Assembly (NCBI GenBank): GCA_009927445.1
Contig: RFMZ01000191.1
Span: 1 to 64,000, forward strand
Reading direction: 5' to 3'
Source: Betaproteobacteria bacterium
GTDB lineage: Bacteria; Pseudomonadota; Gammaproteobacteria; Burkholderiales; Burkholderiaceae
Length of the DNA: 64,000 nucleotides
Shown here: positions 1 through 64,000 of the stretch, in pieces
Numbering within the stretch: the stretch's first letter is position 1
Layout: the number at the start of each line of letters is the position of its first letter
The notes under the pieces: model-generated
The model's input: the letters and a program-made list of their open reading frames with translations, nothing else
The model's database searches: none
What the model was told of the DNA's origin: nothing
Made by a program: the position numbers and the translations under genes

Positions 1-116
1 TAAAAGGCTGATGATTCAATAGGAATTTATATAATTATCTGATTGACATTTTCGAAGATAAATCAAAAAGGGACGTAGATTCGTTCAATAGGGATTCTTA
101 AAGGTATAATTTATCC

Positions 117-404
117 ATGAAAAAAGAAATTTTTACCAAATCGGTCCTTGATAAAGGCTACACCGAACCTGAGTTAGTTGTGCAGCAACCAAATGGTTAT
201 TTAGACTTTCACTCGCATCAATATGAGTCAGCAATTATGGTGATAGAGGGGCAGGTGAATATTACTGCCATGGGGCAAAAAAGTACTTACTTATCTGGCG
301 ATGTATTTCATTTACAAGCAAATCAACCTCACTGTGAGAGTTATGGGTCGAAAGGGGTGAAATATCTCCAAGCCACCAAAGATCGGGTTGAGGATATTTC
401 TTAA
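117..404 (+). CDS. small cupin-domain protein
   Basis: 95 aa; cupin-like HSHQYESAIMVIEGQ...GDVFHLQANQPHCES pattern. Confidence 0.7.
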   Translation: MKKEIFTKSVLDKGYTEPELVVQQPNGYLDFHSHQYESAIMVIEGQVNITAMGQKSTYLSGDVFHLQANQPHCESYGSKGVKYLQATKDRVEDIS

Positions 405-504
405 GAAAATTGCAGTAGTGTTTAATTGGATTAAGTCACAGCTTGGTTAACAAAATACAAAGACAAAATACATAGACTCGACCTGAATCTAGGAAAGTGT
501 TTTT

Positions 505-1113
505 TTGATGGAAATTACTTCTGAAGAGCAATTAAGAGAGCACTGTGGTTTTGCTAAATTACGAGCCATACAAAAACAGCTAGATTATATAGATGAGCAC
601 ATTCATCGCTTTATTACGCTGTCACCTTTTTTAGTATTGTCCACCAGTAGTAATCGGATGGAAATGGACTCTTCCCCAAGGGGTGGCGCACCTGGGTTTG
701 TTAAAGTGCTTGATCCGAAAACGCTTCTTATGCCAGATGCCATGGGGAATAATCGCTTAGACTCCTACCGAAACATCATTGAAAATCAACAGGTCGGTAT
801 GTTATTTCTGATTCCAGGGGTGGATGAGACTGTGCGGGTAAATGGCAGCGCAATCATTAGCACAGATACTTCTTTTCTTGAGCAATTTGCAGATTTGCGC
901 AAACCACCTAAAGTTGTCTTGGCTATTCAAGTTCGAGAGGTATTTTTACACTGTGCTAAGGCTCTCATGCGCTCTAAATTATGGGCTAATGACTTCAAAA
1001 TTGACCGCAAGCACTTGCCAACGATGGGGGATATGCTCAAAGATCAAACAAACAATCAGGAAATTGCAGAATCGCAAGAAGCGATGTTAGCCAGATACCA
1101 GCAGGAACTATGA
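505..1113 (+). CDS. pyridoxamine 5'-phosphate oxidase-family (FMN-binding) protein
   Basis: 202 aa; PPOX-like 'FLVLSTSS..MEMDSSPRGGAPGFVKVLDPKTLLMPDAMGNNRLDSYRNIIENQQVGMLFLIPG'. Confidence 0.75.
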   Translation: MMEITSEEQLREHCGFAKLRAIQKQLDYIDEHIHRFITLSPFLVLSTSSNRMEMDSSPRGGAPGFVKVLDPKTLLMPDAMGNNRLDSYRNIIENQQVGMLFLIPGVDETVRVNGSAIISTDTSFLEQFADLRKPPKVVLAIQVREVFLHCAKALMRSKLWANDFKIDRKHLPTMGDMLKDQTNNQEIAESQEAMLARYQQEL

Positions 1114-1147
1114 GTTGTTCGGGAGTTTTTTTACTTGAAAATCTCGC

Positions 1148-1294
1148 TTATTGATTATTTGCTAACTCTTCTCTAATCTTCATTTCATCTAGGATCAATT
1201 GCTTTCTTTTTTTCTCCATAGTTCGAGCGCCCATGAAGATAGCAAAAACGGTCAGGAGTACAAAAATTAAAAATATAAAGTAAATTAGTTGCAT
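1148..1294 (-). CDS. small single-pass membrane protein (48 aa), not in the ORF track
   Basis: Reverse-strand ATG at 1294 gives MQLIYFIFLIFVLLTVFAIFMGARTMEKKRKQLILDEMKIREELANNQ*; hydrophobic N-terminus then charged tail. Confidence 0.4.
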   Translation of the reverse strand: MQLIYFIFLIFVLLTVFAIFMGARTMEKKRKQLILDEMKIREELANNQ

Positions 1295-1494
1295 TGATTT
1301 TCTTTTTAGGAAGGCATTTCAGAGCCTATATCTTTACTTTATATAAAGCTAGCTAATTTGTCTAGGGAATCCACATAAATTTATTTGGTTTATTGATTTA
1401 AATCAACTGTTTAAATAATCTTATCATCAGAGGATTGTAAATTGAGTCCCTCAGAAGGGGATTTACCCAGATGTGATTCATGTAAAATACCTAG

Positions 1495-1920
1495 ATGATT
1501 AATCGAATTTTTTTAGAAAATAAATTACCCGCGAGATTACTTCTAGGAATTAGTTTTTTAATCATCAGCATTTTAGGGACGCACTGGGCTGGCCTTACGC
1601 ATGCTATCGAGCATACTGAATTTAACAAAGAACATTCGTATCAGGTCAGTTATCAAGAGGGCACTCATCCTGCAGTCGATCTAGTAGGGCACCTCAATTC
1701 TTTACTAACAGCAACTGAATCGGATTCTAATCCGCATACAAAGTCAATTTGTACGATTTTTAATGCCATTAGCTTAGCTAGCTTCGTTAGTTGTGCAGAT
1801 CTTCCAAGTCGTTATGTTCAATTCTTACCCCAAATATATGTTCAAGTTTCGCATTTCTTTGAACTACAGGTAGTTCAGTCCCCATACCAGCCGCGGGCTC
1901 CCCCCTTCCATACTTTGTAA
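1495..1920 (+). CDS. DUF2946-like hypothetical protein preceding a TonB receptor
   Basis: 141 aa; N-terminal TM segment, His-containing middle, C-terminal 'YQPRAPPFHTL' resembling the DUF2946 RAPP ending. Confidence 0.45.
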   Translation: MINRIFLENKLPARLLLGISFLIISILGTHWAGLTHAIEHTEFNKEHSYQVSYQEGTHPAVDLVGHLNSLLTATESDSNPHTKSICTIFNAISLASFVSCADLPSRYVQFLPQIYVQVSHFFELQVVQSPYQPRAPPFHTL

Positions 1921-1976
1921 ATTGATATTGCATTAGCTATTGGATTTTTTAATTCAAGGTTAATTTTTATTATTTT

Positions 1977-4037
1977 GTGGCCGATTATTTGGTCCTATTT
2001 ACGGAGTCAATGATGCGTTATTTAAACGATTTAAAGATTAGTTTTGCCGTAATTTTGGCTGGTGTTTGTCAAATCACCTCAGCTCAAAATCAGGCTAGTG
2101 ATAGCTCTATGGAGATAGTTGTAAGTGGTCAGAGCGAAATTGGTAAAAGCATATTAAGTCCTAGTCATATTTTAAGTGGTGATGAATTACAAGTGAAGAC
2201 AAGAAGTAGTTTGGGTGATACTTTGGCAAATGAGTTGGGTGTTTCTAGTTCTGGGTTTAGTACCGGGTCTTCAAGACCCGTTATTCGCGGGTTAAGTGAT
2301 CAACGCGTTCAGATTCTACAAAACGGGATGTCAGTCAATGACTTATCTAGTTTATCCAACGACCACGGCGTCGCTAGTTCATTACAAAATGCTTCTCAGA
2401 TTCAGATTCTTCGGGGTGCTGCTGCTTTAATGTATGGCTCAGGATCAAGCGGTGGTTTAGTCAATATAATTAACGACCGTATTCCGACAGCACTACCCGA
2501 AGAAGCTACTGGCGAGTTTAATACCAGTTATGAATCGAATAACCAGGGTAAAACTGGTTCAGCAATGTTAGAGACATCTAGTGGTCCACTGGCTTTTCAT
2601 ATGGATACATCGGTGCGTAATGCGAATGATTACAAAATCCCGGGATATAGAAAAAGTGGCGACAAGAGTACTTACTCAGGTAAATTACCTGACACTTTTC
2701 ATTATCAAAATAATTTGGGTTTGGGGGCCTCTTTCATCGGCAAGTCGGGCTATACAGGAGTTTCGGTAGAGCGGCTTAATAGTCAGTACGGTGTTCCAAG
2801 TGAAAAGGGGAGTTCAATCGAAATGTCGCAAAATCGTTATGACTTGCAACATCAAACGCGTACACCTTTGAGCGGATTTTCTGAGTTAAACCTTGGGATT
2901 TCAAGAAGTGCCTATACGCACACCGAGTTTGAGAGCAGTGGTACAGCCGCATCTTTATGGAAGAACGATGGTTTAGAGTTCAGAGCGACCATGGAGCATT
3001 TACCTTTAAAGGGTTTTAAAGGGCTGTTTGGGATTCAATCCTCGCAAAATAAGTTAAGTGCTACAGCAGTTGAAACGAATCTATCGGCAATTGTTCCTAA
3101 AACATCAACCACCTCTAATTCTCTTTTTTGGGTTGAAGAGGGTGTGTTGGGACAATTTAGAAATAGTTTAGGCGTACGGTATAACCTTGTAGCTCAAAAT
3201 CCAGATGCAGCGAGTCGTTTTTCTACAGACGGAAATATCGCAACAGCTCTTCCTAGCCTCAGCGCCAAAAACTTTAATTTACTATCATATGCTGCAGGTA
3301 GTTCGTGGGAGTTTATGCCAAATTATAGCTTAGGTTTGTCATATACCCATTCGGAAAGAGCTCCTAACGCCCCTGAGTTATATGCCTATGGGGCGCATGA
3401 AGCGACAGCACAATTTATTATTGGCAATCCAAACTTACAAAAAGAAAAATCAAATAACCTTGAGTTGAATCTTCAGAAAAAAATGGGTTTAGTTCAGGGG
3501 CGAATGAATTTATATCTGAATCGATTTACGAATTTTATTTATGGATCTAGGACGGGTGAATCAAGTGGTGATGGCGATTCTGTCTATTTATCAAGTCAAA
3601 AAGATGCGGTCATTAAGGGTGCTGAAGCCGAGTTGACTCATAATTGGAAAAAGGTGGGAATTGGTTCTAGGATATTTGGTGACATATCACAAGGGACATT
3701 TACTTCGGGTGGAAATTTACCGCTACAACCGCCACCCCGAATCGGAATTGAGCTGGCGCACATCAAGAATCAATGGTTGATGAATACAACGCTAATTCAT
3801 GCATATGAGCAAACCAAGTTAGCTAGTTTTGAAACAACGAAAAGTCCTTCATATAACTTATTAAACGCCAGTGTTTCTTATAATGAGAAAATAGATCAGA
3901 TGAAGGTAACAGCTTACCTACGCTTGACGAATTTGCTGAATCAAGAAATTCGTTACTCTACAACTCCAGAAACAGTCAGGTTGTGGGCACCTCAAATGGG
4001 CAGAAGTATGATGGTTGGTGTGCGAGGGGCTTTTTAG
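1977..4037 (+). CDS. TonB-dependent outer-membrane receptor, possibly ZnuD-like (zinc)
   Basis: 686 aa from GTG; likely true start ATG 2010 (MMRYLNDLKISFAVILAGVCQITSAQ signal peptide); plug motif RPVIRGLSDQRVQILQNG, 'GSGSSGGLVNIINDRIPT' (ZnuD-like NRIP), C-terminal aromatic F. Confidence 0.85.
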   Translation: MADYLVLFTESMMRYLNDLKISFAVILAGVCQITSAQNQASDSSMEIVVSGQSEIGKSILSPSHILSGDELQVKTRSSLGDTLANELGVSSSGFSTGSSRPVIRGLSDQRVQILQNGMSVNDLSSLSNDHGVASSLQNASQIQILRGAAALMYGSGSSGGLVNIINDRIPTALPEEATGEFNTSYESNNQGKTGSAMLETSSGPLAFHMDTSVRNANDYKIPGYRKSGDKSTYSGKLPDTFHYQNNLGLGASFIGKSGYTGVSVERLNSQYGVPSEKGSSIEMSQNRYDLQHQTRTPLSGFSELNLGISRSAYTHTEFESSGTAASLWKNDGLEFRATMEHLPLKGFKGLFGIQSSQNKLSATAVETNLSAIVPKTSTTSNSLFWVEEGVLGQFRNSLGVRYNLVAQNPDAASRFSTDGNIATALPSLSAKNFNLLSYAAGSSWEFMPNYSLGLSYTHSERAPNAPELYAYGAHEATAQFIIGNPNLQKEKSNNLELNLQKKMGLVQGRMNLYLNRFTNFIYGSRTGESSGDGDSVYLSSQKDAVIKGAEAELTHNWKKVGIGSRIFGDISQGTFTSGGNLPLQPPPRIGIELAHIKNQWLMNTTLIHAYEQTKLASFETTKSPSYNLLNASVSYNEKIDQMKVTAYLRLTNLLNQEIRYSTTPETVRLWAPQMGRSMMVGVRGAF

Positions 4038-4232
4038 TATCAAACTTTGTAATCCCCTGCAATGGGGATCATGTATATCGTTCGTCTTCCTAGATGACTT
4101 TGTGCATGATCAAGTTTGCTGATATGACCGGGTGTAATTTCTTGTTGGTTCAAAACGGTTCTCGGATATGAAAGCTAGAAATTAATCCTGCAGTCGTTTA
4201 AAATAAAGATGAAATCTTTTAAAAGGAGATAT

Positions 4233-4382
4233 ATGATGCGCAGTTTGATTCGATATACCTTATTTGTAATTGCAATTTTTCAACTTTCAGCTTGTAATAC
4301 AATTGCAGGTATGGGGGAGGATATTAAGAAATCAGCTGATTGGACCAAGGAGAAAATTACTCCTGTAGAAATTAAAAAATAA
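4233..4382 (+). CDS. entericidin A/B-family small lipoprotein (not in ORF track)
   Basis: 49 aa MMRSLIRYTLFVIAIFQLSACNTIAGMGEDIKKSADWTKEKITPVEIKK; lipobox LSAC + 'NTIAGMGEDIKK'; RBS AAAGGAGAT. Confidence 0.8.
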   Translation: MMRSLIRYTLFVIAIFQLSACNTIAGMGEDIKKSADWTKEKITPVEIKK

Positions 4383-4420
4383 GTTCGGGATTCAAATCAT
4401 CTGCAACAATTCAGTTGGCT

Positions 4421-5662
4421 TTACTTTTTTAAGTGCCAGCCTTGTCTGTATTGATAAGCGATAAATATTACACTCCAAATCACTATCGAGCCATAGGCCA
4501 AAATCCACGAGATTGAAGTGGTTGGATTTCCAGAGGCATCTAAAACGAGGCCAAAAATAGCTGGCCCGAGTAGTCCTCCACCAAACCCAAGAAGTGAATG
4601 AAGTCCCATCGCTGCGCCTTTAATATGCTCTTGGGTACTTATTACTAATCCAGCTGTTAGGGTGGCTGAATCTGCCGTAATGAAAACTGCGTGGGCTATA
4701 GCTAGAGGGACAATAAGCCACCAACCAAATTCGGATGACGCACCTAGGCAAAGACCTAAAGTAGCGCTAGTAATCATCGCAAAAGTGATCCACTTTTTAC
4801 GACCAATTTTAAGTGCCATTTCATTCCCAAGAATAGAGGAGATTACACCGGATATATTTACAAGAGCTGCTAATGCGGTCGCACTGAGAAAAAAAACACT
4901 ACCTGAGCTAGCGGCGCAGAAAGTAAAAAAAGCGACTAACCAGCTACGTGATGCAAATAGCTCCAAATTGTGAACTGTATAACCAAAAATGAACTGCGTT
5001 GAGTTTTTGTTTTTTAAAACTTCGCGCCATTTATTGACTGGAAATAAATCAGTCCATGAAATTGCCCATGGGCTATGGGAGGAATGTTTCTTTATTGGTT
5101 GAATAGAGAAAAAAACTATGCATACAGAAACAAAGGGCCCTAAAGCTATGAGAATGAAAACATTGCGCCAGCCAAAGGCGTCCAGAAGTAGACCGGATAT
5201 TAAATAAGATAGCCCTGTACCTAAGCCAAAAAAAGCCGTATAAAAGGAGATATGTCGCGTTACCTCGCCACTATGAATTCGGTCTGAAAGTATTTTAAGC
5301 CCCGGCATGTAAGTGCCAGCAAGGCCAGCGCCTTGGATAGCCATAAATAAACTAGCAGAAAAGAAGCCTTGGGCAATAAATCCCATTCCCAGGAGGCCGA
5401 TAATTGCTAGAAATCCTCCTAAAATAAAAATCTGACGAGCATCAATACGATCAGTAAGTACAGTTGCAAATGGTACAAAAAGCATATAACCGAGAAAAAA
5501 AGCACTAGCAATGAGACCTGACTCGACGTGTAGTAATTGCCATTCTTGTTGGAGAATAGTCAGAAAGACGGCATAACAAGCGAAGCCAAGAAGGGCGCCG
5601 ATTTGTGCGATCAGCATGAGAATAGTTACGATGTTAGATGGGGGCATTCGCTGATAGTGCAT
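4421..5662 (-). CDS. MFS transporter
   Basis: 413 aa, multiple TM helices, MFS-type 'DRIDARQIFILGG' loop. Confidence 0.85.
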   Translation of the reverse strand: MHYQRMPPSNIVTILMLIAQIGALLGFACYAVFLTILQQEWQLLHVESGLIASAFFLGYMLFVPFATVLTDRIDARQIFILGGFLAIIGLLGMGFIAQGFFSASLFMAIQGAGLAGTYMPGLKILSDRIHSGEVTRHISFYTAFFGLGTGLSYLISGLLLDAFGWRNVFILIALGPFVSVCIVFFSIQPIKKHSSHSPWAISWTDLFPVNKWREVLKNKNSTQFIFGYTVHNLELFASRSWLVAFFTFCAASSGSVFFLSATALAALVNISGVISSILGNEMALKIGRKKWITFAMITSATLGLCLGASSEFGWWLIVPLAIAHAVFITADSATLTAGLVISTQEHIKGAAMGLHSLLGFGGGLLGPAIFGLVLDASGNPTTSISWILAYGSIVIWSVIFIAYQYRQGWHLKK

Positions 5663-5731
5663 AAAAATAGACTGACGAATAATCCGTCGAAAAGTATATA
5701 AAGGTATATGCGTAAGCTGGTCGATTGCAAT

Positions 5732-7399
5732 TTATAGTTTGTTAAATACGATCTTACCTCCGACAACCGTTAGTAAGGGACGAATCAGGTGCAGATCATC
5801 CTCATGGACAGTGAGGTAGTCTCGATTTAATACAATAAAATCTGCTAGCATGCCAGGCTTAATAGAGCCCTTGCGATTTTCTTCCCAGGTAAACCATGCA
5901 CTACCTTTGGTATAAAGGTGAAGTGCTTGCTCTCTTGTGAGTCTTTCGGTCGGCCTGACAAGATCCCCGCGCCAATTTTTTCCTGTAACTAGCCACGCTA
6001 AAGAAATAAATGGTCGATATGATGCAGAGGTTGTACCGTCTGTGCCGCCAGCAAAAGGAATACCACTTTGGAAAACTGTTTTTACCGGGGCAGTTTCAAG
6101 ATCTCTATTTCCCCAATTCATTCGCATTTGATCACTACCTAGGGTTTGTCTATTTTGCATTTGTACTCCCATACCAAGTTTTTTCATTCGAGTAATGATT
6201 TCAGGTGTAATTTGTTCAGCATGTAAAAAGGTTAAGCGTAATTTCTCTAAACGATACAGCTCATTTGCACCCTCAATGGAATCTAGCATGGCATTCATGG
6301 TGGTTTCAAGAGTAGCGTGAAATTGAAAATTCACTTGGTTTTTAGCCCCCGCCGCAACTATTTTTTGTAACTCTTTTTTTGCTTCTAAGGAAATTGGGAA
6401 TTGCTTTGGAATATATCCATCTCCCATGGAACTAAGAACACCCTCACCGAGGCCATTTAAAAGAAGCATATCATCGCCAAAACTTGGGGCTGGAAAGTCA
6501 AGCCATTTTTTTGCTTGCTCATAATTCATCGTTGGGAAATGCGCCCCTACACGAACCGTCATTTGACGTCGCCGCCAAAGCTCAAAAAGAACTTGGTAGT
6601 CTGACTCATCCACTCCGATCCCAAAAGTTTCGCCAACACTAGTAAGGCCTGCTGCATTAAAGTCTTGCATGACAAGACGAAGACCTTCAACTTTGTCATT
6701 GAACGATTGTTTAGGAAAGCTTTTCTCGGCTAAAGTTTGCCCTGCAAAGCCTCTGATTAAGCCATTAAAATTGCCTTCTGAATCCTTACCAATGCTGACA
6801 CCAGCAGGAAGAATTGTGTTTTGATTAATGCCACTTAACCGGATCGCAGCAGTATTCATTTGGCCGACTTCCCTGAGTGCTTGAATATAAACAGGGTGAT
6901 TAGGTGCAATCGTATCGAGCTCTTTTAAAGTTGGCATGCGTCGATCTTTAATTTGACTATAGTGCCAACCACCCAGAGTAAGAATCCACGTTCCCGCAGC
7001 AGTCCTTTGAGCACGGTTTGAGATAATTTCTAAGATCTCAGCTATAGAGTGAGCCTCATCGAGTCGTGCTTCGTATTTCCACCAAAAACCTGCTCGAACC
7101 ATATGAATATGACCATCATTCAATCCTGGAAGAATTGTTCGCTCTTGTGCATCAATAATCTGGGTTTGAGAATTTCCTAAGGCAAGGATTTGCGCATTAT
7201 TTCCCACGGCCAAAAATTTTCCATCATGCATGGCAATCGCTTGGGCAAATGGCCGATCTGAATCAAGAGTTACAACTTTAGCGTTGATAACAATTAAATG
7301 CGGAACCACATGGGATTTATTGATTTGTGAACAGCTTACGCTCAAAAAAATAATAGAGCTTAAAAATAAATAGATAATTTTTATTTTGCCACTTTGCAT
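5732..7399 (-). CDS. amidohydrolase (YtcJ-like), apparent lipoprotein
   Basis: 555 aa; 'LPGLNDGHIHMVRAG' metal site, 'GGTDGTTSASYRPFISLAW', 'LADFIVLNRDYLTV'; N-terminal lipobox LSVSC. Confidence 0.85.
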   Translation of the reverse strand: MQSGKIKIIYLFLSSIIFLSVSCSQINKSHVVPHLIVINAKVVTLDSDRPFAQAIAMHDGKFLAVGNNAQILALGNSQTQIIDAQERTILPGLNDGHIHMVRAGFWWKYEARLDEAHSIAEILEIISNRAQRTAAGTWILTLGGWHYSQIKDRRMPTLKELDTIAPNHPVYIQALREVGQMNTAAIRLSGINQNTILPAGVSIGKDSEGNFNGLIRGFAGQTLAEKSFPKQSFNDKVEGLRLVMQDFNAAGLTSVGETFGIGVDESDYQVLFELWRRRQMTVRVGAHFPTMNYEQAKKWLDFPAPSFGDDMLLLNGLGEGVLSSMGDGYIPKQFPISLEAKKELQKIVAAGAKNQVNFQFHATLETTMNAMLDSIEGANELYRLEKLRLTFLHAEQITPEIITRMKKLGMGVQMQNRQTLGSDQMRMNWGNRDLETAPVKTVFQSGIPFAGGTDGTTSASYRPFISLAWLVTGKNWRGDLVRPTERLTREQALHLYTKGSAWFTWEENRKGSIKPGMLADFIVLNRDYLTVHEDDLHLIRPLLTVVGGKIVFNKL

Positions 7400-7462
7400 A
7401 TGAAATTCCTTTAGGTAACTTCTAAAACTTCAATCAAATATTGATCAATTGATAATCAGATA

Positions 7463-8593
7463 TTATAAAAATGATATTTTGCCATCTGCATCACCGAAGA
7501 ATTCTCCAGACTGGTGACCATCTACAGAGCCATTTTGAAGCCACTGTGCGGTAGCGCGGTAAAGTAGATGTCGATTTTTTTCAAATTGCATAAAGTGCGA
7601 TGAGTGCGCCACCTTAATAAACATTTTATGTGGGCAGTTCAGCGCATGCCAAGCTTCAATTCGTTTATCGTAATCATCAAACTCCCCAAGAAGCATTAAA
7701 GTTGGCGCTTTGATTTGCGCTAAATTGCTTTTCCAACCAAAGTTCATTCGATTCGGTGCGCGCACAATACCTTGCCCATTTCTTTCCCACTGAGCACCTA
7801 CTGGATCAATTGACATTGCCTCTTGCCAAAATGCTTCGCAGACTTGGGGGTCATCTAATTGATCTGGAGTTTTGACATGATCACGCCATCGATTATTGAG
7901 TAGAAAATCTTTTGTTTGTAATAAAGTCGGCGCGCCTTTTTCAGGGATTACTGTGGGAGGCTTTTCGGATGCAAAAAATGGCGCTATACCAAACATGACT
8001 ATTTTGTCGACTTTTGAGGGATTTTGAACAGCGTATCCTCCTGAGCGGGGTGTACCAGTTGACCAGCCGACGAGAGAGACTTGCGCTACTTGTCTTAATT
8101 CGCAAATAAAATCTACGATAGTCGCGATTTCATCCCATTCAGTTTGGCTGGAAACTAATTTATAGGGGTAGTGGGGTGGTGTTTTTTCTTTAAGGATATG
8201 AGGGATGAGTTCTGCCTGAAAGGAGTCGTCAACATTTGCTGGGTCGTCCATATAAGGTCTTGGAGATAAGGCGTAACCTGTATGGGACATGGCAAAGACA
8301 TCATATCCAGCAAGCGCTAAGTGCCTCATAAAGCTATAGTCTTTATATTGCAGATCATATGCCACGGTTGCTGGTGCAAAGCCACCATGGATCATTAAGA
8401 CCACTTTTTTATTTCGATCTTCAAGAGTTGCTGGACTGACACGTTCACGTAAGAATAGGCCAACAGTCTGGCCCTCATTCGCTGGTACTGTGGAAGTATG
8501 TGGTACAAATCGATCAATAGTTTTTGCTTGATTATTACTAATTATCATTTTGATTGTCTTTATTTTAAATTTGTTATAAAAACATGGTATCAC
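7463..8593 (-). CDS. alpha/beta hydrolase
   Basis: Nucleophile elbow GWSTGT, oxyanion 'MIHGGFAP', C-terminal VAHSSHFMQFE; probable start at internal Met (MIISNNQ). Confidence 0.8.
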   Translation of the reverse strand: MIPCFYNKFKIKTIKMIISNNQAKTIDRFVPHTSTVPANEGQTVGLFLRERVSPATLEDRNKKVVLMIHGGFAPATVAYDLQYKDYSFMRHLALAGYDVFAMSHTGYALSPRPYMDDPANVDDSFQAELIPHILKEKTPPHYPYKLVSSQTEWDEIATIVDFICELRQVAQVSLVGWSTGTPRSGGYAVQNPSKVDKIVMFGIAPFFASEKPPTVIPEKGAPTLLQTKDFLLNNRWRDHVKTPDQLDDPQVCEAFWQEAMSIDPVGAQWERNGQGIVRAPNRMNFGWKSNLAQIKAPTLMLLGEFDDYDKRIEAWHALNCPHKMFIKVAHSSHFMQFEKNRHLLYRATAQWLQNGSVDGHQSGEFFGDADGKISFL

Positions 8594-8611
8594 TACTAGA
8601 AATGAGATGAA

Positions 8612-9631
8612 ATGTTTATCAAAGGAGACTACTGGATGGACTACGCAGACACATTAAGAACGCGCAGACAGTTTTTACTAGCAGGTCTTGGTTTAAGCCT
8701 ATCTGCTATTGCTAATTGTGAAGAGCCCTATCCCAATAGACCAATTAAAATAATCGTACCAGTTCCAGCAGGCGGCGGCGCTGACAACGTTGCTAGGAGT
8801 TTTGCCCTACATATGAGCAAGGTCCTTAATCAGCAAATAGTGATTGAAAATCGTGCTGGCGCCGCAGGTATTATTGCCATGGATACTCTTGCTAAATCTG
8901 CGCCTGATGGTTATACATTAATTCAAACAAATGTCTCGACAATTTCGATTAATCCATCAATATATAATAAATTGCCATATGATAGTTTGCGCGATTTTGT
9001 ACCTATTTCTCTGACATCCCTTGGTCCGATGCTATTAGTCATAAATCCCAAAATACCTGCTAGATCGATTAAAGAATTAATTCATTATGCAAAGAATAAA
9101 CCTGGCGGATTATCCTATGGGTCTTTAGGTAATGGGAGTATTCAGCATCTAGCTGGATATATGCTAGGAAAAGAAGCTGGTATACAGACCCTACATACTC
9201 CATATAAAGGTGCAGCGCCGGTTGCTGTGGATTTGTTGTCTGGTGTGATTGATATGGCTTTTAGTGGAACTGGGACTGTTGCAGGACATTTAAAGGCTGG
9301 TCGACTAATTGCACTTGGTCAAACAACCGTTACAAGGTCAAGTTTTTTTCCTTCTATACCAACCTTTACTGAGGAGGGTTTTAAGAAGATGGAGTTTGTT
9401 CTTTGGAATGGACTATTAGCTCCAACAGGGACTCCTAGTTATATTATTCAACACTTAAGTAACGTCACACGCGAAGTATCTAAATCAACTGAGTTAATGA
9501 ATCTTTTTGCGGCGAGTACAACCAATATTGCTTCCAATACTCCAGAAGATTTTTTGCAATTAATTAAGAAGGAGCAGCAAATATATTCTGCGATTGTCAA
9601 AGAATCTGGAATTAAATCTGAGATGATATAG
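8612..9631 (+). CDS. Bug/TctC-family tripartite tricarboxylate transporter substrate-binding protein (Tat-type signal)
   Basis: 'YPNRPIKIIVPVPAGGGADNVARSFA', 'VIENRAGAAG', 'HTPYKGAAPVAVDLL'; N-term RTRRQFLLAGLGLSLSA. Confidence 0.92.
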   Translation: MFIKGDYWMDYADTLRTRRQFLLAGLGLSLSAIANCEEPYPNRPIKIIVPVPAGGGADNVARSFALHMSKVLNQQIVIENRAGAAGIIAMDTLAKSAPDGYTLIQTNVSTISINPSIYNKLPYDSLRDFVPISLTSLGPMLLVINPKIPARSIKELIHYAKNKPGGLSYGSLGNGSIQHLAGYMLGKEAGIQTLHTPYKGAAPVAVDLLSGVIDMAFSGTGTVAGHLKAGRLIALGQTTVTRSSFFPSIPTFTEEGFKKMEFVLWNGLLAPTGTPSYIIQHLSNVTREVSKSTELMNLFAASTTNIASNTPEDFLQLIKKEQQIYSAIVKESGIKSEMI

Positions 9632-9647
9632 AAAGAGAGTTTTAAAA

Positions 9648-10196
9648 ATGGCCATATCAACTATGAAGAAAACCTCAGACCTCTGTGATGCCTGTGCAGA
9701 GATTATGGTCTGTAAGACCCCACTTCGAAGTTTTGGTCAGATTCGATCCTTTTCTGGAGAGGTAAGAACAGTTCAATGTGATGGTGACATCACAAAAATG
9801 AGGGAGGCAGTGAATTTGCCTGGTCGAGGAATGGTCCTCGTGGTCGATAATGCTGGGATTTTAGAGCATGCCGTTTTTGGTGATGTGATGGCTGGCTTGG
9901 CAATTCAAAACGAGTGGGCCGGATTGATTATTTATGGCGCGATTCGAGATGTGGCAATTATCGATGCAATGCCAATTGGAGTTAAAGCACTAGGAGCAAT
10001 TCCTTGCAGAGGTTCGCGTTTAGGAATTGGTAAAGCCAATGTGCCGGTCTCATTTGGTGGCGTAAGCTTTTCTCCTGGATGCTTTGTAGTGGCTGATGAG
10101 GACGGCGTTATTTTGCTACCAGCAGGTATGACTCCAGAAAGTATTTCAACAGAAGAAGCAATACGCGAGACATATCATTTTGCCGCCCAGAAATAA
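9648..10196 (+). CDS. RraA-family protein (RraA-like / HMG-type aldolase superfamily)
   Basis: 'FGDVMAGLAIQNEWAGLIIYGAIRDV...VKALGAIPCRG' matches the RraA core. Confidence 0.85.
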   Translation: MAISTMKKTSDLCDACAEIMVCKTPLRSFGQIRSFSGEVRTVQCDGDITKMREAVNLPGRGMVLVVDNAGILEHAVFGDVMAGLAIQNEWAGLIIYGAIRDVAIIDAMPIGVKALGAIPCRGSRLGIGKANVPVSFGGVSFSPGCFVVADEDGVILLPAGMTPESISTEEAIRETYHFAAQK

Positions 10197-10281
10197 ACAC
10201 TTTCTATTCAAGGCCCAAGCTTAACAGCACTGTAACCAATTTGACACACAATTACCTTAGGATAAATAACTAATCTTTTTA

Positions 10282-12204
10282 TTGGAGCAATACATCATGA
10301 ACGAATTTGATCAAGTCATCGTTAATTCTAGGCATAACGAGGACCATATACTCTCGATTAGTCCCTCGCGAAGAACCTTTCTATCGACGTCGGTTGGATT
10401 ATTAGGCTTATTTTCTGTGCCAAGCGAATTACTTGCGCAATCAAAAAAGGCGGTAGCTTGGGGTGGTTTGACCAAGGCATTTACGTTTGAATCAGTGCCA
10501 ATGTCCCAGTCGCGGGATAATATTTCCTTGCCAATGGGATATCGCTGGTCAGTAGTAGCAGCCTGGGGGGATCCCATCAATGGCAAATTCCCGCACATTT
10601 CGTATGATGTGAATGAATCAGCGCAAAAGCAAGCAATGCAATTTGGTATGCATCATGATGGCTGTGCTTTTTTCGAAGACGCCAACTCTAAAACGAAGGG
10701 CTTGTGGGTAGTAAATCACGAGTACACCGATGATGGCTTACTTCATCCTGAGGGGATGCGGGTTTGGGGTAAAGAGCAAGTTACCAAGAGTCAAGCCGCC
10801 CATGGGGTGACGGTTGCGCACATTCAAAAGAGTTCTACTGGTATGTGGGAGGTGGTTGATGGACCCTATGCCAGAAGAGTTACAGGTTATAGCCCATGTC
10901 GTGTAAGTGGTCCAGCCGCTGGCCACGCGCTCATGAAAACTGCCGCAGACCCACAAGGACAATTGATTTTAGGTACTTTAAATAACTGTGCAAATGGAGT
11001 AACTCCATGGGGGACTTACTTAACCTGTGAAGAAAATATTAACGGCTATTTTGTTAAAACAGGTGAGCCTACCAAAGAAGAAGCTCGACTTGGTATTAAT
11101 AACAAAGGCTTTGGATATCGTTGGCAAGAATTTGACGAGCGGTTTAATGTGGATAAGACGCCTAACGAGCCAAATCGTTTTGGCTGGGTAGTTGAAATCG
11201 ACCCGCGAAATCCCCATACTGCGCCGACTAAGCGAACTGCGCTGGGTCGCTTTAAGCACGAAGGGGCTGAAGTGACTATTGCGAAGGATGGTCGAGTAGT
11301 GGTGTATATGGGTGATGATCAAGCAGGAGAATACGTTTACCGCTATGTTAGTAAAAAGAAGTACCTGCCGGGTAATGCCGAACATAATGCACAATTATTA
11401 GATGAAGGTACTTTGTTTGTTGCTCAGTTTGGTAAAGAAGGTAGTGGAACTTGGGTTGCGCTAGTGCACGGCCAAGATGGTTTAACTAAAGAAAATGGTT
11501 TTGAAGATCAAGCATATATCCTTATTAATGCGCGCTTAGCGGCTGATTTTGTGAAGGCTACGCCGATGGATCGAGCAGAGTGGGTTACTGTTCATCCTAA
11601 AACAAAAGAAGTGTATGTAGCTTTAACTAATAATGCACTACGTGGAGATCGTTTTCCGGTAGATGATGCCAATCCAAGAGCTAAAAATTCTTTCGGGCAT
11701 ATCGTGAGGTGGCGTCCACAAGATTTTGACGCCGCTAGTAAAAATTTCTATTGGGAGATATTTACTTTAGCTGGGGATCCTAAAAGCACTCAAGAAAACT
11801 TACAAGGTAATATTCGTGGAGATGTCTTTGGCTCTCCAGATGGTTTGTGGTTTGATAAGCGAGGAATTTTATGGACCCAAACCGATATATCCACAAGCGC
11901 ATTAGGAAAAGGTCCATACGCTGGCATTACTAATAATATGATGTTTGCCGCAGACCCTGTGACAAAAGAGTTTCGTCGCTTTTTAATTGGGCCAAATGGT
12001 TGTGAGATTACTGGTGTTGATATGACATCTGATTACAAGACGATGTTTATTAATATTCAGCATCCAGGTGAGACTGCTAGTGAGCGAAGTGATCCAAAGA
12101 GTCCAAAGGCGGTAAGCACTTGGCCTGATCAGGAAAAGTTTTCACGTCCTAGATCAGCGACGATTGCGATTTGGCGAGAGGATGGTAAACCGGTTGGAGC
12201 TTAG
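10282..12204 (+). CDS. phoX: PhoX-family alkaline phosphatase, Tat-exported
   Basis: 640 aa; SPSRRTFLSTSVGLLGLF Tat signal; 'CANGVTPWGTYLTCEENINGYF', 'GRFKHEGAEV', 'YMGDDQAGEYVYRY', 'SPDGLWFD' motifs typical of PhoX/DUF839. Confidence 0.88.
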   Translation: MEQYIMNEFDQVIVNSRHNEDHILSISPSRRTFLSTSVGLLGLFSVPSELLAQSKKAVAWGGLTKAFTFESVPMSQSRDNISLPMGYRWSVVAAWGDPINGKFPHISYDVNESAQKQAMQFGMHHDGCAFFEDANSKTKGLWVVNHEYTDDGLLHPEGMRVWGKEQVTKSQAAHGVTVAHIQKSSTGMWEVVDGPYARRVTGYSPCRVSGPAAGHALMKTAADPQGQLILGTLNNCANGVTPWGTYLTCEENINGYFVKTGEPTKEEARLGINNKGFGYRWQEFDERFNVDKTPNEPNRFGWVVEIDPRNPHTAPTKRTALGRFKHEGAEVTIAKDGRVVVYMGDDQAGEYVYRYVSKKKYLPGNAEHNAQLLDEGTLFVAQFGKEGSGTWVALVHGQDGLTKENGFEDQAYILINARLAADFVKATPMDRAEWVTVHPKTKEVYVALTNNALRGDRFPVDDANPRAKNSFGHIVRWRPQDFDAASKNFYWEIFTLAGDPKSTQENLQGNIRGDVFGSPDGLWFDKRGILWTQTDISTSALGKGPYAGITNNMMFAADPVTKEFRRFLIGPNGCEITGVDMTSDYKTMFINIQHPGETASERSDPKSPKAVSTWPDQEKFSRPRSATIAIWREDGKPVGA

Positions 12205-12231
12205 TTTTGAAGTCAAATGAAAACTAGGTTA

Positions 12232-12576
12232 TTAAATGACGGGTAAGAAGATTTTGAGTAGTGAATAAACGGCTATTCCCCCAAAAATAGTAACTAGGAC
12301 ACTTTTTGTAATTATGCAAGTCAGTACCGCACTTATCGTCGAGATAAGTTGCGGCCACTGCCACTGGAATGTATAGAGGGTAGTTGTTGGATCGCGGATA
12401 TAAAATACCTCAGGAATAACTATTGCAATTAATGCCGCTATAGGGGCATATTTTAGATATTCTTGAACACTTGCAGGTAACTGAAAGCGCGCCCCAAGTA
12501 GTAAAAAAAAGCTTCTAGTACACAAAGTAACGATACCTAGCCCAATAAATGCAAGCCACATATGAAATTCATTCAT
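12232..12576 (-). CDS. azlD: AzlD-family branched-chain amino acid exporter small subunit
   Basis: Start likely at ATG 12576 (MNEFHMWLAF...), ATGA overlap with azlC stop; hydrophobic AzlD-like protein. Confidence 0.8.
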   Translation of the reverse strand: MNEFHMWLAFIGLGIVTLCTRSFFLLLGARFQLPASVQEYLKYAPIAALIAIVIPEVFYIRDPTTTLYTFQWQWPQLISTISAVLTCIITKSVLVTIFGGIAVYSLLKIFLPVI

Positions 12577-13304
12577 TGAGAGCCTTTTTTGAGTACTTTG
12601 TCTGATACCATCGCAGTGCTTATGCCGGCAATGACAGAGCAAATAATTGCTAAGCGATAGGGTAAATTAATTGTTAGGATACATGTCGCTATAGCGGCAA
12701 GTGCTGAAAGAATAGCGGTTGGAGATTTGATAGATGGGATGATCAGAGTCACAAGTGCTAAAGTTCCGGCAAATTCAAGGCCCCAAGAATTAGGAATTTG
12801 GCTACCAAATATCACGGCGACAACTAAGCCACTTTGCCAAACAACCCAATTTGTTAGCGAGGCCCCTAGAAAAAAATTCAACACATCTTGTTTATTATGT
12901 AGAGGAGATGGCTGGGGGTATTTTGTAATAAAGCGCACATAGCTCATATCGCCATTAAAGTACCCTAAGGTCATGCGTTGGTGTATCGGTAGATGTTTAA
13001 AATGTGGTTGTAAGGAGGCGCTAAATAATAAAAAACGAATATTGATAATCAGCGCTGTAATCCAAATCGTCCAAAAAGGATACTCCGCAAAAATAAGTGG
13101 TAGAACTGCAATTTGAGAGGATCCTGCATAAATCATCGTCGTCATGCCGACTGTCTCCCATGGCCCTAGTCCCATTTTGAGAATAGCCAGATTAGTGACA
13201 ACGGACCATGCAAATAATCCAACACTGAGCTCTAGCATGGATTGTATGCCTGCTAAAAACTCAGGAGGGAAATTGTATTGAGTGAGTCGAAAATTTTTCT
13301 GCAC
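12573..13304 (-). CDS. azlC: AzlC-family branched-chain amino acid exporter large subunit
   Basis: 243 aa; 'MIYAGSSQIAVLPLIFA', 'NIRFLLFSASLQPHFK' typical of AzlC. Confidence 0.85.
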   Translation of the reverse strand: MQKNFRLTQYNFPPEFLAGIQSMLELSVGLFAWSVVTNLAILKMGLGPWETVGMTTMIYAGSSQIAVLPLIFAEYPFWTIWITALIINIRFLLFSASLQPHFKHLPIHQRMTLGYFNGDMSYVRFITKYPQPSPLHNKQDVLNFFLGASLTNWVVWQSGLVVAVIFGSQIPNSWGLEFAGTLALVTLIIPSIKSPTAILSALAAIATCILTINLPYRLAIICSVIAGISTAMVSDKVLKKGSQ

Positions 13305-13565
13305 GATAAGAATCTATAAAACTCTAATATACACACTAATTGTTGACAGCTAGATATTCAGAAGTACAAGAGTTAATTCAATAATTTTAAAAAATATTCT
13401 TGATATCGTTTGCCGGGTAATCATTACAAATTACTAGATTACTGCCCTAGAATGACATACCTGTCGTATTGTAAATGACTAAAAGGTCGGAATAAATAAT
13501 AGTCACTATGTAGAGAATTACGTACAATGGTGCAGAATATTATTTACCTAAAATAAGGAAGATTT

Positions 13566-14555
13566 ATGAGACTCATGCCTTGCGCTAATTTTTTTCGCAC
13601 TCTGCAGTTAATCAGTTTTTATATCCTACTGATCATGCCGCTCTGGTCATTTGCCCAGGGTTATCCGCAGAAGTCAGTGAAGGTTGTGGTGACTAATCCT
13701 GCTGGAGGAAGCTCAGATATTATGGCGCGGATTCTGGCGCAAAAACTTGGGGATTTGTGGAAGCAAACTGTCGTAGTCGAAAACCGTGCAGGTGCTGCTG
13801 GTTCGATTGGGATGGTTTATGCAGCAAGTCAGCCAGCAGATGGCTATACTTTTTTATTTGGAGCACAGGGTTCAACCATTGTTTCTCCATTACTCTCAAA
13901 GGTCCCATATGATATGGCTAGGGACTTTACACCAGTTGCCTTAATTGCTACTGGACCGAGTATTTTGATGGTTAATGCAGCAGCCCCGTATCGCACTGTT
14001 GCAGATTTAATTGCGGCAGCTAAAAATCAATCAGGTGGGATTAATTTTGGTTCGGGCGGAGTTGGAACTGCGGCGCATTTAGGTGCCGAGATGTTTAATA
14101 GTTTTGCTGGGATACAGACTGTGCACGTGCCTTATAAGGGCGGAATTGCTGCGATTAATGACTTGGCTGCAGGACAGATTCAGTTTCAGTTTACAGACGC
14201 TGCACCCGTGATGTCATTCATCAAGTCGGGAAAGTTACGTGCTCTAGCAGTCACTACCCCGAAGAGATTTCCATTATTGCCAGATGTCCCGACATTTGTC
14301 GAGAGTGGTTTAACGAATTTTGTAGCGGTAAACTCTTGGGGTGTATTTTTACCAGGTGGCGCCTCTAAAGAGGTTGTGCAAGATTTAGCGACGAGCATTC
14401 GTAAGGTGATGTTAGATCCAGAGATCATTCGACGTTTTTCAGAGATGGGATTTGAAGCCCAGAATTCAACCGTGGAGGAATATCGCTCCTTTTTGGCTGC
14501 TGAAAATAGTCGATATAGTAAATTGATTCGTGAGAATCGAATCAAAGGCGAATAG
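13566..14555 (+). CDS. Bug/TctC-family substrate-binding protein
   Basis: 'YPQKSVKVVVTNPAGGSSDIMARILAQKL...VVVENRAGAAGSIG...HVPYKGGIAAINDLAAGQ'. Confidence 0.92.
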   Translation: MRLMPCANFFRTLQLISFYILLIMPLWSFAQGYPQKSVKVVVTNPAGGSSDIMARILAQKLGDLWKQTVVVENRAGAAGSIGMVYAASQPADGYTFLFGAQGSTIVSPLLSKVPYDMARDFTPVALIATGPSILMVNAAAPYRTVADLIAAAKNQSGGINFGSGGVGTAAHLGAEMFNSFAGIQTVHVPYKGGIAAINDLAAGQIQFQFTDAAPVMSFIKSGKLRALAVTTPKRFPLLPDVPTFVESGLTNFVAVNSWGVFLPGGASKEVVQDLATSIRKVMLDPEIIRRFSEMGFEAQNSTVEEYRSFLAAENSRYSKLIRENRIKGE

Positions 14556-14681
14556 ATTAGGATAAGATAGTCTCGAACATTTCAATTTTTAGGGTAGGTT
14601 TTTGCTTAGTTAGGTAGTGCACGAGAACTGATTGTCCGCTCTAGGCACTGTATTAGAACAAATAATTTGGAGAATGTATCA

Positions 14682-15662
14682 ATGAGGTTCATTTCTTTTA
14701 CAAGTATTTTAGGGTTTTGTCTGGCATTGATGCATGCTTTTGGTGGGTCTATTTTGGCTAATGAATATCCCGATAAGCCTATAAAAATACTAGTACCTGC
14801 AGCCCCTGGTGGTGGAGCTGATTTTATAGCACGTACGATGAGTAATCGTTTAACAGAGGCCTTTGGTCAAAATATTGTGATTGAAAATCGTGCTGGGGCG
14901 TCAGGGACAATCGCAGCAGAATTAATGACCAAGTCTGCACCAAATGGTTACACGATTTTATTAGCACAATCCACTTTAACGGTGATTGCCCCTCACTTAT
15001 ATAAAAAACTGAATTACGACACATTAAAAGATATGGTGCCAGTAACGATGGTGGCCCAAATGCCTTTTATGATGGTTGTGCATCCAAGTATTCCAGCCAA
15101 TAATGTCAAAGAGTTGATTGCTTATGCCAAGGCAAAGCCAGGTGAGCTCAATTTTTCTTCCTCAGGTAATGGTGCTGGGAGTCATTTAGCTGGAGAGATG
15201 TTTAATGGGGCAACAGGTCTCAAATTAACGCATGTCCCTTATAAAGGTGCTGGGCCTGCTATCAATGCGGCTGTCGCTGGCGAGGTACAAATAGCATTTG
15301 CACCAATTGTGGCAGTTTTACCTCTAGTAAAATCAAATCGTCTGAAGGCTATCGCTGTAACCACCATGAATCGTTCGCTAGCAAGTCCTGAAACTCCGAC
15401 TTTATCTGAGTCAGGTTTAGCCGGCTTTGATATAAATACTTGGTTTGGATTGTTTGTTCCAGCGAATACTCCGCAAGAAATCGTGGACCGGATTTATCGT
15501 GAAGCGGTAAAAGTTATTAAGCACCCCGAAGTTGCGGAGCGATTTATTCGAGAAGGAGCGGATCCAGTTGGGAATACATCGGCAGAATTTGGAAAAATAG
15601 TCCGGAGTGAATACATTAAGTTTGCCAAAATTGTTAAGGATTCTGGCGCAAAAATCGATTAA
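14682..15662 (+). CDS. Bug/TctC-family substrate-binding protein
   Basis: ATG at 14682 (MRFISFTSILGFCLAL); 'YPDKPIKILVPAAPGGGADFIART', 'VIENRAGASG', 'HVPYKGAGPAINA'. Confidence 0.92.
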   Translation: MRFISFTSILGFCLALMHAFGGSILANEYPDKPIKILVPAAPGGGADFIARTMSNRLTEAFGQNIVIENRAGASGTIAAELMTKSAPNGYTILLAQSTLTVIAPHLYKKLNYDTLKDMVPVTMVAQMPFMMVVHPSIPANNVKELIAYAKAKPGELNFSSSGNGAGSHLAGEMFNGATGLKLTHVPYKGAGPAINAAVAGEVQIAFAPIVAVLPLVKSNRLKAIAVTTMNRSLASPETPTLSESGLAGFDINTWFGLFVPANTPQEIVDRIYREAVKVIKHPEVAERFIREGADPVGNTSAEFGKIVRSEYIKFAKIVKDSGAKID

Positions 15663-15677
15663 ATAAGGAGAAGTGCG

Positions 15678-16139
15678 ATGCAATCTGCAATACAGGCAAC
15701 AGACAATACCAAAACTGCTGGCGCTTTAAAGGCTGGCGATGGAAAATATATATTTCCGATGTCCCAGTTAGCCGGAATTGATGCGGGTATTGGGTACTCA
15801 ACGGCATTTGGCCCAGTTGTTGAGGGTGAAAGAATGCAAGTGGCCTTAGTCACGAAAGCTAAAGGAACTGGCGCTAAACCACACACACATCCCAATGAGC
15901 AGTGGAATTATATTGTTCAGGGGACATTACGAGTGCAAGTTGGAGATCAGCCAGAACAGCTTTGCGGGCCTGGTACTCTATTGTATTTTCCAGCAAATAT
16001 TGTGCACTCTACAGTTGCCACGCAAGATGGTGATGTGGTGTTTTTAGCTGTGAAAGATTTATCGCATGGCATCCATGGTAGTCCAGTTGATGGCAAGATG
16101 GAGAAGGGCTTCTTTGATCCGGGATTTGAGAAGCAATAA
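15678..16139 (+). CDS. cupin-domain protein
   Basis: 'GAKPHTHPNEQWNYIVQGTLRVQVGDQ..LCGPGTLLYFPANIVHS'. Confidence 0.85.
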   Translation: MQSAIQATDNTKTAGALKAGDGKYIFPMSQLAGIDAGIGYSTAFGPVVEGERMQVALVTKAKGTGAKPHTHPNEQWNYIVQGTLRVQVGDQPEQLCGPGTLLYFPANIVHSTVATQDGDVVFLAVKDLSHGIHGSPVDGKMEKGFFDPGFEKQ

Positions 16140-16147
16140 CTTAAAAA

Positions 16148-17107
16148 ATGAAAAAAGTACCCACGACTTCGGCCCTTAGATCATCGAAAACCAAGCCCAA
16201 GCTAGTCAAGCAGCTTGACAGCTCGGAGTCGGTTTATTTTTATAGTGATGGTCTTCGGTTGTCTGGGCGCTTTACTGTAGCTGTCAATGCAAAAAGAGGC
16301 CAGCGGTTACCTACGATTATTTGTTTGCATGGGTACTCTGGCCGAAAAGATATTTATATGCCAAGTTACGTTCGTGAGTTAACTCAGGCTGGGTATAACA
16401 CGCTAGATTTTTTTCATCGCGGCTTTGGTGACAGTGCTGGGATTCGTTTACGCAATAATCCTTGGGAGCAGGTTGCGGATACGATGAGTGCTTTGATTTA
16501 TCTCCAGCAACGCGCGGAGGTTGATCCGCAGCGCATTGCTTTATATGGGACTAGTTTTGGGGGCACTATTGCGATCCAAGCTGCGGCTCAGTCAACTGAC
16601 TTTAAATGCGTCGTATCGGTTGGTTCACCAGCAAATGTTGGGCGATCCTTTCGATCAAAAAGAACTTATGGAGAGTGGTTAGACTGGGAGGAAGAATTAA
16701 AAGAAGATCGGATTCGTCGAGTGATGACTGGTCAGTCTAAGCGTGTACCCTATGGCACTTTAGTCCCCTCGGGAAGAGCCGAGCGAGATGCCATTGATAC
16801 GATGTATAAAACAGCAGAAGGATATCCAGAGGGATATCCGATGGAAAGTTATGATTTGGGGACTGTCTTTGTGCCAGAAGAAAAAGCCAGTTTAATTGCC
16901 CCAAGGGCTTGTTTATTTATTCATGCAGAGCGCGATACGATGGTTCCCCTGTCTGAAGCGCAAAGCTTTTACGATCACGCTCAAGAGCCTAAAAGATTGA
17001 TCGTCTTACCAAAGGCTAATCATGTCGATGTGTATGAGCCACGCAATCCAAAGACTTTTTTGGTGGTTATTGGACATATGAAAGCTTTTTTTAAAGAATA
17101 TTTATAA
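16148..17107 (+). CDS. alpha/beta hydrolase (acetyl xylan esterase/dienelactone hydrolase-like)
   Basis: 'CLHGYSGRKDIY', nucleophile YGTSFGGT, 'HAERDTMVPLSEA', 'PKANHVDVY'. Confidence 0.82.
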   Translation: MKKVPTTSALRSSKTKPKLVKQLDSSESVYFYSDGLRLSGRFTVAVNAKRGQRLPTIICLHGYSGRKDIYMPSYVRELTQAGYNTLDFFHRGFGDSAGIRLRNNPWEQVADTMSALIYLQQRAEVDPQRIALYGTSFGGTIAIQAAAQSTDFKCVVSVGSPANVGRSFRSKRTYGEWLDWEEELKEDRIRRVMTGQSKRVPYGTLVPSGRAERDAIDTMYKTAEGYPEGYPMESYDLGTVFVPEEKASLIAPRACLFIHAERDTMVPLSEAQSFYDHAQEPKRLIVLPKANHVDVYEPRNPKTFLVVIGHMKAFFKEYL

Positions 17108-17109
17108 AG

Positions 17110-18174
17110 TTATTCAGCCAATTTAATGCTTAAGGCTTGGATCAGTGGTGTTAATTTATTGATTTCATGTTTAATGAAGTCCGTTGCTTTCGTATCTGTA
17201 ATATCAACCGTTGGTTGAATCGATAAAGAATTGAGTTTTTCGATCATTACCGGATCGGAGAGGGCTTTATTTGATGCAATAGTTAGCTCAGTCATTATAT
17301 TGCTGGGTAGCCCAATGGGTGCCATGATGACATACCAAGCCATTGTTTCAAAATTCTTTAAGCCGAGAGCTTCATTCACTGTTGGAATATCTGGGGCAAT
17401 CAAAAGGCGCTTACTTGATCCAAGTCCTAGGATACGTATTTTGCCAGCGCGGTGTTGATGAATTAAAACACTTAATGTATCCGCAGTCATACTGACTTCG
17501 CCGGCCATCAGAGCAGGTAAGGACTGGCCGCTCCCCCGATAGGGGATATGTTGGATAGGAAGATTTCCATTAGCCAACTTGAGTTGTTCCCCAGCTATAT
17601 GAAGGAAAGTTCCTTCGCCTGCTGAGCCGTATTGGTATTTAGTAGGGTTACTTCGGACGAGTTGGACAAATTCTTTCAGCGTATTGGGCATCGATGGGTG
17701 AACCGCAAAACCGACAGGTGCTTCGCCGATCATCGCGATATGACTAAAATCTTTTACAGCATCGTACTGTGGTTTACTATTTAAAAGATTGTATAGACCA
17801 TGGGTAGAAATGGTTCCAAACAAGAGCGTATAGCCATCTGGTTTACTACGTTTTACTTCTGCGGAGCCAATTGCACCTGCTGCCCCACCTTTATTTTCAG
17901 CAACTACGGGATTATTCAGTGCGATTGACATGGACTGCGCATATTGTCTGCCAAATAAGTCAGTAGGGCCGCCTGGGGGAAATGGAATAATGAGTTTAAT
18001 TGGCCGATTCGGATATGGTTGCGCCTGGGCGATAGAAAAACAGGATGTGACAAATATGAGTAAGGGTAGCCCAGCTTGAAGAAGTTTACACAGGCGGCTG
18101 GAAACTCGATTTAAAAATAAATGAGGCGTGAAAAGATTACATGCACTAAATGGGAGTCGAAAATTTTTGTTCAT
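17110..18174 (-). CDS. Bug/TctC-family substrate-binding protein
   Basis: 'YPNRPIKLIIPFPPGGPTDLFGRQYA', 'VVAENKGGAAGAIG', 'HIPYRGSGQSLPALMAG'. Confidence 0.92.
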   Translation of the reverse strand: MNKNFRLPFSACNLFTPHLFLNRVSSRLCKLLQAGLPLLIFVTSCFSIAQAQPYPNRPIKLIIPFPPGGPTDLFGRQYAQSMSIALNNPVVAENKGGAAGAIGSAEVKRSKPDGYTLLFGTISTHGLYNLLNSKPQYDAVKDFSHIAMIGEAPVGFAVHPSMPNTLKEFVQLVRSNPTKYQYGSAGEGTFLHIAGEQLKLANGNLPIQHIPYRGSGQSLPALMAGEVSMTADTLSVLIHQHRAGKIRILGLGSSKRLLIAPDIPTVNEALGLKNFETMAWYVIMAPIGLPSNIMTELTIASNKALSDPVMIEKLNSLSIQPTVDITDTKATDFIKHEINKLTPLIQALSIKLAE

Positions 18175-18364
18175 ATAGCCTCCATGGAATATATTTTTAG
18201 ACCATTTCTACTACCTATTACTTGCTTAGTCAATCAAATTGACTTAATTTAGCAGTAAATACAGTTTATTGAGGATTTTGATTATCATAGAAGCTTACAA
18301 TGCCGGTGGGCATCGTTTTTAAATTTGTTAGGATAGTAAGATTTAGTAGGTACAAGGAGATGAG

Positions 18365-19684
18365 ATGATTCGGTATTTAAAACGTGGTAAAGACATTGGT
18401 ATCAAGGCGCAAGATGACGCGAAGGTAAAAATAACTGTCGAAAATATTATTCAAGATATTGAATCCCGAGGCGATAGTGCCGTAGTTGAATATAGTAAAA
18501 AATTTGATAACTGGGATCCGGTCGATTTTCGGTTATCGCAGGCAGACATTGAAAAAGCGCGTAAAGCTCTAACAGAGCGAGAGATTGCAGATATTACGTT
18601 TGCCCAAAAGCAAGTCCGAAATTTTGCACAAATTCAACGCAACTCGATGCAAGATGTTGAAGTAGAAACCTATCCAGGAGTCGTGCTTGGGCATAAGCAT
18701 ATCCCTGTTAATGCTGTTGGCTGCTATATTCCAGGAGGTAAATACCCACTTTTAGCTTCGGCTCATATGAGCGTATTAACGGCAAAGGTAGCGGGTGTTA
18801 AGCGAGTAATATCCACTGCGCCACCATATCAAGGGACACCCCATCCCGCCATTGTGACGGCGATGTCAATGGCTGGGGCAGATGAGATTTATGTTTTAGG
18901 GGGTATTCAAGCGGTTGTAGCGATGGCTGTTGGCACACCGAGTATTGCGCCAGTTGACATGCTAGTCGGACCAGGCAATCAATACGTCGCAGAAGCTAAA
19001 AGACAACTGTATGGCCGCGTTGGCATTGATCTCTTTGCAGGCCCCACTGAAACCCTGATTATTGCTGATGAAACAGTCGATGCAGAAATTTGCGCAGTCG
19101 ACTTACTAGGACAAGCTGAGCATGGTCCGACATCCCCAGCTATCTTGTTAACCAACAGTGAGGCTCTAGCAAAAGCGACCATGCAAGAGGTTGAGCGGCA
19201 ATTAACGATATTACCAACAGCGCACATTGCAAAAGAGAGTTGGGCTACTTATGGTGAGGTTATTGTTTGTGACACTTATGAAGAAATGTTACACAAAGCG
19301 GATGAGTTAGCTTTTGAGCATGTGCAAGTGATGACTAAAGATCCAGATTATTTTTTAAATAATATGACTAATTTTGGTGCCTTATTCTTAGGACCTCGGA
19401 CAAATGTGAGCTTTGGCGATAAGGTAATTGGCACGAATCATACCTTACCAACAAACCGAAATGCCCGGTATACCGGTGGTTTATGGGTTGGTAAATTTTT
19501 AAAAACATGTACATATCAACGTGTTTTAACCGATGAAGCGAGTGCTTTAATGGGTGAATATTGTTCCCGTTTATGCCATATGGAGAACTTTGCTGGTCAT
19601 GGTGAGCAAGCAAATATTCGGGTCAGACGATATGGTAAACGTGCCGAAGTACCTTGGTATCAACCCATACCGGCTTTGGAGTAA
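18365..19684 (+). CDS. histidinol dehydrogenase-family protein (sulfopropanediol 3-dehydrogenase/HpsN-like)
   Basis: '[19 protein letters not shown]', '[18 protein letters not shown]', '[12 protein letters not shown]', 'LLGQAEHGP', 'AFEHVQVM', C-terminal '[17 protein letters not shown]'. Confidence 0.85.
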
Positions 19685-19686
19685 GG

Positions 19687-20445
19687 ATGCTAAGTGCGCC
19701 TAATTTTCGTTTAGATGGCAAACGTGCTTTAGTCACGGGGGGTAGTCGCGGAATTGGTTTTGCCTCTGGGCTTGCCCTAGCGCAAGCTGGGGCAGCAGTA
19801 ACATTAGTCGCTCGTGACTTAATCAAATTAGAATTAGCAGCTGAGGAATTTTCTCAACTTGGATTTAATTGTGCAATTCTTCAATTGGACGTTACAGACT
19901 CGGTTGCTGTGCGCCAAGTCATTCAGCAAGCTGAACCATTTCAGATTTTAGTGAATAATGCTGGCATGAATCGTCCCATGCCTTTGATTGAATTAAAAGA
20001 TGATGACATCGATGCTGTTTTTGATTTAAATGTGAAGGCGGCCTTTTATGTGACTCGTGAGGTCACCAAGCGAATGCTTGCAACGCAGCAAGCTGGTTCG
20101 ATCATTAATGTATCCTCACAAATGGGTTTAGTAGGCAGTCCTCGAAGAACTCTATATTGTGCAAGTAAGCATGCCCTAGAGGGGATGACTAAATCCTTGG
20201 CTTGGGAGCTTGGTCCTGCCAATATTCGAGTGAATACAATTTGTCCCACCTTTATAGAGACGGACATGACAGCGGTCATGTTTGCAGACCAAGAATTCAA
20301 GGCTTGGGTATTACAAAAGATTGCTCTTGGGAGGCTTGGAAGGCCTGACGAGATTATGGGGGCGATAGTATTTTTAGCAAGCGAGGCGTCAAGCTTGATT
20401 ACTGGGAGCGCGTTAATGCTGGACGGTGGTTGGACAGCAGTTTAA
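19687..20445 (+). CDS. short-chain dehydrogenase/reductase
   Basis: TGGSRGIG, NNAG, S..YCASK, C-terminal GSALMLDGGWTAV; ATG 19687 just after HisD-like stop. Confidence 0.92.
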   Translation: MLSAPNFRLDGKRALVTGGSRGIGFASGLALAQAGAAVTLVARDLIKLELAAEEFSQLGFNCAILQLDVTDSVAVRQVIQQAEPFQILVNNAGMNRPMPLIELKDDDIDAVFDLNVKAAFYVTREVTKRMLATQQAGSIINVSSQMGLVGSPRRTLYCASKHALEGMTKSLAWELGPANIRVNTICPTFIETDMTAVMFADQEFKAWVLQKIALGRLGRPDEIMGAIVFLASEASSLITGSALMLDGGWTAV

Positions 20446-20574
20446 TCACCACCATGATCTAGTAAAGCTTCGACATGCGAGGTAAAGAACTCGCCAAGCA
20501 CATCAGCCACGCATGTTTACTGCAATAGTTCTGCTGTAAAGATGAGTTGAAAAAGAATTGCCCAGGCGATAATT

Positions 20575-21507
20575 TTATCTACGAACGCCGTTTAAAGAGT
20601 TCCAAGAGCTTATGCCACCTTTTTCTTCACCTTTCAATTGTGAACCTTCGACGACTGCATTGATAGAGCGGTACATTTTATCTTTATCGAAGTATCCAAA
20701 ACGTAGTTGATTACCTTCCAGCGTTGGGCTAATCAAGATATGTGAATCTTTACCGACGGTAATGCTACCCCCCAGTTTTTGGAAGCGCTGGACAAGATTG
20801 AGAGTTACTTTTGAGACGGGATCTTTCTTATCAATGAGCCATTCGCCAGCCACGTCAGCCGGTACAATCCAGTGGTAAATTTTCGCCCGTGAGTCCATCT
20901 CTTTATCAGGCTCCCATTCGCCCATATTAAAGGCATGGGCAACAATTCGAGTACCTGGTTTCATTTTGAGTAAAGTTGGGCGAAGTTGCAGATTTAAATC
21001 AGGCAATAAGTAGAGTGTGACAACATCTGCTTTGCTAAAGTCTTCAACAAAAATATCTCCATGAATAATTTTGACTAGATCAGCTACACCAGCTTTTTGA
21101 GCATTACGCTGGGCTAATTTAGCCATATCTTCATTAAATTCAATCCCAACAGCTTTAGCGCCAAATTCTTTTGCAGCGGCAATAGCGATTTTTCCATCCC
21201 CAGCACCAAGGTCATAAACCAAGTCTTTTGAAGTAACTTTTGCAATTTTGAGCATATCGGTAACCATCTCACTTGCAGTCGGAATCCAGATCACGTCCTT
21301 GCCACTTTGCCCCCACTTGGGTTGATACTGCTCATCACCTAGATTAGAAAACTGGTTTTGCGCAAGGCTAGGTAGAGCGATACTAAGCGAGCACAGCATA
21401 GATAGAAAACAGATACGATTAAATAGTTTCATAAATAGGTCATCAAATGAAAAAGTGTATGGATAGAAATTGTAACAATTGTTGTGCTCAGGATAAAAAT
21501 ACTTCAA
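20575..21507 (-). CDS. exported SAM-dependent methyltransferase-like protein
   Basis: 'DLVYDLGAGDGKIAIAAAKEFGAKAVGIEFN' SAM motif; signal peptide from internal Met (MKLFNRICFLSMLCSLSIALPSLAQ). Confidence 0.8.
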   Translation of the reverse strand: MKYFYPEHNNCYNFYPYTFSFDDLFMKLFNRICFLSMLCSLSIALPSLAQNQFSNLGDEQYQPKWGQSGKDVIWIPTASEMVTDMLKIAKVTSKDLVYDLGAGDGKIAIAAAKEFGAKAVGIEFNEDMAKLAQRNAQKAGVADLVKIIHGDIFVEDFSKADVVTLYLLPDLNLQLRPTLLKMKPGTRIVAHAFNMGEWEPDKEMDSRAKIYHWIVPADVAGEWLIDKKDPVSKVTLNLVQRFQKLGGSITVGKDSHILISPTLEGNQLRFGYFDKDKMYRSINAVVEGSQLKGEEKGGISSWNSLNGVRR

Positions 21508-21590
21508 TAATCATTTTTTAAAAATGGCAGAAGGATAGTGACATAATATGATGGACTTTGACTACAAAAATTAATTATAAAAGACAAATT

Positions 21591-23273
21591 ATGCATAAAT
21601 TTTATGACTACATCATCGTTGGTGCTGGAGTTGCAGGATGTGTATTAGCAACTCGGTTAACGGCCCAGGCTAAAACAGTTCTATTAATTGAGGCGGGTAA
21701 GGATACCTTACCCGGTCAGGAGCCAGCCGATATTTTAGATAGCTACCCAACCTCCTATTACAACAAATCTTATACCTGGCCAGGCTTAAAAGCTGCTTGG
21801 AAAAAAACAAATCAGGGTACGAGTCATTTTCCTCAAGGCCGGGTGATGGGAGGTGGTGGATCTGTCATGGGTATGGTTTCATTACGTGGAACTCCTGAGG
21901 ACTATTCTGAATGGGTCAAGCAAGGTGCGATAGGGTGGTCATGGGAAGATGTTTTACCTTTTTACTGTAAGCTTGAGCAGGATTTAAATTTTCAGAATGC
22001 GTGGCATGGTCAAACGGGACCAATTCCGATTCGTCGCTTAGAGCGTGCGCAGTGGCAACCTTTAACAAAAGCAATTAGTGCGTATGCCGGTTCCATAGAT
22101 ATGCCATATATTGCTGACATGAATGGTGATTTTCGAGATGGTTTTGGATCTGTTCCGATGTGCAATACGCCAACGCGAAGAGCTTCAACGGCGCTTTGTT
22201 ACTTAACTGCACAAGTTCGAACTCGGTCTAACTTGACGATGGTTCATGAGGCCTTAGTGGAGCATATTATTTTTGAAGGATCAAAAGCTGTTGGGGTGCA
22301 CGTAAAGACGAAAACTGGCCTAGAAGACTATTATGGAGCCGAGATTATTATCAGTGGGGGAGGTATTTTTAGCCCCAGTTTGTTAATGCGGTCCGGTATC
22401 GGTGATGCCCAGTTATTACAACAATTACAAATTCCGGTGTTAGTAAACCGTAAGGGCGTTGGCCGTAATTTACAAAATCATCCTATTTTATTTATTGGCT
22501 TTCATTTAAAGAAGCATGCCAGACAGTCTCTGGAGTTAAGGACTCATCCGAGTGCAAGCATGCGGTATTCTTCGAAGTTACCGGGTACTGCGCCAGGCGA
22601 TTTATACATCAATATTCAGAGTAAAACTTCATGGAATGCGATGGGGCAGCAAATTGGTAATTTAGCCCCTTGTCTTTTAAGGCCCAAATCAGTGGGCCAT
22701 GTGAAGATAAAAAGTTCTCAGGCAGAGATTGCACCCGAGATTGAGTTTAATTTTTTAAGCGAAGAAATTGATTTACAACGGATGATGATGGTCTTTACCC
22801 AAGCAGTGCATATTTTAGAGGATCAGTCTGTTAAATCATTATGTGGGACGCCGTTTCCTGTGCGCTTTTCTGACCGCTTGCGCCTCTTAAATGAATACAC
22901 GCCACAAAACGCTCGAAAGGCCAATGTCCTAGCTACCTTACTCAACTTGTTTCCTGGGATCAGTGATTTTGTTCTTAGTACCTTGACTGGCGATCGACTG
23001 GATTTATCTGCGCTTGTTAAAAATCCCCAAGACCTGGCTGAGCATGTGCGGTCGAATATTGCCGGTATGTTTCATCCTGTTGGGAGTTGTCGAATGGGTT
23101 TTGAATCAGACCCTGGAGCGGTAGTAGATAATCAGTGTTGCGTTTATGGGGTGCAAAATTTACGCGTGATAGACGCCTCGGTAATGCCTAATTTAATGGC
23201 TGGAAATACCAATATTCCAACGATTATGGTAGCAGAGAAGATGGCTGATGCACTCTTAAATAGTTCGGTCTAG
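21591..23273 (+). CDS. GMC-family FAD oxidoreductase (choline dehydrogenase-like)
   Basis: 'YIIVGAGVAGCVLATRL', 'HFPQGRVMGGGGSVMGM', 'GRNLQNHP', 'HPVGSCRMG', 'LRVIDASVMPNLMAGNTNIPTIMVAEK'. Confidence 0.92.
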   Translation: MHKFYDYIIVGAGVAGCVLATRLTAQAKTVLLIEAGKDTLPGQEPADILDSYPTSYYNKSYTWPGLKAAWKKTNQGTSHFPQGRVMGGGGSVMGMVSLRGTPEDYSEWVKQGAIGWSWEDVLPFYCKLEQDLNFQNAWHGQTGPIPIRRLERAQWQPLTKAISAYAGSIDMPYIADMNGDFRDGFGSVPMCNTPTRRASTALCYLTAQVRTRSNLTMVHEALVEHIIFEGSKAVGVHVKTKTGLEDYYGAEIIISGGGIFSPSLLMRSGIGDAQLLQQLQIPVLVNRKGVGRNLQNHPILFIGFHLKKHARQSLELRTHPSASMRYSSKLPGTAPGDLYINIQSKTSWNAMGQQIGNLAPCLLRPKSVGHVKIKSSQAEIAPEIEFNFLSEEIDLQRMMMVFTQAVHILEDQSVKSLCGTPFPVRFSDRLRLLNEYTPQNARKANVLATLLNLFPGISDFVLSTLTGDRLDLSALVKNPQDLAEHVRSNIAGMFHPVGSCRMGFESDPGAVVDNQCCVYGVQNLRVIDASVMPNLMAGNTNIPTIMVAEKMADALLNSSV

Positions 23274-23314
23274 CAGCCTCACTAGGTGGCCGCTAGTTAA
23301 ACAAGTGCTGGCAA

Positions 23315-24328
23315 TTAATTAGATTCTTTGAGCAGACCTGCTTTAGCCATAATTTCTTTGACCACTTCGCGCCGCTTTTCCATTGTAGGAATAATTTTTT
23401 CTGGTGCGATATAGTCCGGTCGCGCATCCCGCTCTTGGGCAAATTTAATAAATTCTGGTTCCTTTGCAGCTTGTTCAACTGCCAGGGCAATTTTGGCAGC
23501 AATATCTTTAGGCATACTCGGCGGGCCGATAATAAGATTGGTTGATTCCCAGCTCACTGGATAGCCAAGTTCTTTTACGGTAGGAAGTTTATCGTAGGGG
23601 GGCGGAGCTCTGTTTTCAGAAAGTGCCGCTAAAAAGCGGACTTGTCCACCGTCCAAAAGTGCTTTAGAAGAAGCAAGACCTGCTACGCCGACTTCAGCAT
23701 GACCACCGGCGACCAAAAGTGCTACATTGGCACCTGCGCCAGTGACCGGAATACTTGCCATACTTAAATTAGTACCTGTTAAGAAAGTTTGGGCACCGAC
23801 CCACCAGCTTTGGCCAACTCCAGCGGTAGCAAGATTCACTTTACCAGGGTTCGCTTTTGAATAAGCAATCGCTTCTTGAATCGTATTGAATTTTAGGTTA
23901 CTTTTATTCGATCCAATGAGAATTGGAAAGAATGTTGCAAAGGCTCCGAGATGGGTAAAGTTGTTATAGTCTATGGGGGATACGCCTTGGAGTTTGTTTG
24001 TAATAATCGTTGCCGAGGCCCAGCCAAGAGTGTAACCATCAGGTTTTGCTTGATGAATTTCTCGGTAGCCAATTGAGCTACCTGCTCCAGGCTTATTGAT
24101 GACAGTAATTGGTTGGCCGAGTATACGAGCGACGCGGTCCATGAGTGGGCGACCTAATACATCACCATCGGCCCCAGCCTCGACTGCCATGATAAAAGTA
24201 ATGGGTTTAGAGGGGTATTTATCTTGGGTAAACCCTCCACTTGCAACTGTCATCGCAACGAGGACACTGATTGATTTAACCACGGAATAGATTAATTTGT
24301 TTGGCATACTTGGCTCCTTTTTTTTCAT
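23315..24328 (-). CDS. Bug/TctC-family substrate-binding protein
   Basis: 'YPSKPITFIMAVEAGADGDVLGRPLMDRV..VINKPGAGSSIGYREIHQAKPDGYTLG'; ATGA overlap with iclR-type gene. Confidence 0.88.
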   Translation of the reverse strand: MKKKEPSMPNKLIYSVVKSISVLVAMTVASGGFTQDKYPSKPITFIMAVEAGADGDVLGRPLMDRVARILGQPITVINKPGAGSSIGYREIHQAKPDGYTLGWASATIITNKLQGVSPIDYNNFTHLGAFATFFPILIGSNKSNLKFNTIQEAIAYSKANPGKVNLATAGVGQSWWVGAQTFLTGTNLSMASIPVTGAGANVALLVAGGHAEVGVAGLASSKALLDGGQVRFLAALSENRAPPPYDKLPTVKELGYPVSWESTNLIIGPPSMPKDIAAKIALAVEQAAKEPEFIKFAQERDARPDYIAPEKIIPTMEKRREVVKEIMAKAGLLKESN

Positions 24329-25086
24329 ATTGTTTGTAATTCATAGTCTACTTTTTTTGCTGCTGTAATTAATGATTCTCTACAAAGTCTCTCAAGATTT
24401 GCATGAAAGCGCACTTCTGGAACAACGATACTGAGTGCTCCTATGGGTGCTTGATCTTCCCGCAAGATCGGAATTGCCAGAGCAATAACACCAACAGAAT
24501 TTTCGCCATACGAGATTGTGACATTGTTTGTAGTATCCACCATAATTTTTTTACGTATCGCTGCCTCCGTAGTTGCAGTCTGGTTCGTAAGCGCTTTGAG
24601 GGGCGTTTTTTTAAAGTAAGTCACTTTTTCAGATTCGGATAAGCAGTTGAGAATTGCTTTACCAGCAGCCGCTGCGTAGAGGGTAAATTGCACGTTTGGG
24701 GTCATCCGATAACTCAGGGGGTAACTTGCTTCTTCCCCGAGGACTCGTTCAATATGGTCCCCTTTAAAGAGATAAAAAGCTGAGGCTTCTTTGGTTTTTT
24801 CGGTAAGCCATCCAAGCTGGATTTTAGCTATTTTTAATATATTTTTTGCTGTTTTACCCTGCTTACTTAAAGCAAAAAATGCTGCCCCTAAGTGGTAGGT
24901 GTTGGCGCTGAGATTTTTTTCTAAGTAGTTACGATTAACTAAATTTTTTAATAAGGCAGATAAGCTACTTTTGGGAATGTCTAAGGTATATGCAATTTCA
25001 GAATGTGACGCAGAGTTACCGCGCCGGCATAAGAGTTCGAGAACATCAAGAACGCGATCAGCTGATTTGATGGCTGCATCCGTCAT
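24325..25086 (-). CDS. IclR-family transcriptional regulator
   Basis: N-terminal wHTH 'VLDVLELLCRRGNSASHSEIAYTLDIPKSSLSALLKNLVNRNYLEK' plus C-terminal IclR effector domain 'AAAAGKAILNCLSE...IALAIPILREDQAPIGALSIVVP'. Confidence 0.9.
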   Translation of the reverse strand: MTDAAIKSADRVLDVLELLCRRGNSASHSEIAYTLDIPKSSLSALLKNLVNRNYLEKNLSANTYHLGAAFFALSKQGKTAKNILKIAKIQLGWLTEKTKEASAFYLFKGDHIERVLGEEASYPLSYRMTPNVQFTLYAAAAGKAILNCLSESEKVTYFKKTPLKALTNQTATTEAAIRKKIMVDTTNNVTISYGENSVGVIALAIPILREDQAPIGALSIVVPEVRFHANLERLCRESLITAAKKVDYELQTI

Positions 25087-25119
25087 CTTCGAGGCATCTT
25101 TTTTAAAGATTTGATATAT

Positions 25120-25148
25120 TTGACCATGGGATAGGGAAGTGCTAGAAT
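25120..25148 (+). promoter_or_regulatory. candidate sigma70 promoter for the 25254 operon
   Basis: TTGACC (25120-25125), 17-nt spacer, TAGAAT (25143-25148). Confidence 0.5.
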
Positions 25149-25155
25149 ATAAACA

Positions 25156-25173
25156 AGTTCATATGTGTGAACT
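25156..25173. promoter_or_regulatory. candidate IclR operator dyad
   Basis: AGTTCA-TATGTG-TGAACT, perfect 6-bp arms, immediately downstream of the candidate -10 in the divergent IclR/Bug intergenic region. Confidence 0.5.
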
Positions 25174-25253
25174 ATCATAAATTAAAGTCACTCATAAATC
25201 AATCAAAACAATCGGTTTATTGCGAACATTGACTAGTACATGAAGGAGATAAA

Positions 25254-26216
25254 TTGATGCATCAAAAAATTGCACAGCTAATCATTTTTGGATTAATTAG
25301 CACTTTTTCAGCGCACGCGGCATATCCTGAAAACACCATGAATCTCGTTGTATCTTTCGCGCCTGGAGGAGCAACTGATATTACTGCCCGGATAGTAGCG
25401 GCAGCGATGTCTAAAAATATTGGTCAACAAATTGTAGTCGAAAATCGCCCTGGCGCAGGTGGTGCAGTGGCAGCGGGAATTGTACGAGCCAATAAGCCAA
25501 ACGGTTACACCTTAATGCTGACATCGAGCGTTTATGTAGTGACTCCCAGTTTAAAAAAGCCTTCTCCCTATGATCCTTTAAAAGATTTCATACCCATTTG
25601 CGAAATTGGCGATGCTCCAAACGTCATTGTTGTTAAAGCTGATTCGCCGATTAAAAATTTAAATGATCTGATTATGATGGCCCGTAAAGATCCAAAATTA
25701 GTTAGCTATGGCAGTCCTGGCCCAGGGACTACTCCGCATTTGGCTGGGGAAGTATTAAAGATTCGTGAAAATATCATGATGACCCATATTCCCTATAAGG
25801 GCGCGGGGCCGGCGATGACCGATTTGCTGGGTGGTCAAACACAAGTTCTTTTTGGTAGTTTAGCCTCCGTCATGGGACAAATTCAGGGTGGACTGGTTCG
25901 CCCTATTGCGCAAACTGGAGAACGTCGATGGCCTGATTTAGCCAATTTACCGACTTTGGCCGATTTGGGCATTAAGGACGCGGTTTCGAGTACTTTTCAG
26001 GCAATTTTTGTCAATGCTGGAACGCCACCGGAGATTGTTAATTATTTGTCTAAACAGTGTGTTGCCACAATCAAGCAGCCTGAGGTGGTGGAGAGTTTAA
26101 AGCAAGCCGGACTTGCTACAACAGCATTAGACTCGCAGGGTTTACGGGGGCGTATCATGCGCGAAGTCCCATATTGGGCAGACGTGATTGAAAAAGGTGG
26201 TATCAAAGGTGAGTAG
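25254..26216 (+). CDS. Bug/TctC-family substrate-binding protein
   Basis: 'YPENTMNLVVSFAPGGATDITARIVA', 'VVENRPGAGGAVAAG', 'HIPYKGAGPAMTDLLGGQ'. Confidence 0.92.
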   Translation: MMHQKIAQLIIFGLISTFSAHAAYPENTMNLVVSFAPGGATDITARIVAAAMSKNIGQQIVVENRPGAGGAVAAGIVRANKPNGYTLMLTSSVYVVTPSLKKPSPYDPLKDFIPICEIGDAPNVIVVKADSPIKNLNDLIMMARKDPKLVSYGSPGPGTTPHLAGEVLKIRENIMMTHIPYKGAGPAMTDLLGGQTQVLFGSLASVMGQIQGGLVRPIAQTGERRWPDLANLPTLADLGIKDAVSSTFQAIFVNAGTPPEIVNYLSKQCVATIKQPEVVESLKQAGLATTALDSQGLRGRIMREVPYWADVIEKGGIKGE

Positions 26217-26266
26217 AAATACTCGGTGTAGTTAAAAATAAACTGGCTACAGTTAAAGGGGGCATT

Positions 26267-27064
26267 ATGAAAATATGGTGGCAAAGTAGTACGGCGATAC
26301 ATCGTTTAGATGATTACCGGAACACACTGACTAAAAATTTAAACGATTTAAAAAGATCCGATGTCGAAGTCCATGTGAACGGGGTTGATGACGGCTCAAT
26401 GGATTTACATTACAACGCGGTAGTGGCGATCAATAGTTATGGCGTCGGTGGTGTTTTAAATAAAATGATGCAAGCCCAAGATCAGGGTTATGACGCAATT
26501 GCGATTGGATGCTTCTTAGATCCAGCGATGCAAGAAGCGAGAGAATTACTATCTATTCCAGTATTTGGTTTAGGTGAGACGAGTATGTTGATGGCATGTA
26601 GTTATGGCCATAAATTTTCTGGCATTGCTTTTCATAAAAAACAATCGCAATATTACGATCGCAAAGCCTTTGAGTATGGCTTGAGTTCTCGGCATATTCC
26701 ATTTGGTGATTTAGGCATTGACTTTAATGAAGTCCAAAAAGCCTTCACTGATCCAGGGCAGATGACTGAAAATTTCTTAAAAGAATCCAGGAGATTAGCA
26801 GCGGCTGGGGCAGAAGTGATTCTTGCCGCATGTGCGACTGTAAACGCTATTATTCGTAGGGAAAATATTAAAGAGGTTGATGGTGCTTTGATTATGGATT
26901 GTAATGCGGTGTTATTAAAAACGACTGAGGCCATGGCCGAATTAAGTAAAACTATTGGCTTATCATCAAGCCGAAGTTTGTTATATCAATCGCCCAGTAA
27001 AGCCTCGGTGGATCAATGGAAGCAGATTTACGGGTTTCGGTCCAGTCCACAATTAAAGAAGTAA
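26267..27064 (+). CDS. Asp/Glu/hydantoin racemase-family protein
   Basis: 'YDAIAIGCFLDPAMQEARELLSIPVFGLGETSMLMA', 'AEVILAACATVNAI'. Confidence 0.8.
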   Translation: MKIWWQSSTAIHRLDDYRNTLTKNLNDLKRSDVEVHVNGVDDGSMDLHYNAVVAINSYGVGGVLNKMMQAQDQGYDAIAIGCFLDPAMQEARELLSIPVFGLGETSMLMACSYGHKFSGIAFHKKQSQYYDRKAFEYGLSSRHIPFGDLGIDFNEVQKAFTDPGQMTENFLKESRRLAAAGAEVILAACATVNAIIRRENIKEVDGALIMDCNAVLLKTTEAMAELSKTIGLSSSRSLLYQSPSKASVDQWKQIYGFRSSPQLKK

Positions 27065-27068
27065 GTGC

Positions 27069-27947
27069 ATGAGGTATATTAGAACAGCATTATTTGCGCC
27101 TGGAATTAATCCAAAGGTGATGGCTAAGGCAATTGCAAGCGATGTAGACGCCGTGATTCTCGATCTAGAGGACTCTGTTTCAAATAGTTCAAAGGTTGAG
27201 GCGAGGCAATTAGTTCGACAAACAATTTTGGATTTACATGATTCTGCTGCAAAAGATAAGCCCTATGTCATGGTACGAGTAAACGCCGCTGATACGGGTC
27301 TTTTAGCCGAGGATGTTGAAGCAATCACGGTGGCTGGTTTAGGGATGGTATTTATTCCAAAAGCTGAACACCCTCAGGATATTGAAAAAGTCTCCAAACA
27401 ACTAGATCGTCTAGAGCAGGCTCAAGGGATTTCCGGAGTAGCGATTGGTTTACAAATTGAGACAGCATTGGGTGTATATCGATGCTATGACTTAATTAAA
27501 GCATCTGCGCGAGTCCAGCTAACCTCTTTAGGGACTGCCAAGGATGGCGACTTACAAAATAATTTGGGTTGTGGATGGTCGGTTGACGGCCCAGAAATGT
27601 TATACGCTAGGTCCAAGGTTCTATTAGATTCCCGAGCGGCTGGCAACGTTACACCGATTGACGGCGTATTTGCAAATTTAAATGATGAACCTGGATTATT
27701 AATTGAGTCAACCATGTCTGCAAGTTTGGGTTATGTTGGCAGAACAATTATTCATCCTAAGCAGATTGAAATCGTTGAAAAAGCTTACGGAATTTCGCCA
27801 GCATTAATCGCTTATTATGAGCAAATCATCAGCGAATTTGAAGCAGCAGAAAAAGAGGGTATTGCTGCGATTACGATTAATAATCAACTCATTGATTATG
27901 CAATGTATCGCCAAGCAAAACGTGTCATAACTACAATGAAAAAGTAA
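27069..27947 (+). CDS. HpcH/HpaI / CitE-like CoA-ester lyase
   Basis: 'RTALFAPGINPKVMAKAIASDVDAVILDLEDSV', 'VRVNAADTG', 'IGLQIETALGVYRCYDL', 'GRTIIHPKQIEIVE'. Confidence 0.9.
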   Translation: MRYIRTALFAPGINPKVMAKAIASDVDAVILDLEDSVSNSSKVEARQLVRQTILDLHDSAAKDKPYVMVRVNAADTGLLAEDVEAITVAGLGMVFIPKAEHPQDIEKVSKQLDRLEQAQGISGVAIGLQIETALGVYRCYDLIKASARVQLTSLGTAKDGDLQNNLGCGWSVDGPEMLYARSKVLLDSRAAGNVTPIDGVFANLNDEPGLLIESTMSASLGYVGRTIIHPKQIEIVEKAYGISPALIAYYEQIISEFEAAEKEGIAAITINNQLIDYAMYRQAKRVITTMKK

Positions 27948-27951
27948 AGCA

Positions 27952-29094
27952 ATGAATTTTGAATTAACAGCAGATCAAAAAAATATCCAAAACCACTTAT
28001 CGGAATTACTAAAAGATGTTTGTAGTCAGGAGTATGTTCGAAAATGTGATGAAACTGAGACCCCTCCTCGAGAGGCTTTTAATGCCTTAGCCAAAAATGG
28101 CTGGCTTGGTTTAATTGGTCCTGAAGAATACGGTGGTGCCGGGGGTACGGCGACAGACCTCGCTATTATGTTAGATGTCTTGGGGTATCACTTTGAAGAG
28201 TTGGGTTTATGGGTATTTCGTAATTTGACATACGGCTGTGTTGCGGTATTAAAACATGGCAGTAAAGAGCAAATCGAGCATATGGTCCCTAAAGTTTTGC
28301 GCGGCGAGTTGTCATTTTGTTTTGGATTAACGGAGCCAGACTCTGGGTCGGATGCCAGTGCTTTGAAAACACGGGCAATTCATCAGGGCGATCATTTTCT
28401 GGTCAATGGCCGAAAAGTCTATACCTCTGGGATGGATATTAGTGACTACTGTATCTTAGTAACTCGAACGAATTTGTTAGAAAAGAAACAGCAGGGTATT
28501 ACTAATTTCTTGGTGGATACAAAATTACCCGGTATAGAAGTGAAGAAATTAGCAACCCTAGGACAGCGGTCGATTGGGACAACCGAGGTGCTATATAGCG
28601 ATGTTAAGGTGCCGGCAAATGCTATTTTAGGAGAGCTCGATCAGGGTTGGAAGGGCGCAGATACTTATTTGTGCTACGAGCGTTTATGTTTATCTGCAGC
28701 TCGAACAGGAGCTGCTAGAGCAGCGTTTGATTTTGCATTAGAGCATGCGAAGACGCGCGTACAGTTTGGTAAACCAATTGGTAAGTTTCAAGCTGTTTCA
28801 CATAAGTTAGCTGATATGAAAGCCATGTTAGATATTGCGCAGACCATGGTTTATCGATATGCTTGGTTAGTAGAGCAGGGTAAAGACACGCGCCAAGATG
28901 CGGCGATCTTAAAGCTGTATACGAGTGAATCGTATAAATCGATTGCAGATATGAGTTTACAGATTCTTGGTGGTTATGGGTACTGTATGGAATATCCATT
29001 ACAACGTTTTTTCCGAGACTCACGCTTAGCAACAATTGGTGGCGGTACCTCCGAAATTCAGCGCAACATCATTGCAACTAGTTTAGGTCTGTAG
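27952..29094 (+). CDS. acyl-CoA dehydrogenase
   Basis: 'FCFGLTEPDSGSDASALKTRA', 'TRVQFGKPIGKFQAVSHKLADM', 'RDSRLATIGGGTSEIQRNIIA'. Confidence 0.95.
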   Translation: MNFELTADQKNIQNHLSELLKDVCSQEYVRKCDETETPPREAFNALAKNGWLGLIGPEEYGGAGGTATDLAIMLDVLGYHFEELGLWVFRNLTYGCVAVLKHGSKEQIEHMVPKVLRGELSFCFGLTEPDSGSDASALKTRAIHQGDHFLVNGRKVYTSGMDISDYCILVTRTNLLEKKQQGITNFLVDTKLPGIEVKKLATLGQRSIGTTEVLYSDVKVPANAILGELDQGWKGADTYLCYERLCLSAARTGAARAAFDFALEHAKTRVQFGKPIGKFQAVSHKLADMKAMLDIAQTMVYRYAWLVEQGKDTRQDAAILKLYTSESYKSIADMSLQILGGYGYCMEYPLQRFFRDSRLATIGGGTSEIQRNIIATSLGL

Positions 29095-29102
29095 AGACTG
29101 TT

Positions 29103-30305
29103 GTGACACATTCCTTAACTGGTGTTCGAATTATTGAGCTTGGCCAAATTATCGCTGGAACCTATGGTGGGCAAATATTGTCGGATATGGGCGCAGAGGT
29201 CATTAAAGTTGAAGCGCCGCATGGTGACCTTGGGCGTAATCCATCGGTAGCACCTTATTTAGGCGTTAGTGGATTATTTTTAACATTTAATCGCAATAAA
29301 AAGAGTGTGGTTATTGATTTAAAAAATCCCCAAGGTAGAAATATTTTTTTGGATTTAGTTAAAAGTGCAGACGTGATTGTAGATAATTTTCGACCAGGGG
29401 TAATGCAACGTTTAGGGATTGACTATCCTCAGTTAGTTCAGGTGAATCCTAAAATTATTCACTGTTCGATTACTGGTTTTGGATCCGCTGGCGACTACAA
29501 AGACTATCCTGCTTTAGATATTATTATTCAGGCGATTAGCGGTCATATGGCGATTACCGGTGAGCCTGGTCGTCCACCGGTTCGACTTGGGATTCCGTTA
29601 GCCGATTTAAGTGGTGGGTTGTTTTCTAGTCAAGGGATTCTAGCAGCACTATACGAGCGAGAAAAAACTGGTCAAGGGCAGCATATGGAGTTAGCCATGT
29701 TTGACGCTATGTTGAGCTTACTGACCTATCTTGGCACGATGTGGTTAAGTAATGGCGAGTTACCTAAGCCTCCGGGTTCTGCGCACGAGTACTCAGTGCC
29801 TTGGCAAGCTTTTAAAACAAAAGATTCTTATATCGTGGTCGCAGCTCGTGAAGAGGTTCATTGGAAGAACTTCTGTAAATCCTTAGGATTAACTACGGTT
29901 TTTGACGATGAGCGATTTAAAACGAATGCTTCTCGGGTAGCGCATCGACATGCTTTATTAGCTATTTTAGAACCATTTATCGCTTTAAATTCAACGCAAT
30001 ATTGGATGGATAAATTTCGGGATGACGATGTGCCGGCTAGTCCAGTCAATCATTTTGATGCGGCTTTTGCAGAACCACCGGCGATTCAAAATCAGGCCGT
30101 AGTTGAATACGATCATCCGGTTGTAGGAAAAGTGCGTATGCCGGCTTATCCAGTAAAAATGGGGCATGATCGGCCAGTGATTTCTAATCCTGCCCCTGAA
30201 CTTGGGCAGGATACTAGAACAGTCTTAGCTGAATTATTGTCTTATAGCCAAGAGCAGATTAATGGCTTAAGAACAAGTGGTGCGATTTTTTGTCAGGGGG
30301 AATAA
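29103..30305 (+). CDS. CaiB/BaiF (class III) CoA-transferase
   Basis: 'GVRIIELGQIIAGTYGGQILSDMGAEVIKVEAPHGDLGR', 'FNRNKKSVVIDLKNPQGR', 'DNFRPGVMQRLGIDY'; catalytic Asp region 'LAMFDAMLSLLTY'. Confidence 0.95.
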   Translation: MTHSLTGVRIIELGQIIAGTYGGQILSDMGAEVIKVEAPHGDLGRNPSVAPYLGVSGLFLTFNRNKKSVVIDLKNPQGRNIFLDLVKSADVIVDNFRPGVMQRLGIDYPQLVQVNPKIIHCSITGFGSAGDYKDYPALDIIIQAISGHMAITGEPGRPPVRLGIPLADLSGGLFSSQGILAALYEREKTGQGQHMELAMFDAMLSLLTYLGTMWLSNGELPKPPGSAHEYSVPWQAFKTKDSYIVVAAREEVHWKNFCKSLGLTTVFDDERFKTNASRVAHRHALLAILEPFIALNSTQYWMDKFRDDDVPASPVNHFDAAFAEPPAIQNQAVVEYDHPVVGKVRMPAYPVKMGHDRPVISNPAPELGQDTRTVLAELLSYSQEQINGLRTSGAIFCQGE

Positions 30306-30307
30306 AG

Positions 30308-30757
30308 ATGGTTGGACTATATTGGGAAGAGTGGCAAGTTGGTAAAACATTTGAGAGTGCTGCTAGGACGATTACAGAAACAGACATTGTCAATTTTGCT
30401 GGCATATCCGGTGATTACAATCCATTACACATCAATGAAGAGTATTGCAAAAATACGCAATTTGGAACACGTATTGCGCATGGTCCATTGATTTATGCCA
30501 TTGCCGCGGGGCTATTATTCCAGTTACATTTATATGATGACACATTAATAGCATTTTTAGGATTTGAAAGTTTGAAATTTACCAAACCGACCAAGATTGG
30601 AGATACGATTCACGCCAAGATTACTGTGACGGAGTTAAGTGAAACATCCAAGTCAGACCGGGGCGTGATGAAACGTCAATTACAGGTTATTAATCAGCGC
30701 GGAGAAGTAGTTCAAGAGGGTATTCAAGCTTTTTTAATGAAACGTAAACCAGCATGA
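30308..30757 (+). CDS. MaoC-family (hotdog) dehydratase/hydratase
   Basis: 'ITETDIVNFAGISGDYNPLHINEEYCKNTQFGTRIAHGPLIYAIAAGL' hydratase-2 motif. Confidence 0.92.
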   Translation: MVGLYWEEWQVGKTFESAARTITETDIVNFAGISGDYNPLHINEEYCKNTQFGTRIAHGPLIYAIAAGLLFQLHLYDDTLIAFLGFESLKFTKPTKIGDTIHAKITVTELSETSKSDRGVMKRQLQVINQRGEVVQEGIQAFLMKRKPA

Positions 30758-31647
30758 AAACTCCGAAAATTGGCTTTATTGGCCTAGGGTTAATGGGTGG
30801 GTGGCTAGTAAAGCATTTATTGGCTGCAAAGTATACGGTTCACGCTTTCGATCTTGATCAAGAAAAAATTGCAGCTGTTGCGAAGCACGGGGCAATTCCG
30901 GTATCTGATCTGAGAGATTTACCCGCACTTGTGGATGTCATTATCCTGTCTTTACCCAATTCAAAAATTGTCCGACAAGTCGTTCAAACAGATTTAAATT
31001 TATTTGCCCAATCAAAAAAAGATTTAATCATTTTAGATAGTTCAACTTCTGATCCTGAATTATCGATCGAGTTAGCTCAAGAGCTAGCTAATCGAGGAAT
31101 ACATTTTTTAGACGCATCGATTAGCGGCACGAGTGAAATGTGTGCTATCAAAGATACGATATTTATGGTGGGTGGGCAAGAGTCGATCTATGAGCAATGT
31201 TGTCCTATCTTTGCCGCCATGGCACGCGAGTCAGTTTATATGGGGCCAAGTGGAACTGGCGCAGCAATTAAGTTAGTCGTTAATTTAGTACTGTCGATTA
31301 ATCGGATGGGGATGGCCGAAGGGCTAACCTTAGCGAAAAAAGCTGGCATCGATCAGCTAAAAGCTTTAGAGGTATTAAAAAAATCCGCCGCTTTTTCGAA
31401 GGCGATGGATCAGAAGGGTTATCGGATGGTAAATAGAGATTTTTACCCTCCTATCGGTCACTTAACAACGCACTATAAAGATGTGCAATTAATGGTATCT
31501 TACGCCGCTAGTTTGCATTGTCCAGTCCCGTTAATAAGTCTTAATGCGCAGGCACTGGCCTCTGAGCTAAGTAAAGGTGCAGGTGATCGTGATAGTTCAG
31601 CAGTGATTTGCTTTTATGATGGGTTGATTGCTAAAACGCAGTCCTAA
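30754..31647 (+). CDS. 3-hydroxyisobutyrate dehydrogenase-family NAD(P)-dependent oxidoreductase
   Basis: 'IGFIGLGLMGGWLVKHLLAAKYTVHAFD', 'FLDASISGTSEMCAIKDTIFMVGG', 'GTGAAIKLVVNLVL'; ATGA overlap with upstream gene. Confidence 0.9.
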   Translation: MKTPKIGFIGLGLMGGWLVKHLLAAKYTVHAFDLDQEKIAAVAKHGAIPVSDLRDLPALVDVIILSLPNSKIVRQVVQTDLNLFAQSKKDLIILDSSTSDPELSIELAQELANRGIHFLDASISGTSEMCAIKDTIFMVGGQESIYEQCCPIFAAMARESVYMGPSGTGAAIKLVVNLVLSINRMGMAEGLTLAKKAGIDQLKALEVLKKSAAFSKAMDQKGYRMVNRDFYPPIGHLTTHYKDVQLMVSYAASLHCPVPLISLNAQALASELSKGAGDRDSSAVICFYDGLIAKTQS

Positions 31648-31651
31648 GCTG

Positions 31652-32410
31652 ATGCAATTTTCTGGTGTAATTGTGTTAGTAACAGGGGCTAGTCAGGGTA
31701 TTGGTAAAGAGATTGCCCTCCAATTTGCGCGCGAGGGAGCACATGTTTGTGCGCTCGCCAGAAATAAAATAGACTTAGATGCTTTAGTCGAGAAAATTCG
31801 AGCTACAGGGGGGCATGCAAGTGCCCATGCTGTAGATGTTACACAGGCTGTCTCGATTCGAGCGACTATCAATGAGATTGGCCAGAGATATGCGCATATC
31901 GATATTTTAGTTCATGCGGTGGGTGGTTTTAAGCGTTTATTACCGGTGGATGAAATTACTGAAATAGAATGGGATGAAGTCTTCAATGTAAATCTCAAAT
32001 CGGTTTTTTTATGTACCCAAGCGGTAATTCCCTGGATGAAAATCCGGCCATCAGGGCGAATCATTTTGCTAGGATCAATTGCTGGCGTATCACCTAACCC
32101 GCACGCCAAGTCATACTTACCATATGGCGCAGCAAAGGCAGGGGTTCTTGGCTATACAAAACATTTAGCAAAAGAACTGGGTGGCTTTGGTATTACTGTT
32201 AATGCTGTATCACCAGGCACAACCGCGACTGAACGTGTCATGCAAATTCGGAGTGCAAACGATTTACAAAAATTAGCGGCCGCCAATCCATTGAATCACC
32301 GGATTGAGCCTAGCGATAGTGCGGCTGCTGTTTTATTTTTAGCTTCACCGCAGGCCAAAGGGATTACCGGAGTTAATTTAAATGTTAATGCAGGAAGTGT
32401 CATGCTCTAG
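31652..32410 (+). CDS. short-chain dehydrogenase/reductase
   Basis: TGASQGIG, 'YLPYGAAKAGVLGYTKHLAKEL', C-terminal VNLNVNAGSVML. Confidence 0.9.
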   Translation: MQFSGVIVLVTGASQGIGKEIALQFAREGAHVCALARNKIDLDALVEKIRATGGHASAHAVDVTQAVSIRATINEIGQRYAHIDILVHAVGGFKRLLPVDEITEIEWDEVFNVNLKSVFLCTQAVIPWMKIRPSGRIILLGSIAGVSPNPHAKSYLPYGAAKAGVLGYTKHLAKELGGFGITVNAVSPGTTATERVMQIRSANDLQKLAAANPLNHRIEPSDSAAAVLFLASPQAKGITGVNLNVNAGSVML

Positions 32411-32431
32411 TCAACTAAAGAAGGAGAAAAA

Positions 32432-32896
32432 ATGGAATTAAAAGCAACCTTACAAGTCCTCAATCAAGCGGATTATCCTGGTCGACGAGGCGTCACTGAT
32501 GGACAAACCTATCAACGATTGATTGGTTGGCCTGAGGTAAATGAAACAGACCGAGTACGTCTTGGTAGAGCTACTTATGCGCCGGGTACTTATGAACAGT
32601 TACACTGGCATCCGATTGAGGCATGTTATTACGTGATTGCTGGCAGTGCGACTGTGCGTAATGTTTCTGGGGAAGAGTTTGAGGTGGGGCCAGGATCCAT
32701 GATTTATGCCCCGCCTGGCATCGCTGGGGCACATGAGTGGGAAGTTAAGGAGCATCTAGAAATCCTTGATATTCGGGCTTGTAATGAGACTAATCGTAAG
32801 ATGCAATATACCGTTGATAAGAAGACTATGCGATCATTTATTGATTTAGAGGATATTCACTATCGAGATGCGATTAGTTTTAAATCGCATTATTAA
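32432..32896 (+). CDS. cupin-domain protein
   Basis: 'EQLHWHPIEACYYVIAGSATVRNVSGEEFEVGPGSMIYAPPGIAGAHEW'. Confidence 0.88.
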   Translation: MELKATLQVLNQADYPGRRGVTDGQTYQRLIGWPEVNETDRVRLGRATYAPGTYEQLHWHPIEACYYVIAGSATVRNVSGEEFEVGPGSMIYAPPGIAGAHEWEVKEHLEILDIRACNETNRKMQYTVDKKTMRSFIDLEDIHYRDAISFKSHY

Positions 32897-32993
32897 TAGA
32901 GAATAGATCGGAATTTGGCAAATTTTGGTGAGTTCGCACCAATCAATATAATGAACTATAACGATACTATAACGATAGATAAGGAAAATTTTT

Positions 32994-33569
32994 ATGGAAC
33001 AAACTAAAGGGTATGTTCGCCGGATTGTTACTGGGCATGATGAGCATGGTCAATCCATAGTAACCGAAGATTGTGCTGCACCAGCGGTTCATACGAACCC
33101 TAAACGCGTTGGATTTTATTGTACCAACTTGTGGATTACGCATGAGACCCCGGCTGTCGTGAATAATGGTCCCGACCCAACGACTGGGCCAATGGTGCTA
33201 GAGCCACCTAAAAGTGGTTCCGTAGTTCGGATTATTGAATTTGGCCCTGAAGGTGACTGGACAAAGGAATTGGGCTCAGAAGGAGCAAAAGCTGCCTTTG
33301 GTGCGATGGGGACGGATAAGGCCTCAACCTTTAAGCAGGGTGGTCATCCTTTAATGCACCGTACAGAGTCGGTTGATTATGCTTTGATTTTAGAGGGGGA
33401 GATTTACCTGGTCCTGGATCAAGAAGAGTGCCTCATGCGGCAAGGGGATTTTTTAGTCGAACGTGGGACAAGTCATGCATGGGCAAACCGGTCTGGTAAA
33501 CCCTGTAAGATTTTATTTGTATTAATTGACGGTAAGTTTGATCCTGAATTAGCAAAACATTTTGGATAA
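32994..33569 (+). CDS. cupin-domain protein
   Basis: 'MHRTESVDYALILEGEIYLVLDQEECLMRQGDFLVERGTSHAWANRS'. Confidence 0.88.
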   Translation: MEQTKGYVRRIVTGHDEHGQSIVTEDCAAPAVHTNPKRVGFYCTNLWITHETPAVVNNGPDPTTGPMVLEPPKSGSVVRIIEFGPEGDWTKELGSEGAKAAFGAMGTDKASTFKQGGHPLMHRTESVDYALILEGEIYLVLDQEECLMRQGDFLVERGTSHAWANRSGKPCKILFVLIDGKFDPELAKHFG

Positions 33570-33646
33570 TTTTTGAGTAACGTATATCTGTTCTAATGTG
33601 TCAAGTGATAATCGTTTAAATAGATTTTGCATGGGACTCTAAAAAT

Positions 33647-34003
33647 ATGGGCTCTTACGTTAATAAAAACTTAATTAGTCAAGAATTAGTGATTTATGAA
33701 GCCAGAAATCATTGGCTTTATTTTTTTGCACATCCCATTGCTTACCTATTTAAATCGAATGAATATGTCCTTACGAATAAACGGGTAGTAGTCAAGGAGG
33801 GAATTATCTCTCGTAGAAGTGTTGAGATGAATTTATCAAAAATAGAATCGATTAATGTTGATCAAACAATTTTGGGTCGTATTTTAGGCTATGGAACATT
33901 TACGATTATTGGTTCTGGTGGGACAAGAGAAACATTTTTTTATGTATCAAATCCCTTGAAGATTCGGAGAACTTTTCAAGAAGTAGTCAGTCAAACAGAA
34001 TAG
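33647..34003 (+). CDS. bacterial PH-domain (YdbT/DUF304-like) membrane protein
   Basis: 'EYVLTNKRVVVKEGIISRRSVEMNLSKIESINVDQTILGRILGYGTFTIIGSGGT'. Confidence 0.85.
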   Translation: MGSYVNKNLISQELVIYEARNHWLYFFAHPIAYLFKSNEYVLTNKRVVVKEGIISRRSVEMNLSKIESINVDQTILGRILGYGTFTIIGSGGTRETFFYVSNPLKIRRTFQEVVSQTE

Positions 34004-34009
34004 GAGTTT

Positions 34010-34762
34010 TTGATGGTTCGTAAGCAATTTAAATTGATTTTTATTGGAATTTTTCTTGGGGTGTTTCATTTGCAGGCTGTCGAGTTACAAGTAATGAGTG
34101 CGGGCGCGGTCGAGCCTGGACTTGTATTAGCAGTAGCACAATACACCAAGACTTCAGGTCATCAAGTAAAAATTCGTTTAGGAACAGCCCCACAACTTTC
34201 CAGGTTACTTGCAGATCAACCAGTTGCTGACCTTTTAATTGCACCTGTATCGTTGATTAATGAGCAAATTCACATAGGGACTTTAGTGACTGAAAAAGGC
34301 GTTTTAATTGGGAAAGTTGGCGCTGGTGTGACTGTACGAAAAGCGTTAAAGAGTCCACAAATTTCAACCGTGGAGAGTTTTAAGGCAGCATTATTACAAG
34401 CGGATTCTTTAGTTTATAACCAAGCTTCGACGGGGAATTATTTAGCGAAATTATTTGAAAAGTTAGGCATGAGTGAGCAGTTACAGGGAAAAACCAAACG
34501 ATTTGTCAATGGGGATTTAGTGATGGAACAAGTCATCCATGGAACGGGTAATGAAATTGGTTTTGGGGCTATTACCGAAATTAAGATGTTTGAATCCAAA
34601 GGATTGAAATATGTTGGGCCATTACCACGGGAACTGCAAAACTATACGACTTATTCAGCTGGCGTTATGAAGAGTGCTAAGTATCCCAACGAGGCTAGAG
34701 ATTTTTTAGTATTTTTAGGCGGGAGCGCTAAACCTTTTTTTGAACAAGTTGGCATTGAGTAA
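34010..34762 (+). CDS. ModA-like extracellular solute-binding protein
   Basis: Signal peptide; 'LQVMSAGAVEPGLVLAVAQYTKTSGHQVKIRLGTAPQL', 'YNQASTGNYLAKLFEKLGM', 'GNEIGFGAITEI'. Confidence 0.75.
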   Translation: MMVRKQFKLIFIGIFLGVFHLQAVELQVMSAGAVEPGLVLAVAQYTKTSGHQVKIRLGTAPQLSRLLADQPVADLLIAPVSLINEQIHIGTLVTEKGVLIGKVGAGVTVRKALKSPQISTVESFKAALLQADSLVYNQASTGNYLAKLFEKLGMSEQLQGKTKRFVNGDLVMEQVIHGTGNEIGFGAITEIKMFESKGLKYVGPLPRELQNYTTYSAGVMKSAKYPNEARDFLVFLGGSAKPFFEQVGIE

Positions 34763-34870
34763 CACCTTTAATCCACAGGTTGCCTGAGCAAAGCCCTAAA
34801 GACTGAACTGTCATACGGGGCTTGCTGTTGGTCTGAAGATGAAGAGGATCTCAAATTGATCAATGAGATC

Positions 34871-35365
34871 CTAGTTAGTAACTGTTTGACCGCTATCAGT
34901 CCAAGATGCTACACGGCCAGCACGTAGGGCCTCTTCAGCAGCAAAATTGAGCTCTACTTTAATCCCATTAATAGGCTCTCTTAAAAATAATTGATACAAA
35001 TGCGAATTATGTGCTTTGCGTTCACTAAACTCAATGCCATTTTTTTGAAAGCGCTCTAAGAACTCTTCAATTTTTTCGCAGTTAAAACAAACATGATCAA
35101 TGCGAGCTGAGCCAAGTGCACCCGCACTGTTATCGACGGGTTTGGAATCGTCTGGTGTGCTCAGATAAGCAATTTGATGTTCGGAGTATTTAGCCTTACC
35201 TACATGAATTACATCCTGGTCACCGATATAAAGCCAGTAAACCGGAAATCCGAATTCTGGGTGGTAGCCATCCCGAAAACCCAAGTTTTGGCAAAACCAA
35301 TCTCTAGTACCCTCAGGGTCATGGGTCAAAATCAAAATATGTTCCATAAACTTTAGTCCCATCAC
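34871..35365 (-). CDS. VOC-family (glyoxalase/bleomycin resistance) protein
   Basis: 'MEHILILTHDPEGTRDWFCQNLGFRDG', 'IDHVCFNCEKIEEFLERFQKNGIEF'. Confidence 0.85.
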   Translation of the reverse strand: MMGLKFMEHILILTHDPEGTRDWFCQNLGFRDGYHPEFGFPVYWLYIGDQDVIHVGKAKYSEHQIAYLSTPDDSKPVDNSAGALGSARIDHVCFNCEKIEEFLERFQKNGIEFSERKAHNSHLYQLFLREPINGIKVELNFAAEEALRAGRVASWTDSGQTVTN

Positions 35366-35402
35366 GAATCTCCTTTAATTAATCTTTTTATTTGATGAAG
35401 CA

Positions 35403-35663
35403 TTATTCAATCGCAATAAATCGACCGTCGAGCATTTCAGAAGCAGGCCGAACCCAATGGCTTTGATTAGAAAGGGCCTGATAAACGTATACCTGTTCAA
35501 GGGTTGCCTCGATATTTGCTTGGCAAATAATCTGATAAAGTCCCCCAGTTTTGAGGTGTTGCAGTTTTTGGCCTGGCTGAAAAACGGTCTTATTTTGCAT
35601 GAATGGCTGAATCTTTTTTGAGCTATCCGTAAATATTACCATTTTTCTTTTTATTTTTATCAA
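35403..35663 (-). CDS. DUF1653-like small protein
   Basis: 'GQKLQHLKTGGLYQIICQANIEATLEQVYVYQALSNQSHWVRPASEMLDG' fits the DUF1653 pattern. Confidence 0.55.
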   Translation of the reverse strand: MIKIKRKMVIFTDSSKKIQPFMQNKTVFQPGQKLQHLKTGGLYQIICQANIEATLEQVYVYQALSNQSHWVRPASEMLDGRFIAIE

Positions 35664-35746
35664 TTACTTGATCTGAGCCGTGGAATTAGATTTTCTGGGT
35701 CAGACCAATATTTAATCTAAAATGATTTTTTATTTAAGTAAACTTT

Positions 35747-36784
35747 ATGACACTTCAACATCAAATTATTTCAGAAAAAGACCTCACGCAGTTAGGCATA
35801 GATGCTTTTATTCAATTGGGTTTAAAGCCCAATGATGCCAGAGATGTCGTACAAATCTTAGTACTTGCAGACCTATTTGGTTTATCAACGCATGGTTTGA
35901 GTCGGATTGAATCTTATGGTGAGCGATTACGTATTGGTGGCATAAATCCACAGCCTCAAATTGTTGTTGAACGTATTGCTTCGGCCATGGTTCGAGTGAA
36001 TGGCGACAATGGCGTTGGCCCTTTAGTAGGGATGCGAACGCTGGAGGCGGCTATGGCTGTTGCTAAGGACTGTGGAATTGGTATTGCATTAGCTCGGGGG
36101 AGTAACCATTTTGGACCTATTTCACCCTACGCATTATTAGCTGCTGAGCAAGGTTTTGCAACGATCATCGGTAGTAATGCGACAACAACTATTGCGCCAT
36201 GGGGTGGAACTGATGCACGGTTGGGTAATAGTCCTCTTGGTTTTGGGGTGCCAAATCCTGGTGGGCGACCATTTCTATTAGATATGGCCATGAGTGTTGT
36301 AGCGCGGGCCAAGATTCGTAATGCACTTAAAAGAGGGGAGTCCATTCCCAACACTTGGGGTACAGACGCTATGGGTGTGCCAACGACTGATCCGAAAGCC
36401 GCTTTGGATGGATTCTTATTACCAATTGGTGGGCACAAGGGATACGGTATTGCATTATTAGTCGATTTATTTGCTGGATTATTGTCCAATGCAGCCTATT
36501 TAACCCATATTAAGTCGTGGCAAGACGCGCCTGATGAGCCGCAAAATTTAGGGCACTTTTTTATCCTCATTGATACGAAGGTATTAGGTTCTCCAGAGTG
36601 GCTTGCGCAGCGCATGAATGACTTTGCGAGTATCCTCATGGATAGTCCGCCAATTGATCCAAGTAAGCCGGTTATAGTACCTGGCTCTATTGAATTAGAT
36701 AGAATGGCCCAGCAACGCCAATCAGGTATTGAGATTAGTTTAGAGACGATTAAGCAATTACAAAAATATACGAACGGATCATGA
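35747..36784 (+). CDS. Ldh-family (malate/L-lactate/ureidoglycolate dehydrogenase type) oxidoreductase
   Basis: 'LFGLSTHGLSRIESYGERL', 'ARGSNHFGPISPYALLA', 'LPIGGHKGYGIALLVDLFAGLLSNAAY'. Confidence 0.9.
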   Translation: MTLQHQIISEKDLTQLGIDAFIQLGLKPNDARDVVQILVLADLFGLSTHGLSRIESYGERLRIGGINPQPQIVVERIASAMVRVNGDNGVGPLVGMRTLEAAMAVAKDCGIGIALARGSNHFGPISPYALLAAEQGFATIIGSNATTTIAPWGGTDARLGNSPLGFGVPNPGGRPFLLDMAMSVVARAKIRNALKRGESIPNTWGTDAMGVPTTDPKAALDGFLLPIGGHKGYGIALLVDLFAGLLSNAAYLTHIKSWQDAPDEPQNLGHFFILIDTKVLGSPEWLAQRMNDFASILMDSPPIDPSKPVIVPGSIELDRMAQQRQSGIEISLETIKQLQKYTNGS

Positions 36785-36789
36785 TTATT

Positions 36790-37775
36790 ATGAAAACAAA
36801 GTTATTTCAGGGAGTATTCGTCGGGTTATGGACCTTACTAGTAGGTTTACCATTGTTGGCTAGTGCGCAAAAAACCTATCCAGAAAAAGCATTAGGATGG
36901 TTGTTCCATACGTGGCTGGCGGTGCAGCAGATATTACAGCTAGGCTGATTGCGCAGAGTTTTTCTGAGAGCATGGGTCAATCGGTAGTGGTTGAAAATAA
37001 GCCCGGAGCTAATGGTTCCATTGGGACAGAGCTTGTTGCTAAATCTGCGCCGGATGGGTATACCCTGTTATTGACTGCAAGTGGCCCACTTGTGGTTAAT
37101 CCTAGTATGGGCAAAAAACTTAACTATGACCCTATTAAAGACTTTGCTCCAATTAGCTCGGTCATTAGTTACCAGTACGCTGTTGTGGTGACGGCTACTT
37201 CTCCCTTGCAAAATTTAAATGAGATTGTTTCGGAGGCAAAATTAAAACCAAAACAAATAAGTTATGGCTCTACTGGTATTGGTGGTGGCGGGCACTTAGC
37301 TGGGGAGCTATTTGCTTTAATAGCTGGGGTAGAAATGACGCACGTGCCGTATAAAGGAGCTGCTCCAGCGTTAGCAGATTTATTAGGTGGTCATCTAAGC
37401 TTTACTTTTGAGCCATTAGTAACGGCTGTGCCTTTAATTAAGGCTGGAAAATTAAAGGCCTTTGCTGTTTCAGCGAGTAATCGCAGTAAAGCTTTACCGC
37501 AATTGCCAACGATGCAAGAAGCAGGATTTAAAGGCTTTAACATTGCACAATTTCAAGGATTATTGGCTCCGGCAGGGACTGATCCAGTGATTATTGCGCG
37601 CCTTTACAACGAAGTAGTAAAAGCGCTTAAAGCCCCGGGCACTGTAAAAAGATTAGTCGATGATGGTGGTAATGAAATTATCGGAAGTAGTCCAAAGGAT
37701 TTTTCTACGCAAATACAAAATGAATTAAAGATGTATGCAAAATTATTACAGGATGCCAAAATCCAAGCCGAGTAA
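36790..37775 (+). pseudogene. Bug/TctC-family substrate-binding protein with a 1-nt frameshift near 36891
   Basis: 36790 ATG encodes MKTKLFQGVFVGLWTLLVGLPLLASAQKTYPEKA- (signal peptide + YPEKA), then the frame jumps to 36897 MVVPYVAGGAADITARLIA...; adding one A (gcaTTAGG to gcaATTAGG) restores YPEKAIRMVVPYVAGG. Confidence 0.8.
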
Positions 37776-37802
37776 AACGGGCGGTCATTCTATAGCAGTT
37801 TC

Positions 37803-39197
37803 TTATTGCAGTAAGTTGGTTAACGTTTGAATATCAGTTAATGTGGAGAAATTTTTCACTAGGCTAATCATTTCTTGGGTAGTCGATTTGGAGTACCTTC
37901 GCCCAAGCTCTGTCATTGCCCCAAGCTGATGGTCAAGAGTACTATAGGGTCTAGACGGACTTCCTTTTGGGGCATTTACTTGCGTAAAAAGAGTTTGGCC
38001 ATTTTTGAGTTGCATAGTTAGCTTCGCACTGACTGACTCATTTGTGCTAGTTTTTTCTACATCTGGGTCTAACTGACATTGCACAAGTTCACAAAGTCGC
38101 ATTACTTCTGGATGGTGTAAGCCCTGCTCTACATCATCTACATTAATAACTAATTGTGAGGACGGGGTTGATTTAAAAATACTTAACGCCACACAAAATG
38201 GAGCGCTCATTTGAGCAGATTGAATATCTTTTGGTGAATTGGATGTCAGACGTCCTTGGATTACTTTTGGTATACCCAAAGTAATCGCTATTATTTGACC
38301 ACTTTGAATAGCATGTTCTAAACACAGAGTATTTGCTGCTTCGATAGCGGAAAGAACGCGCGCACTTGTGGCATGTGGCTTAATCGCCACCTCAGTTATT
38401 TGATAGTCCTTTCCAAGACCTTCAAGAGCTTGTAAATTTATTGAATCTGAGTAGGCTCTCGCAAAGCCATCTTGACCTTCAAAAATATCTGTTGGCCCAG
38501 AAAATCCTGAGTGGACTAATAATGCGGCTTTTACACCCGAACTTGCAGCTTGGGCGGCGTGTAGTCTTTTGACGGTTGAGCCAGAATGAAAAAACTGCAC
38601 AAGACCACCAGCAAATGACGCGGCCACCCCTAAAGTTTGGGCAATTTTTAAGGCTTTCTTTGCGGGAGGCTCTTCATTAAATAATAGGCTTGCGGCAGTA
38701 AGGGCAGAACCTAGAACGCCAATGGTTGAAGTACTTTGAAAGCCACGTTTAAAATGGCTGGGCTGGATACACAGTCCTAATCGAATCATTGTTTCATAGC
38801 CGGCAATAATCGCAGGTAGTAACACATGGCCACTAAGTTTTCGACTATGACCAATTGCTAGAGCACTTGAAAAGATAATACAACCGGGGTGTAGCATAGC
38901 GCCAACATGAACATCGTCTGCATCGATACTTCCAGCGTAAATAGCGTTGATGAAGGCGGCGCTAACAACATCATAGGATTTTTTGGAAAAGAGGATGGGA
39001 GCTGGGCCTAAAGCAGCTGTTTGAAGCGCATATTGTTGCGCCCAGCTACTCCAAGGCATTCGTTGGCCAACCGATGCCACCCGCAAATAATCTAAAAAGA
39101 GATCTGTACTTAATTCAGTAATTGATTTTGGGATATCTTCAGCAGATATTTTTGCTGCAAACTCTGACAAAAACATCGTAGTTTGAGAATAATTCAA
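37803..39197 (-). CDS. MmgE/PrpD-family protein
   Basis: 'DADDVHVGAMLHPGCIIFSSALAIG', 'HSGSTVKRLHAAQAASSGVKAALLVHSGFSGP', 'KPHATSARVLSAIEA'. Confidence 0.88.
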   Translation of the reverse strand: MNYSQTTMFLSEFAAKISAEDIPKSITELSTDLFLDYLRVASVGQRMPWSSWAQQYALQTAALGPAPILFSKKSYDVVSAAFINAIYAGSIDADDVHVGAMLHPGCIIFSSALAIGHSRKLSGHVLLPAIIAGYETMIRLGLCIQPSHFKRGFQSTSTIGVLGSALTAASLLFNEEPPAKKALKIAQTLGVAASFAGGLVQFFHSGSTVKRLHAAQAASSGVKAALLVHSGFSGPTDIFEGQDGFARAYSDSINLQALEGLGKDYQITEVAIKPHATSARVLSAIEAANTLCLEHAIQSGQIIAITLGIPKVIQGRLTSNSPKDIQSAQMSAPFCVALSIFKSTPSSQLVINVDDVEQGLHHPEVMRLCELVQCQLDPDVEKTSTNESVSAKLTMQLKNGQTLFTQVNAPKGSPSRPYSTLDHQLGAMTELGRRYSKSTTQEMISLVKNFSTLTDIQTLTNLLQ

Positions 39198-39204
39198 AGT
39201 GGCT

Positions 39205-40620
39205 TTATTGAGCTAAGGGTTGGAGGGTTAGTAATGCCTGTACGGATTTTAAATCTTTGGCATGCATTGCGTGATTTAACCAGTCATCACATGCGGCTGA
39301 ACCAAAAAGGGGCTGAGCTACACTTATAAATCGTTGAGCAACCTCTAGTTGAGTAATAGGGTTTTGTGGACAGCCTTTAGGAAATTCAATGAAATGTTCT
39401 AGGCGCTCGTTATTGTGCAGGATACAAACTACGCGGGCCGGTACAGCCTCAGTGGTCGTTTTGGCTTCGACCTCGGGGTCAATCATGCACTGACAGAGTT
39501 TTGCAAGATTAATAATTGCATGATTGGACAAGGACTGTTCGTAATCATCGATTGATAAGGCAATGGGGCCTTTGCGCTGTGGTGTGATTGTTAATGCCAT
39601 AGCTACTGCAAAGGGTGTACTTAGCTGCGCTTGTTGAAAGTCCACGGGCGTATTGCTAGTTAATTTTCCAAGCATTGCGCCGTGCACTCCAATTTCAATC
39701 GATTTAATTTGCTCAGTATTCGAAATTTTCGTTGATAGAAAAGCGGCAGCCTCTATTGCTGCTTGCATTCTAACGCTACTTGCATGTGGCTTTAGGGAGA
39801 TCCAGGCAGTAGGAAAATAGGTTCCAAGTCGATCAATAACCAGCTTTGGATCAAAACGGTCTGAAAAAGCCCTAGCAAATCCTTGGACGCCCTCTATCGC
39901 GTCTGGTGGGCCAGTTAGACCAGCTTGCGCCAATAGTGCTGCCTCAATACCATTAGCGCCCGCCTTACCCGCATGAAAACGTTTAATGTCAGATCCGGAA
40001 ACGAAAAATTGTGATAGTCCGCAAGCAAACGTTGCGGCAATTCCGAGCGCATTTTGGGTTTGAGGGATTGTTAATTGCAGTAGTTTGGCACACGCAGCGG
40101 CAGCACCAAAAACTCCACAAGTAGGTGTTCCTTGAAAACCTCTCAGAGAATGTTCTGGTTGAATACTCATCCCAATCCGAATAGCTGTTTCGTAGCCTGT
40201 TAGAACAGCGAGTAAGAGTTCTTCACCGCTTGCTTGCGTTATTTCAGCCATTGCGATAGCTGCTGGCCAAATACAAACTCCTGGATGAATGATTGCCGCC
40301 ACGTGTGAATCATCCCAATCTAGGCCACCGCTAGCAACGCCATTAATAAATGTAGCTTGATTGATATTGACTAATTCTTTTGAAAACCACAAATGAGAAT
40401 TCATGGAGGACCGATGATTTGCGTATAAGCGCTTAATTGACTCAGTCCAAGGTCTCTTAAATCCAACGGCTGCAGCGCGAAATATATCGATTAAAAGAAT
40501 TGGCATCAATTCTTGAATATTTTTTGGTACCTGTGACCACTGTAATTGCACGATAAATTTTGCTAATTCAGCCGTGACAGGAACTTGGCTATGAGAGATT
40601 ATTTGATTAGGAGTCATCAT
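39205..40620 (-). CDS. MmgE/PrpD-family protein (tandem paralog)
   Basis: 'LDWDDSHVAAIIHPGVCIWPAAIAMAE', 'GSDIKRFHAGKAGANGIEAALLAQAGLTGP', 'KPHASSVRMQAAIEA'. Confidence 0.88.
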   Translation of the reverse strand: MMTPNQIISHSQVPVTAELAKFIVQLQWSQVPKNIQELMPILLIDIFRAAAVGFKRPWTESIKRLYANHRSSMNSHLWFSKELVNINQATFINGVASGGLDWDDSHVAAIIHPGVCIWPAAIAMAEITQASGEELLLAVLTGYETAIRIGMSIQPEHSLRGFQGTPTCGVFGAAAACAKLLQLTIPQTQNALGIAATFACGLSQFFVSGSDIKRFHAGKAGANGIEAALLAQAGLTGPPDAIEGVQGFARAFSDRFDPKLVIDRLGTYFPTAWISLKPHASSVRMQAAIEAAAFLSTKISNTEQIKSIEIGVHGAMLGKLTSNTPVDFQQAQLSTPFAVAMALTITPQRKGPIALSIDDYEQSLSNHAIINLAKLCQCMIDPEVEAKTTTEAVPARVVCILHNNERLEHFIEFPKGCPQNPITQLEVAQRFISVAQPLFGSAACDDWLNHAMHAKDLKSVQALLTLQPLAQ

Positions 40621-41613
40621 TTAATTCTTCAATAGACCCATGTTGATAACTTTACCCCATTTGTTATAGTCATTGCGCATATAGTTGGTTAGATCTTCAG
40701 GTTTGCCGCCAAGTAAAAGGATTGACTCATCAGCAAATCTTTTTTGCATTTCTGAAAGCTTCAGTATTTTATTGATATCTGTATTGAGTTTCAGAGTAAT
40801 CTCTTGCGGAAGATTGGCTGGGCCATATAATCCCCACCATTGGGTAGATTCAAAACCATGAAGACCAGTTTCATGAAGAGTTGGGATATTTGGGGCAATT
40901 GAAATTCTTTTTAGGCTTGTAACACCAAGGGGTTTTAATTTGCCAGCCTTAATCATTGGAGCAACGCTGGCATAGGCGGCAAATAACGCATTGACTTGGC
41001 CACTGGCCACATCGACAACGGCCGGGGCGGCCCCCTTATAGGGCACGAGTAAAAATTCTACATTAGCAGTTTGCTTAAAAAGGTCTCCAGTTAAGTGGCT
41101 TAAAGTTCCCGCCCCGTTCGAGGCAAAATTAAAGTTACCCGGTTTGGACTGGAGTAATGCAATGAGTTCTCGGATATTTTTCGCAGGAAATTCTGGGGAA
41201 ACCACAAGTACATTAGGGGAGTACCCAATTAAAGAAATAGCGGTGAAGTTTGTGAAGGGATCATAAGTTGGTTTAGTTTGTTGATGTGGATTAATTGCCA
41301 TAGCGCTACTCGAAGTGAGTAGGAGTGTATAACCGTCTGGTTCGGCGGACATGACAAATTGTGATCCAATCGCACCACCCGCACCTGGCTTGTTGTCAAC
41401 AATGAAGTTAACTTTCGAAGTCTCGGTCATTTTTTGGGAGATTAAGCGCACAACAATATCTGCTGCTCCACCGGGCGGGAATGGACTAATTACACGAACA
41501 GTTTGTAAGGGATAGTTTTGAGCAAAGCTAGCGCAGCTCCAAAAAAATAACAGCAAAAATGGTAACACTGCCTGAGTTAGGGTTTTTATTTTTAAGTATA
41601 GATAATTCATCAC
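40621..41613 (-). CDS. Bug/TctC-family substrate-binding protein
   Basis: 'YPLQTVRVISPFPPGGAADIVVRLIS', 'IVDNKPGAGGAIG', 'VPYKGAAPAVVDVASGQ'. Confidence 0.92.
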   Translation of the reverse strand: MMNYLYLKIKTLTQAVLPFLLLFFWSCASFAQNYPLQTVRVISPFPPGGAADIVVRLISQKMTETSKVNFIVDNKPGAGGAIGSQFVMSAEPDGYTLLLTSSSAMAINPHQQTKPTYDPFTNFTAISLIGYSPNVLVVSPEFPAKNIRELIALLQSKPGNFNFASNGAGTLSHLTGDLFKQTANVEFLLVPYKGAAPAVVDVASGQVNALFAAYASVAPMIKAGKLKPLGVTSLKRISIAPNIPTLHETGLHGFESTQWWGLYGPANLPQEITLKLNTDINKILKLSEMQKRFADESILLLGGKPEDLTNYMRNDYNKWGKVINMGLLKN

Positions 41614-41663
41614 ACGATTCTCTGGATATGAGTTAACAAGTATTAAGAAAAATAGATAGGAAT

Positions 41664-42725
41664 TTACTGCTTCAGTAAACGACTGATTAGAGCTTGGCCA
41701 GTGGCTTTGGTGCCAAGCGTGCCCCCAACATCTTTAGTCATCTCTTTGGCATCAATTGCATCAGCCATGGCTTGATTAATCGAATGGCTTGCCATAATAA
41801 AATTCGGTTTTTTCTGCTGTTGACCGAACCACGCTAGGAGCATCGCTGCCGAGGCGACTAAAGAAAAGGGATTAGCTAAATCTTGACCAGCGATATCCGG
41901 TGCACAGCCGTGCGCCGCCTGGCCCATGGCGTATTGATCGCCAGCATTGAGGGAACCGCCAAGGCCTATACTGCCTGATAATTCGGAGGTAAGATCAGAC
42001 AAAATGTCACCGAACATATTGGTAGTTACAATCGTGTCAAAAAATTCTGGCCGACGAACGACGTGAGCCATCATTGCATCTACAATAAAATCATCCACTT
42101 GTACTTCGGGGTAATTTTTAGAGATGTCATGACAAATTTGAATAAACATGCCATCACCTATTTGTAAAACATTGGCTTTGTGAACAATCGTCACGTGTTT
42201 TTTTCTAGTCATTGCGATTTCAAAAGCGGCTTTAGCAATTCGTTCACAACATAAGCGCGTTATACGCCGAAGTGAAATGACGACATCTTTTGTTACAAGT
42301 ATTTCACTATTGCCCGATTCAACATTTCGGTCTGCATAAAACCCTTCAGTATTTTCACGAACCACCACTAGATCAAAAGGATTCATTCGGGTCGGTACTT
42401 GAGGAAAAGTTCTTGCTGGTCGGATGTTGGCGTACAGGTCTAAATTGATTCTAAAAAATTTGGAAGGATTAATTTCTCCCTTTGACTCGTCCTTAAAATC
42501 ATAGGTTGCCATTGGTCCAAGAATAAGTCCATCAGCCGCTTTGACTTTCTCAAGCAGATTAGGAGAGATGGTTGAGCCATATTTTTGCAAGCTGGCATGA
42601 CCAGCTATTTCTGGCAGCAGTTTCAGTTTTAGATCATGTTGAACCGAAACAGTATTTAAGATGGCGGTTGTGACAGCCATTGTTTCTGGTCCAATCCCGT
42701 CACCGGGTATTGTAACGATATTCAT
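41664..42725 (-). CDS. isocitrate/isopropylmalate dehydrogenase-family (tartrate-DH-like) decarboxylating dehydrogenase
   Basis: 'MNIVTIPGDGIGPE', 'LVVVRENTEGFYAD', 'VHKANVLQIGDGMF', 'FDTIVTTNMFGDILSDLTSELSGSIGLGGSLNAG'. Confidence 0.92.
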   Translation of the reverse strand: MNIVTIPGDGIGPETMAVTTAILNTVSVQHDLKLKLLPEIAGHASLQKYGSTISPNLLEKVKAADGLILGPMATYDFKDESKGEINPSKFFRINLDLYANIRPARTFPQVPTRMNPFDLVVVRENTEGFYADRNVESGNSEILVTKDVVISLRRITRLCCERIAKAAFEIAMTRKKHVTIVHKANVLQIGDGMFIQICHDISKNYPEVQVDDFIVDAMMAHVVRRPEFFDTIVTTNMFGDILSDLTSELSGSIGLGGSLNAGDQYAMGQAAHGCAPDIAGQDLANPFSLVASAAMLLAWFGQQQKKPNFIMASHSINQAMADAIDAKEMTKDVGGTLGTKATGQALISRLLKQ

Positions 42726-42728
42726 TTT

Positions 42729-43691
42729 TTACTCTACTTTCAGATCAATTGCTTTGACAATTTTTGCATACTTAGTAAACTCACTTTTCATGAAGTCACC
42801 AAATTCAATTCGGCTATTACGCCTAACTAAAATGCCATCTTTTTCAAGATTCTTTTTAAAGCTAGGATCCTCTAAGATCATATTGATGTTTGTATTTAAG
42901 TAATTGAGGATTTCTTCAGGAGTTCCTGTTGGAGCATATACACCGCCCCATAATGTAAAACTAAAGTCTTTTATGCCCTCTTCAGCGACTGTTTTTACAT
43001 CCGGTAGGGCTGTAGTTCGTTTGATTGATGAGACTGCCAAGGCGCGTATTTTTTTAGATTCTACAAATTGTAGTATTGAAGGTGTGCTAGGGAAGAACAT
43101 ATCAACATGTCCTCCTAGGACATCGGTCATTGCAGGCCCTGCTCCTTTGTATGGGGCGTGAGCCATGTCAATCCCAGCTGCTTGGCTAAGTGCGGCAGCA
43201 GCAAGATGGCCTGGCGTTGCAGTGCCAGAAGAGGCGTAAGTCATTTTCCCGGGATTTGCTTTTGCACCTTTGATTAGTTCTGATAAATTAGTATAGGGAG
43301 AATTGGCTGGTACCACTAAAGTCAGTGGAACTTCACCAATGATGGCAATCGGCTTTAAATCCTTGTTTGGGTCATAGCCGAGATCTTTGGTCACAAAGGT
43401 ATTGATGACCATTTCACCTGTTTGTCCAAGTAAAAGTGTATAGCCATCTGGCTTTGATTTGGTGACATAACGGCTTCCTAGTGCGCCTGTGGCACCTGGC
43501 TTGTTTTCTACGATAAAACTTTGTTTTGTTCGAGTAGTTAATTGCTCTGCAATTTGTCTAGCTAGAAGATCTCCAAGGCCACCTGGGGCATAGGTCACAA
43601 CAATAGTAACTGTTTTATTTGGGTAAGTACCTTGGGCAAATAGGCAATAGGGTAAAAAAAAGAGGGCAAGTAGCAAGATATGCTTTTTCAT
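42729..43691 (-). CDS. Bug/TctC-family substrate-binding protein
   Basis: 'YPNKTVTIVVTYAPGGLGDLLARQIA', 'IVENKPGATGALG', 'HAPYKGAGPAMTDVLGGH'. Confidence 0.92.
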   Translation of the reverse strand: MKKHILLLALFFLPYCLFAQGTYPNKTVTIVVTYAPGGLGDLLARQIAEQLTTRTKQSFIVENKPGATGALGSRYVTKSKPDGYTLLLGQTGEMVINTFVTKDLGYDPNKDLKPIAIIGEVPLTLVVPANSPYTNLSELIKGAKANPGKMTYASSGTATPGHLAAAALSQAAGIDMAHAPYKGAGPAMTDVLGGHVDMFFPSTPSILQFVESKKIRALAVSSIKRTTALPDVKTVAEEGIKDFSFTLWGGVYAPTGTPEEILNYLNTNINMILEDPSFKKNLEKDGILVRRNSRIEFGDFMKSEFTKYAKIVKAIDLKVE

Positions 43692-43865
43692 AGATAAACT
43701 TTCTTAATGTGGATTGTTACAACTTAAACATTTGAACTTATTTGACCGGTAGCGTATTTCCATGATTATATGTTTAATATTCTTGGCACCCGAAATAGGG
43801 CATATTTAAGAAGCAGACGTGATACCGAGAGTTCTGAGGATATTCGCTAAAATTGAAATGTAAAT

Positions 43866-43891
43866 AGTATTTACTATCAGCAGTAAATACT
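43866..43891. promoter_or_regulatory. 10-6-10 perfect inverted repeat, candidate operator
   Basis: AGTATTTACT-atcagc-AGTAAATACT in the divergent intergenic between the Bug gene (-) and TPP gene (+). Confidence 0.5.
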
Positions 43892-43956
43892 TTGTTTTAT
43901 GATGTTGAATGGCAGAAGTAATTAGAGAACAATAAAATCATATTAAGGAGATATCC

Positions 43957-45638
43957 GTGTCAGAAAAAATGACAGGTGCAAAATACTTTGCACGATTATT
44001 AGAGGCTTATGGCGTAACCCATGTTTTTTTCATGGACGCTGTCCTTCGTCGAGCTTTAGCCGAAATGGAAGATACAAACATTATGCGTGTACTTGGCCAT
44101 TCAGAAAAAGGGGTAGGTTACATGGCGGATGGCTATGCGCGGATTTCTGGTAAGCCCGGGTTGTGTTTTGCGCAGTCTGTGGGCGCTGCTAATTTGGCGG
44201 CTTCCCTGCAAGATCCTTATTTGGGGCATTCCCCAGTAATAGCCATGACTGGGCGTCATGTGTCGGCGATGCAGTACCGTAACTCATATCAAGAAGTGGA
44301 CCATGCCCCGTTATATGCGCCAGTTACTAAATTTCATGGGCAGATGGAGGTCATTGAACAAATGCCCCATTTAATTCGGCAGGCTTTTCGGGAGGCGACT
44401 AGTGGGACACCCCGACCAGTTCATCTGGATGTTGCAGGGTTTACTGGAGACGCTATTACTCCCTTAGAAATTAACCAGCCAATTGATGTTGATTCGGCGC
44501 ACACGATTTACCCAGCCTTTAGACCAGCCCCTGACGCACGCGTAGTTCAACAGTCGGTCGATGCCATTGCTAAAAGTAAAAGACCGGTATTATTGGAGAT
44601 CGTGGCGTAACTATATCCCAGGCTGGATCAGCTATGTGTGCCCTTGGCGAAAGAATTGGTGCTCCAGTTACCACCACACTAGATGCCAAATCAATGATCC
44701 TAGAGACGCATCCGTTATTTAGAGGGATGGTAGGCACTTACGGTCGAAGTTGTACAAATCATATAGTTGATGAAGCTGATTTAATCATTTATTTAGGAAG
44801 TAACACAAGCGATCATACGACAGCAGGTTGGACTATGCCTAAATCTGGGACACCGATTATTCAGATAGATATTGACCCAGTCGAGCTGGGTAGAAATTAC
44901 CCCAATACGATTGGAATGTTATGCGATGTCCGAACTGGCTTAGAGGTCTTAACAAAGGCTGTACAAGGTAGTCAGCACGATGACTGGCTAGCTTATACCA
45001 AGAAATTGGTAGACGACTGGTGGCAAGAACAAGCTGTTGATCTGAATCGCCAGACTAGTCCTATTCGTCCACAACAACTTTGCAGAATGCTTACGGAGGT
45101 ATTGCCAAGTAATGCAATTGTGGTCGCAGATACGGGTTATTCAGCATTGTGGTCTGGTAATTTTGTTGAAATGCGCCATCCTGGACAAACCTTCATAAGA
45201 GCTGCAGGTTCTCTAGGTTGGTCATTTCCAGCTGCCATTGGAGCTAAAGCTGCGGCGCCTGATCGGCCGGTAATTTGTTTTACTGGAGACGGTGGATTTT
45301 CTTATCACTTACCTGAGTTAGAAACCGCCCGAAGGTGTGGCTTAAAGACAATCACCATCGTGAATAACAACCATTGCTTATCTCAGGGACTTAAGAATTT
45401 AAACATTGCTTATGGATCGCGTGAGCAGGGGAGAAAATCCGAGTGTTATGTTTATTTAGAAACTGATTTTGCGAAGATTGCTCAATCTTTTGACTGCTTT
45501 GGCATTACTGTAGAAAAGCCAGGCGACTTTAAGGCCGCCTTTGCTGCTGCTCTTGCAAGTGAGCTTCCAGCCGTGATCGACGTCAAGACAGAATTTGCTT
45601 ACCAAGCTGAAATGGCTTGGATCCCGGGGGCTAAGTAG
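43957..45638 (+). pseudogene. thiamine pyrophosphate-dependent enzyme (acetolactate synthase-like), split by a 1-nt frameshift near 44595
   Basis: N-part (43957-44610) has TPP Glu 'LGHSEKGVGYMADGYAR'; C-part (44634-45638) has 'GDGGFSYHLPELETARRCGLKTITIVNNN'. Restoring one G (TTGG to TTGGG) gives PVLLGDRGVTISQAGSAMCALGERIGAP through the join. Confidence 0.85.
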
Positions 45639-45659
45639 AGTGCTTTAGTATTATCCACA

Positions 45660-45693
45660 TTGAACATGCCATAGTTTTTTGTGGCATGTTCAA
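45660..45693. repeat. 12-bp perfect inverted repeat between convergent genes (hairpin/possible terminator)
   Basis: TTGAACATGCCA-tagttttttg-TGGCATGTTCAA; no T-run follows, so terminator status uncertain. Confidence 0.5.
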
Positions 45694-45730
45694 TGACGGA
45701 TTGCATTACCTAGGAAAAGCTTTATTTGCT

Positions 45731-46594
45731 TTAAAAGCCAAATAACCTAGCTGGGTTATCAGTCAAAATTAACCTTCTAATATGTTCGTCTGATGTCCAT
45801 CTACCTAGTAAATTAAATAACTCTACTGAACTATGTTCTGCAAATGACAAGTGTGGATAGTCACTGCCCCAAATAATCCGATCTGGAGCGCAAGCAATCA
45901 AAGCTTTTACTAATGGATCAGCATCAATAAATTGAGGAACTTTTGACATTCTATAAATTCCAGTTAGTTTGACATATGCTAGGCGATTGCCATGGTTCAT
46001 CAGTTCTAATAATGCTTTAAAGCCCGGTGTATCCACCCCATCTTTTGCTAAATTCATACCTAAATGAGCCAATGAAAAAGGGATAGTCAAGCGTCGCATT
46101 ACAGGCAGTAATTCAGCAGTTAGCCATCCAGGAAGGAGAAAGTCAAGATGCCAACCAATTTCTTGACAGCGCTGCGCTATTTTTTCAATTCTTGGAATCA
46201 TTTTGTCTGCAAGTCCTGGTGTCAGAGGGAAAATTGGACTTACATTAATCCTGACTCCTCGAACACCCAGCGCATTCATTTTTAAAATTTCTAAATCAGT
46301 GATGTTTTCATCGATGTCTACCACACCTCGACAACTATTTTTATCAAGTGTTTGCATGACATCTAACATGCAGCGATTATCTCTACCATAAGCGCTTGGC
46401 TGGACTAAGACAAAACGACTAATACCAAGAAGTGTAGCTAATTCTTGGTATGAATTCCATGGTGCTTCTGGAGGGGCATAGCGTAACTCGCTACCATATG
46501 GGTATTTTTCTGCTGGCCCAAAAATATGAAAATGGGAGTCACAAGCATCCGCTGGTGCAATAAAAGATACTTTTTCTCCTAAATGAAAAGACAA
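45731..46594 (-). CDS. amidohydrolase-family TIM-barrel hydrolase (2-pyrone-4,6-dicarboxylate hydrolase-like)
   Basis: 'ADACDSHFHIFGPAEKYPY', 'RIIWGSDYPHLSF', 'LTDNPARLFGF'. Confidence 0.85.
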   Translation of the reverse strand: MSFHLGEKVSFIAPADACDSHFHIFGPAEKYPYGSELRYAPPEAPWNSYQELATLLGISRFVLVQPSAYGRDNRCMLDVMQTLDKNSCRGVVDIDENITDLEILKMNALGVRGVRINVSPIFPLTPGLADKMIPRIEKIAQRCQEIGWHLDFLLPGWLTAELLPVMRRLTIPFSLAHLGMNLAKDGVDTPGFKALLELMNHGNRLAYVKLTGIYRMSKVPQFIDADPLVKALIACAPDRIIWGSDYPHLSFAEHSSVELFNLLGRWTSDEHIRRLILTDNPARLFGF

Positions 46595-46619
46595 AATAAA
46601 TACTCCTTATCGTTAAAAG

Positions 46620-47606
46620 TTAGTTTAGATTTACTTTGATGTCAGCCCGTTTGATGACTTCTTGCCATACCATGATTTCATCTTTTATTTGTTTGGAGAA
46701 GTTAGCGGGAGTTGTGGCGACTGGTCGAACACCCGCTCCTGAAAAAACCTCCTGTACTTTTGTAGTATTAATCGCAAAAGATATTTCCTGTTGCATGGCC
46801 TCGATGATCGCTATCGGAGTTCCGGCTGGGGCCATCATGCCAAACCAGTACATCATTTGATAGTTAGGAAAACCAGATTCAGCAAATGTTGGTAAATTAG
46901 GAAATTGTGGATGCCTATTAGGACTACTGATTGCTATACCAATCAGTCGACCATCTTTAATGTAAGCACCTGTCGAACCAATACTACCAATGGCTAGATC
47001 AATTCGCTCTGCTGCAACATCAATTACTGCGCCAGCGATACCTTTAAATGGTATATGTGTCATCATGATTTTGTTTTGATTTAAAAAACCCTCCATTGCC
47101 ATATGCGCTGAAGAACCAATTCCGCCAGAGCCAAATGTAAAATGATTTGGATGTTGTTGGGCATACTGTACGATCTCTTTTAATCTTTTTTGAGGTAAGT
47201 TAAGTCTCCCAATCAGGATAGCGGGAGAGTCGGCCAATAAAGAGACTTGGACTATATCTTTTTGAGGCTGATAGGGTAGTTTGTCATATAAGGCGGCTGA
47301 GACTGCAAATGAATTATCAGTAACTAAAAAGGTATAGCCATCAGGATTTGCTTTAGCAACTGTATCGGTACCAAGAGTGCTACCGGCGCCCCCTTTGTTT
47401 TCAATAAAAACTGTTTGACTTGTACGTTTTGCGATTTCTGAGCCCACGACTCGTGCTGCTGTATCTGTAAAAGATCCTGGTGCAAATGGGACGATAACTC
47501 GAATACTCTTTTGTGGCCAATTACTCGTTTGAGAATACGTCTGATTAATACCTGTCCCGAGTAATGTCAAAAAAATTAAAGATGGTATTTTTTTAAAGAA
47601 TTGCAT
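46620..47606 (-). CDS. Bug/TctC-family substrate-binding protein
   Basis: 'WPQKSIRVIVPFAPGSFTDTAARVVG', 'FIENKGGAGSTLG', 'HIPFKGIAGAVIDVAA'. Confidence 0.92.
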   Translation of the reverse strand: MQFFKKIPSLIFLTLLGTGINQTYSQTSNWPQKSIRVIVPFAPGSFTDTAARVVGSEIAKRTSQTVFIENKGGAGSTLGTDTVAKANPDGYTFLVTDNSFAVSAALYDKLPYQPQKDIVQVSLLADSPAILIGRLNLPQKRLKEIVQYAQQHPNHFTFGSGGIGSSAHMAMEGFLNQNKIMMTHIPFKGIAGAVIDVAAERIDLAIGSIGSTGAYIKDGRLIGIAISSPNRHPQFPNLPTFAESGFPNYQMMYWFGMMAPAGTPIAIIEAMQQEISFAINTTKVQEVFSGAGVRPVATTPANFSKQIKDEIMVWQEVIKRADIKVNLN

Positions 47607-47613
47607 AGGAATC

Positions 47614-48294
47614 CTAGTTTGTTGAATATTGCATTAAGTATTTAGCGGTGACTTGGATAGATGATAAGACAGGTTTACTAAATTCTTCACTAAGTAGTTC
47701 ATTAATTTCAAAAGTTGGTAATTGTGAGCAAGCTATAAATAGCGCATCAGCATCCGGCCGCCAAAGTTTTTGAGCACGTAATTTGACTTCGGTGGCAGTG
47801 ATTTGACCGAGTGCTGTTACGTTAGCAGCATAAAAGCTATCAAAATACTTTACTGAAATTCCTGCACAACCGAGAAAATACTTCAGTCGCGTATTGACAT
47901 CCTCCTGGTAGGGCGTCAACAGCGCAATTGATTTAGCTTGGATTGCTTGCAAGGCTAAGACCATTGATTTTGCTGTTGTGACGACGCGTTTCCCAGTTAC
48001 TTGAGATATTCTCATTGACATTTCTGCATCACCATCAGGCCCTAAAATAAAGCCAGCAGCAGTGCAACCATAAGCAACAGCATCATAACAAGCATCAGCC
48101 GCTTGTGCGCAAAGTTCAATAGTTGTTTCTTTATATGCTGGTAGCGTATCTTTATTTAATAAACCAGGACCACGCGGGATGCGCACTAACGAACAACTTG
48201 AGCCCGCAGGTAGCCAAGCTAGTAGCTCGCTTGACATCGTGGTGTTATTGGCTGGGATAATCAGCATAATTTTTAGGGGTTGCTTAATTGTCAT
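47614..48294 (-). CDS. maleate isomerase/arylmalonate decarboxylase-like (Asp/Glu racemase superfamily) protein
   Basis: 'MLIIPANNTTMSSELLAWLP', 'DAVAYGCTAAGFILGPDG', 'DALFIACSQLPTFEI' (two active-site Cys contexts). Confidence 0.75.
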   Translation of the reverse strand: MTIKQPLKIMLIIPANNTTMSSELLAWLPAGSSCSLVRIPRGPGLLNKDTLPAYKETTIELCAQAADACYDAVAYGCTAAGFILGPDGDAEMSMRISQVTGKRVVTTAKSMVLALQAIQAKSIALLTPYQEDVNTRLKYFLGCAGISVKYFDSFYAANVTALGQITATEVKLRAQKLWRPDADALFIACSQLPTFEINELLSEEFSKPVLSSIQVTAKYLMQYSTN

Positions 48295-48319
48295 AGGGCA
48301 GAATATTTTTTACAGAGGA

Positions 48320-49360
48320 TTACCGAAAGATTGTTAGTGGTGGGCGTGTTGTAACTGCGTGCGGTGGGCGGTCGTCAGGATAATCTGTTGTCCGCCAATG
48401 AAGGGCTCGGATTTCGCCAAACTGATGTGGTAGAAGAAGCCATTTATTTCCTGCATCATCGCTCCGAAAGACCTGACCTAAATTGGTTGCCAGGAAGATT
48501 AGTTGAGGGTTAGTGGGGTGTATAGCGATACACCATGGGGTGCTATGGAGTTGATTTGGCAATTTGATTTCACTAAAACTCTCTCCAAAATTTTCGCTTC
48601 GAAGCAATTTACCTGAGTCTCCCGGCGGCCCATTACCATTTGTCAGCCAAATCACGCTAGGATTATTTTCTTGTCGAGTGATTGCTCTAGTATATTGCCA
48701 TGGAGATTGTAGTGGAGTCATTTCCCATGTTTGTCCCGCATTTAAACTTCGGTGAAGACCTCGGTTCGTAGTCGCTAAATAGATTTTTTCTTGGGCGGTA
48801 TTTTTTGTAATTAAAATACCATGAACATCAATTGAAACTAGGCCTTGTACCTTCATTTCCCAGGTTTGGCCAAAGTCTTTGCTATGAAAAATGCCACCGA
48901 TTTCTACTGTTAACCAAATTTGAGCAGAGTCGTAGGGATCTATTAATAGTTGGGTACAACGCGTGGGACCCATGTTTACATCAGAAAAATCGACTAAATT
49001 AGGTATTGGTATATGTTGCCAGTTTAGTCCACCATCTAAGGACTTGTAAAAGCTAGCAGGCCGAGTACCTGCATATAGAATCTGCGCATTATTAGGGTCT
49101 TGAGTAAGCGCCCAAACTTCTTTCATTGGCGATGGAAGACTAGTCCACCTAGTAGTGTATTCATCCCAGCGAAACAAGCCCATATCAGTGCCAGCATAAA
49201 GAAATTGCTTATCCTTTAGATGACTTGAAAAACACCAGACACGAGCTTCTAAGTACATTCCCGAATGGCTATTAGGATGTAACCATGAGGTACCTTGGTC
49301 GGAACTAAACCAGGCAGAGTGTCCGGCTGTGCCTATATAGACTTCAACTCGATTAGTCAT
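48320..49360 (-). CDS. BNR/Asp-box repeat beta-propeller protein (sialidase/VPS10-like fold)
   Basis: Repeated Asp-boxes: SSDQGTSW, SLDGGLNW, SKDFGQTW, SLNAGQTW, SENFGESF, SDDAGNKW; no signal peptide seen. Confidence 0.82.
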   Translation of the reverse strand: MTNRVEVYIGTAGHSAWFSSDQGTSWLHPNSHSGMYLEARVWCFSSHLKDKQFLYAGTDMGLFRWDEYTTRWTSLPSPMKEVWALTQDPNNAQILYAGTRPASFYKSLDGGLNWQHIPIPNLVDFSDVNMGPTRCTQLLIDPYDSAQIWLTVEIGGIFHSKDFGQTWEMKVQGLVSIDVHGILITKNTAQEKIYLATTNRGLHRSLNAGQTWEMTPLQSPWQYTRAITRQENNPSVIWLTNGNGPPGDSGKLLRSENFGESFSEIKLPNQLHSTPWCIAIHPTNPQLIFLATNLGQVFRSDDAGNKWLLLPHQFGEIRALHWRTTDYPDDRPPHAVTTRPPLTIFR

Positions 49361-49639
49361 TGCGCCCTAGAAGGAATAGTCATACGATATAGGTTGAATT
49401 GATCTTTATTATATGCAAAAGTGTGTCTCAGTAATATTAGGTTAAGTATGGAGATATGGCTAGTTAAGGATTTATCTTTGGGGATATTTTTGACGCTGGT
49501 AAAGTAATCGGTTGGCTAATTCAAGGTTGCAGTCCAAAAATTGCTGCATGATGTTGATTAAAATCAAACGCCTCAGGATTAAACGACATACCATACAATA
49601 ATTTTTTACAACAAGTTACAACAATAATCTGGAGGCCTC

Positions 49640-50620
49640 ATGTTTTTTCGAGCACTTTTTGTAAAGATATTAATTATCATACAAAGCTTATTTTTGATTC
49701 AAATTTCAAATCTTCATGCACAAAGTTATCCTAATAAATCAATTCATATCACTATTGGTTTTCCGCCTGGAGGAGCAATCGATACCATCATGCGAGTGAT
49801 GGCTCCAAAAATGTCTAAACAATTGGGACAATCTGTTGTGGTTGAAAATAAAGCTGGCGCCGGAGGTATTATTGGTATGCAGTACGTTGCTAGAACCGAG
49901 GCTGACGGCTACAACTTGTTTATGGGGACAATGGGGAACTTTAGTATTACACCTGCTTTAGTCAAAGATTTACCATATCAGGTATATAGAGATTTTCAGC
50001 CTATTACTCAGGTAGCTGCATCTCCTTTTATTATTTTTATTAATCCACAACTACCTGTCAAGACCTTAGCGGAATTGATTGCATTCGCTAAAGCAAACCC
50101 AAAGAATGTTTATTTTTCTTCAAGTGGTAATGCAGGCCTACCGCATATGGCTGGTGAGATGTTTAATCAAGCTACGGGTACGCAAATGATCCATGTGCCT
50201 TATAAAGGTAGTGCTCCGAGCATTACGGACCTGATGGGTGGGCAAGTTCAGTTAACTTTTGAGGCGATTGCTATTGGTTTGCCACATTTAAAAAGTGGCA
50301 GACTGAAGGCGCTTGCCACTACAGATAACAAAAGATTAACGATACTGCCTGATTTGCCTGCTGCGGCGGAGACGGTTCCGGGATATGTGGTGAAAAATTG
50401 GTTTGGATTAGCCGCACCTAGTGGCATTCCAATGGATAGGGTTTTACTAATCCAAAAGGTTGTATCACTTGTGTTACAGGACCCCGAGGTTCTGAAAACA
50501 TTAGTGGATTTAGGCGTTGAGCCCATAGGAGATTCACCTAATCAGTTTGGGGCTTTAGTTCGGCAAGAGACTGAGCGATGGCAAAAACTGTTACAAAACT
50601 CAGGCATCAAGTCGGATTAG
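49640..50620 (+). CDS. Bug/TctC-family substrate-binding protein
   Basis: 'YPNKSIHITIGFPPGGAIDTIMRVMA', 'VVENKAGAGGIIG', 'HVPYKGSAPSITDLMGGQ'. Confidence 0.92.
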   Translation: MFFRALFVKILIIIQSLFLIQISNLHAQSYPNKSIHITIGFPPGGAIDTIMRVMAPKMSKQLGQSVVVENKAGAGGIIGMQYVARTEADGYNLFMGTMGNFSITPALVKDLPYQVYRDFQPITQVAASPFIIFINPQLPVKTLAELIAFAKANPKNVYFSSSGNAGLPHMAGEMFNQATGTQMIHVPYKGSAPSITDLMGGQVQLTFEAIAIGLPHLKSGRLKALATTDNKRLTILPDLPAAAETVPGYVVKNWFGLAAPSGIPMDRVLLIQKVVSLVLQDPEVLKTLVDLGVEPIGDSPNQFGALVRQETERWQKLLQNSGIKSD

Positions 50621-50645
50621 AGTTTCCAATCTGATTGGAAAAGCC

Positions 50646-51849
50646 CTACCAGTTTGTTTCGCGGTCTGGCGTGGCAGAAATTTTATGGATCGTTAGATCC
50701 GCGCCCTCAAACTCATCTTCGGCGCTCATCCGAATTCCCATGGTTGCCCTGAGGATACTATATAAGATCGTGCTGCCAATGACTGCGATTAGAACTCCGA
50801 GGCCGCTGCCGATCAATTGTGCTGTGAAATTGACTCCGCCCATACCACCAAACTCTGGTGTTCCAAAGATTCCTGCGGCCAATCCGCCCCAAAGGCCACA
50901 AAGACCGTGGAGGGGCCAGACACCAAGTACGTCATCAATTTTCCAACGATTTTGAACGAGGATAAACATATATACAAATAGTCCTCCAGCAATTAGCCCC
51001 ACAGCTAATGAGCCCAGAGGGTGCATGATGTCGGAGCCAGCACATACTGCAACTAGACCAGCTAATGGCCCATTGTAGGTAAAACCGGGATCGTTTCTAC
51101 CAATTAACCAAGCTGAGAGGGTACCTCCTACCATTGCCATTAATGAGTTAATAGCAACTAAGCCACTGATCTTATCGATCGTTTGTGCACTCATGACATT
51201 AAAGCCGAAACCAGCCCACTGCCAAGATCCATGCACCTAAGGCCAAGAATGGGATATTGGAAGGTGGATGAGAGGCAATACCGCCATTTTTTAAGTAACG
51301 TCCTTGCCTAGCGCCTACCAATAGGATGGCTGGAAGAGCAATCCAACCCCCGACTGCATGAACCACAATCGAGCCTGCAAAATCATGAAATTCATGACCG
51401 GTTTTTGCAAGTATCCAAGCTTGGATACCATAATGCTGATTCCATGCAATGCCTTCGAAGAACGGATAGATAAAGCCGACAAGAATGAAACTAGCGATTA
51501 ATTGAGGGTGAATCTTGGCACGTTCAGCGATACCTCCAGAGACGATAGCAGGGACAGCAGCTGCAAAGGTTAGCAAAAAGAAGAATTTAACCAATTCAAA
51601 GCCGTTTTTTTCTGACAAGGTACTTGCGCTCGAGAAAAAGTCAACGCCGTAAGCAATGCTATAGCCAATAAAAAAATAGGCAATCGTTGAAACAGCAAAA
51701 TCAACTAGGATTTTAACGAGGGCATTGACTTGATTTTTCTTTCTAACTGTCCCAAGTTCTAGAAAAGCAAATCCTGCATGCATGAACAACACTAGGATAG
51801 CCCCTAATAAAATAAATAAAACATCGGTACCAATCTTTACTTGTTCCAT
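50646..51849 (-). pseudogene. amt: ammonium transporter (Amt) with a 1-nt frameshift at about 51208-51210
   Basis: N-part 51199-51849 (MEQVKIGTDVLFILLGAILVLFMHAGFAFLELGTVRKKNQ...GAWILAVGWFRL*) and C-part 50646-51236 (...WAGFGFNVMSAQTIDKISGLVAINSLMA...CAGSDIMHPLGSLAVG); removing one T of TTTC restores VGWFGFNVMSAQ. Confidence 0.88.
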
Positions 51850-51891
51850 AACTTTCTCACTATTTTTATTGATGCATCATTATGGACAAAC

Positions 51892-51932
51892 TTGCACCAA
51901 AACACTTCTAGTTGTGCCCAATATTGGTGCAA
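51892..51932. promoter_or_regulatory. candidate NtrC-type binding region upstream of amt
   Basis: TTGCACCAA (51892-51900) and TTGGTGCAA (51924-51932): perfect 9-bp inverted arms; TGCCCAATATTGGTGCA resembles NtrC consensus TGCACC-N5-GGTGCA. Confidence 0.4.
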
Positions 51933-52257
51933 GCCGTGGTTGTCATTTATTTTTCTCTAGGATGGATTTTGCTTAATACATTGACCCGGTCTATTTCTTC
52001 TTTGTGGTCTAAGTTTTTGCGGATGATTTGATACAAGCTTAGACTTAGTTGCTAGTAAACCCTTCAAAGTTGATCGATGCGGTATATGTCTTAGGGACTA
52101 TCTGAATTTAGACAAGGATGGTTTGACAAGGATAGTTTTAACAGTTCATATGATTCAAATCTAAAAAATTAATAAGATCATTGGTTTGGATTGCACTAAA
52201 TCAGATTTTTCGTACAGCAATTCGCAACGCATCATCGGATAAAAAACTCTAATATAT

Positions 52258-52563
52258 TTGTATAAATATGAAGGAGTTTATATGGAATATCTCGTCAGTA
52301 TTTTGACTAGAAAAACGGTAATAGATTTAATTTATTTAGTGGGCTGTAATTACAACTACAACTCGCCATTAAAGAATCGGGTGCGCTTGAATTTGGGTAA
52401 CTATACAGATACTGAATTAGCTGCTATTTGGTTTAAAAACTTTGGAGAAGTAGTGATTGTGGGTGACAGTAAATTTCACCATCTCATCAGCTGGCAAATT
52501 GCAACAAGTTATCGGCAAGCCAAGTTGTTGATTCGTCAGTGGAAAAAATCTCAAAAGGATTAG
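52258..52563 (+). CDS. hypothetical protein (101 aa)
   Basis: ORF with AAGGAG upstream of an internal ATG (52282, MEYLVSILTRKTVIDLIY...); no recognised domain. Confidence 0.5.
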   Translation: MYKYEGVYMEYLVSILTRKTVIDLIYLVGCNYNYNSPLKNRVRLNLGNYTDTELAAIWFKNFGEVVIVGDSKFHHLISWQIATSYRQAKLLIRQWKKSQKD

Positions 52564-52692
52564 ATAATCTCTGGGGTAAACAGAGTATTAGCTAATATCC
52601 ACAATAAAATTAGGTTAATTAATGTTCGTAATGACAAAAGGCAAAAATTAGTATCTAATAAGGTATGTTTTTATAACGGAGAGAACTAAAAC

Positions 52693-53721
52693 ATGAGATC
52701 TAAACTTTTGACAAAAGTACTTGCTAGTTTTGTTGGTTTAATTGCTTTGATAATGTTTACAAGCATTCCTGCCGAGGCTAAAAAAATGGGTAGTGGTAAC
52801 AGTGTTGGCAAACAGTCTAATACCGTCACTAAAAATCAAAGCAGCTTGCCGGCTAAACCAGACGCAGCTCCAGTCAATAGCGCTGGTGCTGCAAAACCTG
52901 CTGCGCCAGCTGCAGCACCGGCTGCTCCAGCAGCTCAACCAAGTCGCTTTGGTGGAATGGGTGGCATCTTGGGCGGTATTGCAGCCGGTATCGGCTTGAG
53001 TTATCTCTTTTCCCACATGGGCTTAGGTGGACTTGGTGACGGCATTGCGTCGATGGTGAGTGGTTTATTAATGTTTGGCCTTCTGGCACTAGTCGGATTG
53101 TGGCTTTACAAAAGGTTTGCGAATAAAGCGCAAGGTGGTCTAGGTATGACTCCTGCTCCAGCTGGCATGAGCTCTTCTTCGAGTAGTCAGTCAGCTTGGG
53201 AAACGCAATCTGCCCCCCCCCAGCATGCTATTCAAAATACGGCAGTTGAAAGTCATACTGCCGCCAGTAATCCTTCATCCTTAGGTATTGGCAGTCAAGT
53301 TGGTGGCGTGCCCCCAATCTCTAGCCCTATTCAAGCACAATTGATGCCTGGTTCTTGGGCCGATCAAGAGTCCTTCTTGCACAATGCAAAGAGTTTATTT
53401 TTGCAATTACAAGAAGCGTCTGACAATCAAAATATCGACGTCCTCAAGGAATACACTACTCCAGAGTTATTCAATCATCTTCGTCAAGATATGTTGGGGC
53501 GCCAAACAGCTACTAGCTATACCCAAGTTCTCACCTTGGCGGCTGATTTAATCGCGGTCGAAGAAGAAAATCAAGAGTACTTAGCTAGTGTTCGTTTCTC
53601 TGGCTCCATCCGTGAAGAAAAAGACGGTCCTGCTGCAGATTTCCAAGAAGTGTGGAATTGGGTCAAGCCAGTTAATGGTCAAACAGGATGGCTACTTTGT
53701 GGGATTCAGCAGTTAAACTAA
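52693..53721 (+). CDS. Tim44-like domain protein
   Basis: Signal peptide, Ala/Pro-rich linker, Gly-rich TM region, C-terminal Tim44-like 'FLHNAKSLFLQLQEASDNQNIDVLKEYTTPELFNHLRQDM...VSFSGSIREE..' type domain. Confidence 0.85.
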   Translation: MRSKLLTKVLASFVGLIALIMFTSIPAEAKKMGSGNSVGKQSNTVTKNQSSLPAKPDAAPVNSAGAAKPAAPAAAPAAPAAQPSRFGGMGGILGGIAAGIGLSYLFSHMGLGGLGDGIASMVSGLLMFGLLALVGLWLYKRFANKAQGGLGMTPAPAGMSSSSSSQSAWETQSAPPQHAIQNTAVESHTAASNPSSLGIGSQVGGVPPISSPIQAQLMPGSWADQESFLHNAKSLFLQLQEASDNQNIDVLKEYTTPELFNHLRQDMLGRQTATSYTQVLTLAADLIAVEEENQEYLASVRFSGSIREEKDGPAADFQEVWNWVKPVNGQTGWLLCGIQQLN

Positions 53722-53734
53722 ATCTTCAACAGTC

Positions 53735-53769
53735 AAAAAAACCAGACGATAATTTCGTCTGGTTTTTTT
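53735..53769. terminator. bidirectional Rho-independent terminator
   Basis: AAAAAAA-CCAGACGA-taatt-TCGTCTGG-TTTTTTT between convergent genes. Confidence 0.92.
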
Positions 53770-54388
53770 ATTTGGGCCTAGACATTCTAAATAGTTGTTC
53801 AGGACCAATATTGAAATAATCAGCGGGGCCACCACCTCTCAAAATGATGCCTGCCTTTGCGGTATTAAAGATGCCATCTTCCAGTAGATCTTTTGATATA
53901 TGTACGCCAATAACTTCGCCAAGAGTCAGCCAAGAATCAATAGATTGACTTGCACTTGTTTGTAATTGAATAATTTGGGTAACTACACATTCAAATGCCA
54001 CTTTCGCTTCTCCAACTCTGGGAACTTTGACCTTCAGTGAGGGGGTCGCTGTCAAACCAGCAAGGTTAAATTCATTGATTTCTGGGGCAACTTCAGCGCA
54101 GGTTTGATTCATGGCTTGAGCTAATTCCTTGGTGACTAAATTCCAAGTAAATTGGCCGTTTTGCATGAGGTTGCTGACAGTATCTTTTTGGGTGGTGCTG
54201 CAAAACCCGATGATTGGGGGCGATGCATGAAAGGCATTAAAAAAACTGTAGGGTGCCAAATTAAGGATACCTTCTTCACTAGAGCTTGCAATCCAACCAA
54301 TTGGGCGAGGCCCAACAATTGCCTTGAATGGATCATGTGGTAGTCCATGTCCGCTGCGTGGCTCATAGTAATAATAATTATCTGACAT
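53768..54388 (-). CDS. flavin reductase-like (FMN-binding split-barrel) protein
   Basis: 'KAIVGPRPIGWIASSSEEGILNLAPYSFFNAFHASPPIIGFC', 'KDTVSNLMQNGQFTWNLV'. Confidence 0.88.
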   Translation of the reverse strand: MSDNYYYYEPRSGHGLPHDPFKAIVGPRPIGWIASSSEEGILNLAPYSFFNAFHASPPIIGFCSTTQKDTVSNLMQNGQFTWNLVTKELAQAMNQTCAEVAPEINEFNLAGLTATPSLKVKVPRVGEAKVAFECVVTQIIQLQTSASQSIDSWLTLGEVIGVHISKDLLEDGIFNTAKAGIILRGGGPADYFNIGPEQLFRMSRPK

Positions 54389-54713
54389 AGAATGCTCCGA
54401 ATCTACAATATTTTTAAGAACGACTATTTCCTAACTAGTATAAGACTTCTATTTAGATCATTTAGACAATGAACTCAGCTGCTTTCTTCTATTCAAGTCC
54501 TAATTCTCTTGCAGAAGCTTTTTCATAAGTAACCCCCAATTTTTGAGGATGAAATTCTCGGGTTGTGATGTAACTTCAGGGGGCTTATATTGATTAAGCG
54601 TATGATGAACAGTTATTCAATTGTTAAGTTTATGACAAGTCATTACGATGACATAGTAATTGGACGATTTAGTTGATTAATGGTAACCTGCGAAATTAGG
54701 TTTTCTATGACAG

Positions 54714-56315
54714 ATGAGCTATCGAGCTATAAAATACACAAAAAAGAGGGATTTAAATATTTTGGCTACCGAGACTGAACTGAAATTGACCGTAACGGCG
54801 GATGATTTGGTTCATTTACTTAAACATCCTTTACTAGCCAACCTTAGCCGGCGAAAAAAGTTATACAACATTTATTACGACACTCCGGAACTGGCATTAA
54901 TGAAAAATGCCATTGCCGTTCGGGAGAGAATTATTCTTCGTAAGACGCTTTTAACTGTGAAGTTAGATCAAAATAAGTTAGATCCCAATAATTTTGGCGG
55001 ACTAAGTCAGCGATCGGAGTGGGAAGGGCCTTCAATACCAGGCCAATTTGATTTTCAAACTTTAATTGACGATGTTGCCACTTTGAATTTTTTAAGTCAG
55101 TTAACCCCGCAATTAAGCCCTATTTTTACAACTGATTTTTATCGTAGGACTTGTATAGCAACTTTTCGTGGCGCTAAAGTTGAAGTGGCTATTGACCAAG
55201 GTTTAATCGTTACTAAGCGTGCTGGAAGTTTTTTTCAAGAGCCTATTTGTGAAGTTGAGCTTGAGTTACTAGAAGGCAAGCCCAGCGCGCTATTCGGGTT
55301 AGCTCGCGTCTTAAGTCGTCGGGCCCGACTTCACCCTAGCGCCGCCTCCAAGGCGCAGCGTGGTTATGACCTATATCTTGATAGAAAATTAGGGCCCATC
55401 AAGCCAGCAGCCATTACGCAAATTCCAGAAGCTAGCTTGCAACAAACTTTTGTCCACATTAATTTAGAATGCTTGACGCATTTACAAGTAAATGATGTTG
55501 GCCTATTGCTAGATCAGGATGATGAATATATTCATCAAGTACGAGTTGCTATTCGAAGAATCAGGGTTTCACTGAAACTATTTGCGAAAATACTACCCCT
55601 CGATTTTGTAAGTCATTGGAGTATGGTTTGGAGGGGGATAGCCAAACGACTAGATGATGCGAGAAATTGGGATGTTTTTGTCGCTGAATTACTTCCCTTG
55701 ATCGTTCGTGATTTATCTAGTTCGGCAGCGCTAAATAACTTGCAAGAGTTTGTAAAGATGCAAAGATTCCTTGCGCATGACCAAGTTATTCAATACATTG
55801 GTAATCGATCGTATTCTGTTCAAGTTATTTCGTACACCGAGGCTCTCTTAAATTTAGATGTCATGAAAGACACAACTGTTCAGAGTGATTTAATGCAGCA
55901 AACTGGGGTTGTAGAAAAAGAATTACTACAGATGAAGCCTAAAGAATTTGCCACTAAAATTTTGCAGCGACGACATCGTCAATTACATAAAAAATTAATG
56001 ATTTCTAGGCATACTTCAGAGCAATTTCATGAATTGCGATTAGAGTTAAAAAAGCTACGTTACGCAATGGATTTTTTTAATAGCTTTTATCAGGCTAAAA
56101 AAGTATCTGCGTATTTAAAACCTTTAACAAAAATTCAAGAACTGTTAGGGCAAATGAATGATATGGTGAGTGCTCAAGCCCTTTTAGCAACAAGTGATCA
56201 GTCTTCTTTTGAAATTTTTACTGCTTGGATTAAAGGTCGTGAAAGTGGTTATTTTGTCATATTACCAAGAGCTGTTAAAGGTCTTGTTCAATTACCAGAG
56301 CCCTGGAAAAAGTAA
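54714..56315 (+). CDS. CYTH-CHAD domain protein
   Basis: CYTH 'ETELKLTV' (ExExK) at N-terminus; CHAD 'IHQVRVAIRRIRVSLKLF', 'FHELRLELKKLRYAMDFF'; true start may be internal, near the ETELKLT motif. Confidence 0.88.
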   Translation: MSYRAIKYTKKRDLNILATETELKLTVTADDLVHLLKHPLLANLSRRKKLYNIYYDTPELALMKNAIAVRERIILRKTLLTVKLDQNKLDPNNFGGLSQRSEWEGPSIPGQFDFQTLIDDVATLNFLSQLTPQLSPIFTTDFYRRTCIATFRGAKVEVAIDQGLIVTKRAGSFFQEPICEVELELLEGKPSALFGLARVLSRRARLHPSAASKAQRGYDLYLDRKLGPIKPAAITQIPEASLQQTFVHINLECLTHLQVNDVGLLLDQDDEYIHQVRVAIRRIRVSLKLFAKILPLDFVSHWSMVWRGIAKRLDDARNWDVFVAELLPLIVRDLSSSAALNNLQEFVKMQRFLAHDQVIQYIGNRSYSVQVISYTEALLNLDVMKDTTVQSDLMQQTGVVEKELLQMKPKEFATKILQRRHRQLHKKLMISRHTSEQFHELRLELKKLRYAMDFFNSFYQAKKVSAYLKPLTKIQELLGQMNDMVSAQALLATSDQSSFEIFTAWIKGRESGYFVILPRAVKGLVQLPEPWKK

Positions 56316-56377
56316 TACAAATTTGTTGGCTGCGGCGTTTTAAGGCAAAATAGCTTGATATCTATTTTGAATGTTGC

Positions 56378-56800
56378 GTGATGCCTATTTGTGACAGTTT
56401 TTTCCGAAGGATTGCCTTTCGATACGCGAGTAGTATTGTATTTTGTATTTTTACAAACTTAGCTTATAGTCAAACTCCAGATAATTTAGAGCAGGGATGG
56501 AGAATTATAAATGACGGTAATCTGGGTAATTGTGGGACTTGTCATCAGTTACGATCAAGTAATTACTCTCAACCAACGCAAAAGCAGGGTAATTTTGGAC
56601 CTTCTCTGGTTGGCGTTGGACGACGTTATTCACGCGAAATTTTATTGCAGTGGGTAACGGATGCCAGACAAATATCTTCTGGAACTTTGATGCCTCCATA
56701 TGGTAGTCTAGAGGGGATTGAACAACCGATTGTGCCAAGAACCATATTGTCTGCTGAGCAAATAAAAAACGTTGTAGATGTATTACAAACTCTTAGATAA
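56378..56800 (+). CDS. soxX: sulfur oxidation c-type cytochrome SoxX
   Basis: Signal peptide; heme motif CGTCH; 'GNFGPSLVGVGRRYSREILLQWVTDARQISSGTLMPPYG'; followed by soxY/Z/A-like genes. Confidence 0.85.
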   Translation: MMPICDSFFRRIAFRYASSIVFCIFTNLAYSQTPDNLEQGWRIINDGNLGNCGTCHQLRSSNYSQPTQKQGNFGPSLVGVGRRYSREILLQWVTDARQISSGTLMPPYGSLEGIEQPIVPRTILSAEQIKNVVDVLQTLR

Positions 56801-56812
56801 GGATTAGAGCCA

Positions 56813-57274
56813 TTGAAATACTTTGCTTCAAAAAAAGGGATGGTGAAGAGACGATTTTTAAAATGGTCTATTGGCGTATTTTCAATGACTTGGGCTGGCG
56901 TGCTAATTGCCCAAAATAAAAATGAAGCATATTCTGAGTTAGCGTTAAAGTCTTTTAAGTTCAATCCGGAAGGCGTTGAATTAGATTTGCCTTCGCTAGT
57001 AGAGACAGGTAATTCAATCCCATTTCGATTTGCCATAAAAGCCCCACCAAGACAAAAAATTCAAAGTGTTGATATGGTGGCTCCAGAAAATCCTAATCCG
57101 CTTCTAATGCGCTTAAAGATGTCCTCTCAGACGGAGCATTTGCGTTTTGCTACGCGGATTCGTTTAGCAACAAGCCAAGATGTATGGGTTATTGCGACTT
57201 TGGATAATGGTCAAAAAATAGGTAAATCAATTCCTGCGGTTATTACCCTGAGTGCTTGTTTTGATGCGAGTTAA
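56813..57274 (+). CDS. soxY: SoxY-like thiosulfate carrier subunit with non-canonical C-terminus
   Basis: Tat-like KRRFLKWS; 'FNPEGVELDLPSLVETGNSIPFRFAIKAP'; C-terminus TLSACFDAS instead of GGCGG; TTG or ATG (about 56840) start. Confidence 0.8.
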   Translation: MKYFASKKGMVKRRFLKWSIGVFSMTWAGVLIAQNKNEAYSELALKSFKFNPEGVELDLPSLVETGNSIPFRFAIKAPPRQKIQSVDMVAPENPNPLLMRLKMSSQTEHLRFATRIRLATSQDVWVIATLDNGQKIGKSIPAVITLSACFDAS

Positions 57275-57276
57275 TC

Positions 57277-57624
57277 ATGGCCACTATTAATCCTTTTCCA
57301 ATTCGTATTGGTATTATTGGCGAGTCAGCACCTGGCAAAGAAGTAGAAGTTCGGATTTTAATTGGTCATCCGATGGAAACGGGTTTTCGCATTGGTATTA
57401 ATGGCATGGATAAAATTCCGAAGAATATTATTGAAAAGATGGTGGTAAAGATCAACCAAGATATTCTGTTTATGGCTGATGTGGGTACGGGTATTGCTGC
57501 CAATCCTTTATTACAGTTTTTTGTGACTATTCCTGCAACAGGGGGCGTTATTTCAGTGGAATGGTTCGATGATCAGGGTGTATCTAGGAAGGCGGAAAAA
57601 GAGTTAATTAGTCCGAGGTCATGA
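57277..57624 (+). CDS. soxZ: SoxZ
   Basis: 'GKEVEVRILIGHPMETGFRIGINGMDKIPKNIIEKMVVKINQDILFMADVGTGIAANPLLQFFV'. Confidence 0.88.
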   Translation: MATINPFPIRIGIIGESAPGKEVEVRILIGHPMETGFRIGINGMDKIPKNIIEKMVVKINQDILFMADVGTGIAANPLLQFFVTIPATGGVISVEWFDDQGVSRKAEKELISPRS

Positions 57625-57634
57625 TTTTTCCATC

Positions 57635-58429
57635 ATGCACTGTATAAATAGATTAACTCAAGTCGGGGTTTTTGTAATTGCTTGGTTAGCAGTTCTAGGG
57701 CATGCTCAAAATACTCCCAATAGTCATGTTCGGCAAAGCGGTAGTGCTTTTTTGTCATCTGATCTTCTGAATCTTCAAAATGACGAATTTACAAATCCCG
57801 CACTTTTATGGGTTGATCGGGGTGAGGCACTTTGGTTCAATAACTGCTCTCAATGCCATCCCAAGGCGCTTGCATTAGCAGGCGCTGTTGTTGCATATCC
57901 AGTTTGGAGAAAATCTCTAGACCGAGCAAGTGGCCAGTTAGTTAATCTTGAAGATCAAATTACTAGTTGTATCAGTCGTAATACTAGAACACAGCCAAAT
58001 ATCGAAAGTAATGAGGTTTTATCACTATCAGCATATTTATCTAGTTTGGCTAAGGGTTTAAAAGTCCAAGTGATACAGCCCAGTGAAACTTTTGCTAAAC
58101 AAGAGTGGCAAGCATTTTTGGATAGAGGGGCGAACTTATATACGACAAGAATCGGTCGTATGAATTTATCTTGTACACAATGTCATGATGGCAAAGTTGG
58201 GATAGCATTACGCGCAGAATTAATTAGTCCTGGGTTTTTGACCGGATTTCCAATTTATCGCCAAAGTTGGCAGACCCTCGGATCCACTGATCGGCGCTTA
58301 AGGGCTTGTTATTCTGGAGTACAAGCTAGAATTCCAACGCCAGCTCACACTGATCTGCGCTCTTTGGAACTGTTTTTAAAGATACGTTCAGAGGGCATGA
58401 CATGGGAAGGGCCATCGATTCGTCGGTAA
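57635..58429 (+). CDS. soxA: diheme SoxA
   Basis: Signal peptide; two heme motifs CSQCH and CTQCH; 'FPIYRQSWQTLGSTDRRLRACYSGVQA' active-site Cys region. Confidence 0.85.
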   Translation: MHCINRLTQVGVFVIAWLAVLGHAQNTPNSHVRQSGSAFLSSDLLNLQNDEFTNPALLWVDRGEALWFNNCSQCHPKALALAGAVVAYPVWRKSLDRASGQLVNLEDQITSCISRNTRTQPNIESNEVLSLSAYLSSLAKGLKVQVIQPSETFAKQEWQAFLDRGANLYTTRIGRMNLSCTQCHDGKVGIALRAELISPGFLTGFPIYRQSWQTLGSTDRRLRACYSGVQARIPTPAHTDLRSLELFLKIRSEGMTWEGPSIRR

Positions 58430-58447
58430 CACGAACCGATGGTTTTT
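58412..58447 (+). terminator. likely terminator overlapping the soxA 3' end
   Basis: CCATCGATTCG...CGAACCGATGG stem (one mismatch) followed by TTTTT. Confidence 0.6.
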
Positions 58448-58452
58448 CAGGT

Positions 58453-60681
58453 TTAAGCGAGCGTTAGTCCTTCTTTAACTAGTGGGAAATTTCTGAGCGG
58501 TTTACCAAGCGCCGCAGAAATTGCGTTGATGATTGCGGGGCCAACGACACAAATTGTTGGCTCACCTACACCGCCCCAAAAATCCATTGTTGGGACTAGC
58601 ACCGATTCTACTTTAGGGACTTGGGCAAGTTTGAGCAGTGGATAGGAGTCGAAATTTTGCTGCTTAATCCGGCCATTTTCTAGAGTAATTTCTTGATTAA
58701 AGATCGCACCGAGAGCCATCACCACAGACCCTTCAATTTGCTCTCGAACTAAGTAGGGGTTTACCACGTGTCCACAATCGAGTGCAAATACCAAGCGTTT
58801 AATCTTCACAAGGCTGCCACCTGTGACAGAGACTTCCGCCACGCAGGCTGAGTAGCTGCCATATCCCATAAATTGTGCTACTCCCCGATGGACCCCGCTC
58901 GGCAGTGGTTTACTCCAATTTGCTTTTTTGGCGGCAGCGTTGAGTACACCTAAATGTTTTGGATGATTTTTCATGAGCACCTGTCTGAATGCCACAGAAT
59001 CTTTTCCAGCTGCGCGCGCGCATTCTTCGATAAAGCACTCCATGAATAGGCCATTTTGATTGGTATTGACTCCCCGCCATGGACCAACAGGAACATGGGA
59101 GTTACGCATGACATATTCAGTTAGTAAGTTGGGGAATGTATAGCCTAATTGCGCTCCTACTGGTTCAACACCTACATCAAACCCTTGTAATTGACGAGCA
59201 TCCTTATTATTTTTGATGGCCATGGGGTTTAGGGTGGCATTAATTGACGGCCCGGATGTCCTAATATGCATACCCGTTAAATTGCCATTACTGTCCAGAC
59301 CTGCTTGCATTTTAGCCATAGCAGTTGGATGGTAATAATCATGCGTCATATCCTCTTCACGACTCCAAATCATTTTGATTGGAATACCGGGAAATTGTTT
59401 TGCAATACGGATGGCTTGCGCAACGTATTCTTGGGTGCCACCACGACGACCAAGTCCCATGCCTGGGTCAAGCTTATAGATTTCGCATTGATTGAGAGGT
59501 AAACCCGAGGCTTCTGCTAAAGTGGCGTGGGAAGCTTCACCATTTTGTGTTGGTACCCAAGCCTCTGCTTTTTCATTGGTATAGCGTGCTGTAGCATTCA
59601 TTGGTTCCATCGTGGCATGGGCTTGGAATGGTGTGCTATAGATCGCCTCAACTATTTTGTTAGAAGCTTTGATTGCGGCTGGCGCATCCCCTTCTTTGCG
59701 TCCCCAAAAATCGCCCTCAGCTTGTAAACCTTCTTCCATCTGTTTTTTAATTTCCACGCTAGAAATAGACCCATTGCCCATTTCATCCCATTCAATAGGA
59801 AGCGAGTCTAGAGCAACTTTTGCGCGCCACCAAGTATCAGCAACAACTGCAACGGCATTATCGCCAACCTGAACAGCTGCCCTTACACCTCGAAAATTTT
59901 TAACCTTATTGGCATCAAAGCTTTTTACTTTTCCGCCAAATACAGGACTCTGTTTAATGGCAGCACAGAGCATACCGGGCAATTGTAAGTCAGTACCATA
60001 GATTTTAGTACCATTGACCTTATCAAAAGTATCTAGGCGGGCAAGCGGTTTACCAGCGACTTTCCAATCTTTGGGGTTTTTTAATTGAATTGATTTAGGA
60101 TCTGGTGGCGTTAATTTAGCGGCGGCTTCAGCAACCTTACCATAACTTATTTTACGTCCACTTGCCTTATGTGAAATGATACCTTTGTCGACACTGAGTT
60201 CACTCGGCGAGACATTCCATTGGTTTGCAGCTGCTTGCACGAGCATGATTCGTGCACCTGCAGCGCCACGTCTCACGTAATCTTCTGAGATACGAATTCC
60301 TCTACTACCACCGGTACTAAATTCTCCCCAGACACGTTTACGGGAGAGGCTTTGACCTGGAGTGGGTGATTCCGTAATAATTTTTTTCCAGTTGCATTCA
60401 AGCTCTTCGGCAACTAATTGCGCTAAACCAGTTCTAGTACCCTGGCCCATTTCTGATCGGACGATCCGAATCACGACGGTATCGTCAGGTTTGATATTTA
60501 CCCATGCATTCACCTCTGGGGAGCTGGCTGACATCATTATGTTGGGATCATGGGGACTTGCACTTGCTGAAAAGCTGCCAATACCCAGCATAAGGCCTGA
60601 TCCAACGATGGATGTATCAATAATGAAACGACGGCGAGATGCATTTTCTACGACTTGATTATTTTGTGTGGTGGTTGTCAT
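58453..60681 (-). CDS. xanthine dehydrogenase-family molybdopterin-binding subunit (isoquinoline 1-oxidoreductase beta/IorB-like), Tat-exported
   Basis: Tat signal SRRRFIIDTSIVGSGLMLG; 'EMGQGTRTGLAQLVAEEL', 'GKPLARLDTFDKVNGTKIYGTDLQLPGML', 'GGVGEPTICVVGPAIINAI'. Confidence 0.9.
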   Translation of the reverse strand: MTTTTQNNQVVENASRRRFIIDTSIVGSGLMLGIGSFSASASPHDPNIMMSASSPEVNAWVNIKPDDTVVIRIVRSEMGQGTRTGLAQLVAEELECNWKKIITESPTPGQSLSRKRVWGEFSTGGSRGIRISEDYVRRGAAGARIMLVQAAANQWNVSPSELSVDKGIISHKASGRKISYGKVAEAAAKLTPPDPKSIQLKNPKDWKVAGKPLARLDTFDKVNGTKIYGTDLQLPGMLCAAIKQSPVFGGKVKSFDANKVKNFRGVRAAVQVGDNAVAVVADTWWRAKVALDSLPIEWDEMGNGSISSVEIKKQMEEGLQAEGDFWGRKEGDAPAAIKASNKIVEAIYSTPFQAHATMEPMNATARYTNEKAEAWVPTQNGEASHATLAEASGLPLNQCEIYKLDPGMGLGRRGGTQEYVAQAIRIAKQFPGIPIKMIWSREEDMTHDYYHPTAMAKMQAGLDSNGNLTGMHIRTSGPSINATLNPMAIKNNKDARQLQGFDVGVEPVGAQLGYTFPNLLTEYVMRNSHVPVGPWRGVNTNQNGLFMECFIEECARAAGKDSVAFRQVLMKNHPKHLGVLNAAAKKANWSKPLPSGVHRGVAQFMGYGSYSACVAEVSVTGGSLVKIKRLVFALDCGHVVNPYLVREQIEGSVVMALGAIFNQEITLENGRIKQQNFDSYPLLKLAQVPKVESVLVPTMDFWGGVGEPTICVVGPAIINAISAALGKPLRNFPLVKEGLTLA

Positions 60682-60693
60682 GAGCAGATCCTC

Positions 60694-61191
60694 TTAAGCG
60701 CGAGATTGTGGAGTGGCTTCATAAAAAGCTAAAACATCAGCTAATTTCTTTTGGCCGGATGCTACGTGAATACCATCTCGAATTTTTTGATAGGTTCCGC
60801 AACGGCAGATATTAGACATCGCATTATCGATATCTGAGTCCGTTGGTTTTGGAATTCTTTTTAGGAGAGCTGCTGCTGCCATCACTTGACCTGATTGGCA
60901 ATAGCCACATTGGGGAACGTCAAGAGCGATCCAAGCTTTTTGAACAGGGTGAGAATTGTCTGGGGATAGGGCCTCGACAGTTGTAATTTTCATAGCTCCA
61001 ACTGCAGACACAGGAATTGAACAGGAACGCACGGGCTCACCATTCATATAGACTGTACAAGAACCACACTGGGCAACGCCACAGCCGTATTTTGTGCCAG
61101 TCAGACCAATGATTTCACGGATGGCCCACAGCAGGGGCATATTTGCTTCTACATCAATATTATGGACTTTGCCATTTACGGTCAATTGCAT
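60694..61191 (-). CDS. (2Fe-2S)-binding subunit of molybdenum hydroxylase
   Basis: 'GTKYGCGVAQCGSCTVYMNGEPVRSC', 'CGYCQSGQVMAAAALL', 'MSNICRCGTYQKIRDGI'. Confidence 0.95.
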   Translation of the reverse strand: MQLTVNGKVHNIDVEANMPLLWAIREIIGLTGTKYGCGVAQCGSCTVYMNGEPVRSCSIPVSAVGAMKITTVEALSPDNSHPVQKAWIALDVPQCGYCQSGQVMAAAALLKRIPKPTDSDIDNAMSNICRCGTYQKIRDGIHVASGQKKLADVLAFYEATPQSRA

Positions 61192-61389
61192 TGCGTGTCT
61201 CCAATTTGAGAAGTAGGTTGATAAACTTTTTTTAGTTTATCTCGAAAATGGAAATTATGAAAATAATTCAATTTATTTGAACAAATAAATAATTTAACAT
61301 GAATAAACAGCAACTTACATTGATTAGGGTTAGTACTAATTGGTGCATCAATTACTCAGTTTTAGTCCAATACGCCACAAAAAATCGGG

Positions 61390-62856
61390 TTGTCAGCAAA
61401 GTTATTTGGCATCCACTATCCTTGCAAGATGACTAATTTTCGCTCTGAATTTCCTGCTTTTGCTTTTGTAGATATTGAAACGACTGGTGGTAATTTGGAG
61501 AGGGATCGAATCACCGAAGTTGGTATTGTATCCTTGCAAGATGGGGTTGAATCGCGTTGGGAGCATTTGATAAATCCCGAAACTTTGATTCCGTATAACA
61601 TTCAAGTCCTCACTGGAATCTCTCCAGCAATGGTGCAAGAGCAACCAACTTTTAAGGAGCTCGCTCAGTTAATTCTGGATCAACTGCAAGACAAGATTTT
61701 TGTGGCGCATAACGCCCGGTTTGATTATGGTTTTTTGCGGGTAGCATTCAAGAGAATAGGGATTGATTTTCGGCCCAAAGTTCTATGCACTGTCAAATTA
61801 TCCCGTTTTTTATTTCCCGAGCAGCCAAGACATAATTTGGATACTTTAATTACAGTGCATCATTTAAAAGTTCATGCTCGACATCGTGCGCTTGGTGATG
61901 CTGAGTTACTGCGACAATTTTGGTATTGTTGTATTGATCAATTTGGTATTTCAAAAATGCAGGAGGCAATTGATCAATTGCTACCCCAGCAGTCCTTACC
62001 GCCAAATATTGACGAAGCGATGATTAAGGATTTACCCGATACGCCTGGGGTTTATCTGTTTTATGCAGATAATCGCCGACTTTTATACATTGGTAAAAGT
62101 AACTCGATTCGTGGGAGAGTTTTAAGCCACTTTAGTAGTGCTTTGCGGATTCGTAAAGAGATGAAGTTAGCTATGCAAATAAAAGATATTGATTGGATTG
62201 AGACTGCCGGTGAGATAGGGGCTTTATTATTAGAGTCAAAATTAATTAAAGAAAAACTGCCTAGTATGAATGTTCGGCTAAGAAAATCTACGGATTTATG
62301 TGCCTGGCAATTATTACTCAATAATGATGGCATATTAGTACCTAAGTTAGTTCGTCATCAGGATTTATCGCCTGGTCGTCAAGAAAATTTATATGGACTG
62401 TTTTACAGTCGTAGCGAAGCGATTAAAACATTGCAAGCACTAGCAAAAAAACACACTCTTTGTGAGGGCTTGCTTGGCCTAGAAAAGTTATTACCTCAAA
62501 AATCGTGTTTTGGTTATCAAGTAAAGCAATGCTTAGGCATTTGTATCGGTCAAGAATCAACTTTGAGTTATCACGAAAGACTATTGCATGCCTTGTATAA
62601 ATATCGAGTTGGTATTTGGCCATATAAAACGGCCATTGGTATTCGCGAGGCTCAAGTTGTGCATGTCATTGATCATTGGTGTTATTTAGGGACTGCAATA
62701 GATGAATCGGAGGTCTTTGAGTTGTTAAACTCTGGTGTCCCAGAGTTTGATTTAGATATTTATAAAATTGTCAAAAAATCCTTAGGAAAAATGGGATCAG
62801 GTAGGATTGTTCCTTTACCAAAGCCTGCCCAAGCTGCCGAGTACGAGTCTTATTAA
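61390..62856 (+). CDS. DnaQ-like 3'-5' exonuclease fused to GIY-YIG (UvrC N-terminal/Cho-like) nuclease
   Basis: 'FAFVDIETTGGNLERDRITEVGIV' exonuclease and 'DLPDTPGVYLFYADNRRLLYIGKSNSIRGRVLSHF' GIY-YIG; start probably ATG 61429. Confidence 0.9.
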   Translation: MSAKLFGIHYPCKMTNFRSEFPAFAFVDIETTGGNLERDRITEVGIVSLQDGVESRWEHLINPETLIPYNIQVLTGISPAMVQEQPTFKELAQLILDQLQDKIFVAHNARFDYGFLRVAFKRIGIDFRPKVLCTVKLSRFLFPEQPRHNLDTLITVHHLKVHARHRALGDAELLRQFWYCCIDQFGISKMQEAIDQLLPQQSLPPNIDEAMIKDLPDTPGVYLFYADNRRLLYIGKSNSIRGRVLSHFSSALRIRKEMKLAMQIKDIDWIETAGEIGALLLESKLIKEKLPSMNVRLRKSTDLCAWQLLLNNDGILVPKLVRHQDLSPGRQENLYGLFYSRSEAIKTLQALAKKHTLCEGLLGLEKLLPQKSCFGYQVKQCLGICIGQESTLSYHERLLHALYKYRVGIWPYKTAIGIREAQVVHVIDHWCYLGTAIDESEVFELLNSGVPEFDLDIYKIVKKSLGKMGSGRIVPLPKPAQAAEYESY

Positions 62857-63500
62857 TGTCAGTTATCTTGTACTCGTATCGTCGATGTCCATATGCAATG
62901 AGAGCTAGAAGTGCGTTAATATTAGCAAAGGTGATATTTGAGGTTCGTGAAATTAGTTTACGAAATAAGCCACCAAGCTTTTTAGTCTATTCATCAAAGG
63001 GTACAGTCCCTGTTTTAGTCATGCCAGATCAGTCAGTCATTGATCAAAGTATAGACATCATGAAATGGGCTTTGCAGCAGTCGGATGCACCAAATTATTT
63101 GCCAGAAGATGAAGAGTCAAAATTATTTACTCAGAAATGGATTATGACTAATGATGATAGTTTCAAAAATCTGCTTGACGCCTACAAGTATCCCGAAAGG
63201 TCTGTGGAAATTACACAAGAAAATTCTCTAGCCTGCGCCCTCGAAACGTATTTATTACCCTTGAATCAACTCCTTGGGCAACAACCATTTTTATTAGGTA
63301 GTTATTTTCAATTAGTCGATTTGGCTATTTTTCCTTTTATCCGACAATTTGCCATGGTAGATTTGGAGCGATTTAAACAGTTACCGTTACCAAATCTACA
63401 AAAGTGGTTAAACTTTTTCTTACAATCCGAATTATTTGAACAGGTCATGACAAGATACCCTTTATGGATCGATCCGAAATTAACCCTAACCAATTCTTGA
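62856..63500 (+). CDS. glutathione S-transferase-family protein
   Basis: 'LYSYRRCPYAMRARSALILAKVIFEVREISLRNKPPSFL', 'VPVLVMPDQSVIDQSIDIMKWAL'; GrxB/GST-like. Confidence 0.85.
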   Translation: MSVILYSYRRCPYAMRARSALILAKVIFEVREISLRNKPPSFLVYSSKGTVPVLVMPDQSVIDQSIDIMKWALQQSDAPNYLPEDEESKLFTQKWIMTNDDSFKNLLDAYKYPERSVEITQENSLACALETYLLPLNQLLGQQPFLLGSYFQLVDLAIFPFIRQFAMVDLERFKQLPLPNLQKWLNFFLQSELFEQVMTRYPLWIDPKLTLTNS

Positions 63501-64000
63501 GTATTCCTTTATTTCCTCTTGGAACCACTTTATTCCCTGGAGGCATAATGCCGCTCAAGATTTTTGAGGTTCGTTATTTAGATATGGTGAAGGCTTGCTT
63601 TAGGGATCACAAGCCATTTGGTATTGTCACAATTGCTCAGGGCAATGAAGTTCGCAAGCCGAATGAGGCGGTCACATTTTCACAAGTTGGAACTCTCGCG
63701 TCTATTGAGCAATTTGAAGCAGTGCAGCCAAGCCTCTTTGTTATTCAATGTTTGGGTAAGTTGAGATTTAAGATCATTTCTAGTGAGCTTCACAAGAATG
63801 GTTTGTGGGAGGCGCAGATACAAACTTTAGAAGATGATGTTCATATGCCAGTTCCTGATGAGTTGCAAAGTGCGTCACAATCATTGAAAAAAGTGATTGA
63901 ATCACTGGTTGACCAGGGATTAACCAAGGAGCAAATGCCATTTTCAAAGCCGTTTGCGCTAAATGACTGTGGCTGGGTAGCTAATCGATGGAGTGAGTTA
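63464..64000 (+). CDS. LON substrate-binding-domain protein, truncated by the window edge (not in ORF track)
   Basis: ATG 63464: MDRSEINPNQFLSIPLFPLGTTLFPGGIMPLKIFEVRYLDMVKACFRDHKPFGIVTIAQG... open to 64000; overlaps end of GST gene. Confidence 0.85.
   Translation, partial: MDRSEINPNQFLSIPLFPLGTTLFPGGIMPLKIFEVRYLDMVKACFRDHKPFGIVTIAQGNEVRKPNEAVTFSQVGTLASIEQFEAVQPSLFVIQCLGKLRFKIISSELHKNGLWEAQIQTLEDDVHMPVPDELQSASQSLKKVIESLVDQGLTKEQMPFSKPFALNDCGWVANRWSEL

Follow-up and report, generated by a model that had tools for sequence, protein, structure and literature searches.

Which acid is degraded by a compact cluster of CoA-dependent catabolic genes in a freshwater, Polynucleobacter-like bacterium, and is its route one already described? 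The cluster lies in a 64,000-nucleotide stretch of contig RFMZ01000191.1, referred to here as the window. A sequence-only reading had reported ten genes at positions 25254-32896 and suggested that the route resembles those for C5 dicarboxylates but probably acts on another substrate. The gene families, the conserved unit, the catalytic residues, the fold of the racemase-like enzyme and the distinctness from known clusters have now been computed. We consider the chances about even that five of these genes form a module that degrades a chiral substituted succinate by racemization, CoA activation, dehydrogenation, hydration and cleavage, and that methylsuccinate is not its substrate, or at least not the only one.

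Organization of the gene cluster

Profile matches identify all the gene types of the sequence-only reading, on the + strand and in the order given, but 25254-32896 holds nine genes rather than ten. The first encodes a solute-binding protein of a tripartite tricarboxylate transporter (Bug1; TctC family, PF03401; 25254..26216). It is followed by the genes for Rac, an Asp/Glu/hydantoin-racemase-fold enzyme and putative substrate racemase (26267..27064; PF01177, E = 1.8e-21), a CitE-like CoA-ester lyase (27069..27947; PF03328), an acyl-CoA dehydrogenase (ACAD; 27952..29094), a class III (CaiB/BaiF) CoA-transferase (CaiB; 29103..30305; PF02515, E = 2e-122), and a single-domain MaoC-type enoyl-CoA hydratase of 155 residues (30290..30757; PF01575, E = 4.6e-27). 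The last three genes encode a beta-hydroxyacid dehydrogenase of the HIBADH/tartronate-semialdehyde-reductase family (HIBADH; 30754..31647), an SDR oxidoreductase (31628..32410), and a Cupin_2 protein (32432..32896). A second cupin gene, at 32994-33569, falls outside this range, and its link to the cluster is kept in the same species only.

The intergenic gaps, from Bug1 through the cupin, are 50, 4, 4, 8, -16, -4, -20, and 21 bases. The operon-like packing is real, although the overlaps of CaiB with MaoC (-16) and of HIBADH with SDR (-20) rest on TTG start calls. No Rfam match to an RNA element has been found within the window.

Conservation of the core

Rac orthologues with 58-92% identity are present on 38 other genome contigs from Polynucleobacter, other Betaproteobacteria, Hyphomicrobiales, and Rokubacteria. 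At least one core gene lies near Rac in 32 of these 38 loci and all four partners in 24, while three of the six loci lacking core neighbours (L092, L094, L099) reach contig ends. The core consists of five conserved genes, Rac, the CitE-like lyase, ACAD, the class III CoA-transferase, and the MaoC hydratase. In an order-wide search, all seven close matches retain the CitE-ACAD-CaiB order, and four of the seven have MaoC as the following gene. Among plasmids, CitE matched nothing close (best identity at most 36%). Pairwise distances between core genes correlate at 0.70-0.94, and the core neighbourhood exceeds chance. Paralogues of Bug, CaiB, and ACAD are plentiful in these genomes, as a fortuitous gathering of promiscuous catabolic genes lacking a common substrate would require, but the gene order conserved over several bacterial lineages and the correlated divergence make such an origin highly improbable.

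Four genomes with the core lack Rac and contain only paralogues of 30-33% identity; in three of the four, a CMD-family gene occupies the expected position. Racemization is therefore not essential everywhere. Beyond the core, no other catabolic enzyme is shared by most of the loci, and the pathway is therefore expected to end in central metabolites.

The HIBADH, SDR, cupin, GMC, Bug, and IclR genes are lineage-specific additions outside the core. HIBADH occurs in 9/38 loci, just one of which (L089) is not of the Polynucleobacter type; SDR occurs in 5/38; and the cupin (8/38, 86-95% identical where found) always accompanies HIBADH. Outside the Polynucleobacter type, all loci except one lack these three genes, which are therefore unsuitable for inferring the core chemistry. 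The top model for HIBADH is 2-hydroxy-3-oxopropionate reductase, at 191.8 bits against a cut-off of 397. From this family resemblance, one guess considered was that itatartarate or (hydroxymethyl)succinate might yield hydroxypyruvate for reduction by HIBADH.

The operon-like unit described earlier is real but wider in Polynucleobacter-type relatives, where the conserved block also spans 21558-25086. This region contains a GMC oxidoreductase gene (21558..23273, + strand; 8/38 loci), a second solute-binding protein gene (Bug0; 23315..24328, - strand), and a divergent IclR-type gene (24325..25086, - strand; PF01614/PF09339; 13/38 loci), likely encoding the local regulator. Bug1 adjoins Rac in 13 Polynucleobacter-type loci, and Bug0 orthologues (57-66% in L056/L089, L061/L105, and L102) sit with TctA/TctB adjoining the cluster in other Betaproteobacteria. 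The PDB relatives of Bug0 and Bug1 indicate no ligand. Beyond the cupins, an MmgE/PrpD-MmgE/PrpD-Bug module (37803..41613, - strand) is a possible extension of the pathway; in P. rarus (L079) and P. kasalickyi (L083), a Bug-PrpD-PrpD module 56-65% identical to it immediately follows the cupin gene.

The racemase-fold enzyme

Rac scores 77.3 bits against PF01177 (gathering score 31) and belongs to this family. Two cysteines, C82 and C189, are kept in every orthologue aligned. The AlphaFold model, obtained with a 35-sequence alignment, has a pLDDT of 89.4; an earlier model from four close sequences was discarded (pLDDT 34). As modelled, Rac has a racemase fold, and the best PDB matches are allantoin racemases, with TM scores of 0.71-0.75. 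The allantoin and hydantoin racemases HpxA, AllR, and HyuE have the fold and the two catalytic cysteines in common with Rac but are only ~20% identical to it and, unlike these enzymes, Rac is encoded in a cluster with no hydantoin or allantoin genes. Allantoin and aspartate racemases work by two-cysteine 1,1-proton transfer, and Rac would interconvert the enantiomers of a free acid in the same manner.

Two-cysteine enzymes of this fold include cis-trans isomerases too, among them the maleate isomerases. Since the superfamily is common to both, Rac might instead isomerize an unsaturated branched diacid that then enters the CoA route, and ACAD would act at a different point of entry. However, Rac is nearest to the allantoin/hydantoin racemases in sequence and fold and gives no match to the Amdase-type family PF17645, and we hold an isomerase of this kind to be quite improbable. 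In the literature searched, no description has been found of a methylsuccinate racemase of the Rac fold or of a cluster like this one.

The CoA-dependent enzymes and the proposed pathway

PF02515 spans the full length of CaiB, placing it among the class III CoA-transferases. Its nearest solved structure is human SUGCT (9br6, E = 4.9e-81), and by sequence it is nearest to dicarboxylate transferases. In ACAD, alignment places the catalytic glutamate at the isovaleryl-CoA dehydrogenase (IVD) position, E243, whereas the MCAD-type position is G364; the motif Y242-E243-R244-L245 is invariant across 39 aligned sequences. The CitE-like lyase scores under the NCBIfam cut-offs for CitE and RipC and forms a separate clade in the tree (support 100/99).

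From these enzyme classes we infer the reactions and the type of substrate, HOOC-CHR-CH2-COOH, in which R would most likely be a small alkyl or hydroxyalkyl group. The acid would be taken up by the tripartite transporter with its Bug proteins and its enantiomers interconverted by Rac. CaiB would transfer CoA onto it, probably from succinyl-CoA, and ACAD would oxidize it at C2-C3, its IVD-type base being appropriate for a thioester branched at the beta position. Water addition by MaoC would give a homologue of malyl- or citramalyl-CoA, which the CitE-like lyase would cleave, releasing a 2-oxoacid and an acyl-CoA, probably acetyl-CoA. The earlier suggestion of CoA transfer, alpha,beta-desaturation, hydration, and C-C cleavage in parallel to C5 dicarboxylate routes is thus supported as a prediction.

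A 3-substituted glutarate such as 3-methylglutarate has also been considered, to be cleaved as by the CitE-type 3-hydroxyacyl-CoA lyase Rv2498c to acetyl-CoA and acetoacetate or a similar 3-oxoacid. It would agree with the resemblance of CaiB to SUGCT, a glutarate/HMG transferase, with the IVD type of ACAD, and with the 3-oxoacid CoA-transferase genes (PcaIJ/ScoAB or CoA_trans family) that adjoin the core in L057, L058, L103, and L106. On the other hand, these added genes occur in few loci, 3-methylglutarate is prochiral and leaves no role for a free-acid racemase, and Rv2498c (68 bits) is a more distant match to the lyase than malyl-/citramalyl-CoA lyases are (116.6, 113.6 bits). A glutarate is thus an improbable substrate.

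Relation to the methylsuccinate pathway

Among characterised systems, the nearest is Ich-Mcd-Ict-Msi-Ccl, a cluster of five genes for methylsuccinate in Cupriavidus/Pseudomonas (PMC12290011). As described for Cupriavidus necator and Pseudomonas aeruginosa (PMC12290011, PMC9875883), this methylsuccinate/itaconate cluster has the step classes of the window cluster: a CoA transferase, an acyl-CoA dehydrogenase, a hydratase, a lyase of the CitE type, and a free-acid isomerase. The isomerase, Msi, has the MmgE/PrpD fold (PMC12290011) and is needed because the CoA-transferase favours one enantiomer (PMC12290011, PMC9875883). A racemase is therefore expected by the logic of the route, and only its fold differs; the claim that it does not fit known routes is not supported, Msi performing the analogous step.

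The identical step set (PMC12290011) would also be expected if methylsuccinate itself were the substrate of a convergent second pathway, with Rac in place of Msi and the short MaoC in place of Ich. Canonical clusters were located through a PrpD search, as NF038242 (RipC), which covers the Yersinia type, found none. A close Msi is lacking in 15/40 genomes searched, and six of these 15 also lack Ich, leaving the Rac cluster alone there. In the source genome (G000), the true Msi lies on another contig (C92), and no Ich-type hydratase (~280 residues) or close Ccl was found, so that the methylsuccinate route could be completed there by MaoC and CitE of the window. Of the PrpD pair 5 kb from the cluster, the single member compared has ~28% identity to Msi.

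Against this, the cultured relatives P. rarus and P. kasalickyi have all five canonical genes plus the complete Rac cluster, and plain methylsuccinate is therefore not the obvious substrate. The canonical isomerase (at least 57% identity) is found in 25/40 genomes, which indicates co-occurrence and not mutual exclusion. Most core-bearing Betaproteobacteria also have Msi and Ich, and full redundancy would be unexpected in small genomes. A simple replacement of Msi by the window set was lowered in standing by the two relatives with both sets, and methylsuccinate as the substrate appears unlikely, though less so than a glutarate. The same observations favour another substrate, in line with the sequence-only reading, but identities of 30-37% to characterised enzymes are too low to fix which one.

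It is possible, though somewhat doubtful, that Rac is the first Asp/Glu/hydantoin racemase-fold enzyme to racemize a non-amino, non-hydantoin dicarboxylic acid, and that it heads an as yet undescribed CoA pathway, evolved parallel to the Msi pathway and common to Betaproteobacteria, Hyphomicrobiales, and Rokubacteria, whose substrate is a branched succinate different from methylsuccinate. If so, nature would have a second way of degrading chiral branched dicarboxylic acids, in humic freshwater and soil bacteria, and cofactor-free cysteine racemases would gain a new substrate class.

Comparison with known systems

The Yersinia-type itaconate cluster (RipABC) also combines a MaoC-type hydratase with a CitE-type lyase, but it has no ACAD and no racemase. 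The window proteins fall well under its cut-offs (RipC, 123 bits against 375; RipB/Ich, a weak 54 against 340). The Mcd-Mch-Mcl module of the ethylmalonyl-CoA pathway likewise dehydrogenates, hydrates, and cleaves methylsuccinyl-CoA. It differs in its CoA regiochemistry and in having no CoA-transferase and no racemase of the Rac fold, and Mcl and the CitE-like lyase belong to separate clades.

The comparison with characterised Ict-, Ccl-, and Mcd-type proteins that had been proposed gives identities of 31% (ACAD), 33% (CaiB), and 33% (CitE) to the canonical set of a relative, too low for orthology. ACAD and canonical Mcd both have the IVD-type glutamate and lack the C-terminal one. The window cluster contains no MmgE/PrpD gene, the fold of Rac is unrelated to that of Msi, and its 155-residue MaoC contrasts with the ~280-residue Ich. 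Judged by sequence, the chemistry is probably the known methylsuccinate type, carried out by unrelated or distantly related enzymes and another kind of racemase, and the putative substrate may be new relative to the recently solved methylsuccinate pathway.

Organization of the gene cluster

ORF and family searches recovered every gene type that the sequence-only reading had named between 25254 and 32896, on the + strand and in the order it proposed: Bug (Bug1), an Asp/Glu/hydantoin-racemase-fold protein (Rac, 26267-27064), CitE-like lyase, ACAD, class III CoA-transferase (CaiB), MaoC, HIBADH, SDR, and cupin. The count is nine genes rather than the ten reported, with intergenic gaps of 50, 4, 4, 8, -16, -4, -20, and 21 bases. 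None of the cluster enzymes reached the curated NCBIfam cut-offs of characterised equivalogs. The window lies on contig C113 of a 3.0 Mb draft genome (G000); the genomes of its genus-mates measure 1.7-2.2 Mb. Judged by the cluster in the Rac-alignment scan, its nearest named relatives are Polynucleobacter rarus and P. kasalickyi.

Core proteins

Rac matches PF01177. Its structure model (pLDDT 89.4) has Klebsiella and Pseudomonas allantoin racemases as its closest matches (TM 0.71-0.75), followed by hydantoin and aspartate racemases, and both of its cysteines are present in every aligned orthologue. The ACAD carries E243, within an invariant YERL, at the glutamate position of isovaleryl-CoA dehydrogenase, and G364 where the medium-chain enzymes carry their glutamate; this reading of the two positions is established for the family. 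The canonical methylsuccinyl-CoA dehydrogenase in the alignment has the same glutamate pattern. The closest solved structure to the CoA-transferase is human SUGCT. The CitE protein is about equidistant from malyl-CoA lyase, human CLYBL, and the Pseudomonas lyase (8khl, so assigned from its name and tree position), and forms its own clade (support 100/99).

Conservation and spread

With CitE as the query across 399 genomes of the order, seven genomes besides G000 were found at 52-59% identity. ACAD and CaiB follow the same order beside CitE in all seven, MaoC comes next in four, and Rac is present at 69-80% identity in three. Scanning the Rac alignment against genome contigs of 84,980 species gave 38 loci (58-92% identity; two near-identical copies from the window's own species excluded). 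At least one core partner lies near Rac in 32 of these and all four in 24; three of the six loci lacking a partner are cut by contig ends. Because the loci span Betaproteobacteria, Hyphomicrobiales, and Candidatus Rokuibacteriota, the core unit has probably been transferred between lineages. Three MAGs whose content is of betaproteobacterial type carry public titles that seem at odds with it (L073, Thermoflexus hugenholtzii; L096, Chitinophaga pinensis; L098, Bordetella parapertussis), and these may have been misnamed.

CitE, ACAD, and CaiB show distance correlations of 0.93-0.94 among themselves; the values for Rac against these three are 0.70-0.73, and neither set is corrected for shared ancestry. 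Among the 38 loci, Bug1, SDR, cupin, and the upstream IclR and GMC genes occur only in Polynucleobacter-type loci, as does HIBADH except for one copy (66%) in L089. Orthologues of Bug0, also upstream in the window, adjoin TctA/TctB in L056/L089, L061/L105, and L102. Two related genomes have a galactarate-dehydratase-like (UxaA/GarD family) gene adjacent to the core (L060/L111 and L062, about 12.5 kb).

PrpD module and second catabolic island

A Bug-PrpD-PrpD module directly follows the cupin gene in P. rarus and P. kasalickyi. It is also found in the window at 37803-41613 (56-65% identity), on the strand opposite to the cluster, and may prepare or isomerise a related acid. A second catabolic island (35747-49360) comprises an Ldh_2 malate/lactate dehydrogenase, several Bug proteins, two MmgE/PrpD genes, an isocitrate/isopropylmalate-type dehydrogenase, an amidohydrolase, and an arylmalonate-decarboxylase-family protein (47614-48294). 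At 43957-45638, a ThDP-dependent (acetolactate-synthase-like) enzyme is spread over two ORFs, with a stop codon and a change of frame near 44610; a frameshift in the gene or a fault in the assembly is the probable cause. In L109 (2880-7651), a Rac orthologue that is not accompanied by the core has neighbours reminiscent of this second island: two ACADs, MmgE/PrpD-like genes, a ThDP-enzyme, and an arylmalonate-decarboxylase-family protein.

Substrate of the pathway

A route of the glutarate type, with acetoacetate as an end product, is conceivable, since the CoA-transferase resembles SUGCT and 3-oxoacid CoA-transferases adjoin four loci, but it leaves a racemase of the free acid without a role. 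In three Rac-less core variants (L057-L059), a tandem carboxymuconolactone-decarboxylase-family protein (assignment tested in L058) occupies the place of Rac before CitE; these genomes hold Rac paralogues only at 32-33%, and two of the variants have a fused 3-oxoacid CoA-transferase.

The canonical methylsuccinate set is Ich-Mcd-Ict-Msi-Ccl, in which Msi is the MmgE/PrpD-type isomerase of the free acid. G000 carries Mcd-Ict-Msi on another contig (80, 66, and 63% to the canonical cluster L150), and a search of this draft (95.6% complete) found neither Ich nor a close Ccl. In P. kasalickyi (L201) and P. rarus (L202), all five canonical genes form one cluster, and the Rac cluster occupies a separate site (L083 and L079, respectively). 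Of 40 genomes bearing the core or Rac, 25 have a close Msi copy (at least 57%), and most have Ich. Since clusters doing the same job would be expected to exclude each other, their co-occurrence favours a different, related substrate for the Rac cluster. Some of its genomes carry no Msi, which shows that it can stand alone. It is an even prospect that the substrate is a substituted succinate different from, or additional to, methylsuccinate; methylsuccinate itself appears rather unlikely.

Comparison with the methylsuccinate cluster

The Cupriavidus/Pseudomonas cluster breaks down both methylsuccinate enantiomers: the MmgE/PrpD protein isomerises the free acid, Ict adds CoA, the ACAD forms mesaconyl-C4-CoA, Ich hydrates it, and Ccl cleaves the product (Gonner et al. 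2025, PMC12290011; De Witt et al. 2023, PMC9875883). Relatives yielded clusters of canonical type (L149-L153), whose Ccl proteins share a branch of the tree with the Pseudomonas-type lyase structure. Further Polynucleobacter genomes (L154, L155) have Ich-Msi-Ccl with no adjoining Mcd or Ict and so depart from the published rule of Msi always lying beside Mcd. G000 also holds an additional CaiB-ACAD-CaiB-CitE cluster (L156, contig C139), whose ACAD has an apparent frameshift and is about 50% identical to canonical Mcd.

The racemase had been thought not to fit known routes. This was wrong in its logic, because the window core has counterparts for all five roles of the methylsuccinate cluster, including a predicted isomerisation of the free acid, but right in that the candidate isomerase belongs to another family. 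The window proteins are 31-33% identical to those of L150. The window core is a genuine and conserved analogue of the methylsuccinate pathway that has so far gone undescribed, with a predicted chemistry.
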